This document shows positions 1 to 64,000 of a stretch of 64,000 bases of DNA, piece after piece. A model generated the notes under the pieces. It did no database searches. It was not told the DNA's origin and was given only the letters and a program-made list of their open reading frames with translations. The first letter of the stretch is position 1. Every line of letters begins with the position of its first letter. The translations under genes and the position numbers were made by a program. The stretch comes from a virus, in the IMG/VR virus record IMGVR_UViG_3300006802_000078, positions 27,626-91,625 of that record; one strand, written 5' to 3'.

Positions 1-544
1 GCAGCTTCTCGTAGCGAACGCCCATCGAGGTCTCGCCCTTCCCGGTCAAGGCCAGGACGGAGTCGCTCAAGTTGCGGCAGGCGCGCGTGATGCAGTTCGC
101 TTGTGCAGCCACGCTGTCTGCGGCTTCGGCGGCCACGATGGCGCAGCCGGCCTCAGCTGCGGCCGCGGCCTCGCCTGCCTGCAAAGCGCCGCGGAAGCCA
201 CGGAGCTCGCCGTCCAGGCTGAGCTCTCCGGCTGCGAAGACCGGCGTGTCGGGGAGCTGCACCTGACCACTCGCCGCGAGCACCCCCAGAGCGATGGGCA
301 GGTCGTAGTGGGTGCCGTCGTGACGCATGCCGGCGGGCGGCAGGTTGATGACGACGCGCTGTCGTGGCCACTCGAAGCCGGATGCCGTGACAGCGGAGCG
401 CACCCGCTCGGAGGTCTCCCGGACGGCGCTGGCCGGCAGGCCGACGATGACGGTGGCGGGCAGGCGGCGCAGCAGGTCGACCTCGACGGTGACCAGGTGG
501 CTGTCGACGCCGATGAGGGTGAAGGTGTAGACGGTGGTGGTCAT
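1..544 (-). CDS. ComM/YifB-type ChlI domain protein (partial, C-terminus beyond window)
   Basis: I translated this frame by hand from an ATG at 544; it stays open to the window edge (181 residues visible). It matches the N-terminal Mg-chelatase ChlI (Lon-like) domain of ComM: the opening resembles ComM (TLIGVDSHLVTVEVDL), then IVGLPASAVRET, ERVRSAV and RVVINLPPAG, then YDLPIALGVLAASGQ and AGELSLDGELR. Full ComM proteins (about 500 residues) follow this with an AAA+ ATPase and act as branch-migration helicases in transformation. No Walker A motif is visible in the residues present. Whether an ATPase follows, or the phage keeps only the ChlI domain, cannot be seen here. It is the last visible gene of the leftward cluster. 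Confidence 0.8.
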   Translation of the reverse strand, partial: MTTTVYTFTLIGVDSHLVTVEVDLLRRLPATVIVGLPASAVRETSERVRSAVTASGFEWPRQRVVINLPPAGMRHDGTHYDLPIALGVLAASGQVQLPDTPVFAAGELSLDGELRGFRGALQAGEAAAAAEAGCAIVAAEAADSVAAQANCITRACRNLSDSVLALTGKGETSMGVRYEKL

Positions 545-549
545 GGTAA

Positions 550-951
550 TCAGTCCTCGTTGCTGCGGTAGTAGCCGGCGTGCTCGATGAGGTATGCCTC
601 GGCCATCTCCCGAGTGTACGGATGTAGCGCCGGCTGCGTGTACATGGCAGGCCAGCGGAAGACACTGCGATCCGTGCTGTCATCTGTTGGTGAGGTGTAG
701 TTGACGGTCACACCAACGCCGGTCTCGGCCTCGTAGGCCGCTTCGTAGACATTCTCCACGTCGAAGTCGCTGAGCAACGCCAGGTCGCGCGACTCCTCGT
801 CTTCATCGGGCACCAGGCCCTCGTCGACGAGGTGCTCGGCGAAGCCCTCCAGGGTCGACACATCGAAGTAGTTGTAGAGCGCCAGCCGCAGCTTCTCGGC
901 GGTGATCTCCTCGATGAGCTCGATGAAGTGGTCCTTGTCTCGCAGCTTCAT
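550..951 (-). CDS. hypothetical acidic protein
   Basis: Encodes 133 residues of unknown function. The ATG at 951 follows AAGGAG by 6 nt and overlaps the stop of the upstream gene as ATGA. A further upstream start would read through that gene and was not used. The protein is acidic, and its end (YTREMAEAYLIEH) resembles the end of the product of 2849-3118 (YSDEMAAEYLSN), so the two may share a small C-terminal module. No catalytic motif or membrane segment is visible. Confidence 0.75.
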   Translation of the reverse strand: MKLRDKDHFIELIEEITAEKLRLALYNYFDVSTLEGFAEHLVDEGLVPDEDEESRDLALLSDFDVENVYEAAYEAETGVGVTVNYTSPTDDSTDRSVFRWPAMYTQPALHPYTREMAEAYLIEHAGYYRSNED

Positions 952-1238
952 GACTCGCTCCTTCCCATGCGGGTGACCTTCACCTCGACGGTGACCTCGA
1001 CCTCGGCGCGGCTGCCGTCGTCGTCGAAGACGAACATGCCGCCGTTCTCGTCGACGAAGACGGTCTGACCGGCATCGGTAGTCGTGTCCCAGACACCGTC
1101 CCAGTCGACGTCGAAGCCGTTCGACAGCCCGTCGAGGTTGCCCTCCCGCTCGGCTTCGAGCACGGTGGCGTCGGCACCATCCGTGATGTCGACGAGGATG
1201 GGCGCGACTTGGTACATGCCCCGGATGCCTGGCTTCAT
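948..1238 (-). CDS. hypothetical Asp/Val-rich protein
   Basis: Encodes 96 residues with no recognised family. The middle and end alternate aspartate-rich turns with valine-rich strands (FVDENGGMFVFDDDG, then AEVEVTVEVKV), suggesting a small all-beta fold. The ATG at 1238 is preceded by AAGGAG, lies inside the 3' end of the upstream gene and is coupled to it by a 4-bp overlap. Function unknown. Confidence 0.72.
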   Translation of the reverse strand: MKPGIRGMYQVAPILVDITDGADATVLEAEREGNLDGLSNGFDVDWDGVWDTTTDAGQTVFVDENGGMFVFDDDGSRAEVEVTVEVKVTRMGRSES

Positions 1239-1504
1239 GACTCATCTCCTTCGGATTCAAGTTCACACACAGTCTCGTGGACCTCATCGAGGCTCATCAG
1301 CGTCAGTTCACCCTCGCTGTCGTAGTAGGCCACGTCGACGTCGCCGCAGTCAGCGACTCGGATGGCTGCCAGCGCGTAGCGCAGCGCCACCGACAGCTGC
1401 GGGGTGACCAGCCCGAGGTCATCCCCCCACTGCACACGGTAGCCCCCGTTGTGGGTGGCGGCGATGAGCACGCACTGCGTGCTGTCGCTCTCGTGGTAGC
1501 TCAT
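1235..1504 (-). CDS. hypothetical protein
   Basis: Encodes 89 residues of unknown function, acidic at the C-terminus (ELESEGDES). The start at 1504 follows GAGGAGGC closely. That leader sequence is also the last codons of the upstream gene, whose product therefore ends EEASP. The same leader recurs at other gene junctions of this cluster. No motif recognised. Confidence 0.72.
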   Translation of the reverse strand: MSYHESDSTQCVLIAATHNGGYRVQWGDDLGLVTPQLSVALRYALAAIRVADCGDVDVAYYDSEGELTLMSLDEVHETVCELESEGDES

Positions 1505-2205
1505 GGCGAAGCCTCCTCTGAGTCGAGCACGGGCTCGACGGTGAAGCGCAGGCCGTCGCTCATCATCGACTCGACGAAGAACTGCACCTGCTTGGGGTCA
1601 GCGGTGATCTCGCACTCGACGCCGTTCGCGTCGAGCAGGCGCCACTGCGGGCACCTCGCGCCTGCGAGCACGGCGCGCACGCCGCCGATGGCAGCCTCGG
1701 CCGCCTTCTCAGCGGCGCAGCGGGCCGGCATGAGCAGCTCGCTGATGTCGCCGAAGACGATGTCGGTGAGGCTGCCGCTGTCGCTGACGCGGGCCTGCAC
1801 GTAGGTGATGTGGCCATCCCACCAGAGGTGGAGGCTCCACCACCCCGGAGCCGGCGCCAACGGACGCACGCCCATCGCGCGGAAGCTCGCTGTCGGGTCA
1901 GGGTCTGGCAGCGGGTCGGGCCAGGTCTCGCTGGCGTTCATGTACCATGCCTCGCGCGCGTCGGTGAACGCAGCGTGAGGAGACTCGCCGTAGCCGAGGC
2001 AGACGTCGCTGCCGTTGCGCAGTGCGCACATGACGGCGGGCATGAACTCGACGGCGCTCTCGTCGATGAAGCTGTCACGTGCGACGCCGACGGCGTCTTC
2101 GAGGTCGGCGAGCGCGTCGGCTTCGGTCTCGCCCCAGCCGACCTCATCGGAGACCTCCGACGACATGGCGCGCCACGCCGGGTAGAAGGAACAGTCTCGG
2201 GTCAT
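1501..2205 (-). CDS. hypothetical protein sharing a C-terminal module with its neighbour
   Basis: Encodes 234 residues, not recognised. An N-terminal segment (VGWGETEADALADLEDAV) resembles HicB-like beta-alpha modules, but this is only an impression. The last 45 residues (PQWRLLDANG, then QVQFFVE, then LRFTVEPV) resemble the end of the product of 2210-2845 (RRWQLFNGDG, VRLFAEAR, DFTVKTIV), so the neighbouring genes appear to share a C-terminal domain, probably by duplication. The ATG at 2205 follows GAGGTG. The gene overlaps the downstream start by 4 bp. Confidence 0.75.
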   Translation of the reverse strand: MTRDCSFYPAWRAMSSEVSDEVGWGETEADALADLEDAVGVARDSFIDESAVEFMPAVMCALRNGSDVCLGYGESPHAAFTDAREAWYMNASETWPDPLPDPDPTASFRAMGVRPLAPAPGWWSLHLWWDGHITYVQARVSDSGSLTDIVFGDISELLMPARCAAEKAAEAAIGGVRAVLAGARCPQWRLLDANGVECEITADPKQVQFFVESMMSDGLRFTVEPVLDSEEASP

Positions 2206-2209
2206 GGTG

Positions 2210-2845
2210 TCACCTCACGATGGTCTTGACGGTGAAGTCCTCGTCGTTGTCGGCGCGTGCCTCGGCGAAGAGGCGCACCTCCTCCAGCGAGTCGACGGTG
2301 TCCCACAGGGAGCCGTCCCCGTTGAAGAGCTGCCACCGCCGATACGCCTTGGAGCAGGCGGCCACCCGGACCAGCTCCGGCACGAGGCCGAGCTCGGCGC
2401 AGATCTGCTGGAGCAGCCCCTCGTCACCACCGCGCAGCGCGTCGCCGATGGAGGCGAAGCCGGCGTCCGTCACGAGGTAGTACACCTTGACGATGTTCAC
2501 GGCCGGGACGTCGTCGGCGCACTCCGGCGCCAGCCAGTGCTGGTCCTGCGCCTCGGCCCACTCAAGGATCCGCCGCAGCTCGACGATCCCGTCGCCATCA
2601 TCGCTGGTGTCGTCAGGCTGCGGCTCGCTCGGCACACCCGGCACCCATGTGCTCACATCGTTCCAGTCCGTCTCCTCGTCGGCGGCCTCGACGTTCAGGT
2701 ACTCGAAGTCGATCATGCCGTTGGTGACGGCCTCGCTCATGTCGTTGATGAGCGCTGCTTTGGCCTCGTCCTCGAAGCCCACAGGCACGGTGACCTCCAT
2801 GCGGAAGCGCACCACGCAGAAGTCAGTTGGATCTCCGTACTTCAT
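2210..2845 (-). CDS. hypothetical protein, C-terminal module paralogous to 1501-2205
   Basis: Encodes 211 residues. The N-terminal 40 residues read as a beta strand (FCVVRFRMEVTVPVGFED) followed by a helix, as in small ferredoxin-like domains. The C-terminal module W-x-L-F-N-G-D-G...F-T-V matches the neighbouring product of 1501-2205. The start at 2845 has an AGGAGG ribosome binding site. It lies 3 bp from the upstream gene's stop. Function unknown. Confidence 0.75.
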   Translation of the reverse strand: MKYGDPTDFCVVRFRMEVTVPVGFEDEAKAALINDMSEAVTNGMIDFEYLNVEAADEETDWNDVSTWVPGVPSEPQPDDTSDDGDGIVELRRILEWAEAQDQHWLAPECADDVPAVNIVKVYYLVTDAGFASIGDALRGGDEGLLQQICAELGLVPELVRVAACSKAYRRWQLFNGDGSLWDTVDSLEEVRLFAEARADNDEDFTVKTIVR

Positions 2846-2848
2846 GAC

Positions 2849-3118
2849 TCAGTCCTCCTCGCAGTTGCTCAGGTACTCGGCCGCCATCTCGTCGCTGTAG
2901 ACGCCGACGAGTTCGTTGCTAACGTCGTCCCAGGTGTGGCCCTCAGCGTCGACGTAGTAGCCGCTGGCCGCCTCGTAGCGCTCGCACAGCGTCGGTTCCT
3001 CCGCACCAGCATCAGCGCCGTCGTAGTACTCCAGCAGGTCGTCGACCTCGCGCCAGATGCCGTCCTTGAGGTAGACGTGGTGTGAGGTGGGCACCAGCGA
3101 GTAGCGAGACTCAGTCAT
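2849..3118 (-). CDS. hypothetical acidic protein
   Basis: Encodes 89 residues. Two adjacent ATG codons (3121 and 3118) are possible starts. The second has better spacing from GGAG. It contains a tyrosine-rich stretch (LLEYYDGAD, then ERYEAASGYYVDAEG) and ends with a Y-S-D-E-M-A-A-E-Y-L motif also seen at the end of the 550-951 product. Unknown function. It overlaps the upstream gene's stop. Confidence 0.7.
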   Translation of the reverse strand: MTESRYSLVPTSHHVYLKDGIWREVDDLLEYYDGADAGAEEPTLCERYEAASGYYVDAEGHTWDDVSNELVGVYSDEMAAEYLSNCEED

Positions 3119-3515
3119 CATCGCTCCGCTGCCCGTCGGCGATAGCCGCTGCTGCGAGTACGGCCCCCACAACCAGCTCGGGGTTCTCACCGACCTCTTC
3201 GCAAGTCCACATGACCTGCTCCTTCCCGCGAGCATCGTACACGTAGATGGCTGCACCAAACCTGTGAATGTTGCCGTCGGTGGCGATAAAGCCGCCGTTG
3301 GCGAGCTTGACCACCAGGTCGTGCCGGTAGACCTGGGCCAAGCCGGCGGACTTCGCATGTTCCAAGTCAGCGTTGAGCGATGACTCTTCCAACCAGGCGT
3401 CGCACGCCTCGCCGAGGTCGGCCGCTTCGTTGCCTTCGCCGTGCGCGTCGAACCATGCGGCGCACAGCGAGATGAGGCTTCGGGTTTCCTTTAGGGTAGT
3501 GCGATTTGCAGACAT
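3111..3515 (-). CDS. hypothetical protein
   Basis: Encodes 134 residues with no recognised family. The first 50 residues look helical and acidic, followed by a beta-rich segment (RHDLVVKLANGGFIATDGNIHRFGAAIYVYD). The C-terminus is alanine-rich and ends in three aspartates. The start at 3515 was chosen because it follows GGAGGACTGACACC, a leader used at several junctions in this cluster. Confidence 0.72.
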   Translation of the reverse strand: MSANRTTLKETRSLISLCAAWFDAHGEGNEAADLGEACDAWLEESSLNADLEHAKSAGLAQVYRHDLVVKLANGGFIATDGNIHRFGAAIYVYDARGKEQVMWTCEEVGENPELVVGAVLAAAAIADGQRSDDD

Positions 3516-3519
3516 GGTG

Positions 3520-3825
3520 TCAGTCCTCCTCCTCGTCGTCGTTGAGGAGCGCCTCGACGAAGCGCTCCATGGCGTCCAGGCCGAAGTGCTCCACGAGCTC
3601 ATCGGAGAGGCCGCAGTTGTTGTTCACGAGCTTCTCCTTCACACGAGCGCAGCGCTCGTTGTCGTCGATCATCGGTTTGACGCCGAGCTCCTTGCACGCC
3701 TCCAGGTAGGCGTCGGCGAGGTCGGCCCACTCGGGGTCGCCCTTCGGCACCAGATGGCCCTCGTCGCTGATGAGGCCGCCCGTGGCCTCGATGGCGTCTC
3801 GCAGCATGTGCAGTGCTTCGCTCAT
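3520..3825 (-). CDS. hypothetical acidic helical protein
   Basis: Encodes 101 residues, mostly predicted helix by inspection, with an acidic tail (LLNDDEEED). A GTG nine bases upstream is in frame, but the ATG at 3825 sits 8 nt after GAGGAG and is preferred. Function unknown. Confidence 0.7.
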   Translation of the reverse strand: MSEALHMLRDAIEATGGLISDEGHLVPKGDPEWADLADAYLEACKELGVKPMIDDNERCARVKEKLVNNNCGLSDELVEHFGLDAMERFVEALLNDDEEED

Positions 3826-3830
3826 GGCAG

Positions 3831-4121
3831 TCACTCCTCGTTGTAGCAGAGCGCCGCTTCAGTGCAGCAGCGCTCGTAGTGGACGCCGGTCACCCGGTGC
3901 ACGCTCAAGCCGCGGTCGTCACTCCACAGCTCGTCGATCCACTCGAGCGCGGAGCAGATGGCGTCATCGCAGCAGTCGTCGAAGACGTAGACGTCGACGC
4001 AGGTGCCGTCCTGCGTCATTCCGTAGACACGCCAGAGCGGGCGCTCGCCCGGGAACCAGCGGGTGTTGATGAGGCTGACGGTCACGCCGCCGAGGATGAG
4101 AGTGGTCTCTCCGTAGATCAT
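3831..4121 (-). CDS. hypothetical cysteine-containing protein
   Basis: Encodes 96 residues with two CC pairs and further cysteines (DDCCDDAICS, ERCCTEAALCY). This could be a metal site or structural disulfides; the sequence does not decide. The ATG at 4121 follows GAGGAGG and TTTCGCC, a variant of the recurrent leader. Four-base overlap with the upstream gene. Function unknown. Confidence 0.7.
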   Translation of the reverse strand: MIYGETTLILGGVTVSLINTRWFPGERPLWRVYGMTQDGTCVDVYVFDDCCDDAICSALEWIDELWSDDRGLSVHRVTGVHYERCCTEAALCYNEE

Positions 4122-4423
4122 GGCGAAACCTCCTCGCTCAGGAAGATCTCTTCGTAGGCGGACCACACGAGGTAGTAGCAGCGGCGCCCCTTCCACTTCG
4201 AGCGGTAGTAGGCGACGTGCCAGTCGCTCTTGAGCCGGAGCCCGCCGCGCTGGTTGCCGATGTCGTAGCCGTGGTCGGCAGCCCAGGCGTCGAGCTCGTC
4301 TCCGCCCACAGCCTTGCGGAAGGTGGTGTAGGTCACGTCGACGGACTGCTCCGTCATGTCGTGCAGCGCTGGTACCTGGCTCTTCGTGAGCCCCGCGCAG
4401 TTGGTGTAGTACTGGTAGCCCAT
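4118..4423 (-). CDS. hypothetical protein
   Basis: Encodes 101 residues, tyrosine- and tryptophan-rich near the C-terminus (WHVAYYRSKWKGRRCYYLVW). It ends SEEVSP, because the downstream gene's Shine-Dalgarno leader is read as its last codons. The start at 4423 is preceded by GAGGAGTGACCTC. Not recognised. Confidence 0.7.
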   Translation of the reverse strand: MGYQYYTNCAGLTKSQVPALHDMTEQSVDVTYTTFRKAVGGDELDAWAADHGYDIGNQRGGLRLKSDWHVAYYRSKWKGRRCYYLVWSAYEEIFLSEEVSP

Positions 4424-4427
4424 GAGG

Positions 4428-4802
4428 TCACTCCTCCTCGTTGGTGGCGCAGGTGTCGCAGAGGCCGGGCTCTTTGTAGGGGCGCACGGCGAAGCTCTCA
4501 GCGCCGCAGCCGGGGCAGTGCGCGCGATGCTCCACAATGCCGCACTCCGCCAGCAGGTCACGCAGCCGCGCCTCGGTGTCGCCCTCGAGCACGAAGGTGT
4601 CGGTCGCGAAGCCCGGCCCGCCTGCCCCCCCGGCGGCTCCGGGCCGCACAGCGCCGGCTTCCATCAGGTCGAGGACTCCACGCAAGTAGGAGTGGATGCG
4701 GCCTTCAGGGTCGGCGGGCAGCGTGCCCTCGCGAGGACTGCCGCTGATCCGCACAAGCAGTACTGGAGTGATGGTGAATCGCACGTCGTCGATGTTGCTC
4801 AT
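4428..4802 (-). CDS. hypothetical zinc-ribbon protein
   Basis: Encodes 124 residues. The C-terminal third has two CxxC knuckles (CPGC and CDTC) about 20 residues apart, the spacing of a zinc ribbon. The middle has a glycine/alanine-rich linker (PGAAGGAGGPG). The start at 4802 follows a variant of the recurrent leader ending GGCTTCGCC. Target of the ribbon, nucleic acid or protein, is unknown. Confidence 0.72.
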   Translation of the reverse strand: MSNIDDVRFTITPVLLVRISGSPREGTLPADPEGRIHSYLRGVLDLMEAGAVRPGAAGGAGGPGFATDTFVLEGDTEARLRDLLAECGIVEHRAHCPGCGAESFAVRPYKEPGLCDTCATNEEE

Positions 4803-4851
4803 GGCGAAGCCTTCCTTCGGGGTGGGCGGCAGCCGGAGTAGTTGGCTGCCA

Positions 4852-5394
4852 TCAGGTGATCTTCGAAGCTCCAGCCGATGGCCGCAGCCAGGCAGGCCCG
4901 CTGTCTCGGTGGAACAGAGGGATGGTGAACGTGTCCTCCGCGTCACCGTGCAGGGGCCGCACGACGATCGCCACCGCATCGGGCTCGACGCGGAGCACGA
5001 CACGGTCGGTGCAGAACCCGTAGTCACCGCATGTCTCGAGCGCATCGAGATCCTCTCGCGTGGCCTCGATGGTGCGCCACTCGCCGTCCGGGATCTGGTC
5101 CGTGTCCTCCGCGTCACCGTGCAGTCGGATGGCCAAGCGGAGGAGGTCCATCCGGCCCACCGAGGAGGTGGGGATGTCACGCGCGAGGTACTCGACCTCG
5201 TACATGTTGAGGCACCAGTAGTCGGCGGCGTCGGGCTTGATCTCCATGGCCGCGAGGGTCGGCATGGCCGTGGCCACCATCGAGTCGAAGTCGGACAGGA
5301 GGCCCGACGCGGGGAGATCATCGGCGACGACGAGAAGCAGGGTGTCCCCGTTCTCGTTGGTGTGGGCGATGAAGTGCATCTTGCCCTCAGGCAT
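4852..5394 (-). CDS. hypothetical protein with an exact internal repeat
   Basis: Encodes 180 residues. The octapeptide LHGDAEDT occurs twice, 57 codons apart, and is encoded by an exact 24-bp direct repeat (4930-4953 and 5101-5124). Each copy is followed by x-x-I-P. The two halves may be divergent copies of one domain. The ATG at 5394 has AGGAG upstream; a 49-bp gap to the next gene is among the longest in this cluster. Function unknown. Confidence 0.74.
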   Translation of the reverse strand: MPEGKMHFIAHTNENGDTLLLVVADDLPASGLLSDFDSMVATAMPTLAAMEIKPDAADYWCLNMYEVEYLARDIPTSSVGRMDLLRLAIRLHGDAEDTDQIPDGEWRTIEATREDLDALETCGDYGFCTDRVVLRVEPDAVAIVVRPLHGDAEDTFTIPLFHRDSGPAWLRPSAGASKIT

Positions 5395-5764
5395 GGCGTG
5401 ACTCCTGTTGCATTGGCCTCGAGGGCCGGTAGTTCTCGAACGGCTCGAACAGTGCCCTGACTGGCCAGCCGATGGCGGCCGCCAGCGCGTCTGCACGCTG
5501 ACGCAGCCAGGCCTCCTCGAAGCCGGCGTCGTTCTCGACGGCTTGGCTCAGGGGCCAGACGGCGCTGCCGGTGAGACGCAACGTGCCCTTCACCTCGGCG
5601 TCGTCCGGGTCGAGACCGACGACGGTGACGAAGGTCTCGGTGCCGTAGCCGCGCACCCGACGGCGGATGGTGCGCGCGGCGAGCAAGGTGCCTCGGGGGC
5701 AATAGCTGCCGGTGCCAAGGTAGCACCGACCGATGGTGACGTAGCCTCGGGCGAAGTCGGTCAT
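5387..5764 (-). CDS. hypothetical protein with IGWP motif
   Basis: Encodes 125 residues, beta-rich then helical. The C-terminal helix pattern R-A-D-A-L-A-A-A-I-G-W-P-x-x-A-L-F is shared with the product of the adjacent gene 5761-6261, indicating a related C-terminal domain. The start at 5764 overlaps the upstream stop as ATGA. Not recognised. Confidence 0.7.
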   Translation of the reverse strand: MTDFARGYVTIGRCYLGTGSYCPRGTLLAARTIRRRVRGYGTETFVTVVGLDPDDAEVKGTLRLTGSAVWPLSQAVENDAGFEEAWLRQRADALAAAIGWPVRALFEPFENYRPSRPMQQESRHA

Positions 5765-6261
5765 CGCATGCTCCCGTGTGGGTAGGTGACGGTCACGTCG
5801 CAGAAGCGACGCACGAGCAGCGCCTCGAACGGCCAGCCCATGATCTCGGCGACTCGCTTCGCGCGCTCCTCGACGCCGCCAGCTCCTGCCCACCAGAGGC
5901 CGCCGACGCCGTCCTCGGCGCGGTCACGCACCGATGTCAGCGGCACGCCGGCGAGGTCTTCCCCGCGCACCCAGCCCTCCGCCGTCGTGCCGTCCGGTCC
6001 CTTGCCGTAGATCTTGAGTCGCGTCTTCGGCCCCACGAAGCGCTCGTGCTGGCGGCTGATGCTCTCAACCACGATGATGGACCCGGCCGGCGCCCAGTGG
6101 CCGTAGTGCCTGTCGTGCACCCACGCGGCCTCGACGAGGTAGTAGCAGCGGGCGTACTCCTTCTCGGGGTCCGGGTAGGTCGGGGTCGCGAAGGCCGCCT
6201 CGATGGCCGCCTTGGCCTTCGCTTCGGCGCGCTCCTCTGCACGGCGTTGACGCGGCGTCAT
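5761..6261 (-). CDS. hypothetical protein, paralogous C-terminus to 5387-5764
   Basis: Encodes 166 residues. An N-terminal charged helix (RQRRAEERAEAKAKAAIEAAF) precedes a beta-rich middle and the shared C-terminal motif ERAKRVAEIMGWPFEAL. The pair with the preceding gene looks like tandem duplication with divergence. Start at 6261 overlaps the upstream gene by 4 bp. Function unknown. Confidence 0.73.
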   Translation of the reverse strand: MTPRQRRAEERAEAKAKAAIEAAFATPTYPDPEKEYARCYYLVEAAWVHDRHYGHWAPAGSIIVVESISRQHERFVGPKTRLKIYGKGPDGTTAEGWVRGEDLAGVPLTSVRDRAEDGVGGLWWAGAGGVEERAKRVAEIMGWPFEALLVRRFCDVTVTYPHGSMR

Positions 6262-6653
6262 GATGCCTCCGCCTGCATCATCTCGATGCCTCGCTGCTGG
6301 GTCGCCCGCGTCGACTCGACGAGGGCCTCGAAGGTCGCGCGCCGGGTGATCCCGCGGTTCTGCCCCATGAAGCGGGAGCGGCGGGGGCCGCGCTCGTACT
6401 CCTCCCGGTAGACGCCGTACTCGGAGCCGATGCCGGCCTCGAACCAGAGCTTGAGCCCAGGCGCGTCGAGGTAGACCTCACCTGACACTGCGACGCCACC
6501 GGCGTTGAAGCGCACCTTGACCGGGCCCTGCAGCTCCTTGCCGAGAGCACGGGCGACGCGCAGCCCCTCCTTCTTCCACGCCTCCTTGGCGTGCGCGTCG
6601 TAGCCAGAGCGCGCCTTGTCCATCAGGTCGAAGAGCTTGTCAAGATCGTACAT
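6258..6653 (-). CDS. hypothetical protein
   Basis: Encodes 131 residues. Unlike most neighbours it is basic at the N-terminus (KKEGLRVARALGKEL) and has an arginine-rich patch (YERGPRRSRFMGQNRGITRR), so nucleic-acid binding is conceivable but unproven. Start at 6653 follows the leader ACTGACACC. No family recognised. Confidence 0.72.
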   Translation of the reverse strand: MYDLDKLFDLMDKARSGYDAHAKEAWKKEGLRVARALGKELQGPVKVRFNAGGVAVSGEVYLDAPGLKLWFEAGIGSEYGVYREEYERGPRRSRFMGQNRGITRRATFEALVESTRATQQRGIEMMQAEAS

Positions 6654-6657
6654 GGTG

Positions 6658-7014
6658 TCAGTCCTTCAGGTTGGGGTGGCGGTAGTACACGTCGCGGCCG
6701 CCGTGGCGGTTCTTTCGCGCCTCGTCGACAAGCAGGATGCAGTCGTCGAGCAGGCCCTGCCCGCCGTAGCTGCGGCTGTTGTGGACCACGAGCGGGATCT
6801 TCACCCGCCCTGTGCTCCGACCGACGTAGCCGACTACGACGTCGCCCCAGAGCTGGCCCGTCTTCGGATCGCCGTAGTGGAAGCGCATGCGCTCCCCGAC
6901 GCATCCCACGCTCTTGCGGTGACGCTGCCAGAGGCGCAGCAGCAGTGCCCGCAGACGCGGCGGCGTGTCCTTGCAGAACCACATCTCGTTCTCGTAGGCT
7001 TCGCGCTCGATCAT
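6658..7014 (-). CDS. hypothetical basic protein
   Basis: Encodes 118 residues; arginine-rich N-terminal helix (PPRLRALLLRLWQRHRK) followed by beta strands (GDVVVGYVGRSTGRVKIPLVVH). The ATG at 7014 was chosen over the longer reading because it has GGAGGACTGAC upstream and follows the upstream stop directly. Unrecognised. Confidence 0.7.
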   Translation of the reverse strand: MIEREAYENEMWFCKDTPPRLRALLLRLWQRHRKSVGCVGERMRFHYGDPKTGQLWGDVVVGYVGRSTGRVKIPLVVHNSRSYGGQGLLDDCILLVDEARKNRHGGRDVYYRHPNLKD

Positions 7015-7015
7015 G

Positions 7016-7690
7016 TCAGTCCTCCAGGCCGAGCAGGAAGCGCGCCTGCGCCTCCATCCCGGCGTTGTTGATGTCGGCAGCCTCGGCCGCCTTGGCGTCG
7101 TGGACGCGCTCGTCGAGGATCTCCTGCATCTCCTCGTCGTTGCTGTAGTCGTCGAGCGAGCCGCGCAGGTCGGCGAGGTAGGTGCCGATGCGCTCCTCAT
7201 CGGAGGGCTCCGACGGCGGCTGCCGAAGCGAGGCGCGGCGCTCCATCAACCACGAGCTGGTCGAACACCACTCGATGTCGTCCTTGGTGATGAAGCAGGC
7301 GCAGCCACCGAACTCGCCCTGTCGCATCTTCGAGCAGGTGACCGCCGCTTCGACCTCGATGAAGGTTGTCTCCAGGAAAGGCAGCCACTGCCGGAGCACC
7401 TCGGCATGCTCGCAGCCGAAGCCGTTCTCGAAGTAGGCGTAGTCCTCGCCGTCGCCTTCGAGGCAGTAGGTGATGTCGGAGAATGCCTGCTCGTAGTCGT
7501 CGTACAGGCAGGCGTCGCCGTCGTTGTAGTCGACCCAGTCGGCGAGGATGAGCCCGAGATCCTGCGCCTCGCGCAGCACCTCGATGTCGTGGTACGCTCC
7601 TCGACAGAGCTTGGCAGCCACCTGGCGGTGCGCCTCGCTGGTCCACTTCAGGTACGGGCTCACGGTTGCTTGCGAATAGTTGTCGGCCAT
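7016..7690 (-). CDS. hypothetical acidic protein
   Basis: Encodes 224 residues, strongly acidic, with several cysteines in the middle (CEHAEVL, TCSKM, GCACF) and a long acidic helical C-terminal third. Start at 7690 follows GAGGAGTAG. Function unknown. Confidence 0.74.
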   Translation of the reverse strand: MADNYSQATVSPYLKWTSEAHRQVAAKLCRGAYHDIEVLREAQDLGLILADWVDYNDGDACLYDDYEQAFSDITYCLEGDGEDYAYFENGFGCEHAEVLRQWLPFLETTFIEVEAAVTCSKMRQGEFGGCACFITKDDIEWCSTSSWLMERRASLRQPPSEPSDEERIGTYLADLRGSLDDYSNDEEMQEILDERVHDAKAAEAADINNAGMEAQARFLLGLED

Positions 7691-7693
7691 CGT

Positions 7694-8011
7694 CTACTCC
7701 TCAGTTGGGTTGGTGGTTGGTGCATCAGGCGCAGCGCTCGGCCAGCGAAGCGCCCGGAGCTGCATGTTGCAGCCAGTCGCGATGCGCAGCGGCACCTTGG
7801 CGACGAAGTAGCCAGGCGCCATCGACGGCATCGCCACGCTGCCGATGCTGCCGTCGTAGATCGTGTTCACGCCGTCCTCGCTGACGTGCTCGAGGTAGTC
7901 GTCGAAGTTCGTCGTGAGGTAGACTCGACAGTCGACGTGCAGCGTCGCAGGCTTCGCGCCGGCTGACGGCCCGTAGACGTCGAGGGTTGCGGTCATGCTG
8001 TGCCAGGGCAT
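7694..8011 (-). CDS. hypothetical beta-rich protein
   Basis: Encodes 105 residues, mainly alternating strand patterns (TATLDVYG, ATLHVDCRVYLTT, YFVAKVPLRIATG). ATG at 8011 follows GGGAGG by 9 nt; ATG 7996 is an alternative. No family recognised. Confidence 0.68.
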   Translation of the reverse strand: MPWHSMTATLDVYGPSAGAKPATLHVDCRVYLTTNFDDYLEHVSEDGVNTIYDGSIGSVAMPSMAPGYFVAKVPLRIATGCNMQLRALRWPSAAPDAPTTNPTEE

Positions 8012-8487
8012 CAGTGCCAGCCTCCCGTTGCTTCGATCTCGGCCGTCTCGTCCCAGAAGCGCAGCGACTCATCGTCTGGCTCGTCGACCGAGGCCTTGCC
8101 GGTGACCCGACCGATGATCGGCACCAGCGGCTCACCAAGGCCAGCCTGGCGCTCACGCACCAGCCAGCTCCCGAAGACCTCGCCGTAGTCGACGCCATCC
8201 GCGTCACCAGCATCGAACTTGCAGATGTCCTCGCGCAGACGTTCGAGCCACTCGGGCTCCTCGTCGGGCGCGCAGCCGTCGAGCCAGAGCTCGTAGAAGG
8301 CGAGGCTCGTCAGGCGCTGGGCGCTGCACCAGGTGAAGGCGCGATCCGGCGAGCAGGCGAAGGCGGCACGCAGCTGCGGCCAGAGCTCGGGGGGCACCGC
8401 GTGCTGTCGGAGCCAGCTCTCATTGTCCTTGCGCTGCCCCCAGTAGGGGAAGTCGAGCAGGTCGAACTCGATGCGGTAGAAGATCAT
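8011..8487 (-). CDS. hypothetical protein
   Basis: Encodes 158 residues; aromatic N-terminus (MIFYRIEFDLLDFPYWGQ), helical middle, acidic C-terminus. Stop and the next start share base 8011. Unknown function. Confidence 0.72.
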   Translation of the reverse strand: MIFYRIEFDLLDFPYWGQRKDNESWLRQHAVPPELWPQLRAAFACSPDRAFTWCSAQRLTSLAFYELWLDGCAPDEEPEWLERLREDICKFDAGDADGVDYGEVFGSWLVRERQAGLGEPLVPIIGRVTGKASVDEPDDESLRFWDETAEIEATGGWH

Positions 8488-8798
8488 GACACACCTCGGA
8501 TGCGGCGCGCGGCCGCCTTGAGCACACAGACTCGCTCAGCCAGGGTCGTGCCGTTCCAGCCCGTGGCTTGACAGACCAAGCGGGCGGCGTTGCTGTTGAT
8601 CAGCGTGTCGGCCAGACGATCCCACTCGCGCAGCGGGATGTCGTTGAAGTGCGGGTCGGCACTGGCCTTGACGCGCTCGGCGCCGATGCGACGTGACACC
8701 ATATCAACCACGACAGCGTTCACGAACTGGTCGTAGTAGTCGTCGTGCGAGACGAGGCGGTTCATGTAGTCGGCGCGGGTGAAGCGAAGCTCAGACAT
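8484..8798 (-). CDS. hypothetical helical protein
   Basis: Encodes 104 residues, all-helical in appearance with a basic C-terminus (LKAAARRIRGVS). Overlaps the downstream start as ATGA. No recognised motif. Confidence 0.72.
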   Translation of the reverse strand: MSELRFTRADYMNRLVSHDDYYDQFVNAVVVDMVSRRIGAERVKASADPHFNDIPLREWDRLADTLINSNAARLVCQATGWNGTTLAERVCVLKAAARRIRGVS

Positions 8799-8799
8799 G

Positions 8800-9153
8800 T
8801 CAGTACCCCATCGCTTCGGCGGAGTAGTCGCGCTGCCCGCTGCTCTGCTTCACCCAGCGGGGCACGAGGAAGGGCAGCAGCTCGCCGCCGAAGCCCAGTG
8901 CCTCCACTGAGGCGAGCTGCTCGACAGCGCAGACGTCGACATGGTGCGTCTGCATGCGGCCGTCGCAGTCGCGGCCGTCGGTGTGGGTCTCCCGCACCAC
9001 GGTGCCTTCGTCGGCGTCCCAGGTGTAGGTGCAGTCGTAGCTCGACCAGCCCTCGTCGGTGTCCTCGGAGTGGCTGAAGCTCGCGACCGGCTCGTCGGGG
9101 GTGAGCTGGATGAAGATCCAGAATCCACTCTCGTGGGCGTAGAAGTTGGGCAT
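8800..9153 (-). CDS. hypothetical protein
   Basis: Encodes 117 residues; beta-rich N-terminal half with histidines and aspartates (RETHTDGRDCDG, QTHHVDVC) that could bind a metal, though no known motif is formed. The C-terminal half has FLVPRWVKQSSGQRDYS, which resembles a short substrate-contact loop only superficially. Start at 9153 has GGGGAA upstream. Confidence 0.7.
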   Translation of the reverse strand: MPNFYAHESGFWIFIQLTPDEPVASFSHSEDTDEGWSSYDCTYTWDADEGTVVRETHTDGRDCDGRMQTHHVDVCAVEQLASVEALGFGGELLPFLVPRWVKQSSGQRDYSAEAMGY

Positions 9154-9155
9154 GG

Positions 9156-9668
9156 TCAGTTCCCCGTGAAAGATGGGTGGCGGGCATTCGTCGGGATGTG
9201 GCCCAGCGCAGCCAAGCTCTGGAACCCGCCGCCATCGACGACGACCAGGTGGTCGAGCAGCGTGATGCCGATGACCTCGGCAGCCCTGCACAAACGGCGG
9301 GTCACCTCGATGTCCTCAGCCGAGGGCTTCGTGTCCCTGGATGGGTGGTTGTGCGCGATGATGAAGCACACCGCACGGTCGTAGGCCATGACTCGCCGGA
9401 GCACGACAGCCGGGTCAACGATGGTGCACTTCCCGTTGCCGACGCTGACCACCTCGACACCGAGCGGGCGGTTGTTTCGCAGCATCGGCACGACAACGAG
9501 CCGCTCCTCGCCGCTGCCGTCGAAGTAGGGCAGCACCAGCGCAGCAGCATCAGCAGGCGACAGCAGCGGCGCCTTCGGCACAGCCGGTGGAGCCAGCACA
9601 GCCACCGCCCGGCGCTGCTGGTCAGGCGTCGCCGCTTGCCAGAGATCCCAAAGCTCGCGCATCTTCAT
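9156..9668 (-). CDS. RadC-like JAB/MPN-domain protein
   Basis: Encodes 170 residues that correspond to the C-terminal JAB domain of RadC (UPF0758) proteins. The JAMM zinc motif is complete: H106-x-H108-x7-S116-x2-D119 in the stretch IIAHNHPSRDTKPSAED, with a likely catalytic Glu at 55 (EERLVVV). After it come VTRRLCRAAEVIGITLLDHLVV and a GGFQSLA ending, both typical of RadC. The N-terminal helix-hairpin-helix region of chromosomal RadC is missing. RadC homologues are frequent on phages and plasmids, but their reaction is not settled. It sits mid-cluster, between two unrelated small genes. Confidence 0.92.
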   Translation of the reverse strand: MKMRELWDLWQAATPDQQRRAVAVLAPPAVPKAPLLSPADAAALVLPYFDGSGEERLVVVPMLRNNRPLGVEVVSVGNGKCTIVDPAVVLRRVMAYDRAVCFIIAHNHPSRDTKPSAEDIEVTRRLCRAAEVIGITLLDHLVVVDGGGFQSLAALGHIPTNARHPSFTGN

Positions 9669-10012
9669 GTTTCAGCCTCCTCGCCGACCAAGTCGGCAAG
9701 CTCTGGTGCGACGAACTCGAAGCTCGTCCAGGGCCACGCCGCCGTGGTCCCATCAGCACCTATGACCATGGCGTAGACGACGCCGTCAACCTTGGCGAAG
9801 TCGACACAGCGGCCTCGCATCTGCACCGGCTGCGACGGCGCTGGCGCAGCCACGCCCGAGTTGCTCAGCCACATGCCAGCGACGTCTTGGCGCCAGTGGG
9901 CGAGTCGTCGCTCGTAGAAATCATCTGCTTCGACGACGCGCAGGCCGACCAGATCGGACAGCTCAGTGACGGCCTCGCCAAAGAAGATGGCGCTCCACTC
10001 GGTCTCGGTCAC
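9665..10012 (-). CDS. hypothetical protein (GTG start)
   Basis: Encodes 115 residues. The start is taken as GTG at 10012, which overlaps the upstream stop (GTGA) and has GGAGGC upstream. The middle region (MRGRCVDFAKVDGVVYAMVIGADGTTAAWPW) reads like a small SH3-like barrel. Function unknown. Confidence 0.68.
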   Translation of the reverse strand: MTETEWSAIFFGEAVTELSDLVGLRVVEADDFYERRLAHWRQDVAGMWLSNSGVAAPAPSQPVQMRGRCVDFAKVDGVVYAMVIGADGTTAAWPWTSFEFVAPELADLVGEEAET

Positions 10013-10302
10013 GATGCCTCCAGGTCTGCGAGCTGGTCTCGCACCTCGCGCGCCAGGTCGAGGCTGTTGCTGCGGCGGTCCAGGGTCACGACGGCCCAGT
10101 GCCGGTAGCCGTAGGCGCCACCGGTGAAGGAGTTGTCGCCGGTCTGCCAGCCGAAGCATGGGCTGCCGGGATCCCAGCCGACGGTCACGGTCATGGACGG
10201 GAAGGAATCGTCCTCGCAGCCTTCGGCGCGGTACTCGTCACCGATGTGGGCCTTGAGGTCGATGAAGAGCTGGCGCAGGGCGCGCAGCGACGGGAGCTTC
10301 AT
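10009..10302 (-). CDS. hypothetical protein
   Basis: Encodes 97 residues: an N-terminal helix (LRALRQLFIDLKAHIGDEY), strands (MTVTVGWD, WAVVTLD) and a C-terminal acidic helix. Start at 10302 follows AGGAGACTGAC. Not recognised. Confidence 0.72.
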   Translation of the reverse strand: MKLPSLRALRQLFIDLKAHIGDEYRAEGCEDDSFPSMTVTVGWDPGSPCFGWQTGDNSFTGGAYGYRHWAVVTLDRRSNSLDLAREVRDQLADLEAS

Positions 10303-10303
10303 G

Positions 10304-10612
10304 TCAGTCTCCTGCGATGGTGATGTTGGACCAGTCCTCGGGCGTCATCTCAGCGCCGTCGTGGCGGAAGACGGCCCGCGCCCGGTGTCTCGCCGGGTCC
10401 GCCCCGTAGAGCACGGCTTCCCAGTAGGTGTCGCCGAGCGACCGCAGGTCGATCTGCAGGAACCCGGCGCGCTTCACGTGCGGGCCGAGGTCGGCGAGCC
10501 GCGGGAACAGCGGGGGCTGCAGGGCTTCGACACCGCAGCCGGGGCACGGCAGGGTGCTGCCGTCGGACTGTTGACGATGGGCCACACGGCCGCAAGCGAT
10601 ACAGACGATCAT
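10304..10612 (-). CDS. hypothetical zinc-ribbon protein
   Basis: Encodes 102 residues starting with a clear zinc ribbon: C4-I-A-C7 and C23-P-G-C26. The rest is unassigned (VKRAGFLQIDL, AVFRHDGAEMTPEDW). It lies 3 bp downstream of the 42-residue gene at 10616-10744. Likely nucleic-acid or protein binding, by analogy with other zinc ribbons. Confidence 0.75.
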   Translation of the reverse strand: MIVCIACGRVAHRQQSDGSTLPCPGCGVEALQPPLFPRLADLGPHVKRAGFLQIDLRSLGDTYWEAVLYGADPARHRARAVFRHDGAEMTPEDWSNITIAGD

Positions 10613-10615
10613 TCG

Positions 10616-10744
10616 CTACTCCAAGTCAGTCATGCGGGTGGCGTACACTGCGCCGGGGTAGGCGCTGTTGGTGTCGCCCTCCCACACCAGGCCGGCGGCC
10701 TCGGGGGCGACACCGGCCGCGATGTCGTCGATGGTGAGCATCAT
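10616..10744 (-). CDS. small hypothetical protein (42 aa)
   Basis: Short frame found by reading the gap between 10612 and 10805: 42 residues starting MMLTIDDIAAG and ending TRMTDLE. GGAG lies 9 nt upstream of the first ATG. It fills what would otherwise be an unusual gap in this packed cluster and ends 3 bp before the next start, which supports it. Confidence 0.5.
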   Translation of the reverse strand: MMLTIDDIAAGVAPEAAGLVWEGDTNSAYPGAVYATRMTDLE

Positions 10745-10755
10745 GAGGGGTGCTC

Positions 10756-10818
10756 CTACCAGTCGTGGACGACAGAGCCGTCCTCGTTGCGCTCGGCGTC
10801 GAAGTCAGCCTCGGCCAT
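10756..10818 (-). CDS. candidate microprotein (20 aa)
   Basis: ATG at 10818 follows GGGAG by 6 nt and overlaps the 3' end of the upstream gene by 14 bp. It encodes 20 residues, MAEADFDAERNEDGSVVHDW. Its position and ribosome binding site match the rest of the cluster, but the length makes chance possible. Confidence 0.35.
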   Translation of the reverse strand: MAEADFDAERNEDGSVVHDW

Positions 10819-11755
10819 CGTCGTCTCCCTCGATTTCGAGCTCCCGCGCCAGCCGCTCAAGCTCCGCCAGCCGGAACTCGTGGCAGCCGACGATGAGGGT
10901 ACCGTCAGCCCGCGCCGTGTTCACAGAGAAGCCATCAAGGCTGACGCCTGTGATGTCCCGCGCTTGACCCTGACGCTGCGCGCGTCTCACCAGGCCGAGC
11001 AGGAGCGACCCCCGTGACTTCACCTCGGAGGCGGACACCCGCAGGTTCTGGCTGGTGTGCACGTAGCCCGCCTCGAGACGCAAGAGGTCGCCGTGCTGCT
11101 CCCGGCACTGGACCATGAGCCGGTAGCCCAAGGTCTTGCCCGTCGTACGCCACTCGGCGATGGCAGTAGGCAGATCTCGGCGGCTATCGGCCATGGCCTG
11201 CTCTTGCCGGGCCCACCTCGCAGCGCCCCGCGCACGGCGCTGGGCGTCGAGCTCCGCCTCGTAGCCCCGGTGCTCCGCATAGAGCTCCTCCGAGACGCCG
11301 CCCGACTCGTCGCCCGACTCGTCGATACCGGCGAGCTCAGCTGCTGAGGCAGCATCATCGACAGCACCCATCAGCTCACGCAGGAGCTTCCGCCTGGAGG
11401 GCTTGCGGGTCACGGTCGCCAGCTCGGCGAGCTTCGCGTCGCGGATCGTGAGCCATGCCTGCATCACCTCGGCGGCGGTCGTGCTGCGCGTCAGGCGCAT
11501 CGACGGCGGCAGACTCACGACGCGTCGGCCGCGCACCGCACCCATTGCCAGCCCGATGTGGGTCGAGGTGGTCACGCCGTGGTAGTCGCGGCTCTCCAGC
11601 AGCACACCGCCGTCGACGTGCATGCCGATCAGCGTCGAGTAGCTGAAGAGATACGGACCGTCGAAGCGGATGTTTCCGCTGTAGCCGGACTCCTGGGTCT
11701 TACCCGCCCAGTAGTGGGCGACCTCGTCGTTGTTTCGCAGAGACTGTCGTGTCAT
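10805..11755 (-). CDS. hypothetical protein, N-terminus related to 25592-25993
   Basis: Encodes 316 residues. The first 45 residues (DEVAHYWAGKTQES, then YLFSYSTLIG) resemble the start of the plus-strand gene 25592-25993 (QQVADYWSGRTRPP, TYTLYGSCLLIA), so a domain is shared between the leftward and rightward clusters. Residues 140-220 are a long charged helical stretch, and the C-terminus is acidic. ATG at 11755 follows GAGGTGACCCC. Function unknown. Confidence 0.76.
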   Translation of the reverse strand: MTRQSLRNNDEVAHYWAGKTQESGYSGNIRFDGPYLFSYSTLIGMHVDGGVLLESRDYHGVTTSTHIGLAMGAVRGRRVVSLPPSMRLTRSTTAAEVMQAWLTIRDAKLAELATVTRKPSRRKLLRELMGAVDDAASAAELAGIDESGDESGGVSEELYAEHRGYEAELDAQRRARGAARWARQEQAMADSRRDLPTAIAEWRTTGKTLGYRLMVQCREQHGDLLRLEAGYVHTSQNLRVSASEVKSRGSLLLGLVRRAQRQGQARDITGVSLDGFSVNTARADGTLIVGCHEFRLAELERLARELEIEGDDDGRG

Positions 11756-11759
11756 GGGG

Positions 11760-12194
11760 TCACCTCGTGTAGCAGAGATCGAACGAGTGATATGGCTCGG
11801 TGTACCAGCCGTGCTCGGTGCTCCAGCAGTAGCGCTTCGGCACCACCGCGCCGCCGCCGAAGCTGTCGGTGATGCCCCACTGGTAGGGGCCAGACTCCCA
11901 GCACAGGCGCCAGCAGCCCGAGGGCTCCCCCTCGGTCTGCTCGGGCGGGGAGACGAGCACCTCACCGGCCCAGTGCTCGCCGTGCTCGCGCGCCGCACGC
12001 TTGAAGAGGCAGGCTGCGCCCCGCACGATGGCGTCCTCCATCGAGACAGGGGCGCCGTCGGTGTCGACGGTCTTCGCCCAAGCCAGGGCAGTAGCTCCAC
12101 GACGAACGGCAGCATCGCGCTTGGCCTCATTGCTGAGGGAGCGGCAGCGCAGGGAGTCGTCGAAGTAGCCCCGCAGAAAGTCAAGATCGGCCAT
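11760..12194 (-). CDS. hypothetical protein
   Basis: Encodes 144 residues: helical N-terminal half (RCRSLSNEAKRDAAVRRGATALAWA) and an aromatic, glycine-rich C-terminal half (CWRLCWESGPYQWG, HGWYTEPYHSFDLCY). Cysteines are present but form no known motif. Start chosen at ATG 12194, just after the upstream stop. Not recognised. Confidence 0.72.
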   Translation of the reverse strand: MADLDFLRGYFDDSLRCRSLSNEAKRDAAVRRGATALAWAKTVDTDGAPVSMEDAIVRGAACLFKRAAREHGEHWAGEVLVSPPEQTEGEPSGCWRLCWESGPYQWGITDSFGGGAVVPKRYCWSTEHGWYTEPYHSFDLCYTR

Positions 12195-12196
12195 GG

Positions 12197-12910
12197 TCAA
12201 CACCCCATGCGGCGCTCGGCCGCAACCTCGGCGGCGTAGGCCGCACTGTCGTTGTCGTAGTTTCTGACCCACTTCAGCAGCACGCGCTGCTTGGCGTCGA
12301 GGTAGCGTTCGGCCACGCCGGGCACGACCCGGTCGCCCCTGCAGGTAGGGCAGGTGACGTCGTAGTCGCCTCGACGGTAGCGCGACTCGCCCGTCTCCTC
12401 GTCGATGTCGTCGCGCCAGAACTCGTCGTCGCCCCAGATGCCGCCGGCGTCGATGCTCGGGTTCGTCACCTTGCCCCCGCCGCCGCACATGTGGCAGACC
12501 TCGTAGGCTGCGGGCAGCTCGACGATGAAGCTGGTGCCCTCGGCAGCATGCCACTCCTGGTAGGTCACGTCGTGGGCAGGGACGGTGACGTAGCCGTGGC
12601 GGTGGTATCGCTCCTTGTCGAGGATGGCCTGCAGCTCCTCCTCGGCCACACCCTGCTTACGTAGTCGCTCGACCTGGTAGTCATAGGCGAAGACCTGCTT
12701 CGCTTCGACGTGGTGCACGTGCTCGGTCCAGGTGCCCTCGAACAGCTCGGAGAGCAGGTCTTCGTCCTCGACCTCGCTCAAGTCGCAGACGAGGGTGCGC
12801 CGCTGCGCATCGAACCTGGCGTGCCGCGCCAGCCAGCCGGGGCCGGCGAGGGCGGCGAGCACACGGCGGTCCCCCCAGTAGTTGTACTCTTCCATGCTAC
12901 GAGGCATCAT
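12197..12910 (-). CDS. protein with DnaJ-like zinc-finger motifs
   Basis: Encodes 237 residues. It carries C139-H-M-C142-G-G-G-G-K and C187-P-T-C190-R-G-D-R, two half-sites in the style of DnaJ cysteine-rich repeats (CxxCxGxG), separated by a 44-residue acidic insert. A full DnaJ zinc-binding domain has four such repeats and a J domain; neither is present. A helical region at 75-105 precedes the finger. Start: GGAGG lies 3 nt before the first of two ATG codons at 12910; the second (12907) has better spacing. Confidence 0.74.
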   Translation of the reverse strand: MMPRSMEEYNYWGDRRVLAALAGPGWLARHARFDAQRRTLVCDLSEVEDEDLLSELFEGTWTEHVHHVEAKQVFAYDYQVERLRKQGVAEEELQAILDKERYHRHGYVTVPAHDVTYQEWHAAEGTSFIVELPAAYEVCHMCGGGGKVTNPSIDAGGIWGDDEFWRDDIDEETGESRYRRGDYDVTCPTCRGDRVVPGVAERYLDAKQRVLLKWVRNYDNDSAAYAAEVAAERRMGC

Positions 12911-13236
12911 CCACCTCCGAGGAGGCGCCGGGCCTCCTGCTCGTTGAGCATGCTGCGCACGACGCGTCGTCGGTTCTGGTACTTCTCGCCGGTGTGCTCG
13001 TAGCACACGCCGAGACCGTTCATGTGGGGCTTGCCGAGCTGGTGCCCCGTGATCTCCCACTCGACCCAGCGGGTGCCGGGCGCAGGCGGAGTCAGCCGCT
13101 TGCCCGAGAGGCTGTCCTCGATCCAGCAGAGCAGCCGACCCTGGTACTCGGGCACATTCTCGTGCTCGTGCTGCCACGTGCGGTGCACGGTGCCTCCGGG
13201 GAACATCACCGTGGTCTGAACACACCAGTCGCTCAT
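12907..13236 (-). CDS. hypothetical protein
   Basis: Encodes 109 residues with mixed strands and helices and a basic C-terminus (YQNRRRVVRSMLNEQEARRLLGG). ATG at 13236 follows GGAGGTACGCG. It overlaps the stop of the 33-residue gene upstream (TGA at 13233-13235). Unrecognised. Confidence 0.72.
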   Translation of the reverse strand: MSDWCVQTTVMFPGGTVHRTWQHEHENVPEYQGRLLCWIEDSLSGKRLTPPAPGTRWVEWEITGHQLGKPHMNGLGVCYEHTGEKYQNRRRVVRSMLNEQEARRLLGGG

Positions 13237-13334
13237 CGCGTACCTCCTGCACAGATGTGGGGCCAGCGCACGGCGGAAGCGTCGCCGCCGAGCCACTCGG
13301 ACTGGGGATGGAACATGTGTCGAGTGTCAGACAT
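13233..13334 (-). CDS. small hypothetical protein (33 aa)
   Basis: Short frame of 33 residues (starts MSDTRHMFHPQ, ends ICAGGTR). It has a strong ribosome binding site (GAAGGAG, 7 nt before the ATG) and its stop codon overlaps the ATG of the next gene. It fills exactly the gap between two larger genes, so it is likely real. Function unknown. Confidence 0.55.
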   Translation of the reverse strand: MSDTRHMFHPQSEWLGGDASAVRWPHICAGGTR

Positions 13335-13346
13335 CGGCGCTCTCCT

Positions 13347-13817
13347 TCAGTTGCGAACCACGATCCAGGGCCGCTTGCCCGTGACATCGCGCGGCCCGTC
13401 GATGTAGGCAGTGCCACTGTTGCTGTAGATGCAGACGTAGACCCGCCTCCAGCGATTGCTCCACAGCACCTTGCTGCCATGCGTGAGCCGACTGCCGTAG
13501 CCGCTGGCCGTCTGCTGCAGGCCCTTCTCCTGCCAGGGCAAGAGCTCGACACGCGCCGGCACGTAGCCAGCCTTGCCGACGTCGAGCATGTAGGGGGCGC
13601 CCTCTCCGCTGAAGCGCAGGGCCCAGCAGGCCTCGGCTCGGGTGGGCCACTCGCCGACGAGCAGGTGGGTCGGGGCCTCGACCCACTCACGATCCTGCAT
13701 GAGCCAGACACACGGGCCATCCTCGCCGCGACCCTTCCAGACACGCCAGACATCATCGACATGCTCGACGTGGTAGTGCCACTTCTCGCCGTCCTGCCAG
13801 TGAAGCTCCTCAGTCAT
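13347..13817 (-). CDS. hypothetical tryptophan-rich protein
   Basis: Encodes 156 residues with ten or more tryptophans spaced in short strands (WHYHVEHVDDVWRVWKG, KVLWSNRWRRVYVCIY), suggesting a compact beta structure. No family recognised. It starts within the 3' end of the upstream gene (8-bp overlap). Confidence 0.72.
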   Translation of the reverse strand: MTEELHWQDGEKWHYHVEHVDDVWRVWKGRGEDGPCVWLMQDREWVEAPTHLLVGEWPTRAEACWALRFSGEGAPYMLDVGKAGYVPARVELLPWQEKGLQQTASGYGSRLTHGSKVLWSNRWRRVYVCIYSNSGTAYIDGPRDVTGKRPWIVVRN

Positions 13818-14268
13818 GGGTCACCTCGCGCATGTGGAGGATGCAGGCCACGAGGGCCTCGGTGGGATCGGTGACGTTGGCGAGGGCGGGGACGTGTCGA
13901 ATCCCCAGGTGGCCCTCGAAGGCGTAGAAGTAGGAGACGCCGCTCGCATGCCGGAGCGCCCACACTCCCGGCGCCACGCTGGACCACAGCGCCGTCCACG
14001 AGTCCTCCTCCGAGGCCCCGCAGAGCCGGGCGAGGTGGGCGCGGGCGTGGAAGACCCCAGTGGGGTCGGAGAGGTCGACGTCGGGCCAACGCCCATCGAG
14101 GTACGGGTGCGAGATGATGCCGTTCTTTACGCCGATGAAGGCAAGCCGGAGGCCGGCAGAGCTCAGCGGGTAGCTGCCCCCGAGGATGACGTCGCGGCCA
14201 TCCGGGAGGGTGGAGGGACACCCGCGCCGGGCGAGGTCCGGCACCATGGGCAGGCGAAGATCAGACAT
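13810..14268 (-). CDS. hypothetical protein
   Basis: Encodes 152 residues, beta-rich N-terminal half (DVILGGSYPLSSAGLRLAFIG) and a more helical C-terminal half. ATG at 14268 is preceded by GAAGGAGAGC and overlaps the upstream stop. Not recognised. Confidence 0.72.
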   Translation of the reverse strand: MSDLRLPMVPDLARRGCPSTLPDGRDVILGGSYPLSSAGLRLAFIGVKNGIISHPYLDGRWPDVDLSDPTGVFHARAHLARLCGASEEDSWTALWSSVAPGVWALRHASGVSYFYAFEGHLGIRHVPALANVTDPTEALVACILHMREVTHD

Positions 14269-14764
14269 TATTGCTCTCCTTCGGGTAGGGCATCTCGACG
14301 AGGCCGAGCTCGTCGCAGATGTCGGCCGCCACTTCGGCGAGGTGGCCGCCGCCGGTGCCGTCGACCCACATCGACAGCTCGATGCGGAGGCGCAGTGCGA
14401 AGGCGTCGGGGGCGAGCCCCGTCACGGGCCAGCCATTGGCGGCGCGAAGGGCGCCGGCGTCGTGCCAGCGACCATCCCAGATGCCGACGCCGCAGCCGGC
14501 GAGGGTAGCGACGACGTCGGAGATCCATGCCGGGCCGACGGTGTCGCGCAGGTGCCAGACGTCGATGCCGCTCGACGCCAGGACGAAGCGGACGCGCATG
14601 GCGAACAGGTCGAGCGCACCGCTGAAGCGGAGCAGCTCGTCTCGGCAGCCGCTCAGGTCATGCTCGGCAGCATCAGAGCAGAGCAGGCCGAGGCACCACT
14701 CGGCGAGATCGAGAGGATCGTCGGGGTCGAAGACGCGCCCGGAGCGCTGGCATGGTGGGGTCAT
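14261..14764 (-). CDS. hypothetical protein
   Basis: Encodes 167 residues, largely helical with cysteines in the N-terminal third (WCLGLLCSDAAEHDLSGC). A segment ANGWPVTGLAPDAFALRLRIEL recalls the GWP motif of the 5387-6261 gene pair, but is too short to call homology. The start at 14764 follows the recurrent leader GAGGAGGCTTCGCC. Confidence 0.72.
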   Translation of the reverse strand: MTPPCQRSGRVFDPDDPLDLAEWCLGLLCSDAAEHDLSGCRDELLRFSGALDLFAMRVRFVLASSGIDVWHLRDTVGPAWISDVVATLAGCGVGIWDGRWHDAGALRAANGWPVTGLAPDAFALRLRIELSMWVDGTGGGHLAEVAADICDELGLVEMPYPKESNNV

Positions 14765-15012
14765 GGCGAAGCCTCCTCACGAAGTCGGCCCAAGTAGCGA
14801 GCCTGGGTCTGGTGCATCGCGACAGCCTCTGCTTTCGCCTGCTCCAGCGGCAGCGCCCGCTCGCCTCGGATGATCTGCCCGCGGACCTTGACCCAGGGCA
14901 GCCACAGGCCGGTGCCCTTGATGAGAAGCACCTCGACGGAATCCTCGGGCGGGAATCCGTAGGCACGAAGCGCGACGCCACCAGCATCGCTGCACTGTTC
15001 CCATTCTCGCAT
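14761..15012 (-). CDS. hypothetical protein ending EEASP
   Basis: Encodes 83 residues: a strand-rich start (SVEVLLIKGTGLWLPWVKVRG) and a helical end. Its last codons, read as EEASP, are also the Shine-Dalgarno leader of the downstream gene, as at 1501 and 4118. Unknown function. Confidence 0.7.
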   Translation of the reverse strand: MREWEQCSDAGGVALRAYGFPPEDSVEVLLIKGTGLWLPWVKVRGQIIRGERALPLEQAKAEAVAMHQTQARYLGRLREEASP

Positions 15013-15021
15013 GATGTCACC

Positions 15022-15546
15022 TCATCGAATGAAGTCGGCCCAGCAGGCCACGTAGAAGCGCCCGGTGTGCTCGGAGTAGCACAGCGTGGCGGCGTAGCTG
15101 TCGCCGGTGTTGCAGTAGAGGATGCCCCCGTCCTGACCCGAGCTGCCGCCCCAGCATGCCTCCTCCGGCATGTAGGTGCGGCGGAGCTGCGGGCCGGAAC
15201 CGTCCGAAGCGAAGGGCTGGAGGTACTCGACCCCGTGCGTGTCGAGGATGGCGTCAGCCACGGCCATGAGCGCGGTGATGTAGCTCGGGAAGCCGTGGCT
15301 GCGGCGGATGTGGTGCGCGCCAGCGGGGAACACGGCGGGGTTGAGCTCGTACTTGATCAGGCCGCGCACGACCCTGGCGTCGGCGTCGCTGAGCCAGGGC
15401 AGACCTCGCCGCAGGGTGCGCAGGCTCGGAGCTTGGTCTGGGTAGCTCGCCAGACGCTTGCGTCGCGACTCGTAGCGAGACCAGTAGGGGGACTCGTAGT
15501 CCGGGTGGTCCAGCGGGGTAGCCGCAGGCGAAGTCTCAACAGGCAA
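15022..15546 (-). CDS. hypothetical protein
   Basis: Encodes 174 residues with an arginine-rich N-terminal third (SRYESRRKRLASY, LRTLRRGLPWLS) and a C-terminal part rich in Cys, Tyr and Gly (EACWGGSSGQDGGILYCNTG). No motif recognised. Confidence 0.73.
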   Translation of the reverse strand: MPVETSPAATPLDHPDYESPYWSRYESRRKRLASYPDQAPSLRTLRRGLPWLSDADARVVRGLIKYELNPAVFPAGAHHIRRSHGFPSYITALMAVADAILDTHGVEYLQPFASDGSGPQLRRTYMPEEACWGGSSGQDGGILYCNTGDSYAATLCYSEHTGRFYVACWADFIR

Positions 15547-15549
15547 GGG

Positions 15550-15960
15550 TCACCTCTCCCAGCGAGCGCGCATGGCCGCGATCTTCTCGACGGGCACACC
15601 GTGCACGCAGCGCGCGGCCAGCTCCTCGTCGGACAGGCCGGCATCGAACAGGTCGATGGTCCGCACATTCGCGCCGAAGCAACGGGCCATCTCCCGGTAG
15701 AGGAGCATCTCCCACTGCTGGCTGAAGGTGTTGGCCACGGCCACGTTGAAGCCGAGAGCCAGCGCGTGCAGACATGCAGCTTGGCAGCGGGCGTGCGCCT
15801 CACCAAGCCGGGCGGGATCGAACGCGTAGTTGCCGCGCTCGTCGACCATGTAGTCGTCGGCCGACAGCGCGACACTCACGGCGCCGGTGGCCTCGAGCTC
15901 GTCCGCGAAGGTGGACTTGCCCGCACCGGGCAGGCCTCGGATCTCGAACAGGGTAGGCAT
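15550..15960 (-). CDS. P-loop kinase, polynucleotide-kinase / N4BP2-like
   Basis: Encodes 136 residues. Walker A is at residues 9-17 (GLPGAGKST). It is followed by SADDYMVDERGNYAFDP, then ARCQAACLHALALGFNVAVANTF, and ends with a lid-like GVPVEKIAAMRARWE. This order is that of the AAA_33 / NEDD4-binding-protein-2-like kinases, related to phage T4 polynucleotide kinase. It is the bare kinase domain without a phosphatase, so it probably phosphorylates a nucleic acid end or a nucleotide-like substrate (inference). ATG at 15960 follows AAAGGAG by 4-5 nt. Confidence 0.85.
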   Translation of the reverse strand: MPTLFEIRGLPGAGKSTFADELEATGAVSVALSADDYMVDERGNYAFDPARLGEAHARCQAACLHALALGFNVAVANTFSQQWEMLLYREMARCFGANVRTIDLFDAGLSDEELAARCVHGVPVEKIAAMRARWER

Positions 15961-16207
15961 CGTACTCCTTTAGTTCTGTCGTTACGTACTCGTCCCATCC
16001 GCCGCCGGGGTATCCCCGTGGGCGAACGTTCACGTTGAACCCGTGACGAGCAGCCAGCCGCCGTACGGTGCGGCAGGCCGAGTGCCCGTCCTGGTAGCCG
16101 CAGACGCGAGCGACCACGAGCCAGCTCCACCCTGCGTTGTAGAGGGCAGCTCCGTCTCGTGCGTCCTCGATGGCCTCCGCTGTCGTTACGCCTGGACGGC
16201 GGCCCAT
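15800..16207 (-). CDS. helix-turn-helix protein, 3' part overlaps the kinase gene
   Basis: Encodes 135 residues. Residues 15-60 (AALYNAGWSWLVVARVCGYQD, then ACRTVRRLAARHG) have the look of a helix-turn-helix of the homeodomain-like type. The frame runs 161 bp into the kinase gene before a stop; this part reads as an arginine-rich shadow sequence. No stop lies nearer, so either this long overlap is real or the sequence has an error near 15960. Start at 16207 abuts the upstream stop. Confidence 0.55.
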   Translation of the reverse strand: MGRRPGVTTAEAIEDARDGAALYNAGWSWLVVARVCGYQDGHSACRTVRRLAARHGFNVNVRPRGYPGGGWDEYVTTELKEYDAYPVRDPRPARCGQVHLRGRARGHRRRECRAVGRRLHGRRARQLRVRSRPAW

Positions 16208-16399
16208 TCAGCACACGTCCTCGAACAGACGGCACATGCCCCAGCTCCCCCCGGAGCGGAGGCCGACCTCGTAGCCGCTGCGGGTTCGCAGGGGGCCAAG
16301 CAGCCACGAGGCCGGAGCCGTGCGCTGCTCGCAGGTGACGGGTGCCCGCGTCAGGTCATCGACGAGAGCGAGAGCGAGGAGAGCGACGAGCACGGGCAT
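16208..16399 (-). CDS. small protein with N-terminal hydrophobic segment
   Basis: Encodes 63 residues beginning MPVLVALLALALVDDL, a signal-peptide or membrane anchor, followed by a polar part with three cysteines. AGGAGGT lies 7 nt before the ATG at 16399. It is first in a run of three tiny membrane-associated genes. Candidate roles include lysis (spanin or holin accessory) or superinfection exclusion, but nothing proves either. Confidence 0.62.
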   Translation of the reverse strand: MPVLVALLALALVDDLTRAPVTCEQRTAPASWLLGPLRTRSGYEVGLRSGGSWGMCRLFEDVC

Positions 16400-16424
16400 G
16401 GCGAGGTACCTCCTGACTTCCAGG

Positions 16425-16619
16425 CTACCATCGCGCGGGCCACACGGTGGCGGTGACGACGGTGAGGGTGAATACCACCATCGCGCCGATGGCCCAGGCG
16501 GTGGGGCCGTAGCCCCACAGCATGAGCAGGGCAGCGTCAATCCCGCGGGCGATGCGCATGGGCATCACCACGTATGCTGCGGCGGCGGCACCGAGGAGGG
16601 CGAAGAGGATGAGGCGCAT
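16425..16619 (-). CDS. small membrane protein, two predicted helices
   Basis: Encodes 64 residues with two hydrophobic helices (LILFALLGAAAAAYVVM and AIGAMVVFTLTVVTATVW) joined by a short loop with two arginines. Size and layout fit class II holins, but many phage membrane proteins look alike and no endolysin is seen nearby. It lies between two other tiny membrane genes. Confidence 0.6.
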   Translation of the reverse strand: MRLILFALLGAAAAAYVVMPMRIARGIDAALLMLWGYGPTAWAIGAMVVFTLTVVTATVWPARW

Positions 16620-16627
16620 GGGAAAAC

Positions 16628-16735
16628 CTACGGGAAGGTGGTGGTGACGAAGAAGAGGAGGCCGCCGAGTGCGGTTCCGATGGGCAGGGCCAGCCCCAGG
16701 CTGAGCGCCGCCTCGATGAGGATGAGGCGCAGCAT
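16628..16735 (-). CDS. very small membrane protein (35 aa)
   Basis: Encodes 35 residues, nearly all hydrophobic (LILIEAALSLGLALPIGTALGGLLFFV). The ATG at 16735 shares a base with the stop of the upstream gene, so translation is probably coupled. Third member of the small membrane-protein run. Function unknown. Confidence 0.5.
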   Translation of the reverse strand: MLRLILIEAALSLGLALPIGTALGGLLFFVTTTFP

Positions 16736-16995
16736 CACCGCATCTCGGCGGCGTCGCGCAGCAGGTCGAGGCGCAGGGCCTCGGCCTCGTGGGCGCTGCG
16801 ACGGAAGCCATCCGCCCGCTCGGGACAGCGCTCGGCGGCCTGGCGCAGCCCGGCGGCGAGCTTCTGCTGCTCGAAGGCCCGCTGCTGCAGGCGCTTCCGG
16901 CGCTGGGTACGCGCGCGGGCGGCCGCGCCGTCGGTGGCGAGGAACCCTGCGCTCTTCAGCGCGTCGTACATCTGGTTCATTTGCATCTCCCGCAT
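16735..16995 (-). CDS. hypothetical coiled-coil-like basic protein
   Basis: Encodes 86 residues, all helical with alternating Arg, Gln, Glu and Ala (ARARTQRRKRLQQRAFEQQK). Two close ATG codons (16995 and 16983) are possible starts. It is the first gene downstream of the gene-free stretch with the tRNA 3' end. Confidence 0.62.
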   Translation of the reverse strand: MREMQMNQMYDALKSAGFLATDGAAARARTQRRKRLQQRAFEQQKLAAGLRQAAERCPERADGFRRSAHEAEALRLDLLRDAAEMR

Positions 16996-17153
16996 CTCTC
17001 GTGGTCAGTCGGCAGTCCACTTGGACCAACGTGTGTTGGTTGCAGGCCCACGCCATTGCCCCACGCGCGGCGTCATTGCCGCACGCTCGGCTTCGCACCT
17101 GCATTACCCGTGGCTTTAGCCTCAGTTGCCTGCGGTCGAGTTATGGCATCAAG

Positions 17154-17181
17154 TGGTGGAGGCGAGCGGCTTCGAACCGCC
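17154..17181 (-). other. tRNA 3' end (T arm, acceptor strand, CCA): candidate attP core
   Basis: On the minus strand a perfect T arm (GGCGG TTCGAAG CCGCT, with one G-U pair) is followed by CGCCTCC, discriminator A and CCA. The acceptor half suits a bacterial tRNA-Ser, whose 5' end would be GGAGGCG. No such 5' half occurs in the following 250 bp and no cloverleaf can be folded, so this is not a working tRNA. A 3' tRNA end inside phage DNA is typical of attP sites that restore the host tRNA on integration. Confidence 0.6.
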
Positions 17182-17249
17182 CGTCGAGTATCGCAACCTC
17201 GGATCTGGGGGGCCACGGCTGGGCTCAGGCGCTGGCGCGCTCAGCTCAC

Positions 17250-17273
17250 GGTGTGCATGTGCACCTGCACACC
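17250..17273. repeat. imperfect 24-bp palindrome
   Basis: GGTGTGCA, an 8-nt centre and TGCACACC form a near-perfect dyad, 70 bp from the tRNA 3' end. It could bind a dimeric regulator or an integration host factor; no terminator T run follows. Confidence 0.55.
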
Positions 17274-17385
17274 GGCCAGACGCGCCGTGCCCCGCCCCGG
17301 GGCGTATGGGGTAGCCGCAGCAGGCGACCCCCAACAACGAGGATGCACTCGGCGCCGGCGCCACCTGCCGGCCGCCCCCGTATGG

Positions 17386-17625
17386 TCACTCGTCGTGGAA
17401 GGTCTTCGCCTCGGCGACTGCTGCTTCGAGGCTGTCGAAGATCATGACCTCCCCCGCGTCGCCCACGATGGGGCGCCACGAGGTGAAGCCGCTCATGGCG
17501 ATGAGCCGCCACTGCCCATGGGCGATGCGCTCGGCGCGCAGCTCCCCGAGCCCGGGGTAGACGTAGCCGGTGGGCTCACCGGGAACTTGGCCGCAGGGGC
17601 GACCGGGGACACGACGTGTGGTCAT
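17386..17625 (-). CDS. hypothetical protein
   Basis: Encodes 79 residues. Strand-rich middle (GQWRLIAMSGFTSWRPIVGDAGEVMIFDS) ending in a helix (LEAAVAEAKTFHDE), compatible with a small double-stranded beta fold. ATG at 17625 follows CAGGAGG-like spacing (CTGGAG) and overlaps the upstream stop. Unrecognised. Confidence 0.66.
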   Translation of the reverse strand: MTTRRVPGRPCGQVPGEPTGYVYPGLGELRAERIAHGQWRLIAMSGFTSWRPIVGDAGEVMIFDSLEAAVAEAKTFHDE

Positions 17626-17912
17626 GGCTTCTCCAGGAGGTGGATGAGGGTCAGGTCGCCGAGCATCTCGGCGAGGATGTGGGCTTCGAACACGGCCAGG
17701 GTCTGGCCTTCGCCGAGCAGGCACGGGTCTTCGATGTTGCCGTGCGCCCCCGCGTAGAGATGCGTGCAGCCGTCGTCGTCGACCTCCCACCAGGAGGAGG
17801 CCTCGTCGATGCCGTCGGGGTCAGGCCGAGCCAGCCGCGCGAAAGCGGCTTCGGCGATGGCGAGGTACCCCTCGGGCCCCTCTGCGAATGGGATCATGCC
17901 AGGATACCACAT
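17622..17912 (-). CDS. hypothetical acidic protein
   Basis: Encodes 96 residues, acidic, with a tryptophan pair (SSWWEVDDDG). Second possible start at the ATG five codons in. The adjacent 3-bp gap to the upstream gene supports co-transcription. Unknown function. Confidence 0.68.
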   Translation of the reverse strand: MWYPGMIPFAEGPEGYLAIAEAAFARLARPDPDGIDEASSWWEVDDDGCTHLYAGAHGNIEDPCLLGEGQTLAVFEAHILAEMLGDLTLIHLLEKP

Positions 17913-17915
17913 GGC

Positions 17916-18731
17916 TCAGCCCTCGTTGTCCCACGCCACGCACTGGCTGTGCCAGCGCAGCTCCCGCTCGGAGAAGCGCCGAGGGCCAGACAGCGGGTCG
18001 CCGCTGCGCCCGTCGCTGATGTAGGCGGCGAGGTCGCCGGGGTCACGCCAGCTGACCGGGCCCTCGGCCTCGCGCCGAAGCTGCCGGGCCTCACGCCGGC
18101 GCGCCCCGCGCATCGTCTCGGCGTCGTCAGCAGCCTGCTCCCGCACCAGGCGGGCCAGCTCGTGTTCCCCCCGCGAGGCGCACGCGGCCTCGATGCGGGG
18201 CACGGCGGCCCGGAGCTGGACGAGCGCGGGCTCGACTCGCAGCTCGGAGCGGTCCCGGTTCATGCCGACAGCGACGCACGCCACCGGCTCGACAGCGCGT
18301 GGCCCCGCGGGCACCGTCACCGGGCCGTAGCCCAGGCGCACGCGCTCCTCCGCACGGGCGCGGACAGCTGCGGCACCGAGGGCCAGGCTCAGGGAGCCGA
18401 AGCCGGGGGCGGCGCCGATCACATCGAAAGGCCGCGTCGGGTACTGCGCGTCCTCCCATTCATCCCAGCGGCACTCCTCACGCAGCTCGGCCCACGTCAG
18501 GTTGACCTCGTCGAGCTGCGCCGGCGGGACCTCCCGGGGCCAGCGCGAGCGGCGCTTGCTGCGCCGGCCAGTGCCGGGCACAGGAGCACCGCGGGTAGGC
18601 TCGCAGTAGCTGGGCTCCGGCGCGGGCTCCGGGGTGGGCTCGGGGGCGGGCTCCTCGGCGCAGCGCCGCAGGAAGATGAAGCGGAGCGCAACGCGTGCGC
18701 GCAGAGACAGACCGGGCTCGAAGTACATCAT
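17916..18731 (-). CDS. hypothetical arginine-rich protein; first gene of the leftward cluster
   Basis: Encodes 271 residues. Residues 27-45 are a Pro-Glu linker (EPAPEPTPEPAPEP) and residues 50-70 are very basic (GTGRRSKRRSRWPRE), followed by a mixed C-terminal region with arginine-rich helices. The frame is open farther upstream, but the paired ATG codons at 18731/18728 have CAGGAG a few bases before them, and the upstream residues have no protein-like pattern. No family recognised. Confidence 0.62.
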   Translation of the reverse strand: MMYFEPGLSLRARVALRFIFLRRCAEEPAPEPTPEPAPEPSYCEPTRGAPVPGTGRRSKRRSRWPREVPPAQLDEVNLTWAELREECRWDEWEDAQYPTRPFDVIGAAPGFGSLSLALGAAAVRARAEERVRLGYGPVTVPAGPRAVEPVACVAVGMNRDRSELRVEPALVQLRAAVPRIEAACASRGEHELARLVREQAADDAETMRGARRREARQLRREAEGPVSWRDPGDLAAYISDGRSGDPLSGPRRFSERELRWHSQCVAWDNEG

Positions 18732-18895
18732 CGGCTCCTGTTGTCGGCTCGCTGGGGCCGACGTGTGACCATCGCGCAGGGGCAGCGGACCATCCCGCTT
18801 CCCGCGCTCCCAGGCCACCCACCTGCGTTGCCAGTCGCAGGTGAGCGCTTCGGCACACGAGACATGCTGGCTGGCCTCGTGCTGCGCTCGTGCCT

Positions 18896-18913
18896 TGCAG
18901 TCACATGACTGCA
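18896..18913. repeat. 18-bp palindrome upstream of the leftward cluster
   Basis: TGCAGTCA and TGACTGCA flank a 2-bp centre with no mismatch. It lies about 165 bp upstream of the first gene of the leftward cluster and could be an operator; no clear -10/-35 pair was found beside it. Confidence 0.45.
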
Positions 18914-19128
18914 CCTCTCGGGGGAGGGGAAGCATTCTCGGAGACCTTGGCACCCCTGCGACAGCAGGCAGGCGGCAGCGCGTCCGCTCCCCCGATGGGC
19001 GGGCGGGCCCCCAAAGCCGGGTGTTCTTGGCGCGTGGCCGGCGTCACGCGGGAAGGTCAATCACACATGGCGCACCTCTTGGTGGTGGGGGTGTTCGCGT
19101 ACGGTCGTGCACTGCTGCGGGCACCTGG

Positions 19129-19169
19129 TACAGTGTTTCACGTGTTTCATTTTCGCGTGAGACACTGTA
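19129..19169. promoter_or_regulatory. inverted repeat with parS-like core
   Basis: Arms of 14 bp (19129-19142 and 19156-19169, one mismatch) surround a 13-bp spacer. The half-site GTGTTTCA occurs twice in direct order and once inverted as TGAGACAC. Within it, TGTTTCACGTGTTTCA (19134-19149) matches the bacterial parS consensus TGTTTCACGTGAAACA at 13 of 16 positions. This is either an operator or a ParB-type binding site. No parA or parB gene is visible. Confidence 0.45.
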
Positions 19170-19325
19170 AGTGCTTGGAATCCTGTTCGCGGATCCGTTG
19201 TTTTATACCGAGTGCACACCAATGGAGGATTTTTGTGGCGAGCGGAAAAAAGAGGGGACCTCCTCGGGGGGTTTGTTCGCTTACGGCTCGCCGGATGGCT
19301 CCGAAGTGCAACCAGTATTTAGAAG

Positions 19326-19345
19326 TATAACTAAGTATAGTTATA
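19326..19345. repeat. AT-rich 20-bp palindrome
   Basis: TATAACTA and TAGTTATA flank a 4-bp centre, without mismatch, in the most AT-rich stretch of the window. Both strands contain TATA-like -10 sequences here. Confidence 0.5.
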
Positions 19346-19376
19346 AGATTACTGATTGCTGCTGCTGCGGCGGTTG

Positions 19377-19399
19377 GCGCGGCCCTTCGTGGGCCGCGC
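19377..19399. terminator. GC-rich hairpin
   Basis: GCGCGGCCC and GGGCCGCGC form a 9-bp stem around a 5-nt loop beginning TTCG. No T run follows on either strand, so its role as a terminator is only likely, not shown. It lies downstream of the minus-strand gene 19569-20123. Confidence 0.45.
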
Positions 19400-19499
19400 T
19401 GCCGTGGTTGTAGCCCCCGGCGGGGTAAGCCGAAGCCGAGAGGGGGAGGTGGCGCAACACTGGGGCAGGGCTGCGCCGTAAGTAGCTGAATATGCGGGG

Positions 19500-19537
19500 G
19501 GTAAGGCAATATGCAATATAGTGCATATACGCTTACC
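19500..19537. repeat. nested inverted repeats, 38 bp
   Basis: GGTAAG-N4-TATGCA-N6-TGCATA-N4-CTTACC: two pairs of 6-bp arms arranged symmetrically about one centre. The outer arms belong to the GTAAG-type hexamer that recurs at 19279, 19425, 19477, 19501, 19531 and 19562. Such nested, AT-rich dyads are typical of operators or origin elements. Confidence 0.5.
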
Positions 19538-19568
19538 GTGATGCACATTGTATGCGCGGGAGTAAGCG

Positions 19569-20123
19569 TTACCGGGACAGCTTGTGGCGGATCTCGCTGT
19601 AGTCCTGCCACGCGGCCTCACTACGGCCCGCCGCCAGAGCAGACCCCCAAGGTGACACACGCATGCGGACCTGGGGATCGACAGTCGCCCCCTCCCACGA
19701 AGACACGCGCGCTGGCGTCGTCGTAGAGGTTGCGCCGCTGCGGACTACGATGCGCTTCCGCTCGCACATGGTACGCAGAGCCGCATCCATGAGCGTACCG
19801 ACGTGCCCCTGCGGTAGCGCGATAGTCAGGGTCACTACGTCATCCCCCTTCGGCATGGCGCGGGCAACCCCCGCCCACGAGCGAAGCTCGCCCGCCGCCT
19901 CCCCTGCCAGGCGCGCGCGCTCCGCCCATGCCTCGTTGTCCTGCACGTCCTGCGCCGCCCGCGCCAAGTGCGGCGCGCGGTCCTTCCTCGCATGCGCCAA
20001 GCGCAGAGCGGCCCCTTCGGGATCCCTGACTTGGGCCCTACACTCCGCCGCCCCCTGCGCGAGCAGGTCACACGCAGAGAGCAGCACGGCGCGAAGCTGC
20101 GCCGGCGTCGCTTCGATTACCAT
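19569..20123 (-). CDS. hypothetical protein
   Basis: Encodes 184 residues. The N-terminal 100 residues are alanine-rich helices (QLRAVLLSACDLLAQGAAECRAQ); the next 40 read as a beta-alpha unit (DDVVTLTIALPQGHVGTLMDAALRTM). The C-terminus is basic. The ATG at 20123 follows AGGAGGGG by 7 nt. It stands alone, apart from the leftward cluster, next to the AT-rich region, so a role in control or replication is possible but unsupported by motif. Confidence 0.68.
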   Translation of the reverse strand: MVIEATPAQLRAVLLSACDLLAQGAAECRAQVRDPEGAALRLAHARKDRAPHLARAAQDVQDNEAWAERARLAGEAAGELRSWAGVARAMPKGDDVVTLTIALPQGHVGTLMDAALRTMCERKRIVVRSGATSTTTPARVSSWEGATVDPQVRMRVSPWGSALAAGRSEAAWQDYSEIRHKLSR

Positions 20124-20233
20124 TACGCACCCCTCCTGGTTGCACTTTCGCTCTATCTGTTGACCCTACGCGCGGGCACACCCCTTCGATGGGCTGGCGC
20201 GTAGTCGGAGCCGAAAGCAAAGACATAAGCATA

Positions 20234-20262
20234 GGGCCAGGGCAGCTTAGCTGCCCTGGCCC
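20234..20262. terminator. perfect 13-bp hairpin, candidate terminator
   Basis: GGGCCAGGGCAGC, loop TTA, GCTGCCCTGGCCC. Read leftward it is followed by a moderately T-rich sequence (TATGCTTATGTCTTTGC); read rightward by ATTCGGGTTT. Lying between the two minus-strand genes, it probably ends a leftward transcript. Confidence 0.55.
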
Positions 20263-21236
20263 ATTCGGGTTTGGCGAGCCCAGCAACGGCGCGAGGGCGC
20301 CGATACCAGCTTGACCGTGGGTTATCCCCGCGGCCCCTGTCATCGCCCGCTAGGGCTCTGGTTCGAAGCTGCAATATCGACCAATGGGCTCCCCGTATCG
20401 TTTCCGGATCATGGCCCATTGTTCCCTCGTGGGTGCGCCGTTGCGGGGCCCACCTACACTGTCGGCTTCGGGATAGCCGACGATAGCGACCGATCGCCGT
20501 TGTCAATGGCGACGCGCTATCTGTTTATGTGTGTGAATACCGTTCAAACGACCGCCGCCGGTATCCTACCCGGTACGCTACGCCGTTTCGTCGCTTCACC
20601 CTACTGTATGTGAGGCGGTATTGGCGTCTATCCGTCGAGACGCGCTACCCACCGCCGATCCTTTGCTACCCGCGCCACGATCCCGCTTCCTGCCCTCTGG
20701 TTCCTTTCACCGGGAGCGCCGGGGCCGCGGGCTACTGCCACCATGGGGGCCGCCTACGCTTGTGAAGGGGGCGCCCATGGCGCGGGGTAGCTGCTACCGC
20801 CGTCGCTGAGGGAGGGGGGGTCGTGGGGGGTGTCAAAGGGCGCAAGCCGACTACCTGTCGCCGACCCTCGGGGGCTACCTCCGGGGCGACGGATCCCGCT
20901 ATCGAGCGGCCGAGTGGACCCTTGGGTGATGCCATAGGGCGCGCACGTCGAGACCCGGATCCCCACTGGTGTCCCGGGCGACAGCTACAGAGGACGGAGG
21001 GAGGGCTTACCGGGTAGTCGCGCACGGGGCGGAAAGTGACGCGTCGTCGCTTGCCGTGGCGTTACTGCCTTCCTCCTCCCGTGCGCCGACATAGGGGCCG
21101 AAGCCCTTGCTGCGGGTGGGGGGCGGATCAGATCACCAGACAGGGGACACCGTCCGCTATGCCGCGGAGGAGGCGCCTGTCTGTACGGGTAGGGGCTGAA
21201 AAAGACCGAAGGGGGCCGAGCGGGGGTTAGCCGTCC

Positions 21237-21282
21237 GCCCTCTGAGGAGGACCAGGGAGTCCCCTGGTCCTGCACAGAGGGC
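21237..21282 (-). terminator. long hairpin just downstream of 21289-21924
   Basis: An 8-bp outer stem (GCCCTCTG / CAGAGGGC), a 3-by-3 internal loop, and a 10-bp inner stem (AGGACCAGGG / CCCTGGTCCT) with a 4-nt loop. It starts 7 bp past the stop of the minus-strand gene. No T run follows, so termination would depend on structure or another factor. Confidence 0.55.
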
Positions 21283-21288
21283 AGCGGG

Positions 21289-21924
21289 CTACCAACCGCC
21301 GACCTTGCGGGAGGCCGCCTTGCGCCGCGCGCCCGGGACAGGGATCGAAGCGTTCCGACCGCGGAGGTGACTGTCCATCGCGGACAGCGCCTCCCCGTGG
21401 GAGCGGTTGCTGCCGTTGACGGCGACGGCGGCCGCGATCGCGTGGGTGATCGCCTCCTGAGCTTCCTGGTAGCTGGGCGCCGCGGTGATCAGGCGGAGGA
21501 TTGCGGCCTTGACGGCGGTACGCTCCGCGCCGACCGTGGAACCATCGAAGTAGGCGATCGCGCTCTTGCCTTCATCGGGGAGGTAGACCAGGAACGCAGG
21601 ATCGGCGGGGAGCGCGGAGCGGGCCTCGTCCTTCCCCAGCTTGGCGCCGACGCGGTAGCGGCCGATCATGCTGGCGACGGCGGGATCGGCGGGATCGGCG
21701 GAGGGGGCCACGGTGTCCAGGGTGGCCCGGAGGTTGGCGATCGTGTCGTCACGATCGGCGATCGTCGCCAGGAGGGCGGCGATCGTGGCGTCGCGGTCGG
21801 CGATCGTCGCCAGGAGGGAGACGGCGTCGGTGTTGGTGTCGGTGTCGGCAGGGGCCGGCGCCACGTCGACGACGACGGGGGCGGAGGGGGCGGAAGCGGC
21901 GGTGGTGCTGGTCTTGCGGGACAT
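21289..21924 (-). CDS. hypothetical coiled-coil protein
   Basis: Encodes 211 residues. After a Pro/Ala-rich start comes a coiled coil built of repeats of TIADRD (LLATIADRDATIAALLATIADRDDTIA when read in two parts, residues 38-70), then a globular region (FLVYLPDEGKSAIAYFDG, then a helix ERTAVKAAILRLITAAP) and a basic tail. Start at 21924 follows AGGATG. A leftward promoter is proposed 50-80 bp upstream. A DNA-binding or scaffold role is possible; not recognised. Confidence 0.7.
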   Translation of the reverse strand: MSRKTSTTAASAPSAPVVVDVAPAPADTDTNTDAVSLLATIADRDATIAALLATIADRDDTIANLRATLDTVAPSADPADPAVASMIGRYRVGAKLGKDEARSALPADPAFLVYLPDEGKSAIAYFDGSTVGAERTAVKAAILRLITAAPSYQEAQEAITHAIAAAVAVNGSNRSHGEALSAMDSHLRGRNASIPVPGARRKAASRKVGGW

Positions 21925-21975
21925 CGGGTCATCCTACGGGGTGCGGGGCCAGGGGAGATCCGTGGCCACGGCAGG

Positions 21976-22004
21976 AATGTACTACCGCGCTATGGCGCTG
22001 GCAA
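21976..22004 (-). promoter_or_regulatory. leftward promoter candidate for 21289-21924
   Basis: On the minus strand TTGCCA and TACATT are separated by exactly 17 bp, a good sigma70 arrangement, about 50 bp before the start codon. The -35 begins TTGC as in the plus-strand promoters. Confidence 0.45.
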
Positions 22005-22263
22005 GGCGGTACGCGCAACCCTACCCCGAAAGGAGAAGGAACGCGCGCGAGGCAGCCTGGCAGCCCGGCAGGGGGGCAGCTCGGCAGCTCGATCGCGGCG
22101 GGGGGTTCCGCCAGGCGGCCGACGGAGGGGGGGTCGGCCAGGATGCCGGTGCCGCCGTGGTCGTAGCTGAGGGGGAGGGGGCATTCCGCCCGCGCGGGAC
22201 GTGACCGCTACGCGTGGTGCCCCAAAAATCCGCAGCACCTCCCGCCCCTCCCACCATTTATTC

Positions 22264-22280
22264 GTTGCGCGCCACGCAAC
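22264..22280. promoter_or_regulatory. GTTGC-N7-GCAAC dyad (site 1)
   Basis: A 17-bp dyad that overlaps the TTGCGC -35 box of the first rightward gene. The identical pattern occurs at 26013-26029 and 34585-34601, all between genes. Likely binding site of a dimeric regulator. Confidence 0.55.
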
Positions 22281-22294
22281 CAGCATGCTACTCC
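22265..22294 (+). promoter_or_regulatory. rightward promoter candidate
   Basis: TTGCGC, 18 bp, TACTCC, about 25 bp before the first rightward gene. The -10 is weak against the general consensus but resembles the (G)CTAC-type boxes at the other units. Confidence 0.35.
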
Positions 22295-22318
22295 TCACCC
22301 ACACTCCAGGTGCCAGCC

Positions 22319-22912
22319 ATGGACCGCTACACTCTCCGCTCCCTCCGCCGCCTTCGGGGCCCCCTCGTGCGGGACCCTATCCTCTGTATGATCGTCCCGG
22401 CGCACTACACCCAGCAGCGCCTGGCCGAGGGGGGCGTGGTCGTTCGCCGCTTCCCCCTGCCACCGCCGCAGCGCATCGTCGAGATGGACATCGCGCAGGC
22501 GGCGCCGGCTCACGCTCCGGAGAACCCGCTCGAGTTCCGCGAGTTCGTGATCCGCCGCTGGCGCTACGCCGAGACCTTCCTCGTGCCGACCACGGATGTG
22601 CCGCGCATCACGGCCGGCGCCATGGAGCGCAAGATGGACTGCACCGTCGCCGACCAGAGGTTGCCCGGCGCCTCCCTTGGGGAGATGTCGCGGTTCCTCC
22701 GTCGTCTGGGCTACGCCCCCAAGCGGATGCGCGTCTCGGAGATCCACCGGCTGTACCGGCGCAGGGCGGCGAAGTCGCGCATCACGCTGGCGATGTGGTG
22801 CATCGGTGACTACGACCACGGCAACAAGCTCGTCATGACCTGCGGCGACGACACCTGGTGGCACCTGTGCTGCCCGCTCGCTCTGCCCAGCAACGCGGCG
22901 GAGTCCCCGTGA
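22319..22912 (+). CDS. hypothetical basic protein; first gene of the rightward cluster
   Basis: Encodes 197 residues, arginine-rich (YTLRSLRRLRGPLVRD; IHRLYRRRAAKSRI). The first ATG is at 22319. The C-terminus (YDHGNKLVMTCGDDTWWHLCCPLAL) has three cysteines. No family recognised. The frame is open a little upstream but without a better start. It overlaps the next gene by 4 bp (GTGA). Confidence 0.66.
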   Translation: MDRYTLRSLRRLRGPLVRDPILCMIVPAHYTQQRLAEGGVVVRRFPLPPPQRIVEMDIAQAAPAHAPENPLEFREFVIRRWRYAETFLVPTTDVPRITAGAMERKMDCTVADQRLPGASLGEMSRFLRRLGYAPKRMRVSEIHRLYRRRAAKSRITLAMWCIGDYDHGNKLVMTCGDDTWWHLCCPLALPSNAAESP

Positions 22913-23166
22913 ACCGGCGCGACTTCCTGCACAACCTCGCGCTCGGAACCGCGGCTGCGTGCGCTGCTCGGCTGGTCGGCCCGCGACAGCTACCGGGCGG
23001 TGCACGCGATGGCGATGACGCTGCTGCGAACAAGACCTGCGCATTCACGCCGCTCCCCGTGTCGTTGCAGAGCCTCATGGACCTCGTCGAGGAGTACCAG
23101 CGGCGTGTGATCGCCGACTTCAACAACAGCATGCACGAGCTCTGGCTCACCGGGAGGCTGCCATGA
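22909..23166 (+). CDS. small exported protein with Tat-type signal peptide
   Basis: Encodes 85 residues from a GTG at 22909. The N-terminus NRRDFLHNLALGTAAACAA has the twin-arginine motif (RR-x-F-L) and the moderate hydrophobic stretch of Tat signal peptides. About 60 residues remain after cleavage, with a C-terminal helix (SLQSLMDLVEEYQRRVIADFNN). Tat export would place a folded product in the periplasm or outside. Function unknown; a cysteine in the hydrophobic region could instead allow lipidation. Confidence 0.62.
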   Translation: MNRRDFLHNLALGTAAACAARLVGPRQLPGGARDGDDAAANKTCAFTPLPVSLQSLMDLVEEYQRRVIADFNNSMHELWLTGRLP

Positions 23167-23840
23167 AGACCGATGAAGCGGCGCTGCAACCGTCGCTGCG
23201 CCCTGGGCCGCAGCTCCCGATGGTGCTGCCACACGCTGTCGTCTTCGCCAACGGCGACCACGCCTACATCGTTCGTCACCGCGACGCGATCGGCGACTTC
23301 TTCTGCCTGCGCACCCTGGCCGAGCTCGAGCAGTTCTACTCCGAGCTCGAGGGGCAGCCGCATCGTGCCGAGCTCGCCGCCGGAGGCTCTCGCTGGGCAG
23401 CTGCCGACGAAGCTGTCGCTGATGGCATCGTCGCGCAGCGGAGCGACTCGCACCCGCGGCTGGTGTGGGCGCAGAGCGTCGGCATCGAGCGGCCGTTGCC
23501 GGGTTGGCGCGATGGTCGTGGCTTCGCAGGCTGCAGCTCCTGCGAGAAGCACCAGCGCTACCGCGGCTACGAGCCGACCGCCATCACGGGCGACTGGCAG
23601 ACCGACCCGCCGCTCGCAACCGCTCGCCGGCTGCTGACCGACCCGGCACACGCGCCGATCGCGCTCGATGACGCCAACACCTCCACGCAGGCCGTGTTCA
23701 TGCTTGCCCGAGGCCCGCGGCAGCACGCCCACGGGATCACCATCTCGTGCCCGGTCCGGCGGCTGGCCTCCGGGCGCATCGCCCTCGAGGCCATGGCCCG
23801 TGAGCTGGCGAAGCAGATCCACGAGGCGCGCCTGGCTTGA
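23163..23840 (+). CDS. hypothetical protein
   Basis: Encodes 225 residues, starting in the stop of the Tat-signal gene (ATGA). A mid-protein C-S-S-C (FAGCSSCEKHQRY) could be part of a metal site. The C-terminus is a basic helix. No family recognised. Confidence 0.72.
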   Translation: MKTDEAALQPSLRPGPQLPMVLPHAVVFANGDHAYIVRHRDAIGDFFCLRTLAELEQFYSELEGQPHRAELAAGGSRWAAADEAVADGIVAQRSDSHPRLVWAQSVGIERPLPGWRDGRGFAGCSSCEKHQRYRGYEPTAITGDWQTDPPLATARRLLTDPAHAPIALDDANTSTQAVFMLARGPRQHAHGITISCPVRRLASGRIALEAMARELAKQIHEARLA

Positions 23841-23866
23841 CTGCCTATGATGGCTCTCGCTATCAT
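23837..23866 (+). promoter_or_regulatory. strong sigma70-like promoter
   Basis: TTGACT, 18 bp, TATCAT: five of six matches in each box. It spans the end of one gene and the start of the next unit. An in-frame TTG that could start the following gene is in fact this -35 box, which argues for the ATG at 23894. Confidence 0.6.
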
Positions 23867-23893
23867 GAGCTGGCACATGGAGGCAGCACAGCA

Positions 23894-24313
23894 ATGGCCG
23901 CTGAAGTCCTGGAAATGATGTCGCTGCGTCTGACCGAGGAGTCGGACGTGGCTGCACTCGACGCGCTCGTCGGGCGCTTCGGCTCACCGTCTCGGGTCGA
24001 GGCCGTCCGTGAGGCCATCCGTCGGGTGGCTGCCGAGGCGCCGATGCCGGCCGACGTGATGCTCTGGTACAAGGGCAAGGATGGCGTCGCAGCGCGGCTG
24101 TTCGCCACCGAGATGCACCAGGGCCCGATGACGGCGCTGGCCGCGCTCGAGCGCGCGGTGGCCTTGGAGAAGCGCGGCTTCGCCGTGCGCGCAGAGCAGA
24201 TGCCCGAGCTGCCGGCGAGGCTGCGGCCGCATGCTGATGCCGAGGAGCTCTGCCAGGCCTGTGGCTGCGCTGCCGATGACCACGACGAGAGCTGCAAGCG
24301 CGGTGCACGATGA
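23894..24313 (+). CDS. hypothetical protein with C-terminal Cys cluster
   Basis: Encodes 139 residues from ATG 23894. N-terminal helices (LRLTEESDVAALDALVGRFG, then VEAVREAIRRVAAEAP) resemble a ribbon-helix-helix or small helical dimer domain. The C-terminus has CQACGC and a later C, likely a zinc knuckle. GGAGG lies 13 nt upstream of the ATG, which is long. Function unknown. Confidence 0.65.
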   Translation: MAAEVLEMMSLRLTEESDVAALDALVGRFGSPSRVEAVREAIRRVAAEAPMPADVMLWYKGKDGVAARLFATEMHQGPMTALAALERAVALEKRGFAVRAEQMPELPARLRPHADAEELCQACGCAADDHDESCKRGAR

Positions 24314-24882
24314 GCTTCAAGTACGCGACCCCAGACCCCAAGAGCCTCGCGCGTATGGGCATGCTGATCATCAACCCGCCCAGGGGCGAAGACGGCGCTA
24401 TCGAGGTCTGCTGCGAGTGCGGCAACCGGATCCCCGCGCAGTGCATCCGCCGCTACGGCGAGCTCCGCTCCTTACAGCACCCCGAGGTGGCTGGCGTCGA
24501 CTGCTTCATCCTCGCGTCGGCCTCGTCGGTGGTGTCCGTGTCGACCTGCCAGCGGGGCTGCGGCCTGCCGATCGACAAGTTCACTGTGCTCGACCTTGGC
24601 GGCTACGCGCCGGTGCTCGGTCATGGCCTCACTGCGGATGGCACCGCCTGGAACTTCCACGCTCCTGACGGTGTCTGGTCGGTGCACGTCGGCTGCATCG
24701 ACGGCGCCGTCGGCTGCGTCAGCGACCGCAGCGCCGAGCTCATCGTCGAGGGCGACGACTGGCACATGTGGATGGGCTTGTATCGGCTGCGTGCGGACGT
24801 GCTGGCGCGGATCCGCTTCGCGCTGACCCCGTGGGGCAACGTCGTGTGCGGCCGCGTGACTGCTGAAGGAGGTGAGGCATGA
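24310..24882 (+). CDS. hypothetical protein with zinc-ribbon-like N-terminus
   Basis: Encodes 190 residues. CCECG followed by C (IEVCCECGNRIPAQC) and later CQRGCG give a possible two-knuckle metal site. The C-terminal half is unassigned. It overlaps both neighbours by ATGA. Confidence 0.7.
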   Translation: MSFKYATPDPKSLARMGMLIINPPRGEDGAIEVCCECGNRIPAQCIRRYGELRSLQHPEVAGVDCFILASASSVVSVSTCQRGCGLPIDKFTVLDLGGYAPVLGHGLTADGTAWNFHAPDGVWSVHVGCIDGAVGCVSDRSAELIVEGDDWHMWMGLYRLRADVLARIRFALTPWGNVVCGRVTAEGGEA

Positions 24883-25208
24883 GCGATCCTACCGGGTTCG
24901 ACGCAGCTCCGGCTCACTACGCCGGCGGCCGCGAGGTGATCGACATCATCCGGGACCGTCTCGGTGATGCCGGCTTCATCGCCTTCTGCGAGGGCAACGA
25001 GATCAAGTACCGCATGCGCGCTGGTCTCAAAGGTGACGCGTTCGAAGACCTGCGGAAGGCCCGTTGGTACCGAGAGATGGCGGATTGTACTCTTGGGCTT
25101 GGTCCTGACCCGCGGTCTGGCCGCCCAGGCTTCACCAGCTACCGTCGCGGCGAGCTTGGCGACAGCGACAAGGCCCAGCTCGAGAAGCTCGGCAAGGTGA
25201 AGCCATGA
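24879..25208 (+). CDS. DUF3310 protein
   Basis: Encodes 109 residues. It matches the DUF3310 family (phage 'SaV-like' or 'nucleotide kinase' proteins): P-x-H-Y near the start, REVIDIIRD, then FCEGNEIKYRMRAGLKG and the hallmark EDLRKARWYREM. Members are common in phage early regions; the 'kinase' label has no good experimental basis and there is no P-loop here. It is part of the chain of ATGA-coupled genes. Confidence 0.88.
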   Translation: MSDPTGFDAAPAHYAGGREVIDIIRDRLGDAGFIAFCEGNEIKYRMRAGLKGDAFEDLRKARWYREMADCTLGLGPDPRSGRPGFTSYRRGELGDSDKAQLEKLGKVKP

Positions 25209-25327
25209 GGTTCATCATCGACAGCTGGCGCCTCATGTCGCAGCGGGACCAGCGCCTGCGCTTCTTCATCTGCTTCCCTGGCGCCCTGGTGCGCTACTAC
25301 TACGCGCGGGTATGCCATGAGCCATGA
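25205..25327 (+). CDS. small hypothetical protein (40 aa)
   Basis: Short frame of 40 residues starting MRFIIDSWRLMSQRDQ; a basic N-terminal helix and an aromatic stretch (FFICFPGALVRYYYARV) that may insert in membrane. The ATG overlaps the DUF3310 stop and the end overlaps the next gene by 11 bp, as expected for the chain. Confidence 0.5.
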   Translation: MRFIIDSWRLMSQRDQRLRFFICFPGALVRYYYARVCHEP

Positions 25328-25595
25328 GGCGCTGCTGGAGGAGCTGGCTGCGCTGGAGCACCGGCAGTGGGCCCACTGGACGAACTACATGCTGTGCGTC
25401 CTGGCACCGCTGCTGTGCTTGGCCGATGACGCTGATGTCCCGGAACCGGGTACGCCGGAGGCGAACGCGCTCGACGCCCTGGTTCGCTGGCGCCGGCAGA
25501 TCGCTACGCCGTACGCGGAGCTCAGCGAGTCCGAGCGCGAAAGCGACCGCGAGTGGGCTCGTGAAGTGCTCGCCATCGTGGGGGACGCGTCATGA
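25317..25595 (+). CDS. conserved phage hypothetical protein (LEHRQWAHW type)
   Basis: Encodes 92 residues. The pattern ALEHRQWAHWTNYML near the start and RWRRQIATPYAELSESERESDREWAREVL at the end is one I recognise from many phage and some bacterial small proteins of unknown function. All-helical by inspection. Role unknown. Confidence 0.72.
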   Translation: MSHEALLEELAALEHRQWAHWTNYMLCVLAPLLCLADDADVPEPGTPEANALDALVRWRRQIATPYAELSESERESDREWAREVLAIVGDAS

Positions 25596-25993
25596 ACAGC
25601 GATGAGAAGGTCGCCACCCTGCAGCAGGTCGCCGACTACTGGTCTGGTCGGACCCGCCCGCCGCGGGACACCGACTCCGGCGAGTACAGCATCACGCACT
25701 GCTACGGCGACGACACCTACACGCTCTACGGCAGCTGCCTGCTCATCGCCAAGGACGCGAAGCGGCTGGCTGAGCGCCCAGACATCGTGGTCGAAGCCCG
25801 CCACGACCCGAACAGCGGGGCCTGGATCAAGGTGAAGGCCTCCGATGTCGGCTCGCTTGGCTTCAGCCGCCAGATGTCGGACGAGGCGCGCGAAGCGGCT
25901 GGCCGCCGGCTGCGCAAGGTGCGCGCTGCTGCGGCTGCGCCCGAGCCCCTGCCCGAGAGGGCGACCGAGTTCGCCTTCGACATCGACTTCTGA
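25592..25993 (+). CDS. hypothetical protein, N-terminus related to 10805-11755
   Basis: Encodes 133 residues. The N-terminal half (QQVADYWSGRTRPP; TLYGSCLLIAKD) parallels the start of the leftward gene 10805-11755. C-terminus basic, then acidic (EFAFDIDF). Last gene of the first rightward unit, followed by a small hairpin and a new promoter. Confidence 0.68.
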   Translation: MNSDEKVATLQQVADYWSGRTRPPRDTDSGEYSITHCYGDDTYTLYGSCLLIAKDAKRLAERPDIVVEARHDPNSGAWIKVKASDVGSLGFSRQMSDEAREAAGRRLRKVRAAAAAPEPLPERATEFAFDIDF

Positions 25994-25997
25994 CCCT

Positions 25998-26013
25998 CGG
26001 CGGCCCCCCGCCG
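25998..26013. terminator. short GC hairpin at unit boundary
   Basis: CGGCGG and CCGCCG with a 4-nt loop, directly after the stop of the previous gene and touching the next promoter. No T run; weak candidate. Confidence 0.3.
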
Positions 26014-26029
26014 TTGCGTCTTGAGCAAC
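26013..26029. promoter_or_regulatory. GTTGC-N7-GCAAC dyad (site 2)
   Basis: Same 17-bp dyad as at 22264-22280 and 34585-34601, again overlapping a -35 box. Confidence 0.55.
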
Positions 26030-26042
26030 ACTGCGCTACCCT
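26014..26042 (+). promoter_or_regulatory. promoter for the packaging/morphogenesis block
   Basis: TTGCGT, 17 bp, TACCCT, about 25 bp upstream of the GTG start at 26067. The three TTGC-N17-TAnnnT promoters of this type (here, 34639, 61573) all open units of virion genes. Confidence 0.5.
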
Positions 26043-26066
26043 CTCCACGCAAGAAGGAGCTGCTCC

Positions 26067-26840
26067 GTGCCCACTCCGATCGTGACCAACCCCTCTGCCC
26101 CCGCGCCGCGCGGTGGGCCTCCCCCCCAGGCCGCCGCCTTTCTGATGGACCACCAGCAGGTCTACGCGGACCTTCTCACGAGCAGCCTGCCCCACCCGCT
26201 GCTCACCGTGGCGATCTACAGTCTGCTCGTCTCCAACAACGACATCGCGGCGGCGGGTCACGCCGCCGGCGACACCAACGTCGTCTCGAGCGCGCTGCAG
26301 GTGATGGAGGCCATTCTCACCAACGAGCCGTCGCTGGCCGACATCGCCAGCGACAGCCCCGAGATGTACATCGGCAGGGTGTGGCTCCTCATCGACCTCG
26401 AGGTCATGACGTCGCTGCTCCCCGCTTCGATGCTGACCCCCGAGCTGGTCACCACGATCATCGAGGTGGGGGAAGTGCTGCGCCAGCGCGATGCTCTGGA
26501 GAGCCGCATCGGAGCCGGCCAGGCGCCGACCGTGGTGCAGGCAGCCCCGAGCCACCCCAACCTCTCCCCTGCTGCAGCAGCGCTTCGCGCGAAGGCGCTG
26601 GGGGGAGCCGCTCCCCGCCAGGAGAGCGTGGGGGCGCCTCGCGGAGCTCCGCTGCAGGGCTTCGCCCGTCTGGCTGAGCCCGCGCCCGCAGACTCCTCCG
26701 AGCACGTGGATCTCGATGGCTCGGACCGCGTGAAGCGCGTCCTCGCCGCACTCGGCGAGGAGTTCGACGAAGCCGACCCCAATGCGCTGAGCGCTGCCCT
26801 GCGGAGGCGGATCCAGCACACCCACCCCCAGCAGCAGTAG
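26067..26840 (+). CDS. hypothetical protein, start of the packaging block
   Basis: Encodes 257 residues from GTG 26067, with AAGAAGGAG upstream. Residues 25-150 appear helical (VYADLLTSSLPHPLLTVAIYSLLV); then a Pro/Ala-rich linker and an acidic helical C-terminus (RVKRVLAALGEEFDEADPNALSAALRRRI). No family recognised. Its place, before probable terminase genes, suggests a packaging or head-assembly role (inference only). Confidence 0.68.
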   Translation: MPTPIVTNPSAPAPRGGPPPQAAAFLMDHQQVYADLLTSSLPHPLLTVAIYSLLVSNNDIAAAGHAAGDTNVVSSALQVMEAILTNEPSLADIASDSPEMYIGRVWLLIDLEVMTSLLPASMLTPELVTTIIEVGEVLRQRDALESRIGAGQAPTVVQAAPSHPNLSPAAAALRAKALGGAAPRQESVGAPRGAPLQGFARLAEPAPADSSEHVDLDGSDRVKRVLAALGEEFDEADPNALSAALRRRIQHTHPQQQ

Positions 26841-26847
26841 CCAGCCC

Positions 26848-27639
26848 ATGGGCCTGTTCCGCCGCTCTACAGCTTCGCAGGTAGCTCCGGCTGCGCCGGC
26901 TCCCGCAGCCGCAGCCGCAGCCGCAGCCGCAGTCGCAGTCGCAGTCGCAGCCGCAGCGCCCCCGCCTGCGCCTACAGAGCGCCGGGTCTCGCTGGTCCTG
27001 CCGGGTGATCTGGCGGACCGGGTGGAAGAGCTGCGACAGCGGCTCAACTCCAGTGCCTTCGCCCAGCGCACTCGCCGGGAGGTCACCTTCGAGGAGGCCG
27101 TCCTGTGGGCGCTGTACGATGGGGTCTCGCCGGCGGAGGCTGTCGCGGCGCCGCCGCCTGCCACTCCGGTGGGGTTCGAGCCAAGGCCTGCAGCTGCGCC
27201 TGCGGCTGCGCCTGCAGCTGCGCCTGCAGCTGCGCCTGCGGCGGCGTCGGCTGCGGGCTTGGTGATCTCCGAGCCCTCGGCGGCTGCTCCCACTCCCACG
27301 ACACCCCGGGCTCCGACTCGGATGTTCCTCCCCGACGGTGACCGCTGCATCGAGGCGGATGCGGCCGCGGTGGCCTCCTACGTCTACCGGGGCTGGCGTC
27401 GCTTCCTGCGAACGGACAAGAGCACTGGGATGGCCTTCCAGTGCTTCTGGTGGCCCCACGCCGACCGGGACCCTGGCCAGCTGGAGCCCAGGGCGGTGCG
27501 CCTGCCCTCCGACCATCGGTTCGACGGAGTGGTCGACGTGCTGCCCGCCTTCCCCCACGATGCTGCCAGCGTCAAGCCAGGCTTCGGCGCAGGAGGTGCG
27601 GGAGCGGCCCCGCAGCTGGTGCTTCATGTCCCGAACTGA
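26848..27639 (+). CDS. hypothetical protein, RHH-like segment and Ala/Pro repeats
   Basis: Encodes 263 residues. After an alanine/valine run coded by a hexamer repeat, residues 47-90 (RRVSLVLPGDLADRVEELRQRLN) have the strand-helix pattern of a ribbon-helix-helix domain. A second Ala/Pro linker (coded by a 12-bp repeat) leads to a C-terminal domain (MFLPDGDRCIEADAAAVASYVYRGWRRFLRTD). Possible DNA-binding protein. It overlaps the next gene by 14 bp. Confidence 0.65.
   Translation: MGLFRRSTASQVAPAAPAPAAAAAAAAAVAVAVAAAAPPPAPTERRVSLVLPGDLADRVEELRQRLNSSAFAQRTRREVTFEEAVLWALYDGVSPAEAVAAPPPATPVGFEPRPAAAPAAAPAAAPAAAPAAASAAGLVISEPSAAAPTPTTPRAPTRMFLPDGDRCIEADAAAVASYVYRGWRRFLRTDKSTGMAFQCFWWPHADRDPGQLEPRAVRLPSDHRFDGVVDVLPAFPHDAASVKPGFGAGGAGAAPQLVLHVPN
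26905..26958 (+). repeat. hexamer repeat, 9 copies
   Basis: GCAGCC/GCAGTC/GCAGCG units in tandem within the gene 26848-27639, coding for alternating Ala and Ala/Val. Confidence 0.8.
27186..27245 (+). repeat. 12-bp repeat, 5 copies
   Basis: Units GCCTGCAGCTGC / GCCTGCGGCTGC in tandem, coding for the Ala-Pro linker of the same gene; the last copy is degenerate. Confidence 0.8.
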
Positions 27640-28363
27640 CGATCTGTCGGAGTGGGGGGAGGACGCGTGGGGCGACGCTGCTGACGCAGCCAGCGCAGCC
27701 GGCGCAGCCAGCGCAGCCGAGGCGAAGCCGCGCCCCGTCAACGGCCCGCTGCGGGCGGAAGCGCTCGTGGTAGCCAGGGACAGCGAAGACGCCGACCCGA
27801 GAGTGGTCGCTCTCCAGCGCCGCAGCGAGCTGAGCGAGGCGCTCTATGACGTCATGCTGGCGCGGAGCTTCGCCATCTCGGTGGCCGACGCCGCTGCGAT
27901 CATGGGTATCGACGAGGAGCTCGCCTGGCAGCTCTACACCGAACACCCCCAGTGGCTGCAGATCGAGCGGAAGCTGGAGATGGTGTCTCGGGCGAAGACC
28001 CGGGCCAGGGCGGTTGCGGCCACGGAGAAGGTCGTGCCGATGCTCACGCGCATCATCGACATCGACCTGGACGAGTCCACTCGACTGGCGGCGGAGCTCG
28101 CCGCTGACGGCGACGACGACGGGAAGCGCCGACGTGGCAGGCCAGTCGTGGCACGGCCCCCGGTATCCGCCACCGAGCAGATCGCCGCGGCGGAGATGCT
28201 GCTGAAGCTCGGAACCCACGCGGAGTTCAACGAGGCGGCGATGGCTGCCGCTGCGGAAGCTGCGGGGGGCAGTGAGATCGAAGTCGCAGTCGGAGCGAAG
28301 GACGGGGAGATCCGCGCCGCGCTCCGCGCACGCATGCGCCGGCCGAGCGGCGAAGGGGGGTAG
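27626..28363 (+). CDS. probable terminase small subunit
   Basis: Encodes 245 residues. Residues 80-105 (ARSFAISVADAAAIMGIDEELAWQL) have the helix-turn-helix form of TerS DNA-binding domains, followed by a long helix (WLQIERKLEMVSRAKTRARAVAATEKV), as in TerS oligomerisation regions. The N-terminus is an Asp/Ala linker coded by 9-bp repeats. Position upstream of scaffold and portal fits. The family match is not specific, so the call rests on architecture and context. Confidence 0.45.
   Translation: MSRTDDLSEWGEDAWGDAADAASAAGAASAAEAKPRPVNGPLRAEALVVARDSEDADPRVVALQRRSELSEALYDVMLARSFAISVADAAAIMGIDEELAWQLYTEHPQWLQIERKLEMVSRAKTRARAVAATEKVVPMLTRIIDIDLDESTRLAAELAADGDDDGKRRRGRPVVARPPVSATEQIAAAEMLLKLGTHAEFNEAAMAAAAEAAGGSEIEVAVGAKDGEIRAALRARMRRPSGEGG
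27686..27721 (+). repeat. 9-bp repeat, 4 copies
   Basis: GCAGCCAGC / GCAGCCGGC units in tandem in the N-terminal linker of the probable small terminase gene. Confidence 0.7.
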
Positions 28364-28365
28364 TG

Positions 28366-29031
28366 ATGGCGACGCTATGGGACGTCGGCTGCGGCAACGC
28401 CGCGTGCCCGACCAAGTTCGAGGTGGCGATCCCGGACGTGTGGAGCGACGAGATGGAGCAGACGTTGGAGAACTACGTCTGCGCGAACTGCGGGGGGGAG
28501 CTGCAGCAGCTCAGCGCGGATGGGCACTTCTCCATCTTCCGCCCCCTGGAGCTACCGGACGGCACGGTCGCGCACTCTCGCCGCGAGCTCGACTACGCGA
28601 CGAAGCTCCACGAGGAGGAGACCGGAGGCAAGAAGACCCTGGCCATCACGGAGATGTCGCGGGCAGAGTGGAACCAGCGGGGGGAGGAGGCAGAGCATCG
28701 GGGCTGGCTCCATCGCCAGAAGGCGGGGGTGACCCCCCGAGACATGGCGGAGCGCGACAGGCAGACGAAGCTGCAGGAGGCGCAGGCTCGGCAGGAAGCC
28801 GAGCGACGCAACGAAGACCCGGACTTGGCAGCGGAGGCGGCGAGAGCGGCTGTGCCTGCCTTCCGCGCCGCGCCTGATCCGAACACCCCAGGGCGTGCAG
28901 TGCGGGAGGGGAGGGCGCTGACGTCCACCCCAGGGATCGGAGTCGCCGCCGGCGCCGCGTCGGACCGCAGTGCGCTGCTCAAGCAGGCGGCGGCGTCTGC
29001 GAAGGCTGCGCCGTCGGAGAGGGCGGGGTAG
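28366..29031 (+). CDS. hypothetical zinc-ribbon protein of the head block
   Basis: Encodes 221 residues. N-terminal zinc ribbon: CGNAAC and CANC about 30 residues apart. Then a long charged helix (RQTKLQEAQARQEAERR) and an alanine-rich tail. GTG 28363 or ATG 28366 can start; AAGGGGGG precedes both. Zinc-ribbon proteins next to terminase genes occur in several phages, but the role here is unknown. Confidence 0.68.
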   Translation: MATLWDVGCGNAACPTKFEVAIPDVWSDEMEQTLENYVCANCGGELQQLSADGHFSIFRPLELPDGTVAHSRRELDYATKLHEEETGGKKTLAITEMSRAEWNQRGEEAEHRGWLHRQKAGVTPRDMAERDRQTKLQEAQARQEAERRNEDPDLAAEAARAAVPAFRAAPDPNTPGRAVREGRALTSTPGIGVAAGAASDRSALLKQAAASAKAAPSERAG

Positions 29032-29034
29032 TCT
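29006..29034 (+). promoter_or_regulatory. promoter candidate
   Basis: CTGCGC, 17 bp, TAGTCT, ending 51 bp before the ATG of 29086-29613. The -10 includes the stop codon of the previous gene. Confidence 0.35.
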
Positions 29035-29085
29035 GAACGAGAAGACGCGCCGCGCTGCGCGTGAACCAGCAACACGAGGTGAGCG

Positions 29086-29613
29086 ATGGACATGAAGAAG
29101 GAGCTCGAGGACACCGAGGGCACCCCCTGGGAGAAGACCACCAAGAACGCGGCCAAGATCATGGACATGGCCTCGAGTCTCGACGCGGCGCTGGACAAGG
29201 CGGAGGAGGGGGGCGCCGAGGCGGAGGGCGAGCCCTCCGAGGAAGGTGGCGCTCCCGCTGGCAGCGACGACGACACGGCGAATCGCTTGGCGACCGACCT
29301 GGGCATGGACATCGAGGAGGCGAAGAAGCTCGTCGCCGCCGCCAAGGACTTCCCCGGCACGAAGGGGATGGAGGGGACCGCGCTGGTCTCCGCGCTCATG
29401 GACGACCCGGTTCTGCTGGCGGATCTCCGCGATGCCGCCAAGGGTGGGGGCAAGCCCGCGGGTGACTCCGAGGGGGAGGAGCCACCGCCTGCCGAGGAGC
29501 CACCTGCCGAGGAGCCGCCGATGGACGCCTTCGCCGCAGGTCCCCCGGGGATGGGGGCAGGGCCCGCTCGCACCGGCGCGGCCTTCGGTCCGGATGAGTG
29601 GGAGAAGGCATGA
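29086..29613 (+). CDS. acidic protein, scaffold-like
   Basis: Encodes 175 residues, very acidic with Glu/Pro repeats near the C-terminus (EEPPPAEEPPAEEPPMD) and helical elsewhere. Small acidic, helical proteins just upstream of capsid genes are often scaffold or its partner. GAGGTGAGCG precedes the ATG; overlap ATGA with the next gene. Confidence 0.6.
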   Translation: MDMKKELEDTEGTPWEKTTKNAAKIMDMASSLDAALDKAEEGGAEAEGEPSEEGGAPAGSDDDTANRLATDLGMDIEEAKKLVAAAKDFPGTKGMEGTALVSALMDDPVLLADLRDAAKGGGKPAGDSEGEEPPPAEEPPAEEPPMDAFAAGPPGMGAGPARTGAAFGPDEWEKA

Positions 29614-30548
29614 GCGACCGCGTCGGCATGCCGCTGGAGGGCTTCGCGCCCTCCGGCATCACTCCGGCCGCGCCGGCTGCGCCGGCCGCGCCGGCTGCGC
29701 CGGCTGCGCCGGTCGAGCCGGCCGAGCCCGTGGTCGAGCCGGCTGCGCCCGTGGTCGAGCCGGCTGCGCCGGTCGAGCCGGCCGAGCCCGAGCCTGTGGC
29801 CGAGCCCACGCCCGAGCCGGAGCCGCCGCCCGAGCCGTACCGCATCGCTGACGACGAGCGGGGCAGCTACGGGGAGCTGGGTGCCGCCGTGTGGTTCGAC
29901 TCCGCGGTGGCCGCCGTGCCGGAGGAGCATCGAGAGGCGATGCTCGCGACGATGCGGGAGTGGGGCGACATTGCCACGGCGCGGCAGGGGTTGGAGGAGC
30001 TCGGGGCCTCCATCGACGGCAGGATTGAGCGACTGGACGCCTTGCTGAACGCCGACGGCCATGAGACGAAGAAGGCGCTCATGGCCGAGGTCCGCGGCGT
30101 CATCGACACCGAGGTGGCGGCTCCTCTGCGAGAGGCCATCGAGTCGTTCGAGGCCCGCGCGGCGGCGGAGCTGCGTGAGTGGGTGGAGGAGGCGTCGCCC
30201 CAGGTGGTGAACGATCCGGAGCTTCGCGAGCTCTACGGCGACCTCTACGACACCATGAGGCAGCGCCACCCGGAGATGAAGGAGTACGCACTCCGCCGCC
30301 GGGTGCTGAACGCGGTGCTGCGAGGGGTCGAGCCGGCGGAGCCTGCGCCCGCAGCTGCTCCTGCTCCCGCCCCCGCAGCTGCGCCTGCGCCTGCGCCCGC
30401 CTCTGCTCCGAGGGCGAAGCCGAAGGGCCCTGGGGTGCTCGGGGACGTCACCCCTGCGAAGGTGGAGGGGGCGAGGCCCGGCTGGCGGGAGCGGGGGAGC
30501 GCCCTGGCGGGGCAGGTCGCTCCCAAGGAGTGGTTCTCCCGCGAGTAG
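29610..30548 (+). CDS. probable capsid scaffold protein
   Basis: Encodes 312 residues: an Ala-Pro-Glu-Val linker (residues 20-80, coded by 9-bp repeats), a long helical middle (REAMLATMREWGDIATARQGLEELG; TEVAAPLREAIESFEARAAAELREWVEEA), a second Ala-Pro linker and a C-terminal domain ending PKEWFSRE. The profile of flexible ends and a coiled-coil centre fits podovirus scaffolds. It precedes portal, TerL and capsid genes. No sequence-level match. GGAGAAGG precedes the ATG. Confidence 0.55.
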   Translation: MSDRVGMPLEGFAPSGITPAAPAAPAAPAAPAAPVEPAEPVVEPAAPVVEPAAPVEPAEPEPVAEPTPEPEPPPEPYRIADDERGSYGELGAAVWFDSAVAAVPEEHREAMLATMREWGDIATARQGLEELGASIDGRIERLDALLNADGHETKKALMAEVRGVIDTEVAAPLREAIESFEARAAAELREWVEEASPQVVNDPELRELYGDLYDTMRQRHPEMKEYALRRRVLNAVLRGVEPAEPAPAAAPAPAPAAAPAPAPASAPRAKPKGPGVLGDVTPAKVEGARPGWRERGSALAGQVAPKEWFSRE

Positions 30549-30567
30549 CCGCGCTGGTGCGGCTACT
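30544..30567. terminator. bidirectional hairpin at convergent gene ends
   Basis: AGTAGCCGC, a 6-nt loop, GCGGCTACT. The left arm holds the TAG stop of the scaffold gene and the right arm the TAG stop (CTA on this strand) of the portal gene. Thus a single 9-bp stem serves both converging transcripts. Confidence 0.6.
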
Positions 30568-32377
30568 GCGTGACCGGGACCTTGGGCTCTCCGATGGGCC
30601 CAGGCCCCGGGGGCACCGCGCCGACGCTGGGGGGCGCACCCGCTGCGACGTTGCCAGGCGCCGCGGCGGCGCCCAGGTCGAGCCCAGGGGGAGGGGCGGC
30701 TTCGCCCTGCGCTCCGGCTTCCAGTCCTGCGGCCATGCCCGCTCCGGCCGCCCCACCTTGGGCTGCGGCCATGGCGTCGGCCTGGGCCTTCAGCTTCTCC
30801 TCGAACTCCTTCTTCGTGAGCAGGACGTTCGCGGGGGCGCCCATCATCCGCAGGATCCAGTCGACCATGCTATCCGCGTCGAACCGCGGGGTACCCTGCA
30901 GCAGGGGGGTCAGGGCGATCATGCGCTCCATCACCACCTGGGGATTGACCTGCTGCCGGGGGTAGACGTCGATCTTGTACCGCGCTGGTGCCTTGGCGAA
31001 GAGCGCCTTCGACGCGTAGCCCAGGCGCATGTCCTGGAGGAACGCGTCCCGTGGGAGCCGAGGGCGGGGTGAGCTGCGGATCATCCGATGGTGCTTCGCG
31101 GCCAGCTCGGCCACGGCGTTGTCGATGGGGCGACGCCGAGAGCTGATCCGGTCTCGGGCGTCGGCCTGCATGACCGCCAGCTCGGTCGCGGTGCGCGCCC
31201 CCGTGGACTGCCCCCGCTTGCTGTCCATGAGCGACGTCTCGAAGGAGCAGCTCTCCCGCATGAAGTTGATGAAGCCGGTGATGGCGGGGGCTTCGTCTGG
31301 CAGGGGCAAGGGCATGAAGGCGTTGGCCAGGTTCCAGTCCTTCGCCGCCCCCACATGACCTCCCTCGACGTTGGCTGGGACGAACGCTCCTACCGGAGCG
31401 CGCGCTGCCTTCAGCAGGGTCTCGAGCTTCACTCGCGAGGAGTCGTAGAGCATCTTCGGAACCAGGCGGTAGGCGATCTCCTGCTGCAGGGTGGTCAGGT
31501 CGTTGATGCTGTCCTGCTTGTCGAGCAGCAGGTGCACGTCGCTGTGCCCGAACATGTCGCGCCCGGTCTCGTCGAACGCCAGCCTCGTGAGGGGCAGCTC
31601 ATCGAACCCACCGCTGCGGAGCACCACGCCGCCTCCCAGCCCGCGCTGGTGGTAGTGGACCACGTCGCCCGTGTGGCAGTCCCAGAACTGCCAGATCCAC
31701 ACCCACCGGCGCGAGTTGAACAGGTCGCGGTTCTGGGACCAGGTGGTGGCATCGGTCAGCCAGTCGGGCCAGTAGATGTCCGAGCTGAACGCCCGCATCT
31801 GGTCTTCGGTCATGCGGTAGTAGCCGCTGCGGACGCGCTCCCAGAACAGCCCCTCCGGGATCGGGGTGAGGTAGAGGAAGTAGGCGCTCTCGTCGAAGTA
31901 GGTCGCAGTGGGGTCGAAGTGGACCGACCCTGGGCGCGCCGTGGTCGTCACCGGCAGCCCAAGCTCCATGTCCAGCTCGGTGACGAACCACGCCTGCTTG
32001 CAGATCTGCGAGTGTAGGATTGCGGTGTTGATGCGCTCGTCGAGGCGGCTGATGTCGAACGTCCAGTTGATCAGCGCGTCGAGCCCCGCCTGCTCGTCGC
32101 CATCGAGCGGGGAGAAGCGGCCGTTGAACGTGGCCGACACGGGGCCGGACAGGTTGGAGCGCGCGGAGTCGATGACGGCGTAGATCACGTTGACCGTGGT
32201 CAGCAGCCGCGCCCTACGCCTGCCCGCCTCCCCCGGGTTCCGCCGGAGGTAGTCCGCGCCGAAGTCGCCCATCCACGCAGCCTGCGCCCGGTTGATGTTG
32301 GGCAGGTCGACGTTGCGGTACCGCGCGACGTGGGCGTCGATGAGCCGGCTCAGGGCGGCCTTGCTGCTGCTGTTCAT
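30563..32377 (-). CDS. portal protein
   Basis: Encodes 604 residues. Features match podovirus portal proteins (head-tail connector family): an N-terminal helical part (RLLTTVNVIYAVIDSARSNLSGPVSATFNG), a middle with FDPTATYFDESAYFLYLTPIPEGLFWERV and a helical wing (DVHLLLDKQDSINDLTTLQQEIAYRLVPKMLYD), the crown region (ITGFINFMRESCSFETSLMDSKRGQSTGARTATELAVMQ is split here over residues 385-425), and a Gly/Ala/Pro-rich tail. It forms the dodecameric ring for DNA passage. It lies 11 bp downstream of TerL on the same strand, opposite to the other virion genes. Confidence 0.85.
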   Translation of the reverse strand: MNSSSKAALSRLIDAHVARYRNVDLPNINRAQAAWMGDFGADYLRRNPGEAGRRRARLLTTVNVIYAVIDSARSNLSGPVSATFNGRFSPLDGDEQAGLDALINWTFDISRLDERINTAILHSQICKQAWFVTELDMELGLPVTTTARPGSVHFDPTATYFDESAYFLYLTPIPEGLFWERVRSGYYRMTEDQMRAFSSDIYWPDWLTDATTWSQNRDLFNSRRWVWIWQFWDCHTGDVVHYHQRGLGGGVVLRSGGFDELPLTRLAFDETGRDMFGHSDVHLLLDKQDSINDLTTLQQEIAYRLVPKMLYDSSRVKLETLLKAARAPVGAFVPANVEGGHVGAAKDWNLANAFMPLPLPDEAPAITGFINFMRESCSFETSLMDSKRGQSTGARTATELAVMQADARDRISSRRRPIDNAVAELAAKHHRMIRSSPRPRLPRDAFLQDMRLGYASKALFAKAPARYKIDVYPRQQVNPQVVMERMIALTPLLQGTPRFDADSMVDWILRMMGAPANVLLTKKEFEEKLKAQADAMAAAQGGAAGAGMAAGLEAGAQGEAAPPPGLDLGAAAAPGNVAAGAPPSVGAVPPGPGPIGEPKVPVTQ

Positions 32378-32388
32378 GTCCGTGGCTC

Positions 32389-34563
32389 CTATGCGTCGCC
32401 AGTGATGCCCCAGGCTATCGCGTCAGGATCGTACAAGCTGCGCACGCCTTCCGGCGTGGCTCCTACACGATTCGCTTCCTGCTGGGCGAGGGCCTCCAGC
32501 ATCTTCGCCGCAGTGATGCCTTGCGCCCCGCCGGCGAAGAGGGGGGCGAGCTCCTGGTCCATCTCAGCCGCAGCGCGACTGCGCAGGGCGCTGATGATGG
32601 CGGAGGCGCTGACGAGCTCCTGTCGCAGCGCCGCCTCCTCCTCCGTGTCCTTGCGGGGCAGGCGGAACACGGTGGTGACGAAGATGTCGGCGGCGATGAC
32701 GTAGCATCTCGCTTGGTCGAAGTGGTGGCGCGCGCCGGTGTTGTCCGCGCGCTTCTGTCGCGGCTTCCAGTCGCCGTTGTACTGCGCCAGCTCGAGCAAG
32801 CCGCTGCGGCTCCGCAGCTTGTGCCTCCGGCTGCGGAGGCCTTCCGCGAGTCGGGCGGTGCCCTGTTCGATGCTCGACTGCGTCGCCTTCCACCCCGGCA
32901 GCCCGTCGGTGTCGTACCAGATCGGGTGTACGTTGCGGTCGCGCAGGACGGAGATGGTGCCGCCGGCCCGCTCCAAGGCGATGGCGCAGGGGAACTCTGC
33001 GGAGGGGGAGTAGAGCTTCTGCACCGCGACGATGATGTCCGCCATCTGCTCCGGCAGCACCTGGCCGCGCCACGCTGCCACCTCGTGACCGTCCCGAGCG
33101 CGGAGCACCACCAGGGCGGAAGGGTCGCCGCTGCCCCGCTTTGAATAGCCGGCGGTGTCGGCGATGAGGACGTACATCTCGTCGACCGACGGCTCGTCGA
33201 AGATCTCCGCTCCGTAAGGGCCCTCCCGAAGCGCTGGGCGCTGGTCGGCCTCGGCGAGCATGTCGGCGATAGCGTCGGCCGGCATGAGGGTGTTCCCCCC
33301 ACCGAGCCACCCGTGGTAGGGGCTGGGGGGGTACTTGCTGTCGAACTTCGGGTAGCTGCCGCGGAAGGTCGACACCGTCTCCAGCCGGCGGAACATCAGG
33401 TGCCCGTCGCTGATCCTGCTGGCTTCCTCACTGAGTCCCGCGGACTGGGAGTAGCGGTAGATGATCTCTGCAAGCCGCTCCTCCTCCTCCGTCCGCTTGA
33501 AGTCGGGGGGGACGTCCGCCTGAAGAGGCTCCAGCCGCCACCAGGGGACGAAGATGGGGTGGAACCGCCCCTGGTTGTCGAGGGCAGCGAACCACTTCTG
33601 CTGGTGGTCGCTGCCGAAGGCCCCCCACGTGGACTCCAGGAATACCTGGGCGTTGCCACGCTGGTTGAATGCGGGGAAGACGTTGCCGGCCGCCCGGGTC
33701 TGATCGAGGATCTCCCCCCACTCACTCAGGATGATGCGGTCCACGGCGTGGCCGATACCTGCCGTCGGGCCCCCCAAGCTGATGACCTTGATGAAGCCCC
33801 CGTGGAGAAAGGTCATGCGGCGCTCGCTCCCCGACTTCTGCGACTGGTCGAGGGGCACGCGGAGGCACTTCGGCAGGTGGCGGTAGGCGAGGCGGATCCG
33901 TCGGAACAGCTCGGTGGCGACTGCGTCGCTGTTGGCGGCGATGACGCACTGCAGCCCGCGGAAGTACATCGCGTCGCGCAGGATGATGGCGAGCGACAGC
34001 ACAGTCGACATCATCGCTTGGCGGCACTTGCCCACGATGTGCCACTGGTCCAGCCGGGAGGGCTCGAGCCCGAGCTCCTCCACCGCAGCGAGGCGCTCTT
34101 CCGCGGGCAGCGCGCGGATGGCGTTGAGCGCGTGGGTGCGCATCACCACCGCTTCCTGCCAGGGCGTGGGGTCGGCCAGCCCGAGGTTCTCCGGGGCTTG
34201 GTCCCCCAGCGGGTCGCGCTTCTGCAGCTTGTTGATGGTGCTCAGGCGGAAGAAGGCGGTGGGGTGGTTGAGCGCGTCCAGGATCAGGGTGTAGTCGAGG
34301 TGGGCCGTCTGCTCTTCGTGGTCCGGGTCGTCTCTGTCCGGATCGAAGATGTAGACTTCAGCGTCCGGAGCGTACAGGCACGACAGGGGGTGGCGGGGCG
34401 GCATCTCAGGGCTGTCGAGGCCTACCACCAGGGGGCGAGAGTGCAGTTTGCCGAAGATCGGGTCCGCGGGATCCAGCGCGCGCCGGACCAGGACGTCGAG
34501 TGGGTGGATGTGACTACGATCGGCGACGACGCCTTCCGCGGAGATGCCGAGCTCGGCTTCCAT
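32389..34563 (-). CDS. terL: terminase large subunit
   Basis: Encodes 724 residues. ATPase: an adenine/phosphate-binding motif near residues 176-188 (VGKCRQAMMST, in place of the usual G-K-x-R-Q-x-G-x-S-T) and a Walker B at about 274-285 (VDRIILSEWGEI). Nuclease: acidic residues in LIADTAGYSKRGSGDPSA (about 467), IALERAGG (about 529) and a third acidic site near 624 (YVIAADIF). It cuts and packages DNA with the small subunit and portal. It is on the minus strand although the probable small subunit and capsid genes are on the plus strand. Start ATG 34563 follows GGGAG. Confidence 0.88.
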   Translation of the reverse strand: MEAELGISAEGVVADRSHIHPLDVLVRRALDPADPIFGKLHSRPLVVGLDSPEMPPRHPLSCLYAPDAEVYIFDPDRDDPDHEEQTAHLDYTLILDALNHPTAFFRLSTINKLQKRDPLGDQAPENLGLADPTPWQEAVVMRTHALNAIRALPAEERLAAVEELGLEPSRLDQWHIVGKCRQAMMSTVLSLAIILRDAMYFRGLQCVIAANSDAVATELFRRIRLAYRHLPKCLRVPLDQSQKSGSERRMTFLHGGFIKVISLGGPTAGIGHAVDRIILSEWGEILDQTRAAGNVFPAFNQRGNAQVFLESTWGAFGSDHQQKWFAALDNQGRFHPIFVPWWRLEPLQADVPPDFKRTEEEERLAEIIYRYSQSAGLSEEASRISDGHLMFRRLETVSTFRGSYPKFDSKYPPSPYHGWLGGGNTLMPADAIADMLAEADQRPALREGPYGAEIFDEPSVDEMYVLIADTAGYSKRGSGDPSALVVLRARDGHEVAAWRGQVLPEQMADIIVAVQKLYSPSAEFPCAIALERAGGTISVLRDRNVHPIWYDTDGLPGWKATQSSIEQGTARLAEGLRSRRHKLRSRSGLLELAQYNGDWKPRQKRADNTGARHHFDQARCYVIAADIFVTTVFRLPRKDTEEEAALRQELVSASAIISALRSRAAAEMDQELAPLFAGGAQGITAAKMLEALAQQEANRVGATPEGVRSLYDPDAIAWGITGDA

Positions 34564-34584
34564 CGAGTCTCCCGTGGGGTGGTC

Positions 34585-34601
34585 GTTGCGGGGTGAGCAA
34601 C
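34585..34601. promoter_or_regulatory. GTTGC-N7-GCAAC dyad (site 3)
   Basis: Third copy of the 17-bp dyad, in the divergent region between TerL and the capsid gene. It directly abuts a leftward -10-like TACACT (34602-34607 on the complement). Confidence 0.55.
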
Positions 34602-34638
34602 AGTGTAACCGAGATGTGATCTATTGCGAGCGCAACTC

Positions 34639-34667
34639 TTGCACCGGAAATCTACTCGGAGTAGCAT
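34639..34667 (+). promoter_or_regulatory. promoter of the major capsid gene
   Basis: TTGCAC, 17 bp, TAGCAT, ending 46 bp before the capsid ATG. The surrounding 100 bp are AT-rich for this genome. The dyad at 34585-34601 lies 38 bp upstream of the -35, as an activator site would. Confidence 0.55.
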
Positions 34668-34713
34668 CTCTGTGTGAACAGCCATGCCGCACGCTGCGGC
34701 CAGGAGCCCTGAG

Positions 34714-35781
34714 ATGCCCGAGCTCGCAACCGCAGACGCCCTGAACCTGGTCCAGGCCGACCGTCGCAAGGGTGTGGTCAGCACCATGGTCAACGACCTG
34801 GTGTTCTTCCAGCACGTCTTCGAGAAGGGCGGCATCACCACCAAGTACGGAGGTGGCAGCTCGATCGAGTTCATCCAGCACGGCCAGGCTCCCGCCACCG
34901 GTATCGGCCTCTACGCCGGCACCGAGGCCGCGCCGATCGGTCGCACCCAGATCCTGCGGAAGGGGCAGACCGAGCTGCACCACATGATGGTCGTGATCGC
35001 CATCCCCAACCAGGACCTGATCACGAACAGCGGCCCCTCCCGCGTCGAGGAGATGTGGAAGGTCTACACCGAGGCGACGGTCACCGGTACGCACCGGGAC
35101 ATCGAGACCTTCTGGCACACCGGCGTGTCCGAGGGCAACGTCTTCTCGACCGCGGCCCTGTCCGGACTGCTCAGCGGGAACGGGCAGTTCACCGGCGGCC
35201 TCCGCATCGGCGTCGAGAACGGGATGCTTGAGTACCGCACCCCGGCGCTCCAGTCCGCCGGCGCCGCCTCCTTCATGGGGATCACCCGGAGCACCACCTA
35301 CAACTGGTACAACAACTTCGGCTTGGTCACCACGATCGACACCGACTTCCACGAGGTCTTCGGCAAGACCATCCGCGAGGCCTCCCGCTTCGCTGGCAAG
35401 GCCAACGCGCCGTACATCGCCTTCGCGGACCCCACCAGCTTCGGCAAGCTCCACGCGTGGCGCTACCAGCCGGTGCGGGTGACCAGCATCGACCAGGCCA
35501 CCGAGCGGGACAACTTCCACTCGGTGAAGATCGGCAGCTGCACCTTCTACGAGGCCCGCGACATCGACATCACCCTGTTCTCCGGGGATGCGGCCAACGG
35601 GGTGGTCAACGGCTACAACCTGAGCGACATCGAGATCACCTTCGCGGAGATGCCCAAGCTCAGCAACTACGAGAAGGTGGTCATCAACCAGGACGTCCTG
35701 GCCTGCAGCTACATGATGCGGCTCCAGTTCCTGGTCAAGAACCTGCCGTCCCACTGGGCGCTGGCCGGCACCGCCCGCTGA
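34714..35781 (+). CDS. major capsid protein
   Basis: Encodes 355 residues. The sequence has the traits of HK97-fold coat proteins of podoviruses: N-terminal arm (LATADALNLVQADRRKGVVSTMVND), a loop with glycine-rich turns (TKYGGGSSIEFIQHG), PIGRTQILRKGQTELHH, a spine-like segment (DIETFWHTGVSEGNVFSTAALSGLLSG) and GRSTTYNWYNNF-like helices. Own promoter, ribosome binding site (CAGGAG, 7 nt) and a terminator hairpin after the next gene support high expression. Ends with a UUCG-loop hairpin directly after the stop. Identification by pattern and position. Confidence 0.75.
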   Translation: MPELATADALNLVQADRRKGVVSTMVNDLVFFQHVFEKGGITTKYGGGSSIEFIQHGQAPATGIGLYAGTEAAPIGRTQILRKGQTELHHMMVVIAIPNQDLITNSGPSRVEEMWKVYTEATVTGTHRDIETFWHTGVSEGNVFSTAALSGLLSGNGQFTGGLRIGVENGMLEYRTPALQSAGAASFMGITRSTTYNWYNNFGLVTTIDTDFHEVFGKTIREASRFAGKANAPYIAFADPTSFGKLHAWRYQPVRVTSIDQATERDNFHSVKIGSCTFYEARDIDITLFSGDAANGVVNGYNLSDIEITFAEMPKLSNYEKVVINQDVLACSYMMRLQFLVKNLPSHWALAGTAR

Positions 35782-35785
35782 TGAA

Positions 35786-35802
35786 GGGGGCCTTCGGCCC
35801 CC
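35786..35802 (+). terminator. UUCG-tetraloop hairpin after the capsid gene
   Basis: GGGGGC-CTTCGG-CCCCC starts 5 bp after the capsid stop. The stable C(UUCG)G loop suggests an mRNA-stabilising or attenuating hairpin; without a T run, read-through to the next gene is likely. Confidence 0.5.
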
Positions 35803-35860
35803 CATCCCCCCGGACTCCGTTCACCCCCTTCTGGTCCTTCTCCCTCGCGGAGCTACTCCG

Positions 35861-36394
35861 ATGCCCTTCAACGCCATCCCCGTCCTCGACGGCGCCATCA
35901 CCGACACCTTCTCCCAGGCGGGGCAGGCCGCTCGCCTCGGCGAGCTCCGCTGGGTCCCGAAGGAGAAGCTCACCAAGGAGCTGTCCTCCTACGCATCTGG
36001 CTTCGAGGGGACCGGTGTCATTGTCCGCTTCGTCAAGGCCACCGCGGCCGCTGGCCTCACCATCGGCCAGCTGGCGCGGAGCACCATGTCGAGCGGCGCC
36101 GGCCTCTACAACGTCAAGTCCTGCGACGCCGCCGGTGTCGCCAGCCCCCGGGAGATCCAGGGGGTCGCCGTCGGCACCGTCGCCCAGAACTACTACGGCT
36201 GGGTCATCTGCTGGGGTCCCTGTCGGCCGCTCAGCGCCGACGGTGGCATCGTCGCTCTGGAAGCGCTGTCGAGCCACACCAGCGGGCAGGTCGACACCAA
36301 CCCGGCCGACGGGACCGAGGGGCGGATCGGCATGGCGCTCGAGGATGACGGTGCCACCGGCGAGGCCTTCTGGGCGTTCCTCGACGTCCTGTAG
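35861..36394 (+). CDS. probable capsid decoration protein
   Basis: Encodes 177 residues, beta-rich and Gly/Ala-rich (TIGQLARSTMSSGAGLYNVKSCD; GTVAQNYYGWVICWGPCRPL). Location just after the major capsid gene, in the same terminator-bounded unit, suggests a head decoration or stabilising protein. No family is recognised with certainty. GGAG lies 10 nt before the ATG. Confidence 0.5.
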   Translation: MPFNAIPVLDGAITDTFSQAGQAARLGELRWVPKEKLTKELSSYASGFEGTGVIVRFVKATAAAGLTIGQLARSTMSSGAGLYNVKSCDAAGVASPREIQGVAVGTVAQNYYGWVICWGPCRPLSADGGIVALEALSSHTSGQVDTNPADGTEGRIGMALEDDGATGEAFWAFLDVL

Positions 36395-36417
36395 TCCGCC
36401 TTCGGTGAGAGGGCAGG

Positions 36418-36458
36418 GAGCCTCCCGGTGTAGCAGCCGGGGGGCTTCTTCTATTTCT
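36418..36458 (+). terminator. rho-independent terminator of the capsid unit
   Basis: An 11-bp stem (GAGCCTCCCGG against CCGGGGGGCTT, with two G-U pairs), an 8-nt loop, and a T-rich tail CTTCTTCTATTTCT. It is the best classic terminator in the window. Confidence 0.7.
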
Positions 36459-36505
36459 GGTAGACCCGCTGCGCGCGGTGATAGGCTGGGCCATCGGAGG
36501 CAGAG

Positions 36506-38026
36506 ATGCTCATCAGCCCCTCGCTCGGATCCCTGCGGGAAACCGCGAACACGCTGAGGGCGCGGCGCTCTACCGGACCCGTGTCCAATGAGAAGTTCCG
36601 CACCGCGGCCATGGCCGCGCTGGCGGAGATGATCACGGATCTGCCGCAGCACTTCATCTCGTCCGTCGTCCACCTCAACACCATCCCGGACGTCAGCAGC
36701 AGCGCCAGCGACGTTGGCGCCCTGATCGAGCCGACGGACGACCTGTGGGTGATGCGGCTGACCACCTCGGCGGGGGCTGCACTGAGCACGTCGACGCTGT
36801 CGTGGCGCCCGACCACGGACGGCACCTGGGAAGGGGTCATGTGGATCGAGGTCAAGCGCGCGAACGGCGCGTGGGCCCGGGTCCAGACGCGAGAGTGGTG
36901 GTTCGACGACGGCGAGTACTACGTGAGCCTATGGTCCCCCTGGCCCTGGCCGGGCGACGCGGGGGCGGGGTTCACCATCTACCAGGATCGCCTCTGGCTG
37001 CCCGGCCGTCTGGTCGAGGCCAGGGCCCCGCTGCGGCTCTACCGCCCTGGAGCCGCCTTCGAGGTGGTGCACCGCGCGAACGAGGAGGCGGCTCGGCGGA
37101 GCGGCGCAGGCGATCTGCACCAGGGCAGCGGTCTGCCCTCTGCGTTCTGGAAGAGCGGGAGCTTCGCGCTGGACCCGCCCACGCGGGCGCCTGTCATCAC
37201 GCAGCTCAGCGCTGGCGGGGGCTACACCTGGCCGGGCCCGGTGCAGGAAGGGAAGTGGAAGTTCTACTTCACCTACGCCATGGGCTACAGGGACGTCTAC
37301 TGGAACAACAGCGTCCGCGGCGTGCGGGATCCAGTGTGGGAGTCGCTGCCGTCCCCGGCCAGTGCCGTGTTCGACCAAGCGTCGTCCCACGGGAGCATCG
37401 CCATCCGCTGCGTCAACATCGACTACGAGGTCAACTTCGACTTACCCGCCGCGAAGCGGTACGGGCACAGCGGCTTTCGGATCCGGGTCTACGCCCAGCG
37501 CGTCGCCATCAGTGAGGGGGCCACCCCGGCTGCGGTCGATGAGGCGTCGCAGACCCACCGCCCTCTGCTGCTGGCGGAGATCCAGCCGTATCTGGCCAAC
37601 GTCCGCGGGGTCGACGCGGAGTACATCTGGAACGGCAGCGTCATCCCGGACCCGTCCCGCCCCATGCCGCGCATCGCACAGTACGACGGGATCCAGCTCA
37701 ACCTGCGCCCGGACCAGCGGTACGAGTTCGACATGGAGGCGGCGCTGCTGGCGCACGAGCTGGTGGATGACGCCGACGCCGTTCCGCTCCACGCTGACGC
37801 CATGCCGGCGCTGTTCCACCTCACGATGGCTTGGTACGCGCTGGCGGACGGCCTCGACTGGGACACGGAGCGGCTGCACCGGCTCCGCTACGAGGAGCAG
37901 AAGCGCAAGTTCCGGGCGTTGCGAGAGGGTGACGTCGACTACATCGACTTGATGCGGTATGATGCACAGGGTGCAACCCTGGGAGCGATGTCCCACGGGG
38001 TCATCGCACCGTTCACCGAGCAATGA
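36506..38026 (+). CDS. probable head-tail adaptor or tail protein
   Basis: Encodes 506 residues. An N-terminal helical region (FRTAAMAALAEMITDLPQHFISSVV), a long beta-rich middle with many Trp and Tyr (WWFDDGEYYVSLWSPWPW), and a helical C-terminus (LFHLTMAWYALADGLDWDTERLHRLRYEEQKRKFRAL). Helix bundle plus beta domain, coming between capsid and nozzle genes, fits a podovirus adaptor (gatekeeper). It has its own weak TAnnnT -10 upstream (TAGGCT) and GGAGG before the ATG. Assignment rests on position. Confidence 0.4.
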   Translation: MLISPSLGSLRETANTLRARRSTGPVSNEKFRTAAMAALAEMITDLPQHFISSVVHLNTIPDVSSSASDVGALIEPTDDLWVMRLTTSAGAALSTSTLSWRPTTDGTWEGVMWIEVKRANGAWARVQTREWWFDDGEYYVSLWSPWPWPGDAGAGFTIYQDRLWLPGRLVEARAPLRLYRPGAAFEVVHRANEEAARRSGAGDLHQGSGLPSAFWKSGSFALDPPTRAPVITQLSAGGGYTWPGPVQEGKWKFYFTYAMGYRDVYWNNSVRGVRDPVWESLPSPASAVFDQASSHGSIAIRCVNIDYEVNFDLPAAKRYGHSGFRIRVYAQRVAISEGATPAAVDEASQTHRPLLLAEIQPYLANVRGVDAEYIWNGSVIPDPSRPMPRIAQYDGIQLNLRPDQRYEFDMEAALLAHELVDDADAVPLHADAMPALFHLTMAWYALADGLDWDTERLHRLRYEEQKRKFRALREGDVDYIDLMRYDAQGATLGAMSHGVIAPFTEQ

Positions 38027-38037
38027 GGAAGCATCCG

Positions 38038-38535
38038 ATGCCCATCCACATCCCCCGTCCCAACCTGGGCGACGTCCTGGTCCGCGAGCGCGAGCTCACC
38101 CGCATGCCCAAGGCGCAGCCGCAGATCGAGGAGGCCACGGTCATCTCCCGCGTCTACCCCAAGGGGTCCGACCCCGACGGCTACATGTGGCAGGTGTCGC
38201 TCCACTCCTTGCTGGAGGGGGGCATCGTCCCGTTCGATGGGGGGTCGGTCAAGTCGCAGCCCCGCACGGCCGGTGACTGGCGCCCCGCCGACTGGATCTT
38301 CTACGACAACGGCCTCCCTGTGTTCGACACCAAGGGCAAGCTGATGAAGAAGAGCGGCAACATCCAGTTCGATGGCGTGCCGTGCTGGGGTCCCCCCTAC
38401 TGGTGCGACGGCAAGCCCTACCGCGGCCCCGTGGACGACGAGACCGTGAAGGAGAAGCAGATCATCGTCGCGCGCTTCACCGAGCCGCCCCCGACGCCGG
38501 CGCCGTCGCGCACCCAGCTCTCCGTCGGGGCCTGA
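38038..38535 (+). CDS. hypothetical virion protein
   Basis: Encodes 165 residues. Beta-rich with a Trp/Cys patch (GVPCWGPPYWCDGKPYRGPV) and a proline-rich C-terminus (TEPPPTPAPSRTQL). ATG 38038 follows GAGGAAG by 6 nt; ATG 38023 overlapping the previous stop is the alternative. It lies between adaptor and nozzle candidates, so a tail role is likely (inference). Confidence 0.6.
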   Translation: MPIHIPRPNLGDVLVRERELTRMPKAQPQIEEATVISRVYPKGSDPDGYMWQVSLHSLLEGGIVPFDGGSVKSQPRTAGDWRPADWIFYDNGLPVFDTKGKLMKKSGNIQFDGVPCWGPPYWCDGKPYRGPVDDETVKEKQIIVARFTEPPPTPAPSRTQLSVGA

Positions 38536-38538
38536 CGG

Positions 38539-40686
38539 ATGGCGCGACGTGGCATCGCTGGCGACCTGGTCGTCGGAGCCAATGCCTTCGGGCAGGGGTT
38601 CGTCCGCGTCGACGTCAACGAGCTCTCGCAGGACGGGGGGGCCCGTGCCCGCAGGATCCGCAACCTCACCCCCACGACCGAGGGGGACCTGCGCAGCGCG
38701 CGCGGCCCCACGCCGCTCGAGATGGATCGGGGCGAGGGCTACTTCTCCTTCGGCAGGATCCATGGCATCTTCCACTGCAACCACCTGGGTGGCAAGGTGG
38801 GCCACACCTACGTGCGAGCCGGCACGAAGCTGTACCGGCACGCGGGCTGGGCGCGGAGTTGGGAGGAGATCTACTCGGGGCTGAGCGACGATCACACCCC
38901 TCGGGCGCCGGACCAGTGGGCCATCATCAACGACATGGTCATCTGGTCCAACGGCATCGACCAGCCGCTGCGGATCCACCGGAACGGTAAGGTGCAGCCC
39001 CTGGGCTTCGGCACGGTGCCTTCTGCCCCCCGCGCAGAGGGGCCGCGGTCGCCGTCGACGGGCAACACCGCGCAGATCTACACCGGCGGGCGCGGCAGCT
39101 ACCACGAGAACAGCCTGGCCTACTCCTGGCGCGGGGTGGTGGGCACCATCGGGGAGTACCTGGACGCCCGTGACGCCGTGCTGCGGGAGGGCCTGTGGGT
39201 GTGGGCGGCGCAGTTCGAGGACGACTACGGTGACTTGAGCGCGATGAGCCTGCTGTCCAACCCGGTCACGTTGACGACGCAAGCGACGAAGCTGGCGGTG
39301 TGGACCGGCGGGAAGACGGAGTACTGCGAGGCGGATCAGATCGAGGATCTGACTCGGCAGTTCGCCGTCTTCGCCACGGGCAGGCCTCCGAGCCACGGCA
39401 GGTACGTCAGGCTCTACCGCAGCGTGGATCGGAAGAACAACGGTGACCTGCAGCTTCGCCTCGTGGCGCGGATCCCGGGGCGGCGCTTCTTCGTCTACCC
39501 GGACAACGTCCCGGACGCGGAGCTGGGGGGCGCCGCTACCTCCGTCATCCCTGTCCCCACCTTCCACGCCATGTGCACCTACGGGGGGCGGCTGGTCGTG
39601 GCCGATGGCCCTCGGGTGCTCATCTCCCAGCCCGGCTTCCCCGGCACCTTCGTGGTCCAGGTCTACCCGGATGCGGGGGGTGCTGCCATCACCGCGGTGG
39701 CCGACCACGCGGGGCGGTTGCTGGCCTTCACCGAGTTCGCCGTCTACGACATCACCCAGCTCGACCAGCCCCCCGTTCCTCTGGCGCAGGGCATCGGCTG
39801 CGTGGCGATGGACTCGCTGCGGGCGCTGCCGAGTGGCAACCTCGTCTGGCTCAGCTACAGCGGCTTCTACGCGCTCGGCGTCGAGGGGCCTCCCCGCCCC
39901 ATCTCGAACGAGATCTCGGGGCTCATTGAGACCCGGCTGCCGAAGAGCGCGCTGTGCCAAGCGTCCGCGACCGTCGCGCCGGAGGTGGGGGAGTACCGCT
40001 GCGCTGTGACCCCAGCGGGCAGCCACGACAACGCCATGATCCTGGCGTTGAACGACAAGGGGTGGCGCGAGTACGTCTTCGGGGTCTCCTTCATCGCGCT
40101 CACGACCACGAAGGACCCGAGGCTGTACTGCGTGGCTGGGGTCTACGAGCCGAGTGAGGCCCGCTACAACGTCATGGTGATGGACCGGGAGGACACCAGC
40201 TACGACCCGCCGCTGCGGGACTCGGTCTACGCCGGCCCCCGCATCCGCTTCGACGAGATAGGCGTCCGTGAGGCGACGGTCGAGCAGGTGGTCTTCATCT
40301 TCGTCGACGAGCGCAGTGGGCCGGGCACTGCGGCGGATCTCGACGATGACGCGGGCATCGTCGCGCGGTTCTACATCAACGGTGACTACGACAACGCCAT
40401 CGGCGACGCTGTGACTCTGCGCGGTGTCGGCAGGGACGACGGCAGCGGGGTCGGAGACGACTTGCTCGGCAAGCTCACCGTGGGGGAGGGCAAGGTCCAC
40501 GCGGCCCGCACCTACGCGCGCGCCGTGTTCACCTCGCTGTTCCTGCAGAACGTCCGGGACTGGAGCTTCACCCTCACCTGCACCGAGCCATCCCGCATGC
40601 GGCTGGTCGCTTTCGCCTTCCTCCCAACCACGCCGGCGGGGGATCGGGCAGCGCTCACCCACGTGGCGGGGCCGACGGACTTCTGA
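38539..40686 (+). CDS. tail nozzle / tubular-protein-B-like protein
   Basis: Encodes 715 residues, almost all beta. The N-terminal segment RARRIRNLTPTTEGDLRSARGP is the type seen in podovirus nozzle proteins (T7 gp12, P22 gp10), where early residues read 'NL.....G.L..R.G'. Then come repeated beta-propeller-like units (WAIINDMVIWSNGIDQPLRI; HAMCTYGGRLVVADGPRVLISQPG; LLAFTEFAVYDITQL; NLVWLSYSGFYAL). It would form the distal tube. The stop shares a base with the next ATG. Confidence 0.6.
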   Translation: MARRGIAGDLVVGANAFGQGFVRVDVNELSQDGGARARRIRNLTPTTEGDLRSARGPTPLEMDRGEGYFSFGRIHGIFHCNHLGGKVGHTYVRAGTKLYRHAGWARSWEEIYSGLSDDHTPRAPDQWAIINDMVIWSNGIDQPLRIHRNGKVQPLGFGTVPSAPRAEGPRSPSTGNTAQIYTGGRGSYHENSLAYSWRGVVGTIGEYLDARDAVLREGLWVWAAQFEDDYGDLSAMSLLSNPVTLTTQATKLAVWTGGKTEYCEADQIEDLTRQFAVFATGRPPSHGRYVRLYRSVDRKNNGDLQLRLVARIPGRRFFVYPDNVPDAELGGAATSVIPVPTFHAMCTYGGRLVVADGPRVLISQPGFPGTFVVQVYPDAGGAAITAVADHAGRLLAFTEFAVYDITQLDQPPVPLAQGIGCVAMDSLRALPSGNLVWLSYSGFYALGVEGPPRPISNEISGLIETRLPKSALCQASATVAPEVGEYRCAVTPAGSHDNAMILALNDKGWREYVFGVSFIALTTTKDPRLYCVAGVYEPSEARYNVMVMDREDTSYDPPLRDSVYAGPRIRFDEIGVREATVEQVVFIFVDERSGPGTAADLDDDAGIVARFYINGDYDNAIGDAVTLRGVGRDDGSGVGDDLLGKLTVGEGKVHAARTYARAVFTSLFLQNVRDWSFTLTCTEPSRMRLVAFAFLPTTPAGDRAALTHVAGPTDF

Positions 40687-42212
40687 TGCCCTCTGGCTAC
40701 CTCAAGCAGCGCCGTCGCTACGACAACGGAGACACCTCCGACGTCGACAGCCTCAACCTGGATCTGCAGGATGTGGCTGCGCGCCTCGGTGGCAGGCTCG
40801 ACCAGCACAACTTCATGCAGAATGACCTCGGTGAGAGCGACATCGAGAACAGCGCGTACCAGGAGTGGTACCTGGTCTCTGTCCCGGTGGACCACGCGGC
40901 CGCCCACAACACCCAGGGGCCGCAGTCGGCTGCGACCGACGCGATGGACGTGCCCCTGGATGGGGACTGGCACGTGGTCAGCTCCTGTCAGCTCGAGCTC
41001 GTGACGGGGGAGTGCGTCGTAGTGGTCCGCGCTTCTGCGGTGTGGGCCTCCTTCCCCCACGAGATCAGCTGGAACCCAACGACGGGGGAGGACGAGTACG
41101 ACCGCCCCCGCCCGGTGTTCGGGCTGCGCATCGGGGGGGCGGTGCACATGCCTGCGATCACGGGGCTGATGCACACCTCGGACGTGCCACCTGTGCCGGT
41201 CCGGCTGAGCAACCCGAAGGCGTTGACTACGCTGCTGGGCACGGGGCACCTGAAGGCGATCCAGGCGTACTCGGAGGGCAGCCCCTTCTGCCACGTGCGG
41301 CTCAAGTGGAGCATCCCGCTGCCGGCGGGGGTTCACGGAGCCGAGTTCGTCGTGCGCGCAGCGCAGAACATGGCGCCACTGCGGGAGGCGCTGGCGATCG
41401 ACGCCGCGCTGAAGGTCTACACCCGGAAGATGCTCACGCGGGTCATCCCCCGCCAGGCTCCTTCGGGGGGCAGTAGCGCGAACGTGGCCGTACCTGCGTG
41501 GGAGAGCGGTGACACCTTCAGTCGGAGTAGCTACCGCGACGACCGGCTGCAGCCTCTGGTCGGCGCCAGCAACGCCATCACCAGCGGGATGGTTGCGCGG
41601 GCTGCGTTCAACCACGCACATCTTCCGTCATCGCTGAAGCGGGTCGACGTGGTGCCGTTCGTCATGGCGGCGGCGGAGTACTGCGAGGCGCAGTACCCCG
41701 GCTGGGGCAGCTCGACTCCCGCTGGCGCTCGGACAGGCGCCACCGGGTGGTGGCAGATCGACGACGCAGGTGTCAAGCTCGAAACGAGCGGCGCTGCTTG
41801 GGCCACGACCAGCGACGGCAGTGGGCTCATCCACGTGCTGGCCGATGTCGGGCTGACCGACATCCGCCGGGGCACGGGGGTGGGCCTCGGGATCGACGAG
41901 AACGAGTCCGCGCTGTTCGCGCTCGGCTACCACGATGGCACCAACTGGGTGATACTGGAGGGCACCATCTCACCAGTGGCAGCCGGCCCGAAGATCGTCG
42001 GTGCCGGCCCGGCTCTCCTCGAGCAGCTCGTGGTCGAGCGCAATGTGGCGCTGGAGGGGTGGATCGACATGCGGGGGGTGGGCGAGGGCCTTGGCCTCGA
42101 CATCACCAAGTTCGGCGTATTCGTCAGCTCGATGTGCTACACGTCGGCGACGGTGCCCCGGGTGAAGTGGCGGAACGCCACGCTCACCGTGATGCACTTC
42201 GGCATGTACTGA
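40686..42212 (+). CDS. virion structural protein (fibre or tail accessory)
   Basis: Encodes 508 residues, beta-rich, with an N-terminal segment SLNLDLQDVAARLGGRLDQHNF resembling attachment helices of fibre proteins. The C-terminal half looks like a lectin-type jelly roll (GWWQIDDAGVKLETSG; FALGYHDGTNWVILEG). Its start is coupled to the nozzle gene. The next gene's N-terminus (LDVAGLNADLTADALLPTR) is similar in layout. Confidence 0.5.
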   Translation: MPSGYLKQRRRYDNGDTSDVDSLNLDLQDVAARLGGRLDQHNFMQNDLGESDIENSAYQEWYLVSVPVDHAAAHNTQGPQSAATDAMDVPLDGDWHVVSSCQLELVTGECVVVVRASAVWASFPHEISWNPTTGEDEYDRPRPVFGLRIGGAVHMPAITGLMHTSDVPPVPVRLSNPKALTTLLGTGHLKAIQAYSEGSPFCHVRLKWSIPLPAGVHGAEFVVRAAQNMAPLREALAIDAALKVYTRKMLTRVIPRQAPSGGSSANVAVPAWESGDTFSRSSYRDDRLQPLVGASNAITSGMVARAAFNHAHLPSSLKRVDVVPFVMAAAEYCEAQYPGWGSSTPAGARTGATGWWQIDDAGVKLETSGAAWATTSDGSGLIHVLADVGLTDIRRGTGVGLGIDENESALFALGYHDGTNWVILEGTISPVAAGPKIVGAGPALLEQLVVERNVALEGWIDMRGVGEGLGLDITKFGVFVSSMCYTSATVPRVKWRNATLTVMHFGMY

Positions 42213-42227
42213 GGGAGGTGCTGCGCG

Positions 42228-43025
42228 ATGGCCACGATCTCCACCCCCTACGGGAGCGGCATTACGGACGGGCCCACGCTGGACGTGGCAGGGCTGAACG
42301 CGGACTTGACGGCGGACGCCCTGCTGCCGACCCGCCGCGGCGTGCTGAGCGAGCCCAACGGTGGCATCGAGGCGGCCAACCTGGACGCTTCCTTCCTGGT
42401 GACTCAGGAGATGATCCAGCCTGGAGAGGTCGCGGACAGCTACTCCTACGGGTACCACCGCCGCCTCGACTACTTCTCCGATCTGGCCCCCGACCTGAGC
42501 GTGGAGCGGTACATCCCGCTGGCGTTTGGGGCTGCCACCGTCGAGCTGCCGTACGACTGCAGCCTGCTCCTGTTCGATCTGCACGTCTTCCACTCTCAGT
42601 GGCGGCTGTGGCGGCGGTACGACCAGGAGCAGGGGGGCAGCTTCATGTCGGCGGAGATCATCACGCGGATCCGCGTGAACGGCATGGTCAAGCAGGAGAC
42701 CCGGCGGCCGCACGCGCCGACGGTCTACATCAGCGCCGCTCAGAGCTTGGCGGGCGCGGGGCACTACGACCGCTTCGAGCACTACGCTGCCGGCACCCTG
42801 TCGCAGCACTACGCGATGAAGAGCCCAAGCGCTGGGGTCTACGACATCAGCATCGAGGTCTTCCTCGGGATCCCCACTGCATCGGCCGGCGACCAGCTCA
42901 AGTGGCCGTTCGCCTACAGCACCACGCACAAGGGGGACACGACGAGCACAACCAGCGGCGACTGCTATGTCTTCTCCCGCTTCTCGACGGGAGCAGTGGG
43001 CATCAGCTACGACTACTGGAAGTAG
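42228..43025 (+). CDS. virion structural protein
   Basis: Encodes 265 residues. N-terminal GGIEAANLDASFLVTQEMIQPGEVADSYSYGYHRRLDYFSD is typical of head or tail proteins with 'E.ANL' arms (seen in related phage fibres). The rest is beta-rich. GGGAGG lies 9 nt before the ATG. Last gene before a probable leaderless gene. Confidence 0.5.
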   Translation: MATISTPYGSGITDGPTLDVAGLNADLTADALLPTRRGVLSEPNGGIEAANLDASFLVTQEMIQPGEVADSYSYGYHRRLDYFSDLAPDLSVERYIPLAFGAATVELPYDCSLLLFDLHVFHSQWRLWRRYDQEQGGSFMSAEIITRIRVNGMVKQETRRPHAPTVYISAAQSLAGAGHYDRFEHYAAGTLSQHYAMKSPSAGVYDISIEVFLGIPTASAGDQLKWPFAYSTTHKGDTTSTTSGDCYVFSRFSTGAVGISYDYWK

Positions 43026-43066
43026 GCACGCGCGTGCGAGCGCAAGCCGCTGCACCTCCTGCGTGG

Positions 43067-43072
43067 TAGCTT
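43067..43072 (+). promoter_or_regulatory. -10 box for a leaderless message
   Basis: TAGCTT ends 6 nt before the ATG at 43079, so transcription would start at or beside the ATG. No Shine-Dalgarno sequence is present between. The -35 region is poor. Confidence 0.45.
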
Positions 43073-43078
43073 TTCCCC

Positions 43079-43690
43079 ATGCCTAACAACCTCGACACCA
43101 AGCTCGTCTCGGGCATGCAGAACGCCGGCCAGGCCATGGGGGACAACCCCGACCTGACGGGGCAGATCACCGGGCTCACCACCAAGGCGATCTACTCGGC
43201 GCTCGACCCGAACGCGAGGTCTGCCCGCGCCGCCCGGCGCAGCATGCGCCTGCGGCTCGACCGCGGTGCGGGCGCGCTTGGGCTCGATCGGGGACAGCGC
43301 ATGGCCATGAGCGAGGACGCCATCCGCGCGGCCCAAGCGGCCCAGGCGCCGACCGTGGACGAGATCCAGCGGGCGGGGGCGGCCAAGGGGGGCGGGCTCG
43401 GTTCGGGGGCGGCGCAGCAGGCGGTGAACACTGCGACGCTTCAGGCGGCGGCTCAGGGCGGGGAAGCCGCGAGCCAAGCCAACGTCGAGAGCCAACGGCT
43501 CGCCGAGGCGAACTACAACCGCTACTACGACATCATCAACAACCAGGCCATCCGCGGCGCCGACCAGGCGCAGGAGGCGGGCTACGTGACAGGCAAGGCC
43601 GTGAGCACCGTCATCCGCAGCTACGCTGGGGGTGGCCTCGATCCTGCCAGCGCCCAGCAGCTGATGGGCGTCGCCGGCGGCGTAGCCTGA
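43079..43690 (+). CDS. internal virion protein, small (T7 gp14-like position)
   Basis: Encodes 203 residues, helical, Gln/Ala-rich in the middle (GSGAAQQAVNTATLQAAAQGGEAASQANVESQRLAEANYNRYYDII), as in T7-type internal core protein gp14 and relatives. First of three successive internal-protein-like genes. Likely ejected into the host envelope at infection (known for the family, inferred here). No ribosome binding site; see the -10 at 43067. Confidence 0.5.
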   Translation: MPNNLDTKLVSGMQNAGQAMGDNPDLTGQITGLTTKAIYSALDPNARSARAARRSMRLRLDRGAGALGLDRGQRMAMSEDAIRAAQAAQAPTVDEIQRAGAAKGGGLGSGAAQQAVNTATLQAAAQGGEAASQANVESQRLAEANYNRYYDIINNQAIRGADQAQEAGYVTGKAVSTVIRSYAGGGLDPASAQQLMGVAGGVA

Positions 43691-43713
43691 GCCTGAGCGA
43701 AGGGGGAGCGACG

Positions 43714-46700
43714 ATGGCAACCGGAAGCGGAAGCAGCAGCAGCCGAGGGTCTCGGGCAATGACGGCGTACGACAAGCGGGAGGCGGCGTACTCGCCCTCC
43801 TACCTGCCTGGGTACGACCAGCTCATGACCCCGCTGGACCCAGCCAAGCCGTACGGCACCTACGCCCAGCGCATGCTCGGGCTGGGCACGATGGTGCGCG
43901 CGTCGGCCCCCCCGGGGCAGGAGGACGAGGCCGCCAAGATCGAGGCCGCGCTGCTCCGTACCTACCGCGAGCTCTACCACGAGCAGCGGGTGTGGGACAC
44001 GGAGATGGCGAAGCGCTTCAGCGCCGAGCGCATCAACATCCTGAGCTCGCAGACCCAGATGCTGGGGAACTACCTGCAGCTCGAGAGCACCATCATCAGC
44101 GAGGGGGCGCAGAACAGCCGGAACGCGCTTCAGGTCTACGGCAGCCTGCAGGAGAACCTCGCGAACAACATGCGCGAGCTGGCGCAGATGTCGACCATGT
44201 ACGCGTCCGACATCGTCGCGCAGGTGGCAGAGGCCGCGCGCCAGGCCAGCGACGACGGGGGCATGAGGCGCCTCGCCGCCTTCAACGAGTTCACCCGGCT
44301 CATGACCGAGACGCGGGAGGGCAACGTCCGAGGCCTGCCGCTGTGGAACACCTGGAACCAGCTCAACGACGAGTACCGCTTCGATGAGATCATCGACGGT
44401 ACCGACGCGTCGGTGCAGCTGGAGCCGTCCCAGCGTGATGCCATGCGGAACATCCGCACCATGGCGAAGTCGGCGAAGTCCTCGGTGGACGCTGCCACGG
44501 TCGATGTCGACGAGCAGATGTCCCGGCTGAAGCTGATCGCGCAGCAGATGGCGGGCGGCGCCGTGTCCCCCGAATACGAGCAGGCGGTCCACGACACCAT
44601 CAAGCAGATCCAGGATCTCGCCGTCGCCACGACCGGGGTGGAGCCCTCGGTCGCTTCGATGGAGGTCGGGGAGTACCTGCGCCAGAACGCGGGTTGGCGC
44701 CGCACCGAGGACATGCTGGGCTACCTGGCCGACCGGGTCAAGGGGGGCGGGAGCGGCGCGGCCGGGGTCGGCAAGGCGGACAAGGTGCAGCCGGAGCTGC
44801 AGCTCATGGCCGCGGCGATGGCGTCCCCCCAGTTCCAGGAGTGGGCCGCCGACCAGGGCTACAAGCGGCTGGGACGCGCGTGGCGGGACGAGGAGGGCCA
44901 GCTCCACTACATCCCGGCCAAGCAGGACCGCATCGCCGTGCTCGACTTCGTGCGCGAGCAGTGGCGGCATGGAGCCGACGGCTACCGCGTGGTCCCGCGT
45001 GGGACCGGCGAGATCATCACCCTGACGGTGAACGAGCCCCCGACCCCCGAGGCGGTCGAGGCGGTGCGCCAGCTCGATGGGCGCTTCGCGATGGTGAACG
45101 GGTCCTACATGACCCCGGACGCGGTGAAGGAGGCCCGAGAGGGACTGCGGCGCGAGGCCATGCGGCAGCTCGACACGATGGAGAGCAAGACCGGTGGTAC
45201 GCGGCTGTTCTTCGCCAGCTCCGCGGGGCAGCAGCTCGCGTGGTACGACGGCAAGATCTACCGCATGGATCAGATCGAGGGGGGGTTCCACCTGGTGCCG
45301 CTGGCGGACGGCAAGGGGGAGGCAGCTCCGATGCCCCAAGGGCTCCGGTGGGTCCCCATCAAGCAGAAGAACGGCCGTCCGGTGGCCAGCGGAGATCTGC
45401 CCACGCTCGAGATCGGCTACGGCACTGTGGCGCCCGGCACCGAGGCGGTGTCTCTCGACGACATCCGCGCCATCGACGCGGCCAAGCTCAAGCTGAGCCG
45501 CGGGGTGGGCGACGAAGACCTGGCCGCGCTGGGGATCAGCTTCACCGACCGGCCGCCGAAGGGGCGGAGCTACCAGGTCACGGGGGAGCGCCTGATGAAG
45601 GAGGCGTCCGACCCCGCCGGCTCCGTTCGGATCCGGGGTGAGGGCGCGAGCGGTGTCATGATCGACGAGAACGGCGTCGAGCACAACTACGGCCCGGGGG
45701 TGATGCGCTTCGAGGCGGGTCGCTACGAGGTGTCCGACGTGCACCGGGCGCGGGCCGATCGGGGCTTCGCCTCGGCGTACTACCAGCGGGCGAGTGCCCG
45801 CGCGACCCAGACCGGGCGCGACATCGTCAACCGCGACGCGCGGGACTCGGCGGAGTACGCCGCGCAGATGTCGGCGGAGGCCGCTGCGGTCGAGCCCGGT
45901 GAGACCCTGGAGGAGGCAGCCGACCGCGAGCTGGCGATCCAGTCGGCGAAGTTCAAGCGGGGCCAGCTCCAGGCCGACATCGAGCGGCTGACGCAGGAGG
46001 AGGAGCGGCTGGCGAGCATGGAGGGGGTCGAGTCGCAGGAACAGGCGGACGCCAACGCGGTGGCGGCGCAGCGTGCGCGAGATCGACGCACGGCGCTGGA
46101 GCAGGAGCTCATCGACACTGGCGCCTTGGTGGCGAAGGCCGAGGTGCAGCAGGACCCCAACGTCGTTCGGGTCAACGCGGAAGCGCGCGACATCAAGAAG
46201 CGAGCGATGGACGCCGAGATCCTGGCTCAGGATGCGGAGTCCGCTGCGAGCGAGGCGGAGGCTCGTGCAGCGCAGCTGCGGGAGGGCCTCACACAGCCGG
46301 AGGCGGGGGCTGCGCCGGGCCGAGGGGGGCGAGAGGGGAGTGACCCCGCGTCCCGCGCTGCGGGCGAGGCGTCTGCCAGGGCGGCCGCGCTGCGCGAGGC
46401 GGCGACGGCGGCGCGGGCGACGGCGGACCGCACGAAGCGGGAGTACGTCGCCAAGCGCGATGCCGCCGCCGCCTTCGAGCGGGTGAAGCTCAGCCAGAAG
46501 GGCTACGGCGCGCTCCGCGAGGAGGACATCCAGTTCGCCCAGCAGGAGGCCCAGATCGCCAAGGAGGGGGAGGGTGCGCCCCCGGAGCCCGAGCGCGGTC
46601 CGGCCGCGGCGGCGGGGTACGCCGCTGGTCGCGCGGCCGCTGGGCGGGAGGGGCGTGGCCCCGAGGGAGCGAAGGAGGACGTCGTTGGCCGCACCGGCCC

Positions 46701-47133
46701 GGAGGACAAGCGGGAGCCCGGCAAGGCCGCGGCGGCCGCTTCGAGCGAGGCCGCCGACTACGAAGCCGACATGAAGCGGCAGGAGAAGCAGAAGGAGGAG
46801 ACCCGCGGGGATGTGAAGCCGCGGCAGTACGCTCACCCTGGCGAGGTGATGGCACCGGCGGTTGCGGCTGCGCCGGCGGCTGCGGCTGCGCCAGCAGCAC
46901 CGAGGGCAGCGATCGGTCCGAAGAACCGCCGGGCCATCCTCGATGAGCGCCAGCGGGTCGTCACCGAGCAGGCGATGCGCAGCGGGCGGGGTGCGGCGGC
47001 GATGCGCGGCGCCGGAGGCAGGGCCGACCGGGGCAGCCTGCTCCGGGGCGAGCCTGAGCTGGCCCCCTCCGTCCCCAAGATCCCCGTACTGGCGGAGCTC
47101 GACGACAACAAGTTGGTCGATCTACCCGACTGA
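43714..47133 (+). CDS. internal virion protein, large (1139 aa)
   Basis: Encodes 1139 residues. N-terminal 370 residues helical (AKRFSAERINILSSQTQMLGNYLQLE; ELAQMSTMYASDIVAQVAEAARQASDDG), a beta-containing middle, and from residue 700 a long coiled-coil (FKRGQLQADIERLTQEEERLASMEG; AEILAQDAESAASEAEARAAQLRE) followed by an Ala/Pro/Glu-rich tail. Layout fits a podovirus ejection protein of the gp15/gp16 kind. No lysozyme or transglycosylase motif was seen. AAGGGGGAGCG precedes the ATG. Confidence 0.55.
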   Translation: MATGSGSSSSRGSRAMTAYDKREAAYSPSYLPGYDQLMTPLDPAKPYGTYAQRMLGLGTMVRASAPPGQEDEAAKIEAALLRTYRELYHEQRVWDTEMAKRFSAERINILSSQTQMLGNYLQLESTIISEGAQNSRNALQVYGSLQENLANNMRELAQMSTMYASDIVAQVAEAARQASDDGGMRRLAAFNEFTRLMTETREGNVRGLPLWNTWNQLNDEYRFDEIIDGTDASVQLEPSQRDAMRNIRTMAKSAKSSVDAATVDVDEQMSRLKLIAQQMAGGAVSPEYEQAVHDTIKQIQDLAVATTGVEPSVASMEVGEYLRQNAGWRRTEDMLGYLADRVKGGGSGAAGVGKADKVQPELQLMAAAMASPQFQEWAADQGYKRLGRAWRDEEGQLHYIPAKQDRIAVLDFVREQWRHGADGYRVVPRGTGEIITLTVNEPPTPEAVEAVRQLDGRFAMVNGSYMTPDAVKEAREGLRREAMRQLDTMESKTGGTRLFFASSAGQQLAWYDGKIYRMDQIEGGFHLVPLADGKGEAAPMPQGLRWVPIKQKNGRPVASGDLPTLEIGYGTVAPGTEAVSLDDIRAIDAAKLKLSRGVGDEDLAALGISFTDRPPKGRSYQVTGERLMKEASDPAGSVRIRGEGASGVMIDENGVEHNYGPGVMRFEAGRYEVSDVHRARADRGFASAYYQRASARATQTGRDIVNRDARDSAEYAAQMSAEAAAVEPGETLEEAADRELAIQSAKFKRGQLQADIERLTQEEERLASMEGVESQEQADANAVAAQRARDRRTALEQELIDTGALVAKAEVQQDPNVVRVNAEARDIKKRAMDAEILAQDAESAASEAEARAAQLREGLTQPEAGAAPGRGGREGSDPASRAAGEASARAAALREAATAARATADRTKREYVAKRDAAAAFERVKLSQKGYGALREEDIQFAQQEAQIAKEGEGAPPEPERGPAAAAGYAAGRAAAGREGRGPEGAKEDVVGRTGPEDKREPGKAAAAASSEAADYEADMKRQEKQKEETRGDVKPRQYAHPGEVMAPAVAAAPAAAAAPAAPRAAIGPKNRRAILDERQRVVTEQAMRSGRGAAAMRGAGGRADRGSLLRGEPELAPSVPKIPVLAELDDNKLVDLPD

Positions 47134-47152
47134 TGCCGTGAAGGAGGAAGCG

Positions 47153-47617
47153 ATGGCAATCATCCGAGAAGACGGCAGCCAAGGCCGCTATGTGCAGCGT
47201 GCGGTTCCCCGTACTGCGGCGGAGGCGCCTACGCCCGTCGAGGAAGGCGAAGCCGGAGGGGGATCGGGCAGCGAGCCCGCTGTGAAGTCGGCCAGCGAGG
47301 CGGCCCAGACTACCTCCGAAGCTGCACAGGCGAAGGCGGCCGCGGCCGCGGCGGCTGCGAAGAAGAAGCAGACGACGGGGGGGCGCGCCGCGGCGCCGTG
47401 GGACGACGAGGCCATCGCGGCCGCGCGGCGGCGGATCGCCTACGAGAACTCCATGACGGGGAACCGCCGAGGGGGCACGATTCATGTTCGCAGGGGGTGG
47501 CGCGCTGCGAGGAAGGGGCTGTCCGCGGACCACACCTACAACACCCTGGGCCCCAAGGGCAACGTGATGCCAGAGCTGGGCCCTACTGAGAAGAGGAAAG
47601 AGGAGCGCGAGGAGTAG
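47153..47617 (+). CDS. hypothetical virion-associated protein
   Basis: Encodes 154 residues. Low-complexity N-terminal two-thirds (Ala, Glu, Lys) and a basic C-terminus (ARRRIAYENSMTGNRRGGTIHVRRGWRAARKG). AAGGAGG before ATG 47153 fixes the start. Lies between the two large internal-protein genes, so a DNA-binding or linker role in the core is possible. Confidence 0.62.
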   Translation: MAIIREDGSQGRYVQRAVPRTAAEAPTPVEEGEAGGGSGSEPAVKSASEAAQTTSEAAQAKAAAAAAAAKKKQTTGGRAAAPWDDEAIAAARRRIAYENSMTGNRRGGTIHVRRGWRAARKGLSADHTYNTLGPKGNVMPELGPTEKRKEEREE

Positions 47618-47641
47618 GTCGTTGCGCGGGCAGCCTCGTGC

Positions 47642-47647
47642 TACGCT
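47642..47647 (+). promoter_or_regulatory. -10 box for a leaderless message of the giant gene
   Basis: TACGCT ends 6 nt before the ATG at 47654, the same spacing as at 43067-43079. TTGCGC lies at 47622-47627 (14-bp spacing). There is no Shine-Dalgarno sequence before the ATG. Confidence 0.45.
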
Positions 47648-47653
47648 TGAGCG

Positions 47654-50600
47654 ATGCCGACCCCCACTCCCACGCCCGACAAGCTGACCGAAGAAGACCT
47701 GGCTCCGTTCGGGGATCTCTTCGGTCCACCCCCCGCTGCCCCTCCGGGCACGAAGAAGCTGCCGGCCACGAGCGCCGGCGGGCCAGTGATGGTGGACGAC
47801 GCCCACCTCAAGGACGTCAACCCGAAGGTACCGGAGCCGAAGGCGAAGGAGCCGAAGGCGAAGGCCGCGGAGCCGGCGCCGAAGGCGAAGGCCGCGGAGC
47901 CGGCGCCGAAGGCGAAGGCCGCGGAGCCGGCGCCGAAGGCCCCGGAGCCGAAGCCCGCGGAGCCCGCGCCGAAGCCCGCGGAGCCCCCGAAGGCGAAGGC
48001 CGCGGAGCAGCTGGAGTCGGCCGAGGAGACGCTGCCCCCCACCTCCCGCCCGCTGCCCCCCACCGACGAGGTGGCGGCTGCGCGCGCCGCGCTGGAGCCG
48101 CTGAAGCAGAAGGCCACCGAGGAGCGCGTCGCCGCCACTGCTGCGGACCAGCGCAGCCAGGCCGACGCGTTGGAGCTGCGCCGCTTGCTGGACGGTGCGG
48201 TCATGCTCTACGCCCCGTACAGGAGCGCGGTGGAGCGGGAGCAGGCGGCCGCCACTCCAGAGATGGGGATGCCTATGCCCTCCCTGCTGTCCGGCGGGGC
48301 GGCGCTCCGGTCGGCAATGGCGCTGGGCTTCGCCGCCGCCGCGCGCACGGGAGACCCGAAGGTCTACAAGGGCTTCGAGGCCGCCGCCGTGCTGAAGCAC
48401 ATCGGTCGGATGAAGCGCGAGGCCGAGGCGGGCGGTGGCAGCGCGCCCTACATGAGCCCGAGCGAGTACTGGGCAGCGGCCCGCGCGTCCGGTGTTCCGC
48501 TGGAGCAGATGCTCCGCGAGATCGTGATCGACAACAAGCGCGTCGACGACGTCATCGACGACGCTGTCTCTCGCAGCCAGGACCCTCGCGTCAAGGCGAT
48601 CCTGCTGCGGGCGAAGGCGCAAGGCGCCGGGCAGCAGCAGCAGCGCAGCGCGATCGACAAGGTCGTCGACGTCGCCAAGGCCCCGCTGGGCGTGCTCGCT
48701 CCAGGACCGTCTGAGGCGAGCAAGGCGGAGGCCGCAGCGAAGAGCCAGGCAGTGCGGGCCGAGGCTGCGGCGAAGGCAGGGCAGCTGGAGCGGGCCGCTG
48801 CCATCGAGGCGACGGGGAGCGTGCGCCAGCGGGCCAAGATCGCCGACGCTGGGATCCGCGAGATGTACGCCGCGATGAGCGGGGACGCCGATGAGCTCGC
48901 CGACGCCAGCCGGGAACGCGAGGAGGCGGAAGCCAAGTACCGGCGGCTCCACGGGGGCCGCATGGCGGCGTCCCTGCGCGAGACGACGCTGCGGGATTGG
49001 ACCGGCACCCAGGCCACCTCTGGCGTCATGGGCGTCTCGGAGCGGGATCCGGACGTCGACTTCGACAGCGCCCAGGCTCAGGCGACGGCCATCACGCTGC
49101 TGCGGGAGATGATGCCTCCCGAGGCGCGAGACCTGAGCGACGACGAGCTGGTGATGGCTGCGCCTCAGAAGTCCCCGCTGGTGCAGAGCTTCGTCCAGGC
49201 CACGCGCTTCGCCGGGGGTCACCGTGGGTGGATCGAGCAGCGCGCCGACGCGATCCAGCGCGCCAAGTCTCAGGCGCTGACGCGAGAGGGGAAGAACCCC
49301 GCCGAGGCATACGGGCCCGGGATGCGGGCGGATGCCGTCGCAGAGGCTGTGAGGGAGGCGACGGTCTTCCGCGTCGTGGGGCTGTGGGGGGGCCCGCTGA
49401 TCATCAACCTGGCCCAGCTCACCGGAGAGCAGGCGCAGCGTGGAGAGGAGATCTCCCTGGCTGACGCCATGAAGGCGCAGGTCGAAATCGTCGGGCTCGA
49501 CCGCAACGGCGTGGTCATCTACCGCCAGGAGTCGGTGCCGTCCTGGCTGTTCGGGCTGGCCGACATGCCGATCCAGGCGGCCATGGCCTACTACGAGGTG
49601 GCGAAGGAGAACGTCACGGGCGAGCGAGACAACGCCGACGCGGAGCGGAACTGGTACGACATCGGCCAGAAGTTCCGCAGCAACGTCGCTCGCCGGCACG
49701 GCTTGCTCGATCTCGCCATCGAGACGGGGGTGTTCACCGACGAGAACACGGCAGTGATCCCGGTCGACCAGGACAGCCCGTGGCATCCGTACGCCAAGGC
49801 CACGGAGCAGCTCGCCCTGGGCGGGGCTGCGGTCGTCGCGACGATGCTGGCTCCCGACATGTTCATGGTCGCGGGGGGCGTCGGGGGGTCTGTGCGCGGG
49901 GCGATGGCGACCCGCCGCGCGGCCAAGGTCGCGGAGGGGCTGAAGTCCGCGTCGACGCTGCTGCGCGAGGCCCACGCTCTGGGCGAGGCGGGCAAGATCG
50001 ACGAGGCGGTGGCTGCGCTGCGCAAGGCCGAGGCCATCGAAGTGGCGCTGCGGAAGTCCAACCCGGAGATCATGCGTGCGGTCGACCGCGCTGACGTGGC
50101 GGCCTACGAGAAGGCCACCGCCGACGGCGGCGCGGTGGCGGATCTCCGCACCCGGAAGGAAGCGGGCGGTGTCCTGCCTGGTGCGCTGGGCAAGGAGGCC
50201 CAGACCCTGCACCCCGGCATGCGGGTCGACGCGCTGAAGCAGGGGGAGGCGGTGGATGACGCCGCCGACTTCCCTCACCTGTTCAACTACGCCAACCCCC
50301 TGCAGGACGCGGCCAAGCTCAGCCCCGAAGACCTCGCCCAGGCAGGGCGTCGCCACGCGGCGGCGAAGGTGGTGGGCGAGGAGGGCAACAAGCTCCGAGC
50401 CAGCGCTGCCAAGATCAAGGACCCTGCGGGCCGGGAGGAAGTGCGGCTCTTCATCGAGGAGCAGCTCGCCATCATCCAGGACAAGGCGGCGCACGGGATC
50501 GACAAGACGACGATGCAGAAGGAGCTGCGTGACGCCGTCGCGGCCCGGTTCGTCGGCGACGACAACAAGCCGCTGCGGGAGGGGCTCTACAAGAAGCTCA

Positions 50601-53600
50601 CCGGCTTGGGGGGGCGCGCGGTCGAGGCGGCTGAGAAGGCCGACCCGCTGGACCCTGTGCGGGCCATCCTGGGCAACATCGCGTCGCGCGCCGAGGGGCA
50701 CGAGGTCATGGCGAACGCCTCGAAGAAGGCGCTGGGCATGACCACGAACCTGCTGAAGGAGGGCAAGTACGCGTCGGAGGCCAGCATCCTGCGTGCCATC
50801 GCCCAGGACGCCGCCGACGCAGCAGGCATCGAGGATGCCACCGCGCGTGCAGTCTTCATCGAGAAGCGGATCAAGCAGTGGCAGAAGGCGCTGTCGACGG
50901 GCAAGCCGATCGATGTTGTCGGGCGGCGGATCACCATCGACGACGTGGTGCGGGAAGACACCCTGGTGCGCCAGCGGGTGCGCGACGGGCTCACCCCACA
51001 GCAGGCCATGGACGAGTGGCGCGCGAAGGTGCCCGGCAAGGTCGAGGCCGCGGCTGCGCCGAAGGGGCCGGAAGGGTCGAAGGGGCCGGAAGGGTCGAAG
51101 GAAAGCGGAGAGGACTACGCCGAGCGCCCGACCGTGGTGGAGAAGAAGCCCGCTGCCGCTCCCGACCCCGATGTGGAACGCCCGACCGAAGTGGACCGGG
51201 ACACCGTGGTGGTGCCTGCGGCGGACTCAACCCAGGGCCGCGCCCGCGCTGCTGCCACGCCGGAGTGGACTCCGGAGCGGACCCAAGCGGTCGCTCCCGA
51301 CGACGACAGCACCGCGGCTCGCATCGCCGGGCTGAAGCCGAAGGAGCCGACGGACGCCGCCTTGCCTCGGTGGCAGCGGGTCTCGCCTGCTCGAGGGCGG
51401 GGCGAAGCTGCGATGAAGGGGGATGGCCCCCAGGCGTGGGCTCCGGGCAAGGAGCCGGCGGAGCCGGCGCCTGCTGCGCCAGCGGCTGCGGCTGCGCCAG
51501 CAGCGCCGAAGGCGGCGCCGAAGGCGGCACCCCCCGCCGAGCCCCCGCCCGCGGCAGCGGCAGCGGCGGCAGCTGCGCCTGCCTCCACTCCGGCGCCGAA
51601 GGCCGCGCCCGCGGCAGTGGCGCCCGCGCCGAAGCGCGAGCGACCCCCCACGCGGAAGGAGAAGATCCAGGCATCGGCGAAGAAGCTGATGGACGCTTCG
51701 GTGGCGTCGCCCACGAACGAGGGCATCGCGTCCGCGGACGACTTCAACGAGGCCATGGCCATGGTCCTCAAGGATCTCGGCTACGACGACGACGTCATCC
51801 AGGCGGTCGCCCACGGCAAGACCGATGTCGTCGTCTCCGGTAAGATCAAGAGCCCCCGCGCGCTGCGGAACCAGGTGCGGGACCTGCTGGATGAGGCATA
51901 CGCTGCCGCTGGCATCGAGCGGCCCCCCCGGCTGGTGCAGACCGCGCAGGGCGACTGGCTGGAGTACGCCGACGGCACCCGCCTGAACTGGCTGCCGAAG
52001 GAGGAGCGAGCTGCCGCTCTGGCGGGGCTGAGCGAGGATGCCGAGGAAGTCGCCGACGTGGCGGACGTGGCCGAGGAAGTCGCGGACGTGGCCGAGGAAG
52101 TCGCGGACGTGGCCGAGGATGCGCCCAAGGTGGCGGCCGCCCCCGAGCCCGCTGCGGCGCCGGAGCCGCTGCCGGAGCCGCTGCCGAAGGCGGAGGCGGC
52201 GCCTGCTGCGCCTGCTGCGCCTGCGCCTGCCGCGCCTGCTGCGCCTGCTCCCCCCCGGGAGAAGATGACGGTGCCGGAAGAGTGGGCCGCGGAGCAGCTG
52301 GGCTTGGAGCACATCGACGACTTCGACGCGAAGAGCGCCACTCCGGAGGACTTGTCGGGTCTGGGCGGAGCCTACAACCAAGCGAAGGAGATCGGCGACG
52401 CCGAGACCGCGCTCTACCTCGAAGGGCTGATCATCGAGGCGGTGGACAAGATCGCCGACATGGCCGACCCGGGTGACATGGGCGGTCTGCTCCTGAAGGT
52501 CGACAGCGACAAGCTCGTGCGCAGCCTGCGCTTCTACGCTGACCACAGCGTGACCGACCCCAAGAAGCTGCAGAACGTAGCCGATGCCATCGAGGGGTAT
52601 CGAGGGTTCAAGCACCAGTCCTCCCCCGAGGTCGCCGCGGCCATGGCCGACGCCCGTCGCGCGTCGAAGGCGGCTGCGGCTGCGCCCCAGCAGGTCGGCC
52701 TCCCCCTCCCTGCGCCTGCGGCTGCGCCGGCAGCGGCAGCAGCGTCGCGCCCCCACATCGCCCAGGTCGGTGCGGCCGAGGCGAAGAAGATCATCAACAG
52801 CGCCTCCCTCGACCAGCTCGATGAGCTGTTCCACGAGGAGGCGTCGCGCGGCACCAAGGCTCGCAAGGGGGTGGTGTCGGCCATCGACCAGCGCCGGGCG
52901 GCGCTGCAGGCCGAGGCCGGGCTGCCTGTGACGGAGTCCCCCGTGCTCGAAGCCCCGAAGCCGGTGAAGGAGCCGAAGCGGGCGGCGCCGCCGAAGCCGG
53001 TGTTCACCGAGCAGCAGCAGAACTTCCTCGACAAGGTGCGGCAGGGTCGGGCCACGTCGCGGGCGATGGAGGAAGAAAGACTCAAGGCGAAGAACGCGGG
53101 CGACGTCGCGTACCTCAAGGCAATGATCGAGGCGGAGGCCAACGTGCCGGGGAGGGCCTCGGTCAAGCGGAAGCTCGACAACGACCTCGACGTGGTGCAG
53201 ACCCGCAAGGCGCTGAAGTTCGACGCTGCGCTGCTCTCCGAGGCGCCGGACGCCGTGAGCCCCCGCCGGGCCCAGGCCTCGGCGGCGCGGGAGCTCGACG
53301 ACCTGCTCGACCAGGCGAGCGACGCCGCGGCCCAGGTGCTGACCCCTGAGGCCAACCGCGGGCGGACCGGCAACGTGATGCGGAGCGCGCTGGAGTCCAC
53401 GCTGGCCACCCGCGGCACGGGCGGGGTCGACGCGGTCGAGCTGGCCAGCCGGGTCGCGCCCGAGGTCCAGGCGGTGGCGACGGCAGAGGAGGAGGCCATC
53501 CGCGCCCGGCGGCTGCGCTTCGACGCGTCCGCCATGCGGGGGCGGCTGGTCCCCGGCTCGAAGAAGCGGGTGGTCGCGGCCCAGCGGGCGCTCGAGGATG

Positions 53601-56600
53601 CCGAGGCTGCGCTGCGCCAGGCCCACGCGCGGCTGGAGGTCGCGCTCGCCACGGGAGTGCGGGAGCAGCTCGGCGCCGAGTGGCGGGCGCTGCCGATCCG
53701 GCCGGAGGCGACGACCCGGGGCCTGGAGGCGCTGGCTCGGCGGATCCTGATGGCGGAGGGCGAGGGTGAGGGTGCCTTCCCCCTGCTCCACCTGGTGACC
53801 CAGCTCGCGATGGACGCGGGCCAGGGGGGCGACATCGACTTCCTCCGGCTGCGCATGGGCGGGACCGCTGATGCAGCTGCGGGCGACTACAAGCCGATCC
53901 GCAAGGTCATCGCCATCGGGGACGAGGCGATTGCCCGCCTGCGGGCAGGTGACAGCATGGGCCTGCGCGTGGCGGCGCATGAGATCGGCCACGCTGTGGC
54001 GGCGCTGCTCGACGAGGAGCAGGTGGGCAAGCTCGCGGAGCAGTACGCCCGGGACGTGCGGCGGGCCGCCCAGGGGGGAGGCGGCCGCACCGGCCGCGCC
54101 ATGGCCATGGACCTGATGGCTGGCGGGGACAAGGCGCCGCTGGCGCGGTACCGCTACCTCTCCTTCGACGAGTGGGTGGCAGAGAAGTACGCCGACTACG
54201 CCATGCGGCAGGTGAGCTTCAACCGCCTGTCCCCGTTCTGGCGGGGCATGGTGATGAGCGTCGATCGGATCACCACCCGGATCGGCCACACCCTGGGCTG
54301 GGACTCGGTCGAGATCTTCATCCAGCAGGCCCTGCGTGATCCACTCCGCACTGCGACATCGGCCACGCTCGAAGAGCGGATGCAGGCGAAGGCGGTCATC
54401 GAGGGTGGGCGGAACATCGCCAGCGAAGCCCGGCTGCAGGTGCTCTCGGAGTACGGCGCGATGGCGGAGGAGGAGGCGACGGCGTCCGCGCGCCTCGATG
54501 CGGCCGCGCGCCTGGTGGACGAAGCCGCCAGCGAAGCTGAGCCCTCGCTCAAGATGTTCCTGGGCGAGCGTGGGGCGGAGACGCTGGACGAAGCCGACGC
54601 GAGCCGCTGGGGCAGACACGCGGACGACCCGATGATGATCGAGCTGGAGCGCGCGCGGCAGATGCTGGATGACGGTACCAGCGCCGAGGAGGTGTGGAAG
54701 AACACCGGCTGGCGGCGGGGCCCCGACAACGCATGGCGCTTCGAGATCGACGATAGCGGCGCCTACCTGAAGCGCGACGCGTTCCAGCGGGCGAAGACGG
54801 AGAAGGCGAGCCCGGGGAGCAAGGCCGGGGTCAAGACGCGGCTGGGCGACCTGATACGCCACCCCCGCCTGTTCGAGGCGTACCCCGAGCTCAAGGACGT
54901 CGTCGTCGTCATGGGCGAGACCGACAACCCGGCGCTGCTGGGGCAGTTCGTCACCGACGCGTTCGGTGGCGTGGGCGCCATCCACGTCTTCAACCCGAAG
55001 CGGCAGACCCACGAGCAGATCCTGAAGACCATCCTGCACGAGGTGCAGCACAACATCCAGGAGATCGAGGGCTTCGCCGAGGGCGGCGGCTGGGAGATCA
55101 GCCCGGAGGGTGAGGCGCTGGTCCAGCGGATCTTCGACAAGGCGCAGGCGCTGCGCGACCGCCGCCAGGAGTGGCACATCACGGACGAGCTCCTGATGGC
55201 CCAGGCGAAGGACAAGGTGTACCGGCGGACCTACGGAGAGGTCGAGGCCCGCAACGTCGAGTCCCGCATGGGGCTGGATGAGCGCGGTCGCGCGGCGAAG
55301 TTCCCGACCAAGACGCAGGACGTGGCCGACAGCAACGCCATCATCGTGTGGAACGGTGAGGTGATGGGGTCGCCGAAGGCGTCGCGGGCGCCGGTGGCGG
55401 CGACTGCGGAAGCTGCGGGCGCTCAGGTGCTCAGCAACGCCGGCGCGACTCCGGAGCGCGAGGTCGCGCGCATCGCCGAGGAGCTCCGGCGGGAGCAGCC
55501 ATCGATCGCTGAGGTGGTCGACCGGGCGGCTGTTCGCGGTGCTTCGACTGACTCCGACACGCGCTACAAGGTCGGTTTGCAGCGTCCCGTCGAGGGTCTT
55601 CGCGGGTTCGAAAGCGGTGGCAAGTTCCATCGTTTTGTCGCTGAGCACGGGGAAGAAGGCGCGCTTCAACTGGTGCGCGCCAGCGCGGTGGAGGCAGTGG
55701 CTGACGGCGCCGCTCCAGAGCTGGTCGCAGCCCTGGTTGAGCTCCGCACCCGCGCGATCCGCGACCCGAGCTACGTGGAAGTCGTTCCGCCGGGGCGGAC
55801 CTACCCACGGTGGAACTCTGGCGGATCGGCGCTGCCGACGTGTGAGCACCGCCTGCGCGATCTTGAGCGAGATCTGGCGCAGCTGGCTTCGAGCCTGAAC
55901 GATGGCGTGTCTCAGTGGGGTACGCTGAACGCCGAGCAGGCGCGCGAAGCACTGGCAGCTATTGCAGGCGCCACGCTGGACGATCTGGTCGCTGGCCGTG
56001 TGTCACCGCGGTTCGCGAGTGTGTCTAGTGTGGAGTGGCGCATCGTGGCGATCGAGAGGTCAGCACAGCGTCTCCAGGAGAGCGTGCGCGAAGCATCGGA
56101 GCTTCTTGGGTTCGACGTACCGATGCCGCACCCGACGGGGCACGCGTACTTTGGCAAAGAAGCGTTCTACGGGAGGCTGGCGGATGGCGCAAGCCAGGGT
56201 AGCTACGAGGCCGCTGCGAACTGGATCAAGCGGAAGACGCCTCCGCCCAAGCAGAGAGCCGGCTTCGACACCTTCGGCACCCACGCCGACGTCGACACAT
56301 CCAGGGCCGCCGTGGTGCCTGAGAGCCTGGACCCGCAGCGGAAGATCGGGAGCGAGATTCTCGGTGACTTCGAGCGGAAGCCGGAGGCGCCAGAGGGTAC
56401 GGGCACGCCTCGCGACATCGACACCAAGCGGCTGCCCCCGGAGAAGGAGCGGCAGGCGGCTCGTGGGCGCAGCGACATGCGGCGGCGCATCTACGACGAG
56501 CAGGAGAAGCTCTGGAAGGCGTGGACCAAGGACAGCCGTGTCGCGACCATCACCGACGCGGACTACGCCACGGTGAAGGCGTTCCTGGCCATGGTCGGCA

Positions 56601-59600
56601 GCGAGCGTCTGAAGAGCGTCGGGCTACTCATCGTCCCTGAGATCCCCTCCTGGCGAGGCACCATCCTGGGGCAGTACAACTTCGCGAGTGACGTGGTCAC
56701 GATCTCGCATGCGGCGACTTCGTCGGGGCGGTTCACGGACACGACCATCCATGAGCTCTGGCATGCGCTGAGCCGCTACATCGGCAACGACCGCGTCGAT
56801 GGGCTCTACAAGGAGTTCATTCGGGAGCGTGAGGCCTACAAGGCGGCGCACCCGGCGGAGTTCGACCTGCGGGGCAACCTGAAGGAGATCCACCACACGC
56901 CGACCCACTCTGGGTACCGCTACTCGTCCATCGACGAGTGGGTCGTCGAGAAGATGAAGGACTTGAGCATCTCGGACGCGACCCGCAAGGCGCAGGCCGA
57001 TCTGGTGCGGCGTGGCATGCTCCGCACGACTGAGGGCGGGCAGCCCCCTCCGCCGGTGGTCGAGACCCTGCGCGGCCTGCGCGACCTTGTCACGAGCCAC
57101 GTCGGCCACATGGTCTCCCGCTGGTCGAACGACCAGGTGTTCAAGACCTACGACGAGTTCATGACGGGAACCATCACCGAGATGGCCCGACGGGACACGC
57201 TGGGCCACGAGGTGGAGCGTCTCGGCCTCGCCACGCAGGAGGTGCAGCAGACGCTGCGCGACCGTGCTCGTGCCTTCGTCGAGAGCCTCATGGACCGGCT
57301 GCGGGGAACGACCAAGCCGGACATGCAGCTCGATCAGGAGGCGGCAAGCTACGTTGGCGACGTCATCAAGACCTCGCCATCGCGGCAGGCGCTTGAAGAG
57401 CGCGCCGGGCTGGAGCAGCTGCGGCGGGTGCTGGAGCAGCAGGTAGCAGTCGATGAAGGCGGGAGGGCGACCGAGCAGTCGCTCCGCCTGCCCTCCGCCA
57501 CCCTCGCCGGCGTGCCCCCGACTTCGGGCGAGCCGGGGGTCACGCGCGTCCCGTACGGCCGCAGCCGGACCCTCGGAACCACGTCGACGTCCGAGCTGCT
57601 GGCCACCTCGGACGACGCCGAGTCCGGCATGCTGAGCCACGCGCTCCGGCGCGTCGTGCTCATGCTGGGGGACAACGAGCGCAGGGCCATGCAGCTCTTC
57701 CCACCCCACCTGCAGCAGGTGCTGCTGGCGGGCAACCGCAAGGTCAGCGCCGCGGTCAACGACATGCAGGTCATCCTGTCCGAGGCCGACTTCGGCAAGG
57801 TGGTCGACTACATCGACGGCAAGCAGGTGGAGCTGCGGGGCGCCGGGGTGGCGCCGTCCAGCGGCAGGCGCGCCGTCCGTGTCGGGCTTCGGCCGGGGGA
57901 GGCGGCCAGCTCCTCGCCCATCGAAGACCTGCGCTTCGCCATCAACACCTGGATTGAGACCCAGCCGCCCGCGGTCCAGGCCGGGCTGCGCGCCTTCGCC
58001 GAAGGGGAGTCCATCAACAGCCCCCAGGTGGGCAACGCGCTCGTCGACGCCCTGAGCCGCCGGTCGAACCGCGCGCCGGACGTCATCACCGCGTTGGTCT
58101 ACTCGACGCTGCCCCCCGGGGACAACGTGCCCGCGTTCGAGCGGGCCGCCGCGGGCCACCTGGTCGTGGAGGATCTCCACCGCTACCCATCGGTGTGGGC
58201 TCCGATGCGCGCCATCCTGCGCGACTCGCTGACGCCGCCGGCGGACGGATCGTCCCGCCAGCTGCTGCACGACCTCGCGAACCTGGAAGCGAAGGGCAAG
58301 CACGCTCGCCCCTCCCGTCGGAGCATCCGCGTCGGTCGCGCGGCCACGGTCATCGCCGGCTACTCCGGCGCGGCCCACGCGTTCGACCTGTGGCGGGACA
58401 TGGGCATCGGCATCGATCCTGCCCTGGCCCTGGCTGCCACCACCCTCGCTCGGGGGGGCAGCCTCAACACGCTGCCGCCGGATGTGCTGAAGCGCGTCGC
58501 CGCGCTGGCTGTGGAGGCAGGAGCTCCAGACGCGCGCGCGCTCGCCGAGCGGGTGCTGCAGCGCACCGGGACGGCCAAGGGTGCGGCTCACTGGAAGTCT
58601 CCAGTCGGCGTTGACCCGGCCTCGGTCGAGTACGCCCCCCACGTCAAGAAGGCGCGGGCCGAGGCTGAGGCTGCCGCAGAGGCGCTGACCGGCGTGGCGC
58701 GGCGGGAGGCCATCCAGGCCAGCGTGGCGGCGGCGTCTGAGGGGGAGACCTTCTTCCCCGAAGCCGCGGTCCGCATGATCGACGCTGCGCTTGACCGCGC
58801 CATCGACGAGGCCGGGATCCTGAAGGAGCACGGCAAGCTCGGGAAGGGCGAGATCGCTGCGGACATGGCTCTTGATGGCCTGCGCGCGCTGAAGGCAGCC
58901 GTGACCAAGGGCGTGTTCTTCCCCCGCAACGCCATGATCACCATGGATCAGTTCGACGCGGCGCGACAGACGGCCATCGGGTACGGCTACCGCCAGGCGG
59001 CGCGGAACGCGGTGCGGCAGTCGCTGCCCTCGCTGGTGGCGCTGGCGCCGGGCGGCGGCATCGCGCTCCGCACCAGTGCGGGGCAGCGGGTGCTGGCTGC
59101 GGCGCAGAACGTGGGCGATGCCTCCGCCAAGGGGATTGGATACCTGCTCGGCATCGACAATGGCGAGGTCGTGGTGCTGCGCGCTCCGACCAAGGAGGGG
59201 GCGACGAAGCTGCAGGTGGCGGCGTCCGCTGCGCGCGACTTCCTCGGGGTCGAAGACATCATCAACGGCACCGACGCGGTGTTCGCCATCGGCGACAGCG
59301 TGGCCCGAGGCTCGGACCTGCAGCAGATCGCGGTGGAGACCGGTGTCATCCAGAAGTTCGCTTCGATGGGAACCGAGCGGACCTTCTCTGGAGGGCGCCG
59401 GCTCAAGGGGCTGGAGCTGTCGCCGAGGGAGGCCCACCTGCTGGGTGACGACGTCGCGCGGCAGTGGGATGACTTCGTGGAGGATCTGCATGCGGTCGTC
59501 GAGCAGCCCGCAGGCTGGGCCAGCGACAAGGTCAAGGGCTGGGTGGCGGGCACCCAGGGCATCGTGGAGGACATGAGCGTCCGCAGCCGCGTCGGGCTCT

Positions 59601-60997
59601 GGCTCGGGCTCATCGAGGAGGGGTACGACCCTCGCATCGCGGGGCAGATCGTCAACAAGATCCTCTTCGACTACGCCACCAGCGTGACCGCGGCTGAGAG
59701 GAACAACCTCTTCCTCGGGATCCTGTTCCCCTTCTGGGCCTACCAGAAGAACATGAACCGCTTCGCCCTGGACATGGCGGCGCTGCCCGAGACGGCCTAT
59801 CGCTGGCACGCGCTGCGCACCCTGGAGCAGGACGGCGGGCAGCTGCTGACCGAGGTCATCTACGACATGACCCACGACGCGTACGGCGTCGATGAGAGCA
59901 GGCTCGATGAGCGCGACCGCGCTGCCTACGCCGTGCTCCGCTCCCGCCTCGAGCTCGGCTGGGGTCCGATCGCCGAGCTCGCACCCGACACCCGCCAAGC
60001 GTTGGAGACGATACTGGGGGGCCACGGGCCGATCGAGGAGTGGCCCCCCGAGCTGCGCTACGCGATTGAGAACGGGTACGGCTCACCCTCGCGGATGCCC
60101 AACGACCTGCGCCAGGCGGTCGGGCTGCTGTTCCGCGGCCCCGATGGGAGGCTCACCTCGCGAGACGGTGATCAGCTGATCCTGTCTGGGATGGCTCAGG
60201 TCCATGTGCGGAGGCCGCCCGCGATGACGGGCGAGGCGGTCGACGAGTACCCCGTGCGGGGAGGGAGGAAGAGCTTCTACCGGGACCGCCCCGGCGTCGA
60301 TGTGCTGTCCGCAGTGAAGGCAGACACCAGGGCGTACCTGAGCCAGATGTCGGCGGCGGACCGCTACCTGTTCATGCTGCCGCCGAACGGGGTCGACGAC
60401 GCGGTGAAGATGATGGCGCTGGTACCGATGGCCCTCGCGCTCATCCCGCTCACCCTCCAGGAGGCGCTCGTCGACGAGGACGGCAGCTTCTCCGACATGA
60501 ACGTCGAGACGAAGCGGTCGCTGCTGCTCCGCGCCGTGTCTGAGAGCATCTCCCCCTCCCGCGCGCTGGGATGGAGCGACGTCGGCCACATCATCACGGG
60601 CTCGGAGGACATCGGGTCCTGGCGCAGTGTCTCGCCTCTGACGGGCATGGTCATGGAGAAGCTGGGGCTGCCCGTCAGCATCTCGATGGAGGAGCGCGAC
60701 TCCGAGGGGAACCTGAAGAAGGAGCGGAAGTACTCGCTGCCCCCTGGTGCGATGTCGCTCGTCTACCAGGGGATCGGAGGAACCAGCCTCGTGTCCTCGG
60801 CCGACGCGCTCTACGCCGCAACAAAGTGGGCGCTCGACGAGCCGAGCGGAACGGCGATGGAGCAGGCCGAAGGCGCAGACGTGGCGTTCTTCATCGCCAT
60901 CGCGAAGATGCTCGGCGTGTCCGTCGACGAGTACTCCCCGGAGCAGACCGCGGGAAGACTGGCGCGAGACACCAAGCCACCTCCGGCGGGGCGGTAG
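47654..60997 (+). CDS. giant polyvalent ejection protein with three zinc-protease motifs
   Basis: A single frame of 4447 residues. Visible parts in order: low-complexity N-terminus with KAKAAEPAP three times (68-94); hydrophobic segment (about 720-750); Ala/Pro linker (1270-1330); Glu/Asp/Val repeat (about 1463-1490); metalloprotease 1 with HEIGH at 2109-2113 and DEWVAEK (E2177) as likely third ligand; metalloprotease 2 with HEVQH at 2462-2466 and GEVEARN about 65 later, of the polyvalent-protein type; a compositionally odd segment (about 2586-2869); metalloprotease 3 with HELWH at 3033-3037 and DEWVVEK (E3099); an LPD38-like domain (about 3970-4055: GLIEEGYDPRIAG, ILFDYATSVTAAERNN, ILFPFWAYQKNMNRFALDM); and a hydrophobic patch near 4240-4270. 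Position after internal virion proteins suggests injection with the genome. Domain names come from pattern memory. Confidence 0.75.
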   Translation: MPTPTPTPDKLTEEDLAPFGDLFGPPPAAPPGTKKLPATSAGGPVMVDDAHLKDVNPKVPEPKAKEPKAKAAEPAPKAKAAEPAPKAKAAEPAPKAPEPKPAEPAPKPAEPPKAKAAEQLESAEETLPPTSRPLPPTDEVAAARAALEPLKQKATEERVAATAADQRSQADALELRRLLDGAVMLYAPYRSAVEREQAAATPEMGMPMPSLLSGGAALRSAMALGFAAAARTGDPKVYKGFEAAAVLKHIGRMKREAEAGGGSAPYMSPSEYWAAARASGVPLEQMLREIVIDNKRVDDVIDDAVSRSQDPRVKAILLRAKAQGAGQQQQRSAIDKVVDVAKAPLGVLAPGPSEASKAEAAAKSQAVRAEAAAKAGQLERAAAIEATGSVRQRAKIADAGIREMYAAMSGDADELADASREREEAEAKYRRLHGGRMAASLRETTLRDWTGTQATSGVMGVSERDPDVDFDSAQAQATAITLLREMMPPEARDLSDDELVMAAPQKSPLVQSFVQATRFAGGHRGWIEQRADAIQRAKSQALTREGKNPAEAYGPGMRADAVAEAVREATVFRVVGLWGGPLIINLAQLTGEQAQRGEEISLADAMKAQVEIVGLDRNGVVIYRQESVPSWLFGLADMPIQAAMAYYEVAKENVTGERDNADAERNWYDIGQKFRSNVARRHGLLDLAIETGVFTDENTAVIPVDQDSPWHPYAKATEQLALGGAAVVATMLAPDMFMVAGGVGGSVRGAMATRRAAKVAEGLKSASTLLREAHALGEAGKIDEAVAALRKAEAIEVALRKSNPEIMRAVDRADVAAYEKATADGGAVADLRTRKEAGGVLPGALGKEAQTLHPGMRVDALKQGEAVDDAADFPHLFNYANPLQDAAKLSPEDLAQAGRRHAAAKVVGEEGNKLRASAAKIKDPAGREEVRLFIEEQLAIIQDKAAHGIDKTTMQKELRDAVAARFVGDDNKPLREGLYKKLTGLGGRAVEAAEKADPLDPVRAILGNIASRAEGHEVMANASKKALGMTTNLLKEGKYASEASILRAIAQDAADAAGIEDATARAVFIEKRIKQWQKALSTGKPIDVVGRRITIDDVVREDTLVRQRVRDGLTPQQAMDEWRAKVPGKVEAAAAPKGPEGSKGPEGSKESGEDYAERPTVVEKKPAAAPDPDVERPTEVDRDTVVVPAADSTQGRARAAATPEWTPERTQAVAPDDDSTAARIAGLKPKEPTDAALPRWQRVSPARGRGEAAMKGDGPQAWAPGKEPAEPAPAAPAAAAAPAAPKAAPKAAPPAEPPPAAAAAAAAAPASTPAPKAAPAAVAPAPKRERPPTRKEKIQASAKKLMDASVASPTNEGIASADDFNEAMAMVLKDLGYDDDVIQAVAHGKTDVVVSGKIKSPRALRNQVRDLLDEAYAAAGIERPPRLVQTAQGDWLEYADGTRLNWLPKEERAAALAGLSEDAEEVADVADVAEEVADVAEEVADVAEDAPKVAAAPEPAAAPEPLPEPLPKAEAAPAAPAAPAPAAPAAPAPPREKMTVPEEWAAEQLGLEHIDDFDAKSATPEDLSGLGGAYNQAKEIGDAETALYLEGLIIEAVDKIADMADPGDMGGLLLKVDSDKLVRSLRFYADHSVTDPKKLQNVADAIEGYRGFKHQSSPEVAAAMADARRASKAAAAAPQQVGLPLPAPAAAPAAAAASRPHIAQVGAAEAKKIINSASLDQLDELFHEEASRGTKARKGVVSAIDQRRAALQAEAGLPVTESPVLEAPKPVKEPKRAAPPKPVFTEQQQNFLDKVRQGRATSRAMEEERLKAKNAGDVAYLKAMIEAEANVPGRASVKRKLDNDLDVVQTRKALKFDAALLSEAPDAVSPRRAQASAARELDDLLDQASDAAAQVLTPEANRGRTGNVMRSALESTLATRGTGGVDAVELASRVAPEVQAVATAEEEAIRARRLRFDASAMRGRLVPGSKKRVVAAQRALEDAEAALRQAHARLEVALATGVREQLGAEWRALPIRPEATTRGLEALARRILMAEGEGEGAFPLLHLVTQLAMDAGQGGDIDFLRLRMGGTADAAAGDYKPIRKVIAIGDEAIARLRAGDSMGLRVAAHEIGHAVAALLDEEQVGKLAEQYARDVRRAAQGGGGRTGRAMAMDLMAGGDKAPLARYRYLSFDEWVAEKYADYAMRQVSFNRLSPFWRGMVMSVDRITTRIGHTLGWDSVEIFIQQALRDPLRTATSATLEERMQAKAVIEGGRNIASEARLQVLSEYGAMAEEEATASARLDAAARLVDEAASEAEPSLKMFLGERGAETLDEADASRWGRHADDPMMIELERARQMLDDGTSAEEVWKNTGWRRGPDNAWRFEIDDSGAYLKRDAFQRAKTEKASPGSKAGVKTRLGDLIRHPRLFEAYPELKDVVVVMGETDNPALLGQFVTDAFGGVGAIHVFNPKRQTHEQILKTILHEVQHNIQEIEGFAEGGGWEISPEGEALVQRIFDKAQALRDRRQEWHITDELLMAQAKDKVYRRTYGEVEARNVESRMGLDERGRAAKFPTKTQDVADSNAIIVWNGEVMGSPKASRAPVAATAEAAGAQVLSNAGATPEREVARIAEELRREQPSIAEVVDRAAVRGASTDSDTRYKVGLQRPVEGLRGFESGGKFHRFVAEHGEEGALQLVRASAVEAVADGAAPELVAALVELRTRAIRDPSYVEVVPPGRTYPRWNSGGSALPTCEHRLRDLERDLAQLASSLNDGVSQWGTLNAEQAREALAAIAGATLDDLVAGRVSPRFASVSSVEWRIVAIERSAQRLQESVREASELLGFDVPMPHPTGHAYFGKEAFYGRLADGASQGSYEAAANWIKRKTPPPKQRAGFDTFGTHADVDTSRAAVVPESLDPQRKIGSEILGDFERKPEAPEGTGTPRDIDTKRLPPEKERQAARGRSDMRRRIYDEQEKLWKAWTKDSRVATITDADYATVKAFLAMVGSERLKSVGLLIVPEIPSWRGTILGQYNFASDVVTISHAATSSGRFTDTTIHELWHALSRYIGNDRVDGLYKEFIREREAYKAAHPAEFDLRGNLKEIHHTPTHSGYRYSSIDEWVVEKMKDLSISDATRKAQADLVRRGMLRTTEGGQPPPPVVETLRGLRDLVTSHVGHMVSRWSNDQVFKTYDEFMTGTITEMARRDTLGHEVERLGLATQEVQQTLRDRARAFVESLMDRLRGTTKPDMQLDQEAASYVGDVIKTSPSRQALEERAGLEQLRRVLEQQVAVDEGGRATEQSLRLPSATLAGVPPTSGEPGVTRVPYGRSRTLGTTSTSELLATSDDAESGMLSHALRRVVLMLGDNERRAMQLFPPHLQQVLLAGNRKVSAAVNDMQVILSEADFGKVVDYIDGKQVELRGAGVAPSSGRRAVRVGLRPGEAASSSPIEDLRFAINTWIETQPPAVQAGLRAFAEGESINSPQVGNALVDALSRRSNRAPDVITALVYSTLPPGDNVPAFERAAAGHLVVEDLHRYPSVWAPMRAILRDSLTPPADGSSRQLLHDLANLEAKGKHARPSRRSIRVGRAATVIAGYSGAAHAFDLWRDMGIGIDPALALAATTLARGGSLNTLPPDVLKRVAALAVEAGAPDARALAERVLQRTGTAKGAAHWKSPVGVDPASVEYAPHVKKARAEAEAAAEALTGVARREAIQASVAAASEGETFFPEAAVRMIDAALDRAIDEAGILKEHGKLGKGEIAADMALDGLRALKAAVTKGVFFPRNAMITMDQFDAARQTAIGYGYRQAARNAVRQSLPSLVALAPGGGIALRTSAGQRVLAAAQNVGDASAKGIGYLLGIDNGEVVVLRAPTKEGATKLQVAASAARDFLGVEDIINGTDAVFAIGDSVARGSDLQQIAVETGVIQKFASMGTERTFSGGRRLKGLELSPREAHLLGDDVARQWDDFVEDLHAVVEQPAGWASDKVKGWVAGTQGIVEDMSVRSRVGLWLGLIEEGYDPRIAGQIVNKILFDYATSVTAAERNNLFLGILFPFWAYQKNMNRFALDMAALPETAYRWHALRTLEQDGGQLLTEVIYDMTHDAYGVDESRLDERDRAAYAVLRSRLELGWGPIAELAPDTRQALETILGGHGPIEEWPPELRYAIENGYGSPSRMPNDLRQAVGLLFRGPDGRLTSRDGDQLILSGMAQVHVRRPPAMTGEAVDEYPVRGGRKSFYRDRPGVDVLSAVKADTRAYLSQMSAADRYLFMLPPNGVDDAVKMMALVPMALALIPLTLQEALVDEDGSFSDMNVETKRSLLLRAVSESISPSRALGWSDVGHIITGSEDIGSWRSVSPLTGMVMEKLGLPVSISMEERDSEGNLKKERKYSLPPGAMSLVYQGIGGTSLVSSADALYAATKWALDEPSGTAMEQAEGADVAFFIAIAKMLGVSVDEYSPEQTAGRLARDTKPPPAGR
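47855..47935 (+). repeat. 27-bp repeat, 3 exact copies
   Basis: Three identical 27-bp units in the N-terminal part of the giant gene, each coding KAKAAEPAP. Confidence 0.85.
52071..52112 (+). repeat. 21-bp repeat, 2 exact copies plus a partial
   Basis: Two identical 21-bp units code the Glu-Val-Ala-Asp-Val-Ala-Glu repeat, with degenerate copies on both sides. Confidence 0.75.
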
Positions 60998-61012
60998 CTC
61001 GCGGCGCACGAC

Positions 61013-61034
61013 GTGCTACGCTGAGCCGTAGCAC
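61013..61034 (+). terminator. 8-bp hairpin between giant gene and next gene
   Basis: GTGCTACG-N6-CGTAGCAC, perfect arms, starting 16 bp after the giant gene's stop. It overlaps a TACGCT -10-like box, so it may instead be a regulatory site. No T run. Confidence 0.4.
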
Positions 61035-61052
61035 CTACTTGGAGCCGATCCC

Positions 61053-61544
61053 ATGTTCATCCATGCCACCCAGGGAGTCGTCACGGTGGTCCCCGACGGA
61101 GGCCTGGCGTGCACGGGGGGGACCTCCGCCTACCAGGAGTTGGGGAGCACCACCGAGTCCGACACCGCGCCGCTGCACAGCCACAAGCTGCGGGAGATCG
61201 AAGTCGTCTTCTCGACGGTGGTCAGCGGCGCCCCCGGCACGGTGCGAGTCGGGCTGTGGCGTGACGCTGCCAAGGACTACTGCTTCCTCGAGCTGCGGCC
61301 CGCTGTGAACATCGTGCCCGGCACCACGGACGACACGGTGGGGGTTGCGCGCTTCCGTAGCCTGGACACCTACCACTACTTCGACGCCGACCACAGCGTG
61401 AAGGCCAGTGGCTACGCCAACGACCCTGGCCCGAGCAAGTACGCGAAGTCCGGGGGAGACGCGAACCGGACGGCGCTGGTGGTGGAGCTGCTGACCAGCG
61501 CGAACGTGACCGTCGAGAAGATCCGCTACATCTACGAAGCGTAG
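61053..61544 (+). CDS. hypothetical virion protein
   Basis: Encodes 163 residues, beta-rich (LREIEVVFSTVVSGAPGTVRVGLWRD; NRTALVVELLTSANVTVEKIRYIYE), like small decoration or fibre-tip proteins. TTGGAG lies 8 nt before the ATG. It opens a run of short virion-type genes. Confidence 0.6.
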   Translation: MFIHATQGVVTVVPDGGLACTGGTSAYQELGSTTESDTAPLHSHKLREIEVVFSTVVSGAPGTVRVGLWRDAAKDYCFLELRPAVNIVPGTTDDTVGVARFRSLDTYHYFDADHSVKASGYANDPGPSKYAKSGGDANRTALVVELLTSANVTVEKIRYIYEA

Positions 61545-61572
61545 CCCCGCAGCTGCCCGCAGCTACTCACGG

Positions 61573-61601
61573 TTGCAGCGACGCTCGACGGATGGTAGCT
61601 T
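61573..61601 (+). promoter_or_regulatory. promoter for 61635 unit
   Basis: TTGCAG, exactly 17 bp, TAGCTT, ending 33 bp before the ATG of the next gene. Matches the capsid and packaging promoters. Confidence 0.5.
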
Positions 61602-61634
61602 CGTCGCAGACTGCTCTCCTACCTGGAGCCCCCC

Positions 61635-62456
61635 ATGGGAACCCCCGCTGGCCAGATCGACCCCGCTCGCGCCTCCACCGCCGAGTCCGGGGACACCGCC
61701 AACCGCGCTGCCTCGCTCCGCTTCCTCGCCGGCACCGCGCTGGTCAAGAACCGGATCGTGTGCGTCACCGGGCGGGGGGGCGGGGGCAACTACCTCGCCG
61801 TCGTGGGCTACGCCGGCAGCGCCGACGTGCTGCAGCCGAACGGCGACCTCTGGATCGTCGACCACGCCGCCGCCGCGGCCAACGACGAGGTCCGCTGCGT
61901 TCGGGAGAAGGTCTACGACGACGCCACCCTGACGGCGTCGAGCTACCCCGCGCTGCTCTACCTCACCACCAGCGGGCAGGTCAGCACCACGCCCGGCACC
62001 CAGCTCCGCCCCGTCGGGGCGCTGACCGCCGAGGGGAAGGTGTGGCTCGCGCCGAGCCAGTTCCGCGCCCACACGGTCTCCTCCTTCTCCCGCCAGGGAG
62101 CGCCGTCGGCCAAGACGACCGCCGCGGTCCTCACCGCTGCGGAGATCCTGACCCGCATCATCACCGTGACCCACGCGGCGGGTGCCGACCAGGCGTACCA
62201 GCTCCCGACGGGAACGCTCATGAGCGCCATGGCCTCGTTGGTCGACGGCGACGCCATCGAGTGGTCCCTCATCAACCTGAGCGCCGCCGCCGCCGACACC
62301 GCCACGATCACGGCGAACACCGACCACACCATCGTGGGGGTCCCCACGGTGCAGTCGGCCCACGCGTCGACGGGCACGCTCTACGGCAACGCGGTGCGAT
62401 TCCTCTCCCGCAAGAGCTCCGGGAACACCTGGATCACCTACCGGATCGGGGGCTGA
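61635..62456 (+). CDS. head decoration / fibre protein
   Basis: Encodes 273 residues. N-terminal half holds a beta domain (LRFLAGTALVKNRIVCVTG; NYLAVVGYAGSADVLQPNGDLWIV). The C-terminal half follows a pattern I recognise from many phage head and minor structural proteins: LTAAEILTRIITVTHAAG, YQLPTGTLM, IEWSLINLSAAAADTATI, DHTIVGVPTVQSAHASTGTLYG, FLSRKSSGNTWITYRI. Probably on the virion surface. Confidence 0.65.
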   Translation: MGTPAGQIDPARASTAESGDTANRAASLRFLAGTALVKNRIVCVTGRGGGGNYLAVVGYAGSADVLQPNGDLWIVDHAAAAANDEVRCVREKVYDDATLTASSYPALLYLTTSGQVSTTPGTQLRPVGALTAEGKVWLAPSQFRAHTVSSFSRQGAPSAKTTAAVLTAAEILTRIITVTHAAGADQAYQLPTGTLMSAMASLVDGDAIEWSLINLSAAAADTATITANTDHTIVGVPTVQSAHASTGTLYGNAVRFLSRKSSGNTWITYRIGG

Positions 62457-62461
62457 CCCCT

Positions 62462-62902
62462 ATGCCGGGCAAGACCAAGGCTGCATCCGCTGCCCCCGCC
62501 ACGCCGGTGGCGCCTGTCGCGCTGGCCCGCCCCATGCTCGACCCCGAGCGCGACTTCACCTACCACCCCCCCACCTCCGAGACTGGGCCGAAGTTCACCG
62601 CGCTCCGTGAGGCGGAGGTACAGGCATCGGACCGGGTGCACAACGGGACCACCAGCGGGGACTTCGAAGCCATCTCCCTCGCGACCATGGCGTTCGCCAA
62701 GGTGATCCTGGAGGTCGCCCCCGCCGGCCCGCGCCAGACCCTGGCCTACCGCAAGGTGGAGGCGGCCCGCATGCTGGCCAACGAGGCTGTGGTGCTCTAC
62801 CTCGAGCGCCGCATCGCGCCCGGGGCCAAGCTCCTCGACAAGGCGCTCACGGCATTGGTCGAGGCTCGCCACTGCGCGTCCGCCGCCGTCGCGCTGGCCT
62901 GA
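62462..62902 (+). CDS. hypothetical protein
   Basis: Encodes 146 residues; Ala/Pro-rich start, then all-helical (SGDFEAISLATMAFAKVILEVAP; RKVEAARMLANEAVVLYLERRIAP). ATG at 62462, five bases after the preceding stop. Unknown function. Confidence 0.65.
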   Translation: MPGKTKAASAAPATPVAPVALARPMLDPERDFTYHPPTSETGPKFTALREAEVQASDRVHNGTTSGDFEAISLATMAFAKVILEVAPAGPRQTLAYRKVEAARMLANEAVVLYLERRIAPGAKLLDKALTALVEARHCASAAVALA

Positions 62903-62909
62903 GCCACAC

Positions 62910-63257
62910 ATGGCCATCGACCTCTCCAGCGTGGCCCGCCCCTCCAGCACGGGGGGCTACGCCACCAAGCGCGGGGCGCTGCACGCCGACGCCAACAAGG
63001 TGGTCAAGCTGACCACGCCAGGTTGGGCCAGCTACGCCCTCGTCTACGCGACGCAGAGCGACGACCTCACGCTGGACAGCTGGTCGGTCGACACGTCCAC
63101 CCTGAGCGAGGGTGACGCGAAGACGACGAACGCCTTCACGTGGCCCTCCACGTCTCCGGCGGGGCTGCCCTTCCAGCTGGGTGGCGCGGTCCTCAACATC
63201 GCTGGCACCTCTGGGGGCGGCTATCTCCACGTGATGCTCTTCGAGGAGAAGCCGTAG
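62910..63257 (+). CDS. hypothetical virion protein
   Basis: Encodes 115 residues, beta-rich (WASYALVYATQSDDLTLDSWSVD; LGGAVLNIAGTSGGGYLHVMLFEE). Looks like a small decoration or fibre component. Its TAG stop shares one base with the next GTG start. Confidence 0.62.
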   Translation: MAIDLSSVARPSSTGGYATKRGALHADANKVVKLTTPGWASYALVYATQSDDLTLDSWSVDTSTLSEGDAKTTNAFTWPSTSPAGLPFQLGGAVLNIAGTSGGGYLHVMLFEEKP

Positions 63258-63724
63258 TGATCGCGCTGTGGCGAGGTCCGGGGCTGGTCTTCGCTGGGGA
63301 AGCATCCGGCTCCTCCCCCTCCGTGGCGGTCGCCCCGACCGTGGCCATCGACGCCGTCACGAACAAGAACGGTCTCGACCCGATCGCGCTCTCGGCCGAT
63401 GTGACCGGCGGAGTTGCCCCCTACTCCTATGCGTGGACCGCCACCGGCCCGGACAGCGCCACCGGTAGCTTCGACGATGCCACCTCCGCCACGCCCACTT
63501 TCACGCCCGACGTCAACGGGTACTGGGTGATCGAGCTGACCGTGACGGATGCGAACCTCCTGACGGGCTCCGACACTGAGGACTACCGAGCCGGCTACCC
63601 GCCCCCGCCTGTGGAGTTGGTGCCGGCGCCGGTCGTATCCGACCCAGATGCGGCCTACAAGGTGCGGCTCTTTGAGGTCGGCACGAACATGGACAACACC
63701 CTCATCGTGGAGTCGTGGTCATGA
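63257..63724 (+). CDS. PKD/Ig-like domain protein
   Basis: Encodes 155 residues from GTG 63257. Residues 40-105 fit a PKD/Ig-like domain: ALSADVTGGVAPYSYAWTATGPD, then ATPTFTPDVNGYWVIELTVTDANL. Such domains are common on phage surfaces and bind carbohydrates weakly. A proline-rich linker (GYPPPPVELVPAP) and a short beta segment follow. Overlaps the next gene by ATGA. Confidence 0.7.
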   Translation: MIALWRGPGLVFAGEASGSSPSVAVAPTVAIDAVTNKNGLDPIALSADVTGGVAPYSYAWTATGPDSATGSFDDATSATPTFTPDVNGYWVIELTVTDANLLTGSDTEDYRAGYPPPPVELVPAPVVSDPDAAYKVRLFEVGTNMDNTLIVESWS

Positions 63725-64000
63725 GCCTCACAACCCAAGAGTGGCGCTATGTCGGCTCTGCGACCGTCGGCGCCGCCACCGTCCACGCCTGCCTGGAGGC
63801 GCTCTACAGCCTCGGGACCTCGGCCACCTACTACGACGCGACCTCCCGCACCGAGGGGGCTGGGTCCGCCTGGACATGGACCGGGCGCCGCTTCCAGGAC
63901 GGCGGAGCCACGGAGTGCCTCTACCCGATCCCACCCACCGATCCGACCGGGCAGTGTGTCCTCTTCGCGGGCTCCGCTACCTCCAAGACGCCGACGATGG
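63721..64000 (+). CDS. hypothetical virion protein (partial, runs off the window)
   Basis: Open frame from ATG 63721 to the window end (93 residues visible, starting MSLTTQEWRYVGSATVG). Beta-like with alternating Ser/Thr/Gly. Coupled to the PKD gene; likely another surface protein. Confidence 0.6.
   Translation, partial: MSLTTQEWRYVGSATVGAATVHACLEALYSLGTSATYYDATSRTEGAGSAWTWTGRRFQDGGATECLYPIPPTDPTGQCVLFAGSATSKTPTM

Follow-up and report, generated by a model that had tools for sequence, protein, structure and literature searches.

The window analyzed here is a stretch of 64,000 nucleotides that corresponds to positions 27626 to 91625 of an uncultivated virus record 91,625 bases long. It contains a giant ORF that follows a block of late genes (Table 1) and that, according to a sequence-only reading, encodes three HExxH metalloprotease motifs. 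These motifs, HEIGH at residue 2109, HEVQH at residue 2462 and HELWH at residue 3033, indeed lie in one uninterrupted frame, whose codon-usage score of 1645, obtained with a training set to which the frame itself belonged, is far above that of every other frame in the window. The composition of the protein predicts only 0.070 HExxH motifs, and the probability of three or more is 5e-5; chance occurrence is therefore rejected. A third zinc ligand had also been anticipated about 60-70 residues downstream of each motif. Candidates are present at this spacing in DEWVAEK (residues 2172-2178), GEVEARN (2528-2534) and DEWVVEK (3094-3100), and they are conserved in relatives. The three corresponding domains are termed Z1, Z2 and Z3.

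Table 1. Features of the giant ORF and of its neighborhood, in window coordinates
Feature	Position	Strand	Basis or remark
Portal/connector-like protein	30563..32377	-	phrog_332 E 2.4e-11; PF12236 E 1.3e-5, below cut-off
Terminase large subunit	32389..34563	-	phrog_2 E 1.2e-14; common to relatives
203-aa cysteine-free late protein, candidate third ejection protein	43079..43690	+	cysteine count
1139-aa cysteine-free late protein, candidate second ejection protein	43714..47133	+	cysteine count
154-aa cysteine-free ORF directly ahead of giant gene	47153..47617	+	cysteine count
Giant polyvalent ORF	47654..60997	+	4447 aa, ~476 kDa, 1 cysteine (residue 2730)
Ala/Pro/Glu/Lys-rich linker, residues 24-161	47723..48136	+	composition
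Ala/Pro/Glu/Lys-rich linker, residues 1234-1357	51353..51724	+	composition
Ala/Pro/Glu/Lys-rich linker, residues 1457-1566	52022..52351	+	composition
Z1 zincin-like domain, residues 2072-2187	53867..54214	+	match to HMM of Z3 rows; HEIGH 53978-53992, DEWVAEK 54167-54187
LPD23 domain, residues 2320-2372	54611..54769	+	Pfam PF18838, E 2.3e-16, 59.8 bits vs cut-off 27
Z2 LPD23-associated zincin-like domain, residues 2380-2590	54791..55423	+	homology, model; HEVQH 55037-55051, GEVEARN 55235-55255
Conserved linker motif AGFDTFG, residues 2869-2875, ahead of Z3	56258..56278	+	in 4/5 giants, single copy each
Z3 zincin-like domain, residues 2934-3189	56453..57220	+	identity to L005-L008, model; HELWH 56750-56764, DEWVVEK 56933-56953
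C-terminal conserved module, residues 3700-4255	58751..60418	+	L007 match, E 2e-30

An LPD38-like segment that had been proposed at residues 3970-4055 is rejected. The LPD38 profile (PF18857) matches nothing in the genome even at E<=10, and a profile-profile comparison (hhalign) yields a probability of 0.3%. As a positive control, the same PF18857 search detects LPD38 in three other giant polyvalent ORFs (E 6e-43 to 6e-33). The region is nonetheless conserved with one relative, L007. A virion RNA polymerase or other named enzyme was also looked for in the giant and not found; Pfam gives no match to a T7-like RNA polymerase domain in the chain, and the protein is not classed with the N4-type vRNAPs.

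The LPD23-Z2 unit has counterparts with 31-32% identity in F116, H66 and 8P, all of them Pseudomonas phages, and more than 480 relatives of the Z2 unit are present among the IMG/VR matches listed. In most Z2 relatives listed, a nearly invariant G-E-x-E-A-R is kept after a variable insert. Some records annotate the Z2 homologues of F116 and 8P as structural or PLxRFG proteins. Z2 is the common LPD23-zincin unit of F116-like phages. Two HExxH motifs occur in 41 of the 80 LPD23-zincin ORFs that were fetched, and three occur in 2 of the 80. The latter, L040 and L043, are giant LPD23 ORFs of 3589 and 3118 aa. Three zincins per chain are uncommon but known.

Z1 and Z3 are homologous to each other by pairwise blastp (E 3e-7), by an HMM that was built from Z3 rows alone and matches Z1 at an iE of 5.5e-8, and by hhalign (probability 95.5% over 151 columns). 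The eight-member Z1/Z3 alignment has an invariant H-E-x-x-H, Y-R, E-W-x-x-E and later D, with alignment positions E155, W156 and E159 identical in all eight rows. Alignment of the Z3 with the Z2 family is confined to the surroundings of the strands and HExxH (hhalign 69%, E 4e-5), which is the expectation for zincins. On this comparison, Z1 and Z3 are one family, gluzincin-like in character, and Z2 is another; the three separate peptidases of the sequence-only reading are thus not three unrelated domains. HExxH is accompanied by a conserved downstream ligand among the homologues in both the Z1/Z3 and the Z2 alignments, and this combination suggests an active zinc site.

The identity of Z1 to Z3 is about equal (26-31%) for all five giants, that is, for the present ORF and the four relatives described below. 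This near-equidistance implies that the split is older or that Z1 came from another chain, and a recent duplication of Z1 from Z3 inside the present phage is unlikely. At the sensitivities used, the Z1/Z3 family has no match in Pfam, NCBIfam, PHROG, PDB sequences or INPHARED. A Z3 profile likewise matches no PDB sequence, and a search of 50,697 phage records gives no Z3 relative up to an E of 1. A single-protein scan with Z1 produced no relatives. In a pattern-limited scan that covered 84,980 genomes of bacteria and archaea, only two remote Z3 relatives were detected. These are in an uncultured Legionella MAG and another bacterial MAG (L018, L019), and are possibly prophage-derived. Z1/Z3 thus appears to be an uncatalogued zincin family, which may equal one of the 12 clades in PMC5512222.

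Structure prediction of the motif regions bears out the presumed zincin cores in Z2, with high confidence, and in Z3, with moderate support, but the Z1 part of the Z1-Z2 model is of low confidence. The Z3 model, built from 8 sequences (mean pLDDT 63, about 64-88 in the core), consists in order of a helix, three strands, the HExxH helix and a long helix that begins with DEWVVEK. PMC5512222 gives this element order for the zincin core. The LPD23-Z2 model, with a pLDDT of about 90-97 over most of its length, has it too; in both models, the helix, three-stranded sheet, HExxH helix and ligand helix are present. Among solved folds, Foldseek ranks jannalysin first for Z3 (probability 0.97, E 0.036), and further matches are a mixture rich in zinc peptidases (selecase, SprT-type, PprI). 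Among the best 50 matches to viral models, polyvalent proteins, IrrE/SprT/M48-like peptidases and internal core proteins are frequent. Because no Z3 match falls below E 0.001, this fold support is consistent but moderate. Matches from a PDB fold search with the Z1-Z2 model were dominated by its low-confidence helical half. Thus, of the three zincin domains originally proposed for this polyvalent protein, Z2 and Z3 are upheld by both homology and predicted fold, which leaves hardly any doubt about a zincin fold in Z2 and almost as little about Z3, and Z1 very likely has this fold by virtue of its homology to Z3 only.

Four IMG/VR contigs from uncultivated phages carry giant ORFs (L005-L008) that share Z3 with the present one. 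Identity is 38-44% over the Z3 domain and 34-39% over longer stretches; the L006 and L008 ORFs run off their contig ends. The terminase is clearly common to the L006, L007 and L008 records, and weakly to the L005 record (E 4e-6). For the late genes at 34684-43025, the L006 and L007 records contain homologues in conserved order, the L008 record fewer of them and the L005 record weaker ones. The gene order terminase, portal, late-gene run, giant is common to records G002, G003 and G004, and weakly to G001. From this synteny, the giant ORFs of three of the four relatives clearly appear to occupy the same late-block slot. The T7-type connector-like portal (phrog_332, E 2e-11) makes the podovirus assignment of the sequence-only reading plausible.

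Beyond Z3, the giant shares with these relatives only the C-terminal module (with L007) and short stretches. Their remaining cargo includes an ADP-ribosyltransferase domain, ART-PolyVal, in L007 (E 1.3e-15) and a BECR-type nuclease, PBECR5, in L006 (E 1.4e-9), and both of these ORFs have additional HExxH motifs. As aligned, Z3 is the constant unit and the best conserved part in all five phages.

Elsewhere in the window, four codon-scored cysteine-free ORFs (29598-30548, 29086-29613, 26067-26840 and 21289-21924) have no Pfam match where searched, and some of them, close to the portal gene, may encode capsid or scaffold proteins. Pfam searches with ten further called window genes gave no match. 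Downstream of the giant, a 146-aa ORF (62462-62902, plus strand) resembles PF24729 (Acb2/Tad1 hairpin) at E 5.7e-5, with 23.7 bits against a cut-off of 27, and matches phrog_1454 at E 1.8e-7. Its product is a possible anti-CBASS nucleotide sponge.

The single cysteine of the giant is matched by 0/3400, 1/4225, 0/4227 and 0/2322 cysteines in the four relatives and by 0-4 cysteines per chain in 45 LPD23 giants that are 2000 aa or longer. At the rate of the present phage's late genes (30/3,864), the probability of at most one cysteine in 4447 residues is 3e-14. A comparable depletion is seen in the ejection proteins N4 gp50-52, T7 gp6.7/14/15/16 and P22 gp7/16/20, which together contain 2 cysteines in 7,952 residues. 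The remaining sampled proteins of T7, N4 and P22 contain 152 in 17,295 (0.88%), or 82 in 12,284 by hand count when the comparison is limited to the virion and packaging proteins of the sample; cysteine content serves here as a proxy, the compared sequences are related to one another, and cysteine is likewise missing from some capsid and scaffold proteins. The T7 proteins named are established as ejected, as are those of N4 and P22 (PMC12633501, PMC4992974). For N4-like vRNAPs, the absence of cysteine has been linked to passage through the tail and periplasm (PMC3715699, PMC2784036, PMC3915230). An extension of this argument to polyvalent proteins was not found stated in the open-access literature searched.

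Three consecutive cysteine-free ORFs lie between the late block and the giant, an arrangement that resembles the ejection-gene clusters of T7 and N4. In the relatives, the large ORFs just ahead of the giant have 0 or 1 cysteine. The sequence-only reading supposed that the giant is ejected with the DNA. Its place after the late block, the synteny and the near-absence of cysteine support this indirectly and make it very likely, and from the same evidence we infer its presence in virions.

The giant belongs to the phage large polyvalent proteins and probably acts as an ejection protein. It combines multiple polyvalent domains (LPD23 plus two zincin-type families), and its gene is in a late virion gene neighborhood, following late genes that, with the terminase and portal genes, keep their synteny in relatives. 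The ~476-kDa chain would be packed in the head, leave it together with the DNA as an unfolded thread free of cysteine that crosses tail and periplasm, and refold in or near the cytoplasm. Packaging and ejection would be carried by the linkers, the N-terminal region and the conserved C-terminal module, and the separate domains of the chain would act inside the cell afterwards. Z3 and the C-terminal module would form a constant core, with Z1 and LPD23-Z2 as swappable effector cargo. Z3, the constant unit of the phage group, most likely does a job that all of them need: it might process or arm the chain, or cleave one common host protein. Z1 and LPD23-Z2 fill the space that is held in relatives by an ADP-ribosyltransferase, a BECR-type nuclease and other HExxH motifs, and are best read as swappable host-directed effectors, an assignment that we favor by a modest degree for Z1 and Z2. 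HExxH domains are not necessarily proteases; that at least one of the three zincins is active as a protease is quite probable.

In a different reading, the zincins cut the giant into separate ejected proteins, at assembly or after entry, with the linkers and the AGFDTFG-type motif as cleavage sites. Self-processing has been proposed for such chains, and P1 DdrB is indeed processed before packaging (PMC5512222). However, the closest proven example with a HExxH domain of zincin-like type, N4 vRNAP, enters virions without processing, and plasmid TraC1/ArdC, in which zincin-like domains also occur, travel unprocessed as well (PMC5512222); the N4 example argues that a zincin-like domain alone does not imply cleavage before or during packaging. 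The long Ala/Pro/Glu/Lys linkers between domains and the single conserved motif ahead of Z3 would suit such cutting, and the motif is, speculatively, a candidate cleavage or docking site, but it is missing from L008, and one cutter would not need three zincins of two families. We regard this reading as doubtful. Slightly less likely again is a host-directed effector role for all three zincins, which would disable proteins of defence or of the envelope. The same-slot cargo of relatives, with its predicted host-modifying enzymes (ART, PBECR nuclease), varies as expected under an arms race, but Z3, retained by all five phages and best conserved, is more like a core function. That the HExxH domains are non-catalytic, as zinc-binding structural or autoinhibitory parts of an ejection protein, is the least likely alternative: it has a precedent in N4 vRNAP, whose HExxH-bearing C1 subdomain belongs to a large C-terminal region with an allosteric restraining effect on the polymerase (PMC12633501) and whose region with the HExxH domain is required for encapsidation (PMC5512222), but HExxH and a candidate third ligand are kept in every aligned Z1/Z3 relative, and HExxH occurs with G-E-x-E-A-R across most of the Z2 family.

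The substrate of the Z1/Z3 zincins could be a vulnerable point that hosts have in common, or else the giant chain. Polyvalent proteins are viewed as arsenals of enzymes for injection, although for most of them injection has been inferred. The cysteine test, anchored on proven ejection proteins, supports injection for the giant and for dozens of related giants. It is an even question whether phage proteins that pass the envelope together with DNA are generally marked by a near-absence of cysteine, a trait that the ejection proteins of T7, N4 and P22 would have in common with giant polyvalent proteins as a whole. Such a mark would identify injected cargo, including the three-zincin chain and its cysteine-free neighbors, from sequence alone, with Z3 as the fixed core of a swapped-cargo carrier, and the 2017 injection hypothesis for polyvalent proteins would gain a broad test.

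Phage large polyvalent proteins were described as a class in 2017 (Iyer et al., PMC5512222). Chains of this class have one to five zincin domains, with more than one in ~8% of zincin-bearing chains, and injection and host-protein cleavage have already been proposed for them (PMC5512222). The giant resembles these proteins in its multidomain chain, LPD23 domain, interspersed zincin-like domains and late virion block. F116 p60 (1649 aa), H66 and 8P (5145 aa) have the LPD23-zincin unit with HELQH and GEVEARN, and the F116 p60 and 8P chains carry two HExxH motifs and are, like the giant, near cysteine-free. In contrast to the giant, no Z1/Z3 family domain is found in the proteins of these three phages, and their remaining chain is without tblastn similarity to it. 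N4 vRNAP (gp50, 3500 aa) is similarly cysteine-free and is encoded beside two cysteine-free ejection proteins, but has a single HExxH (HELVH), whereas the giant has three HExxH domains and no Pfam-detected RNA polymerase domain. The minigluzincins (jannalysin, selecase), SprT and IrrE/PprI share the predicted core and HExxH helix with Z3, which, at 10-18% identity and a Foldseek E of at best 0.036, is not a member of these groups. The giant is at the large end of the polyvalent-protein size range, and adds an uncatalogued zincin family as conserved core.
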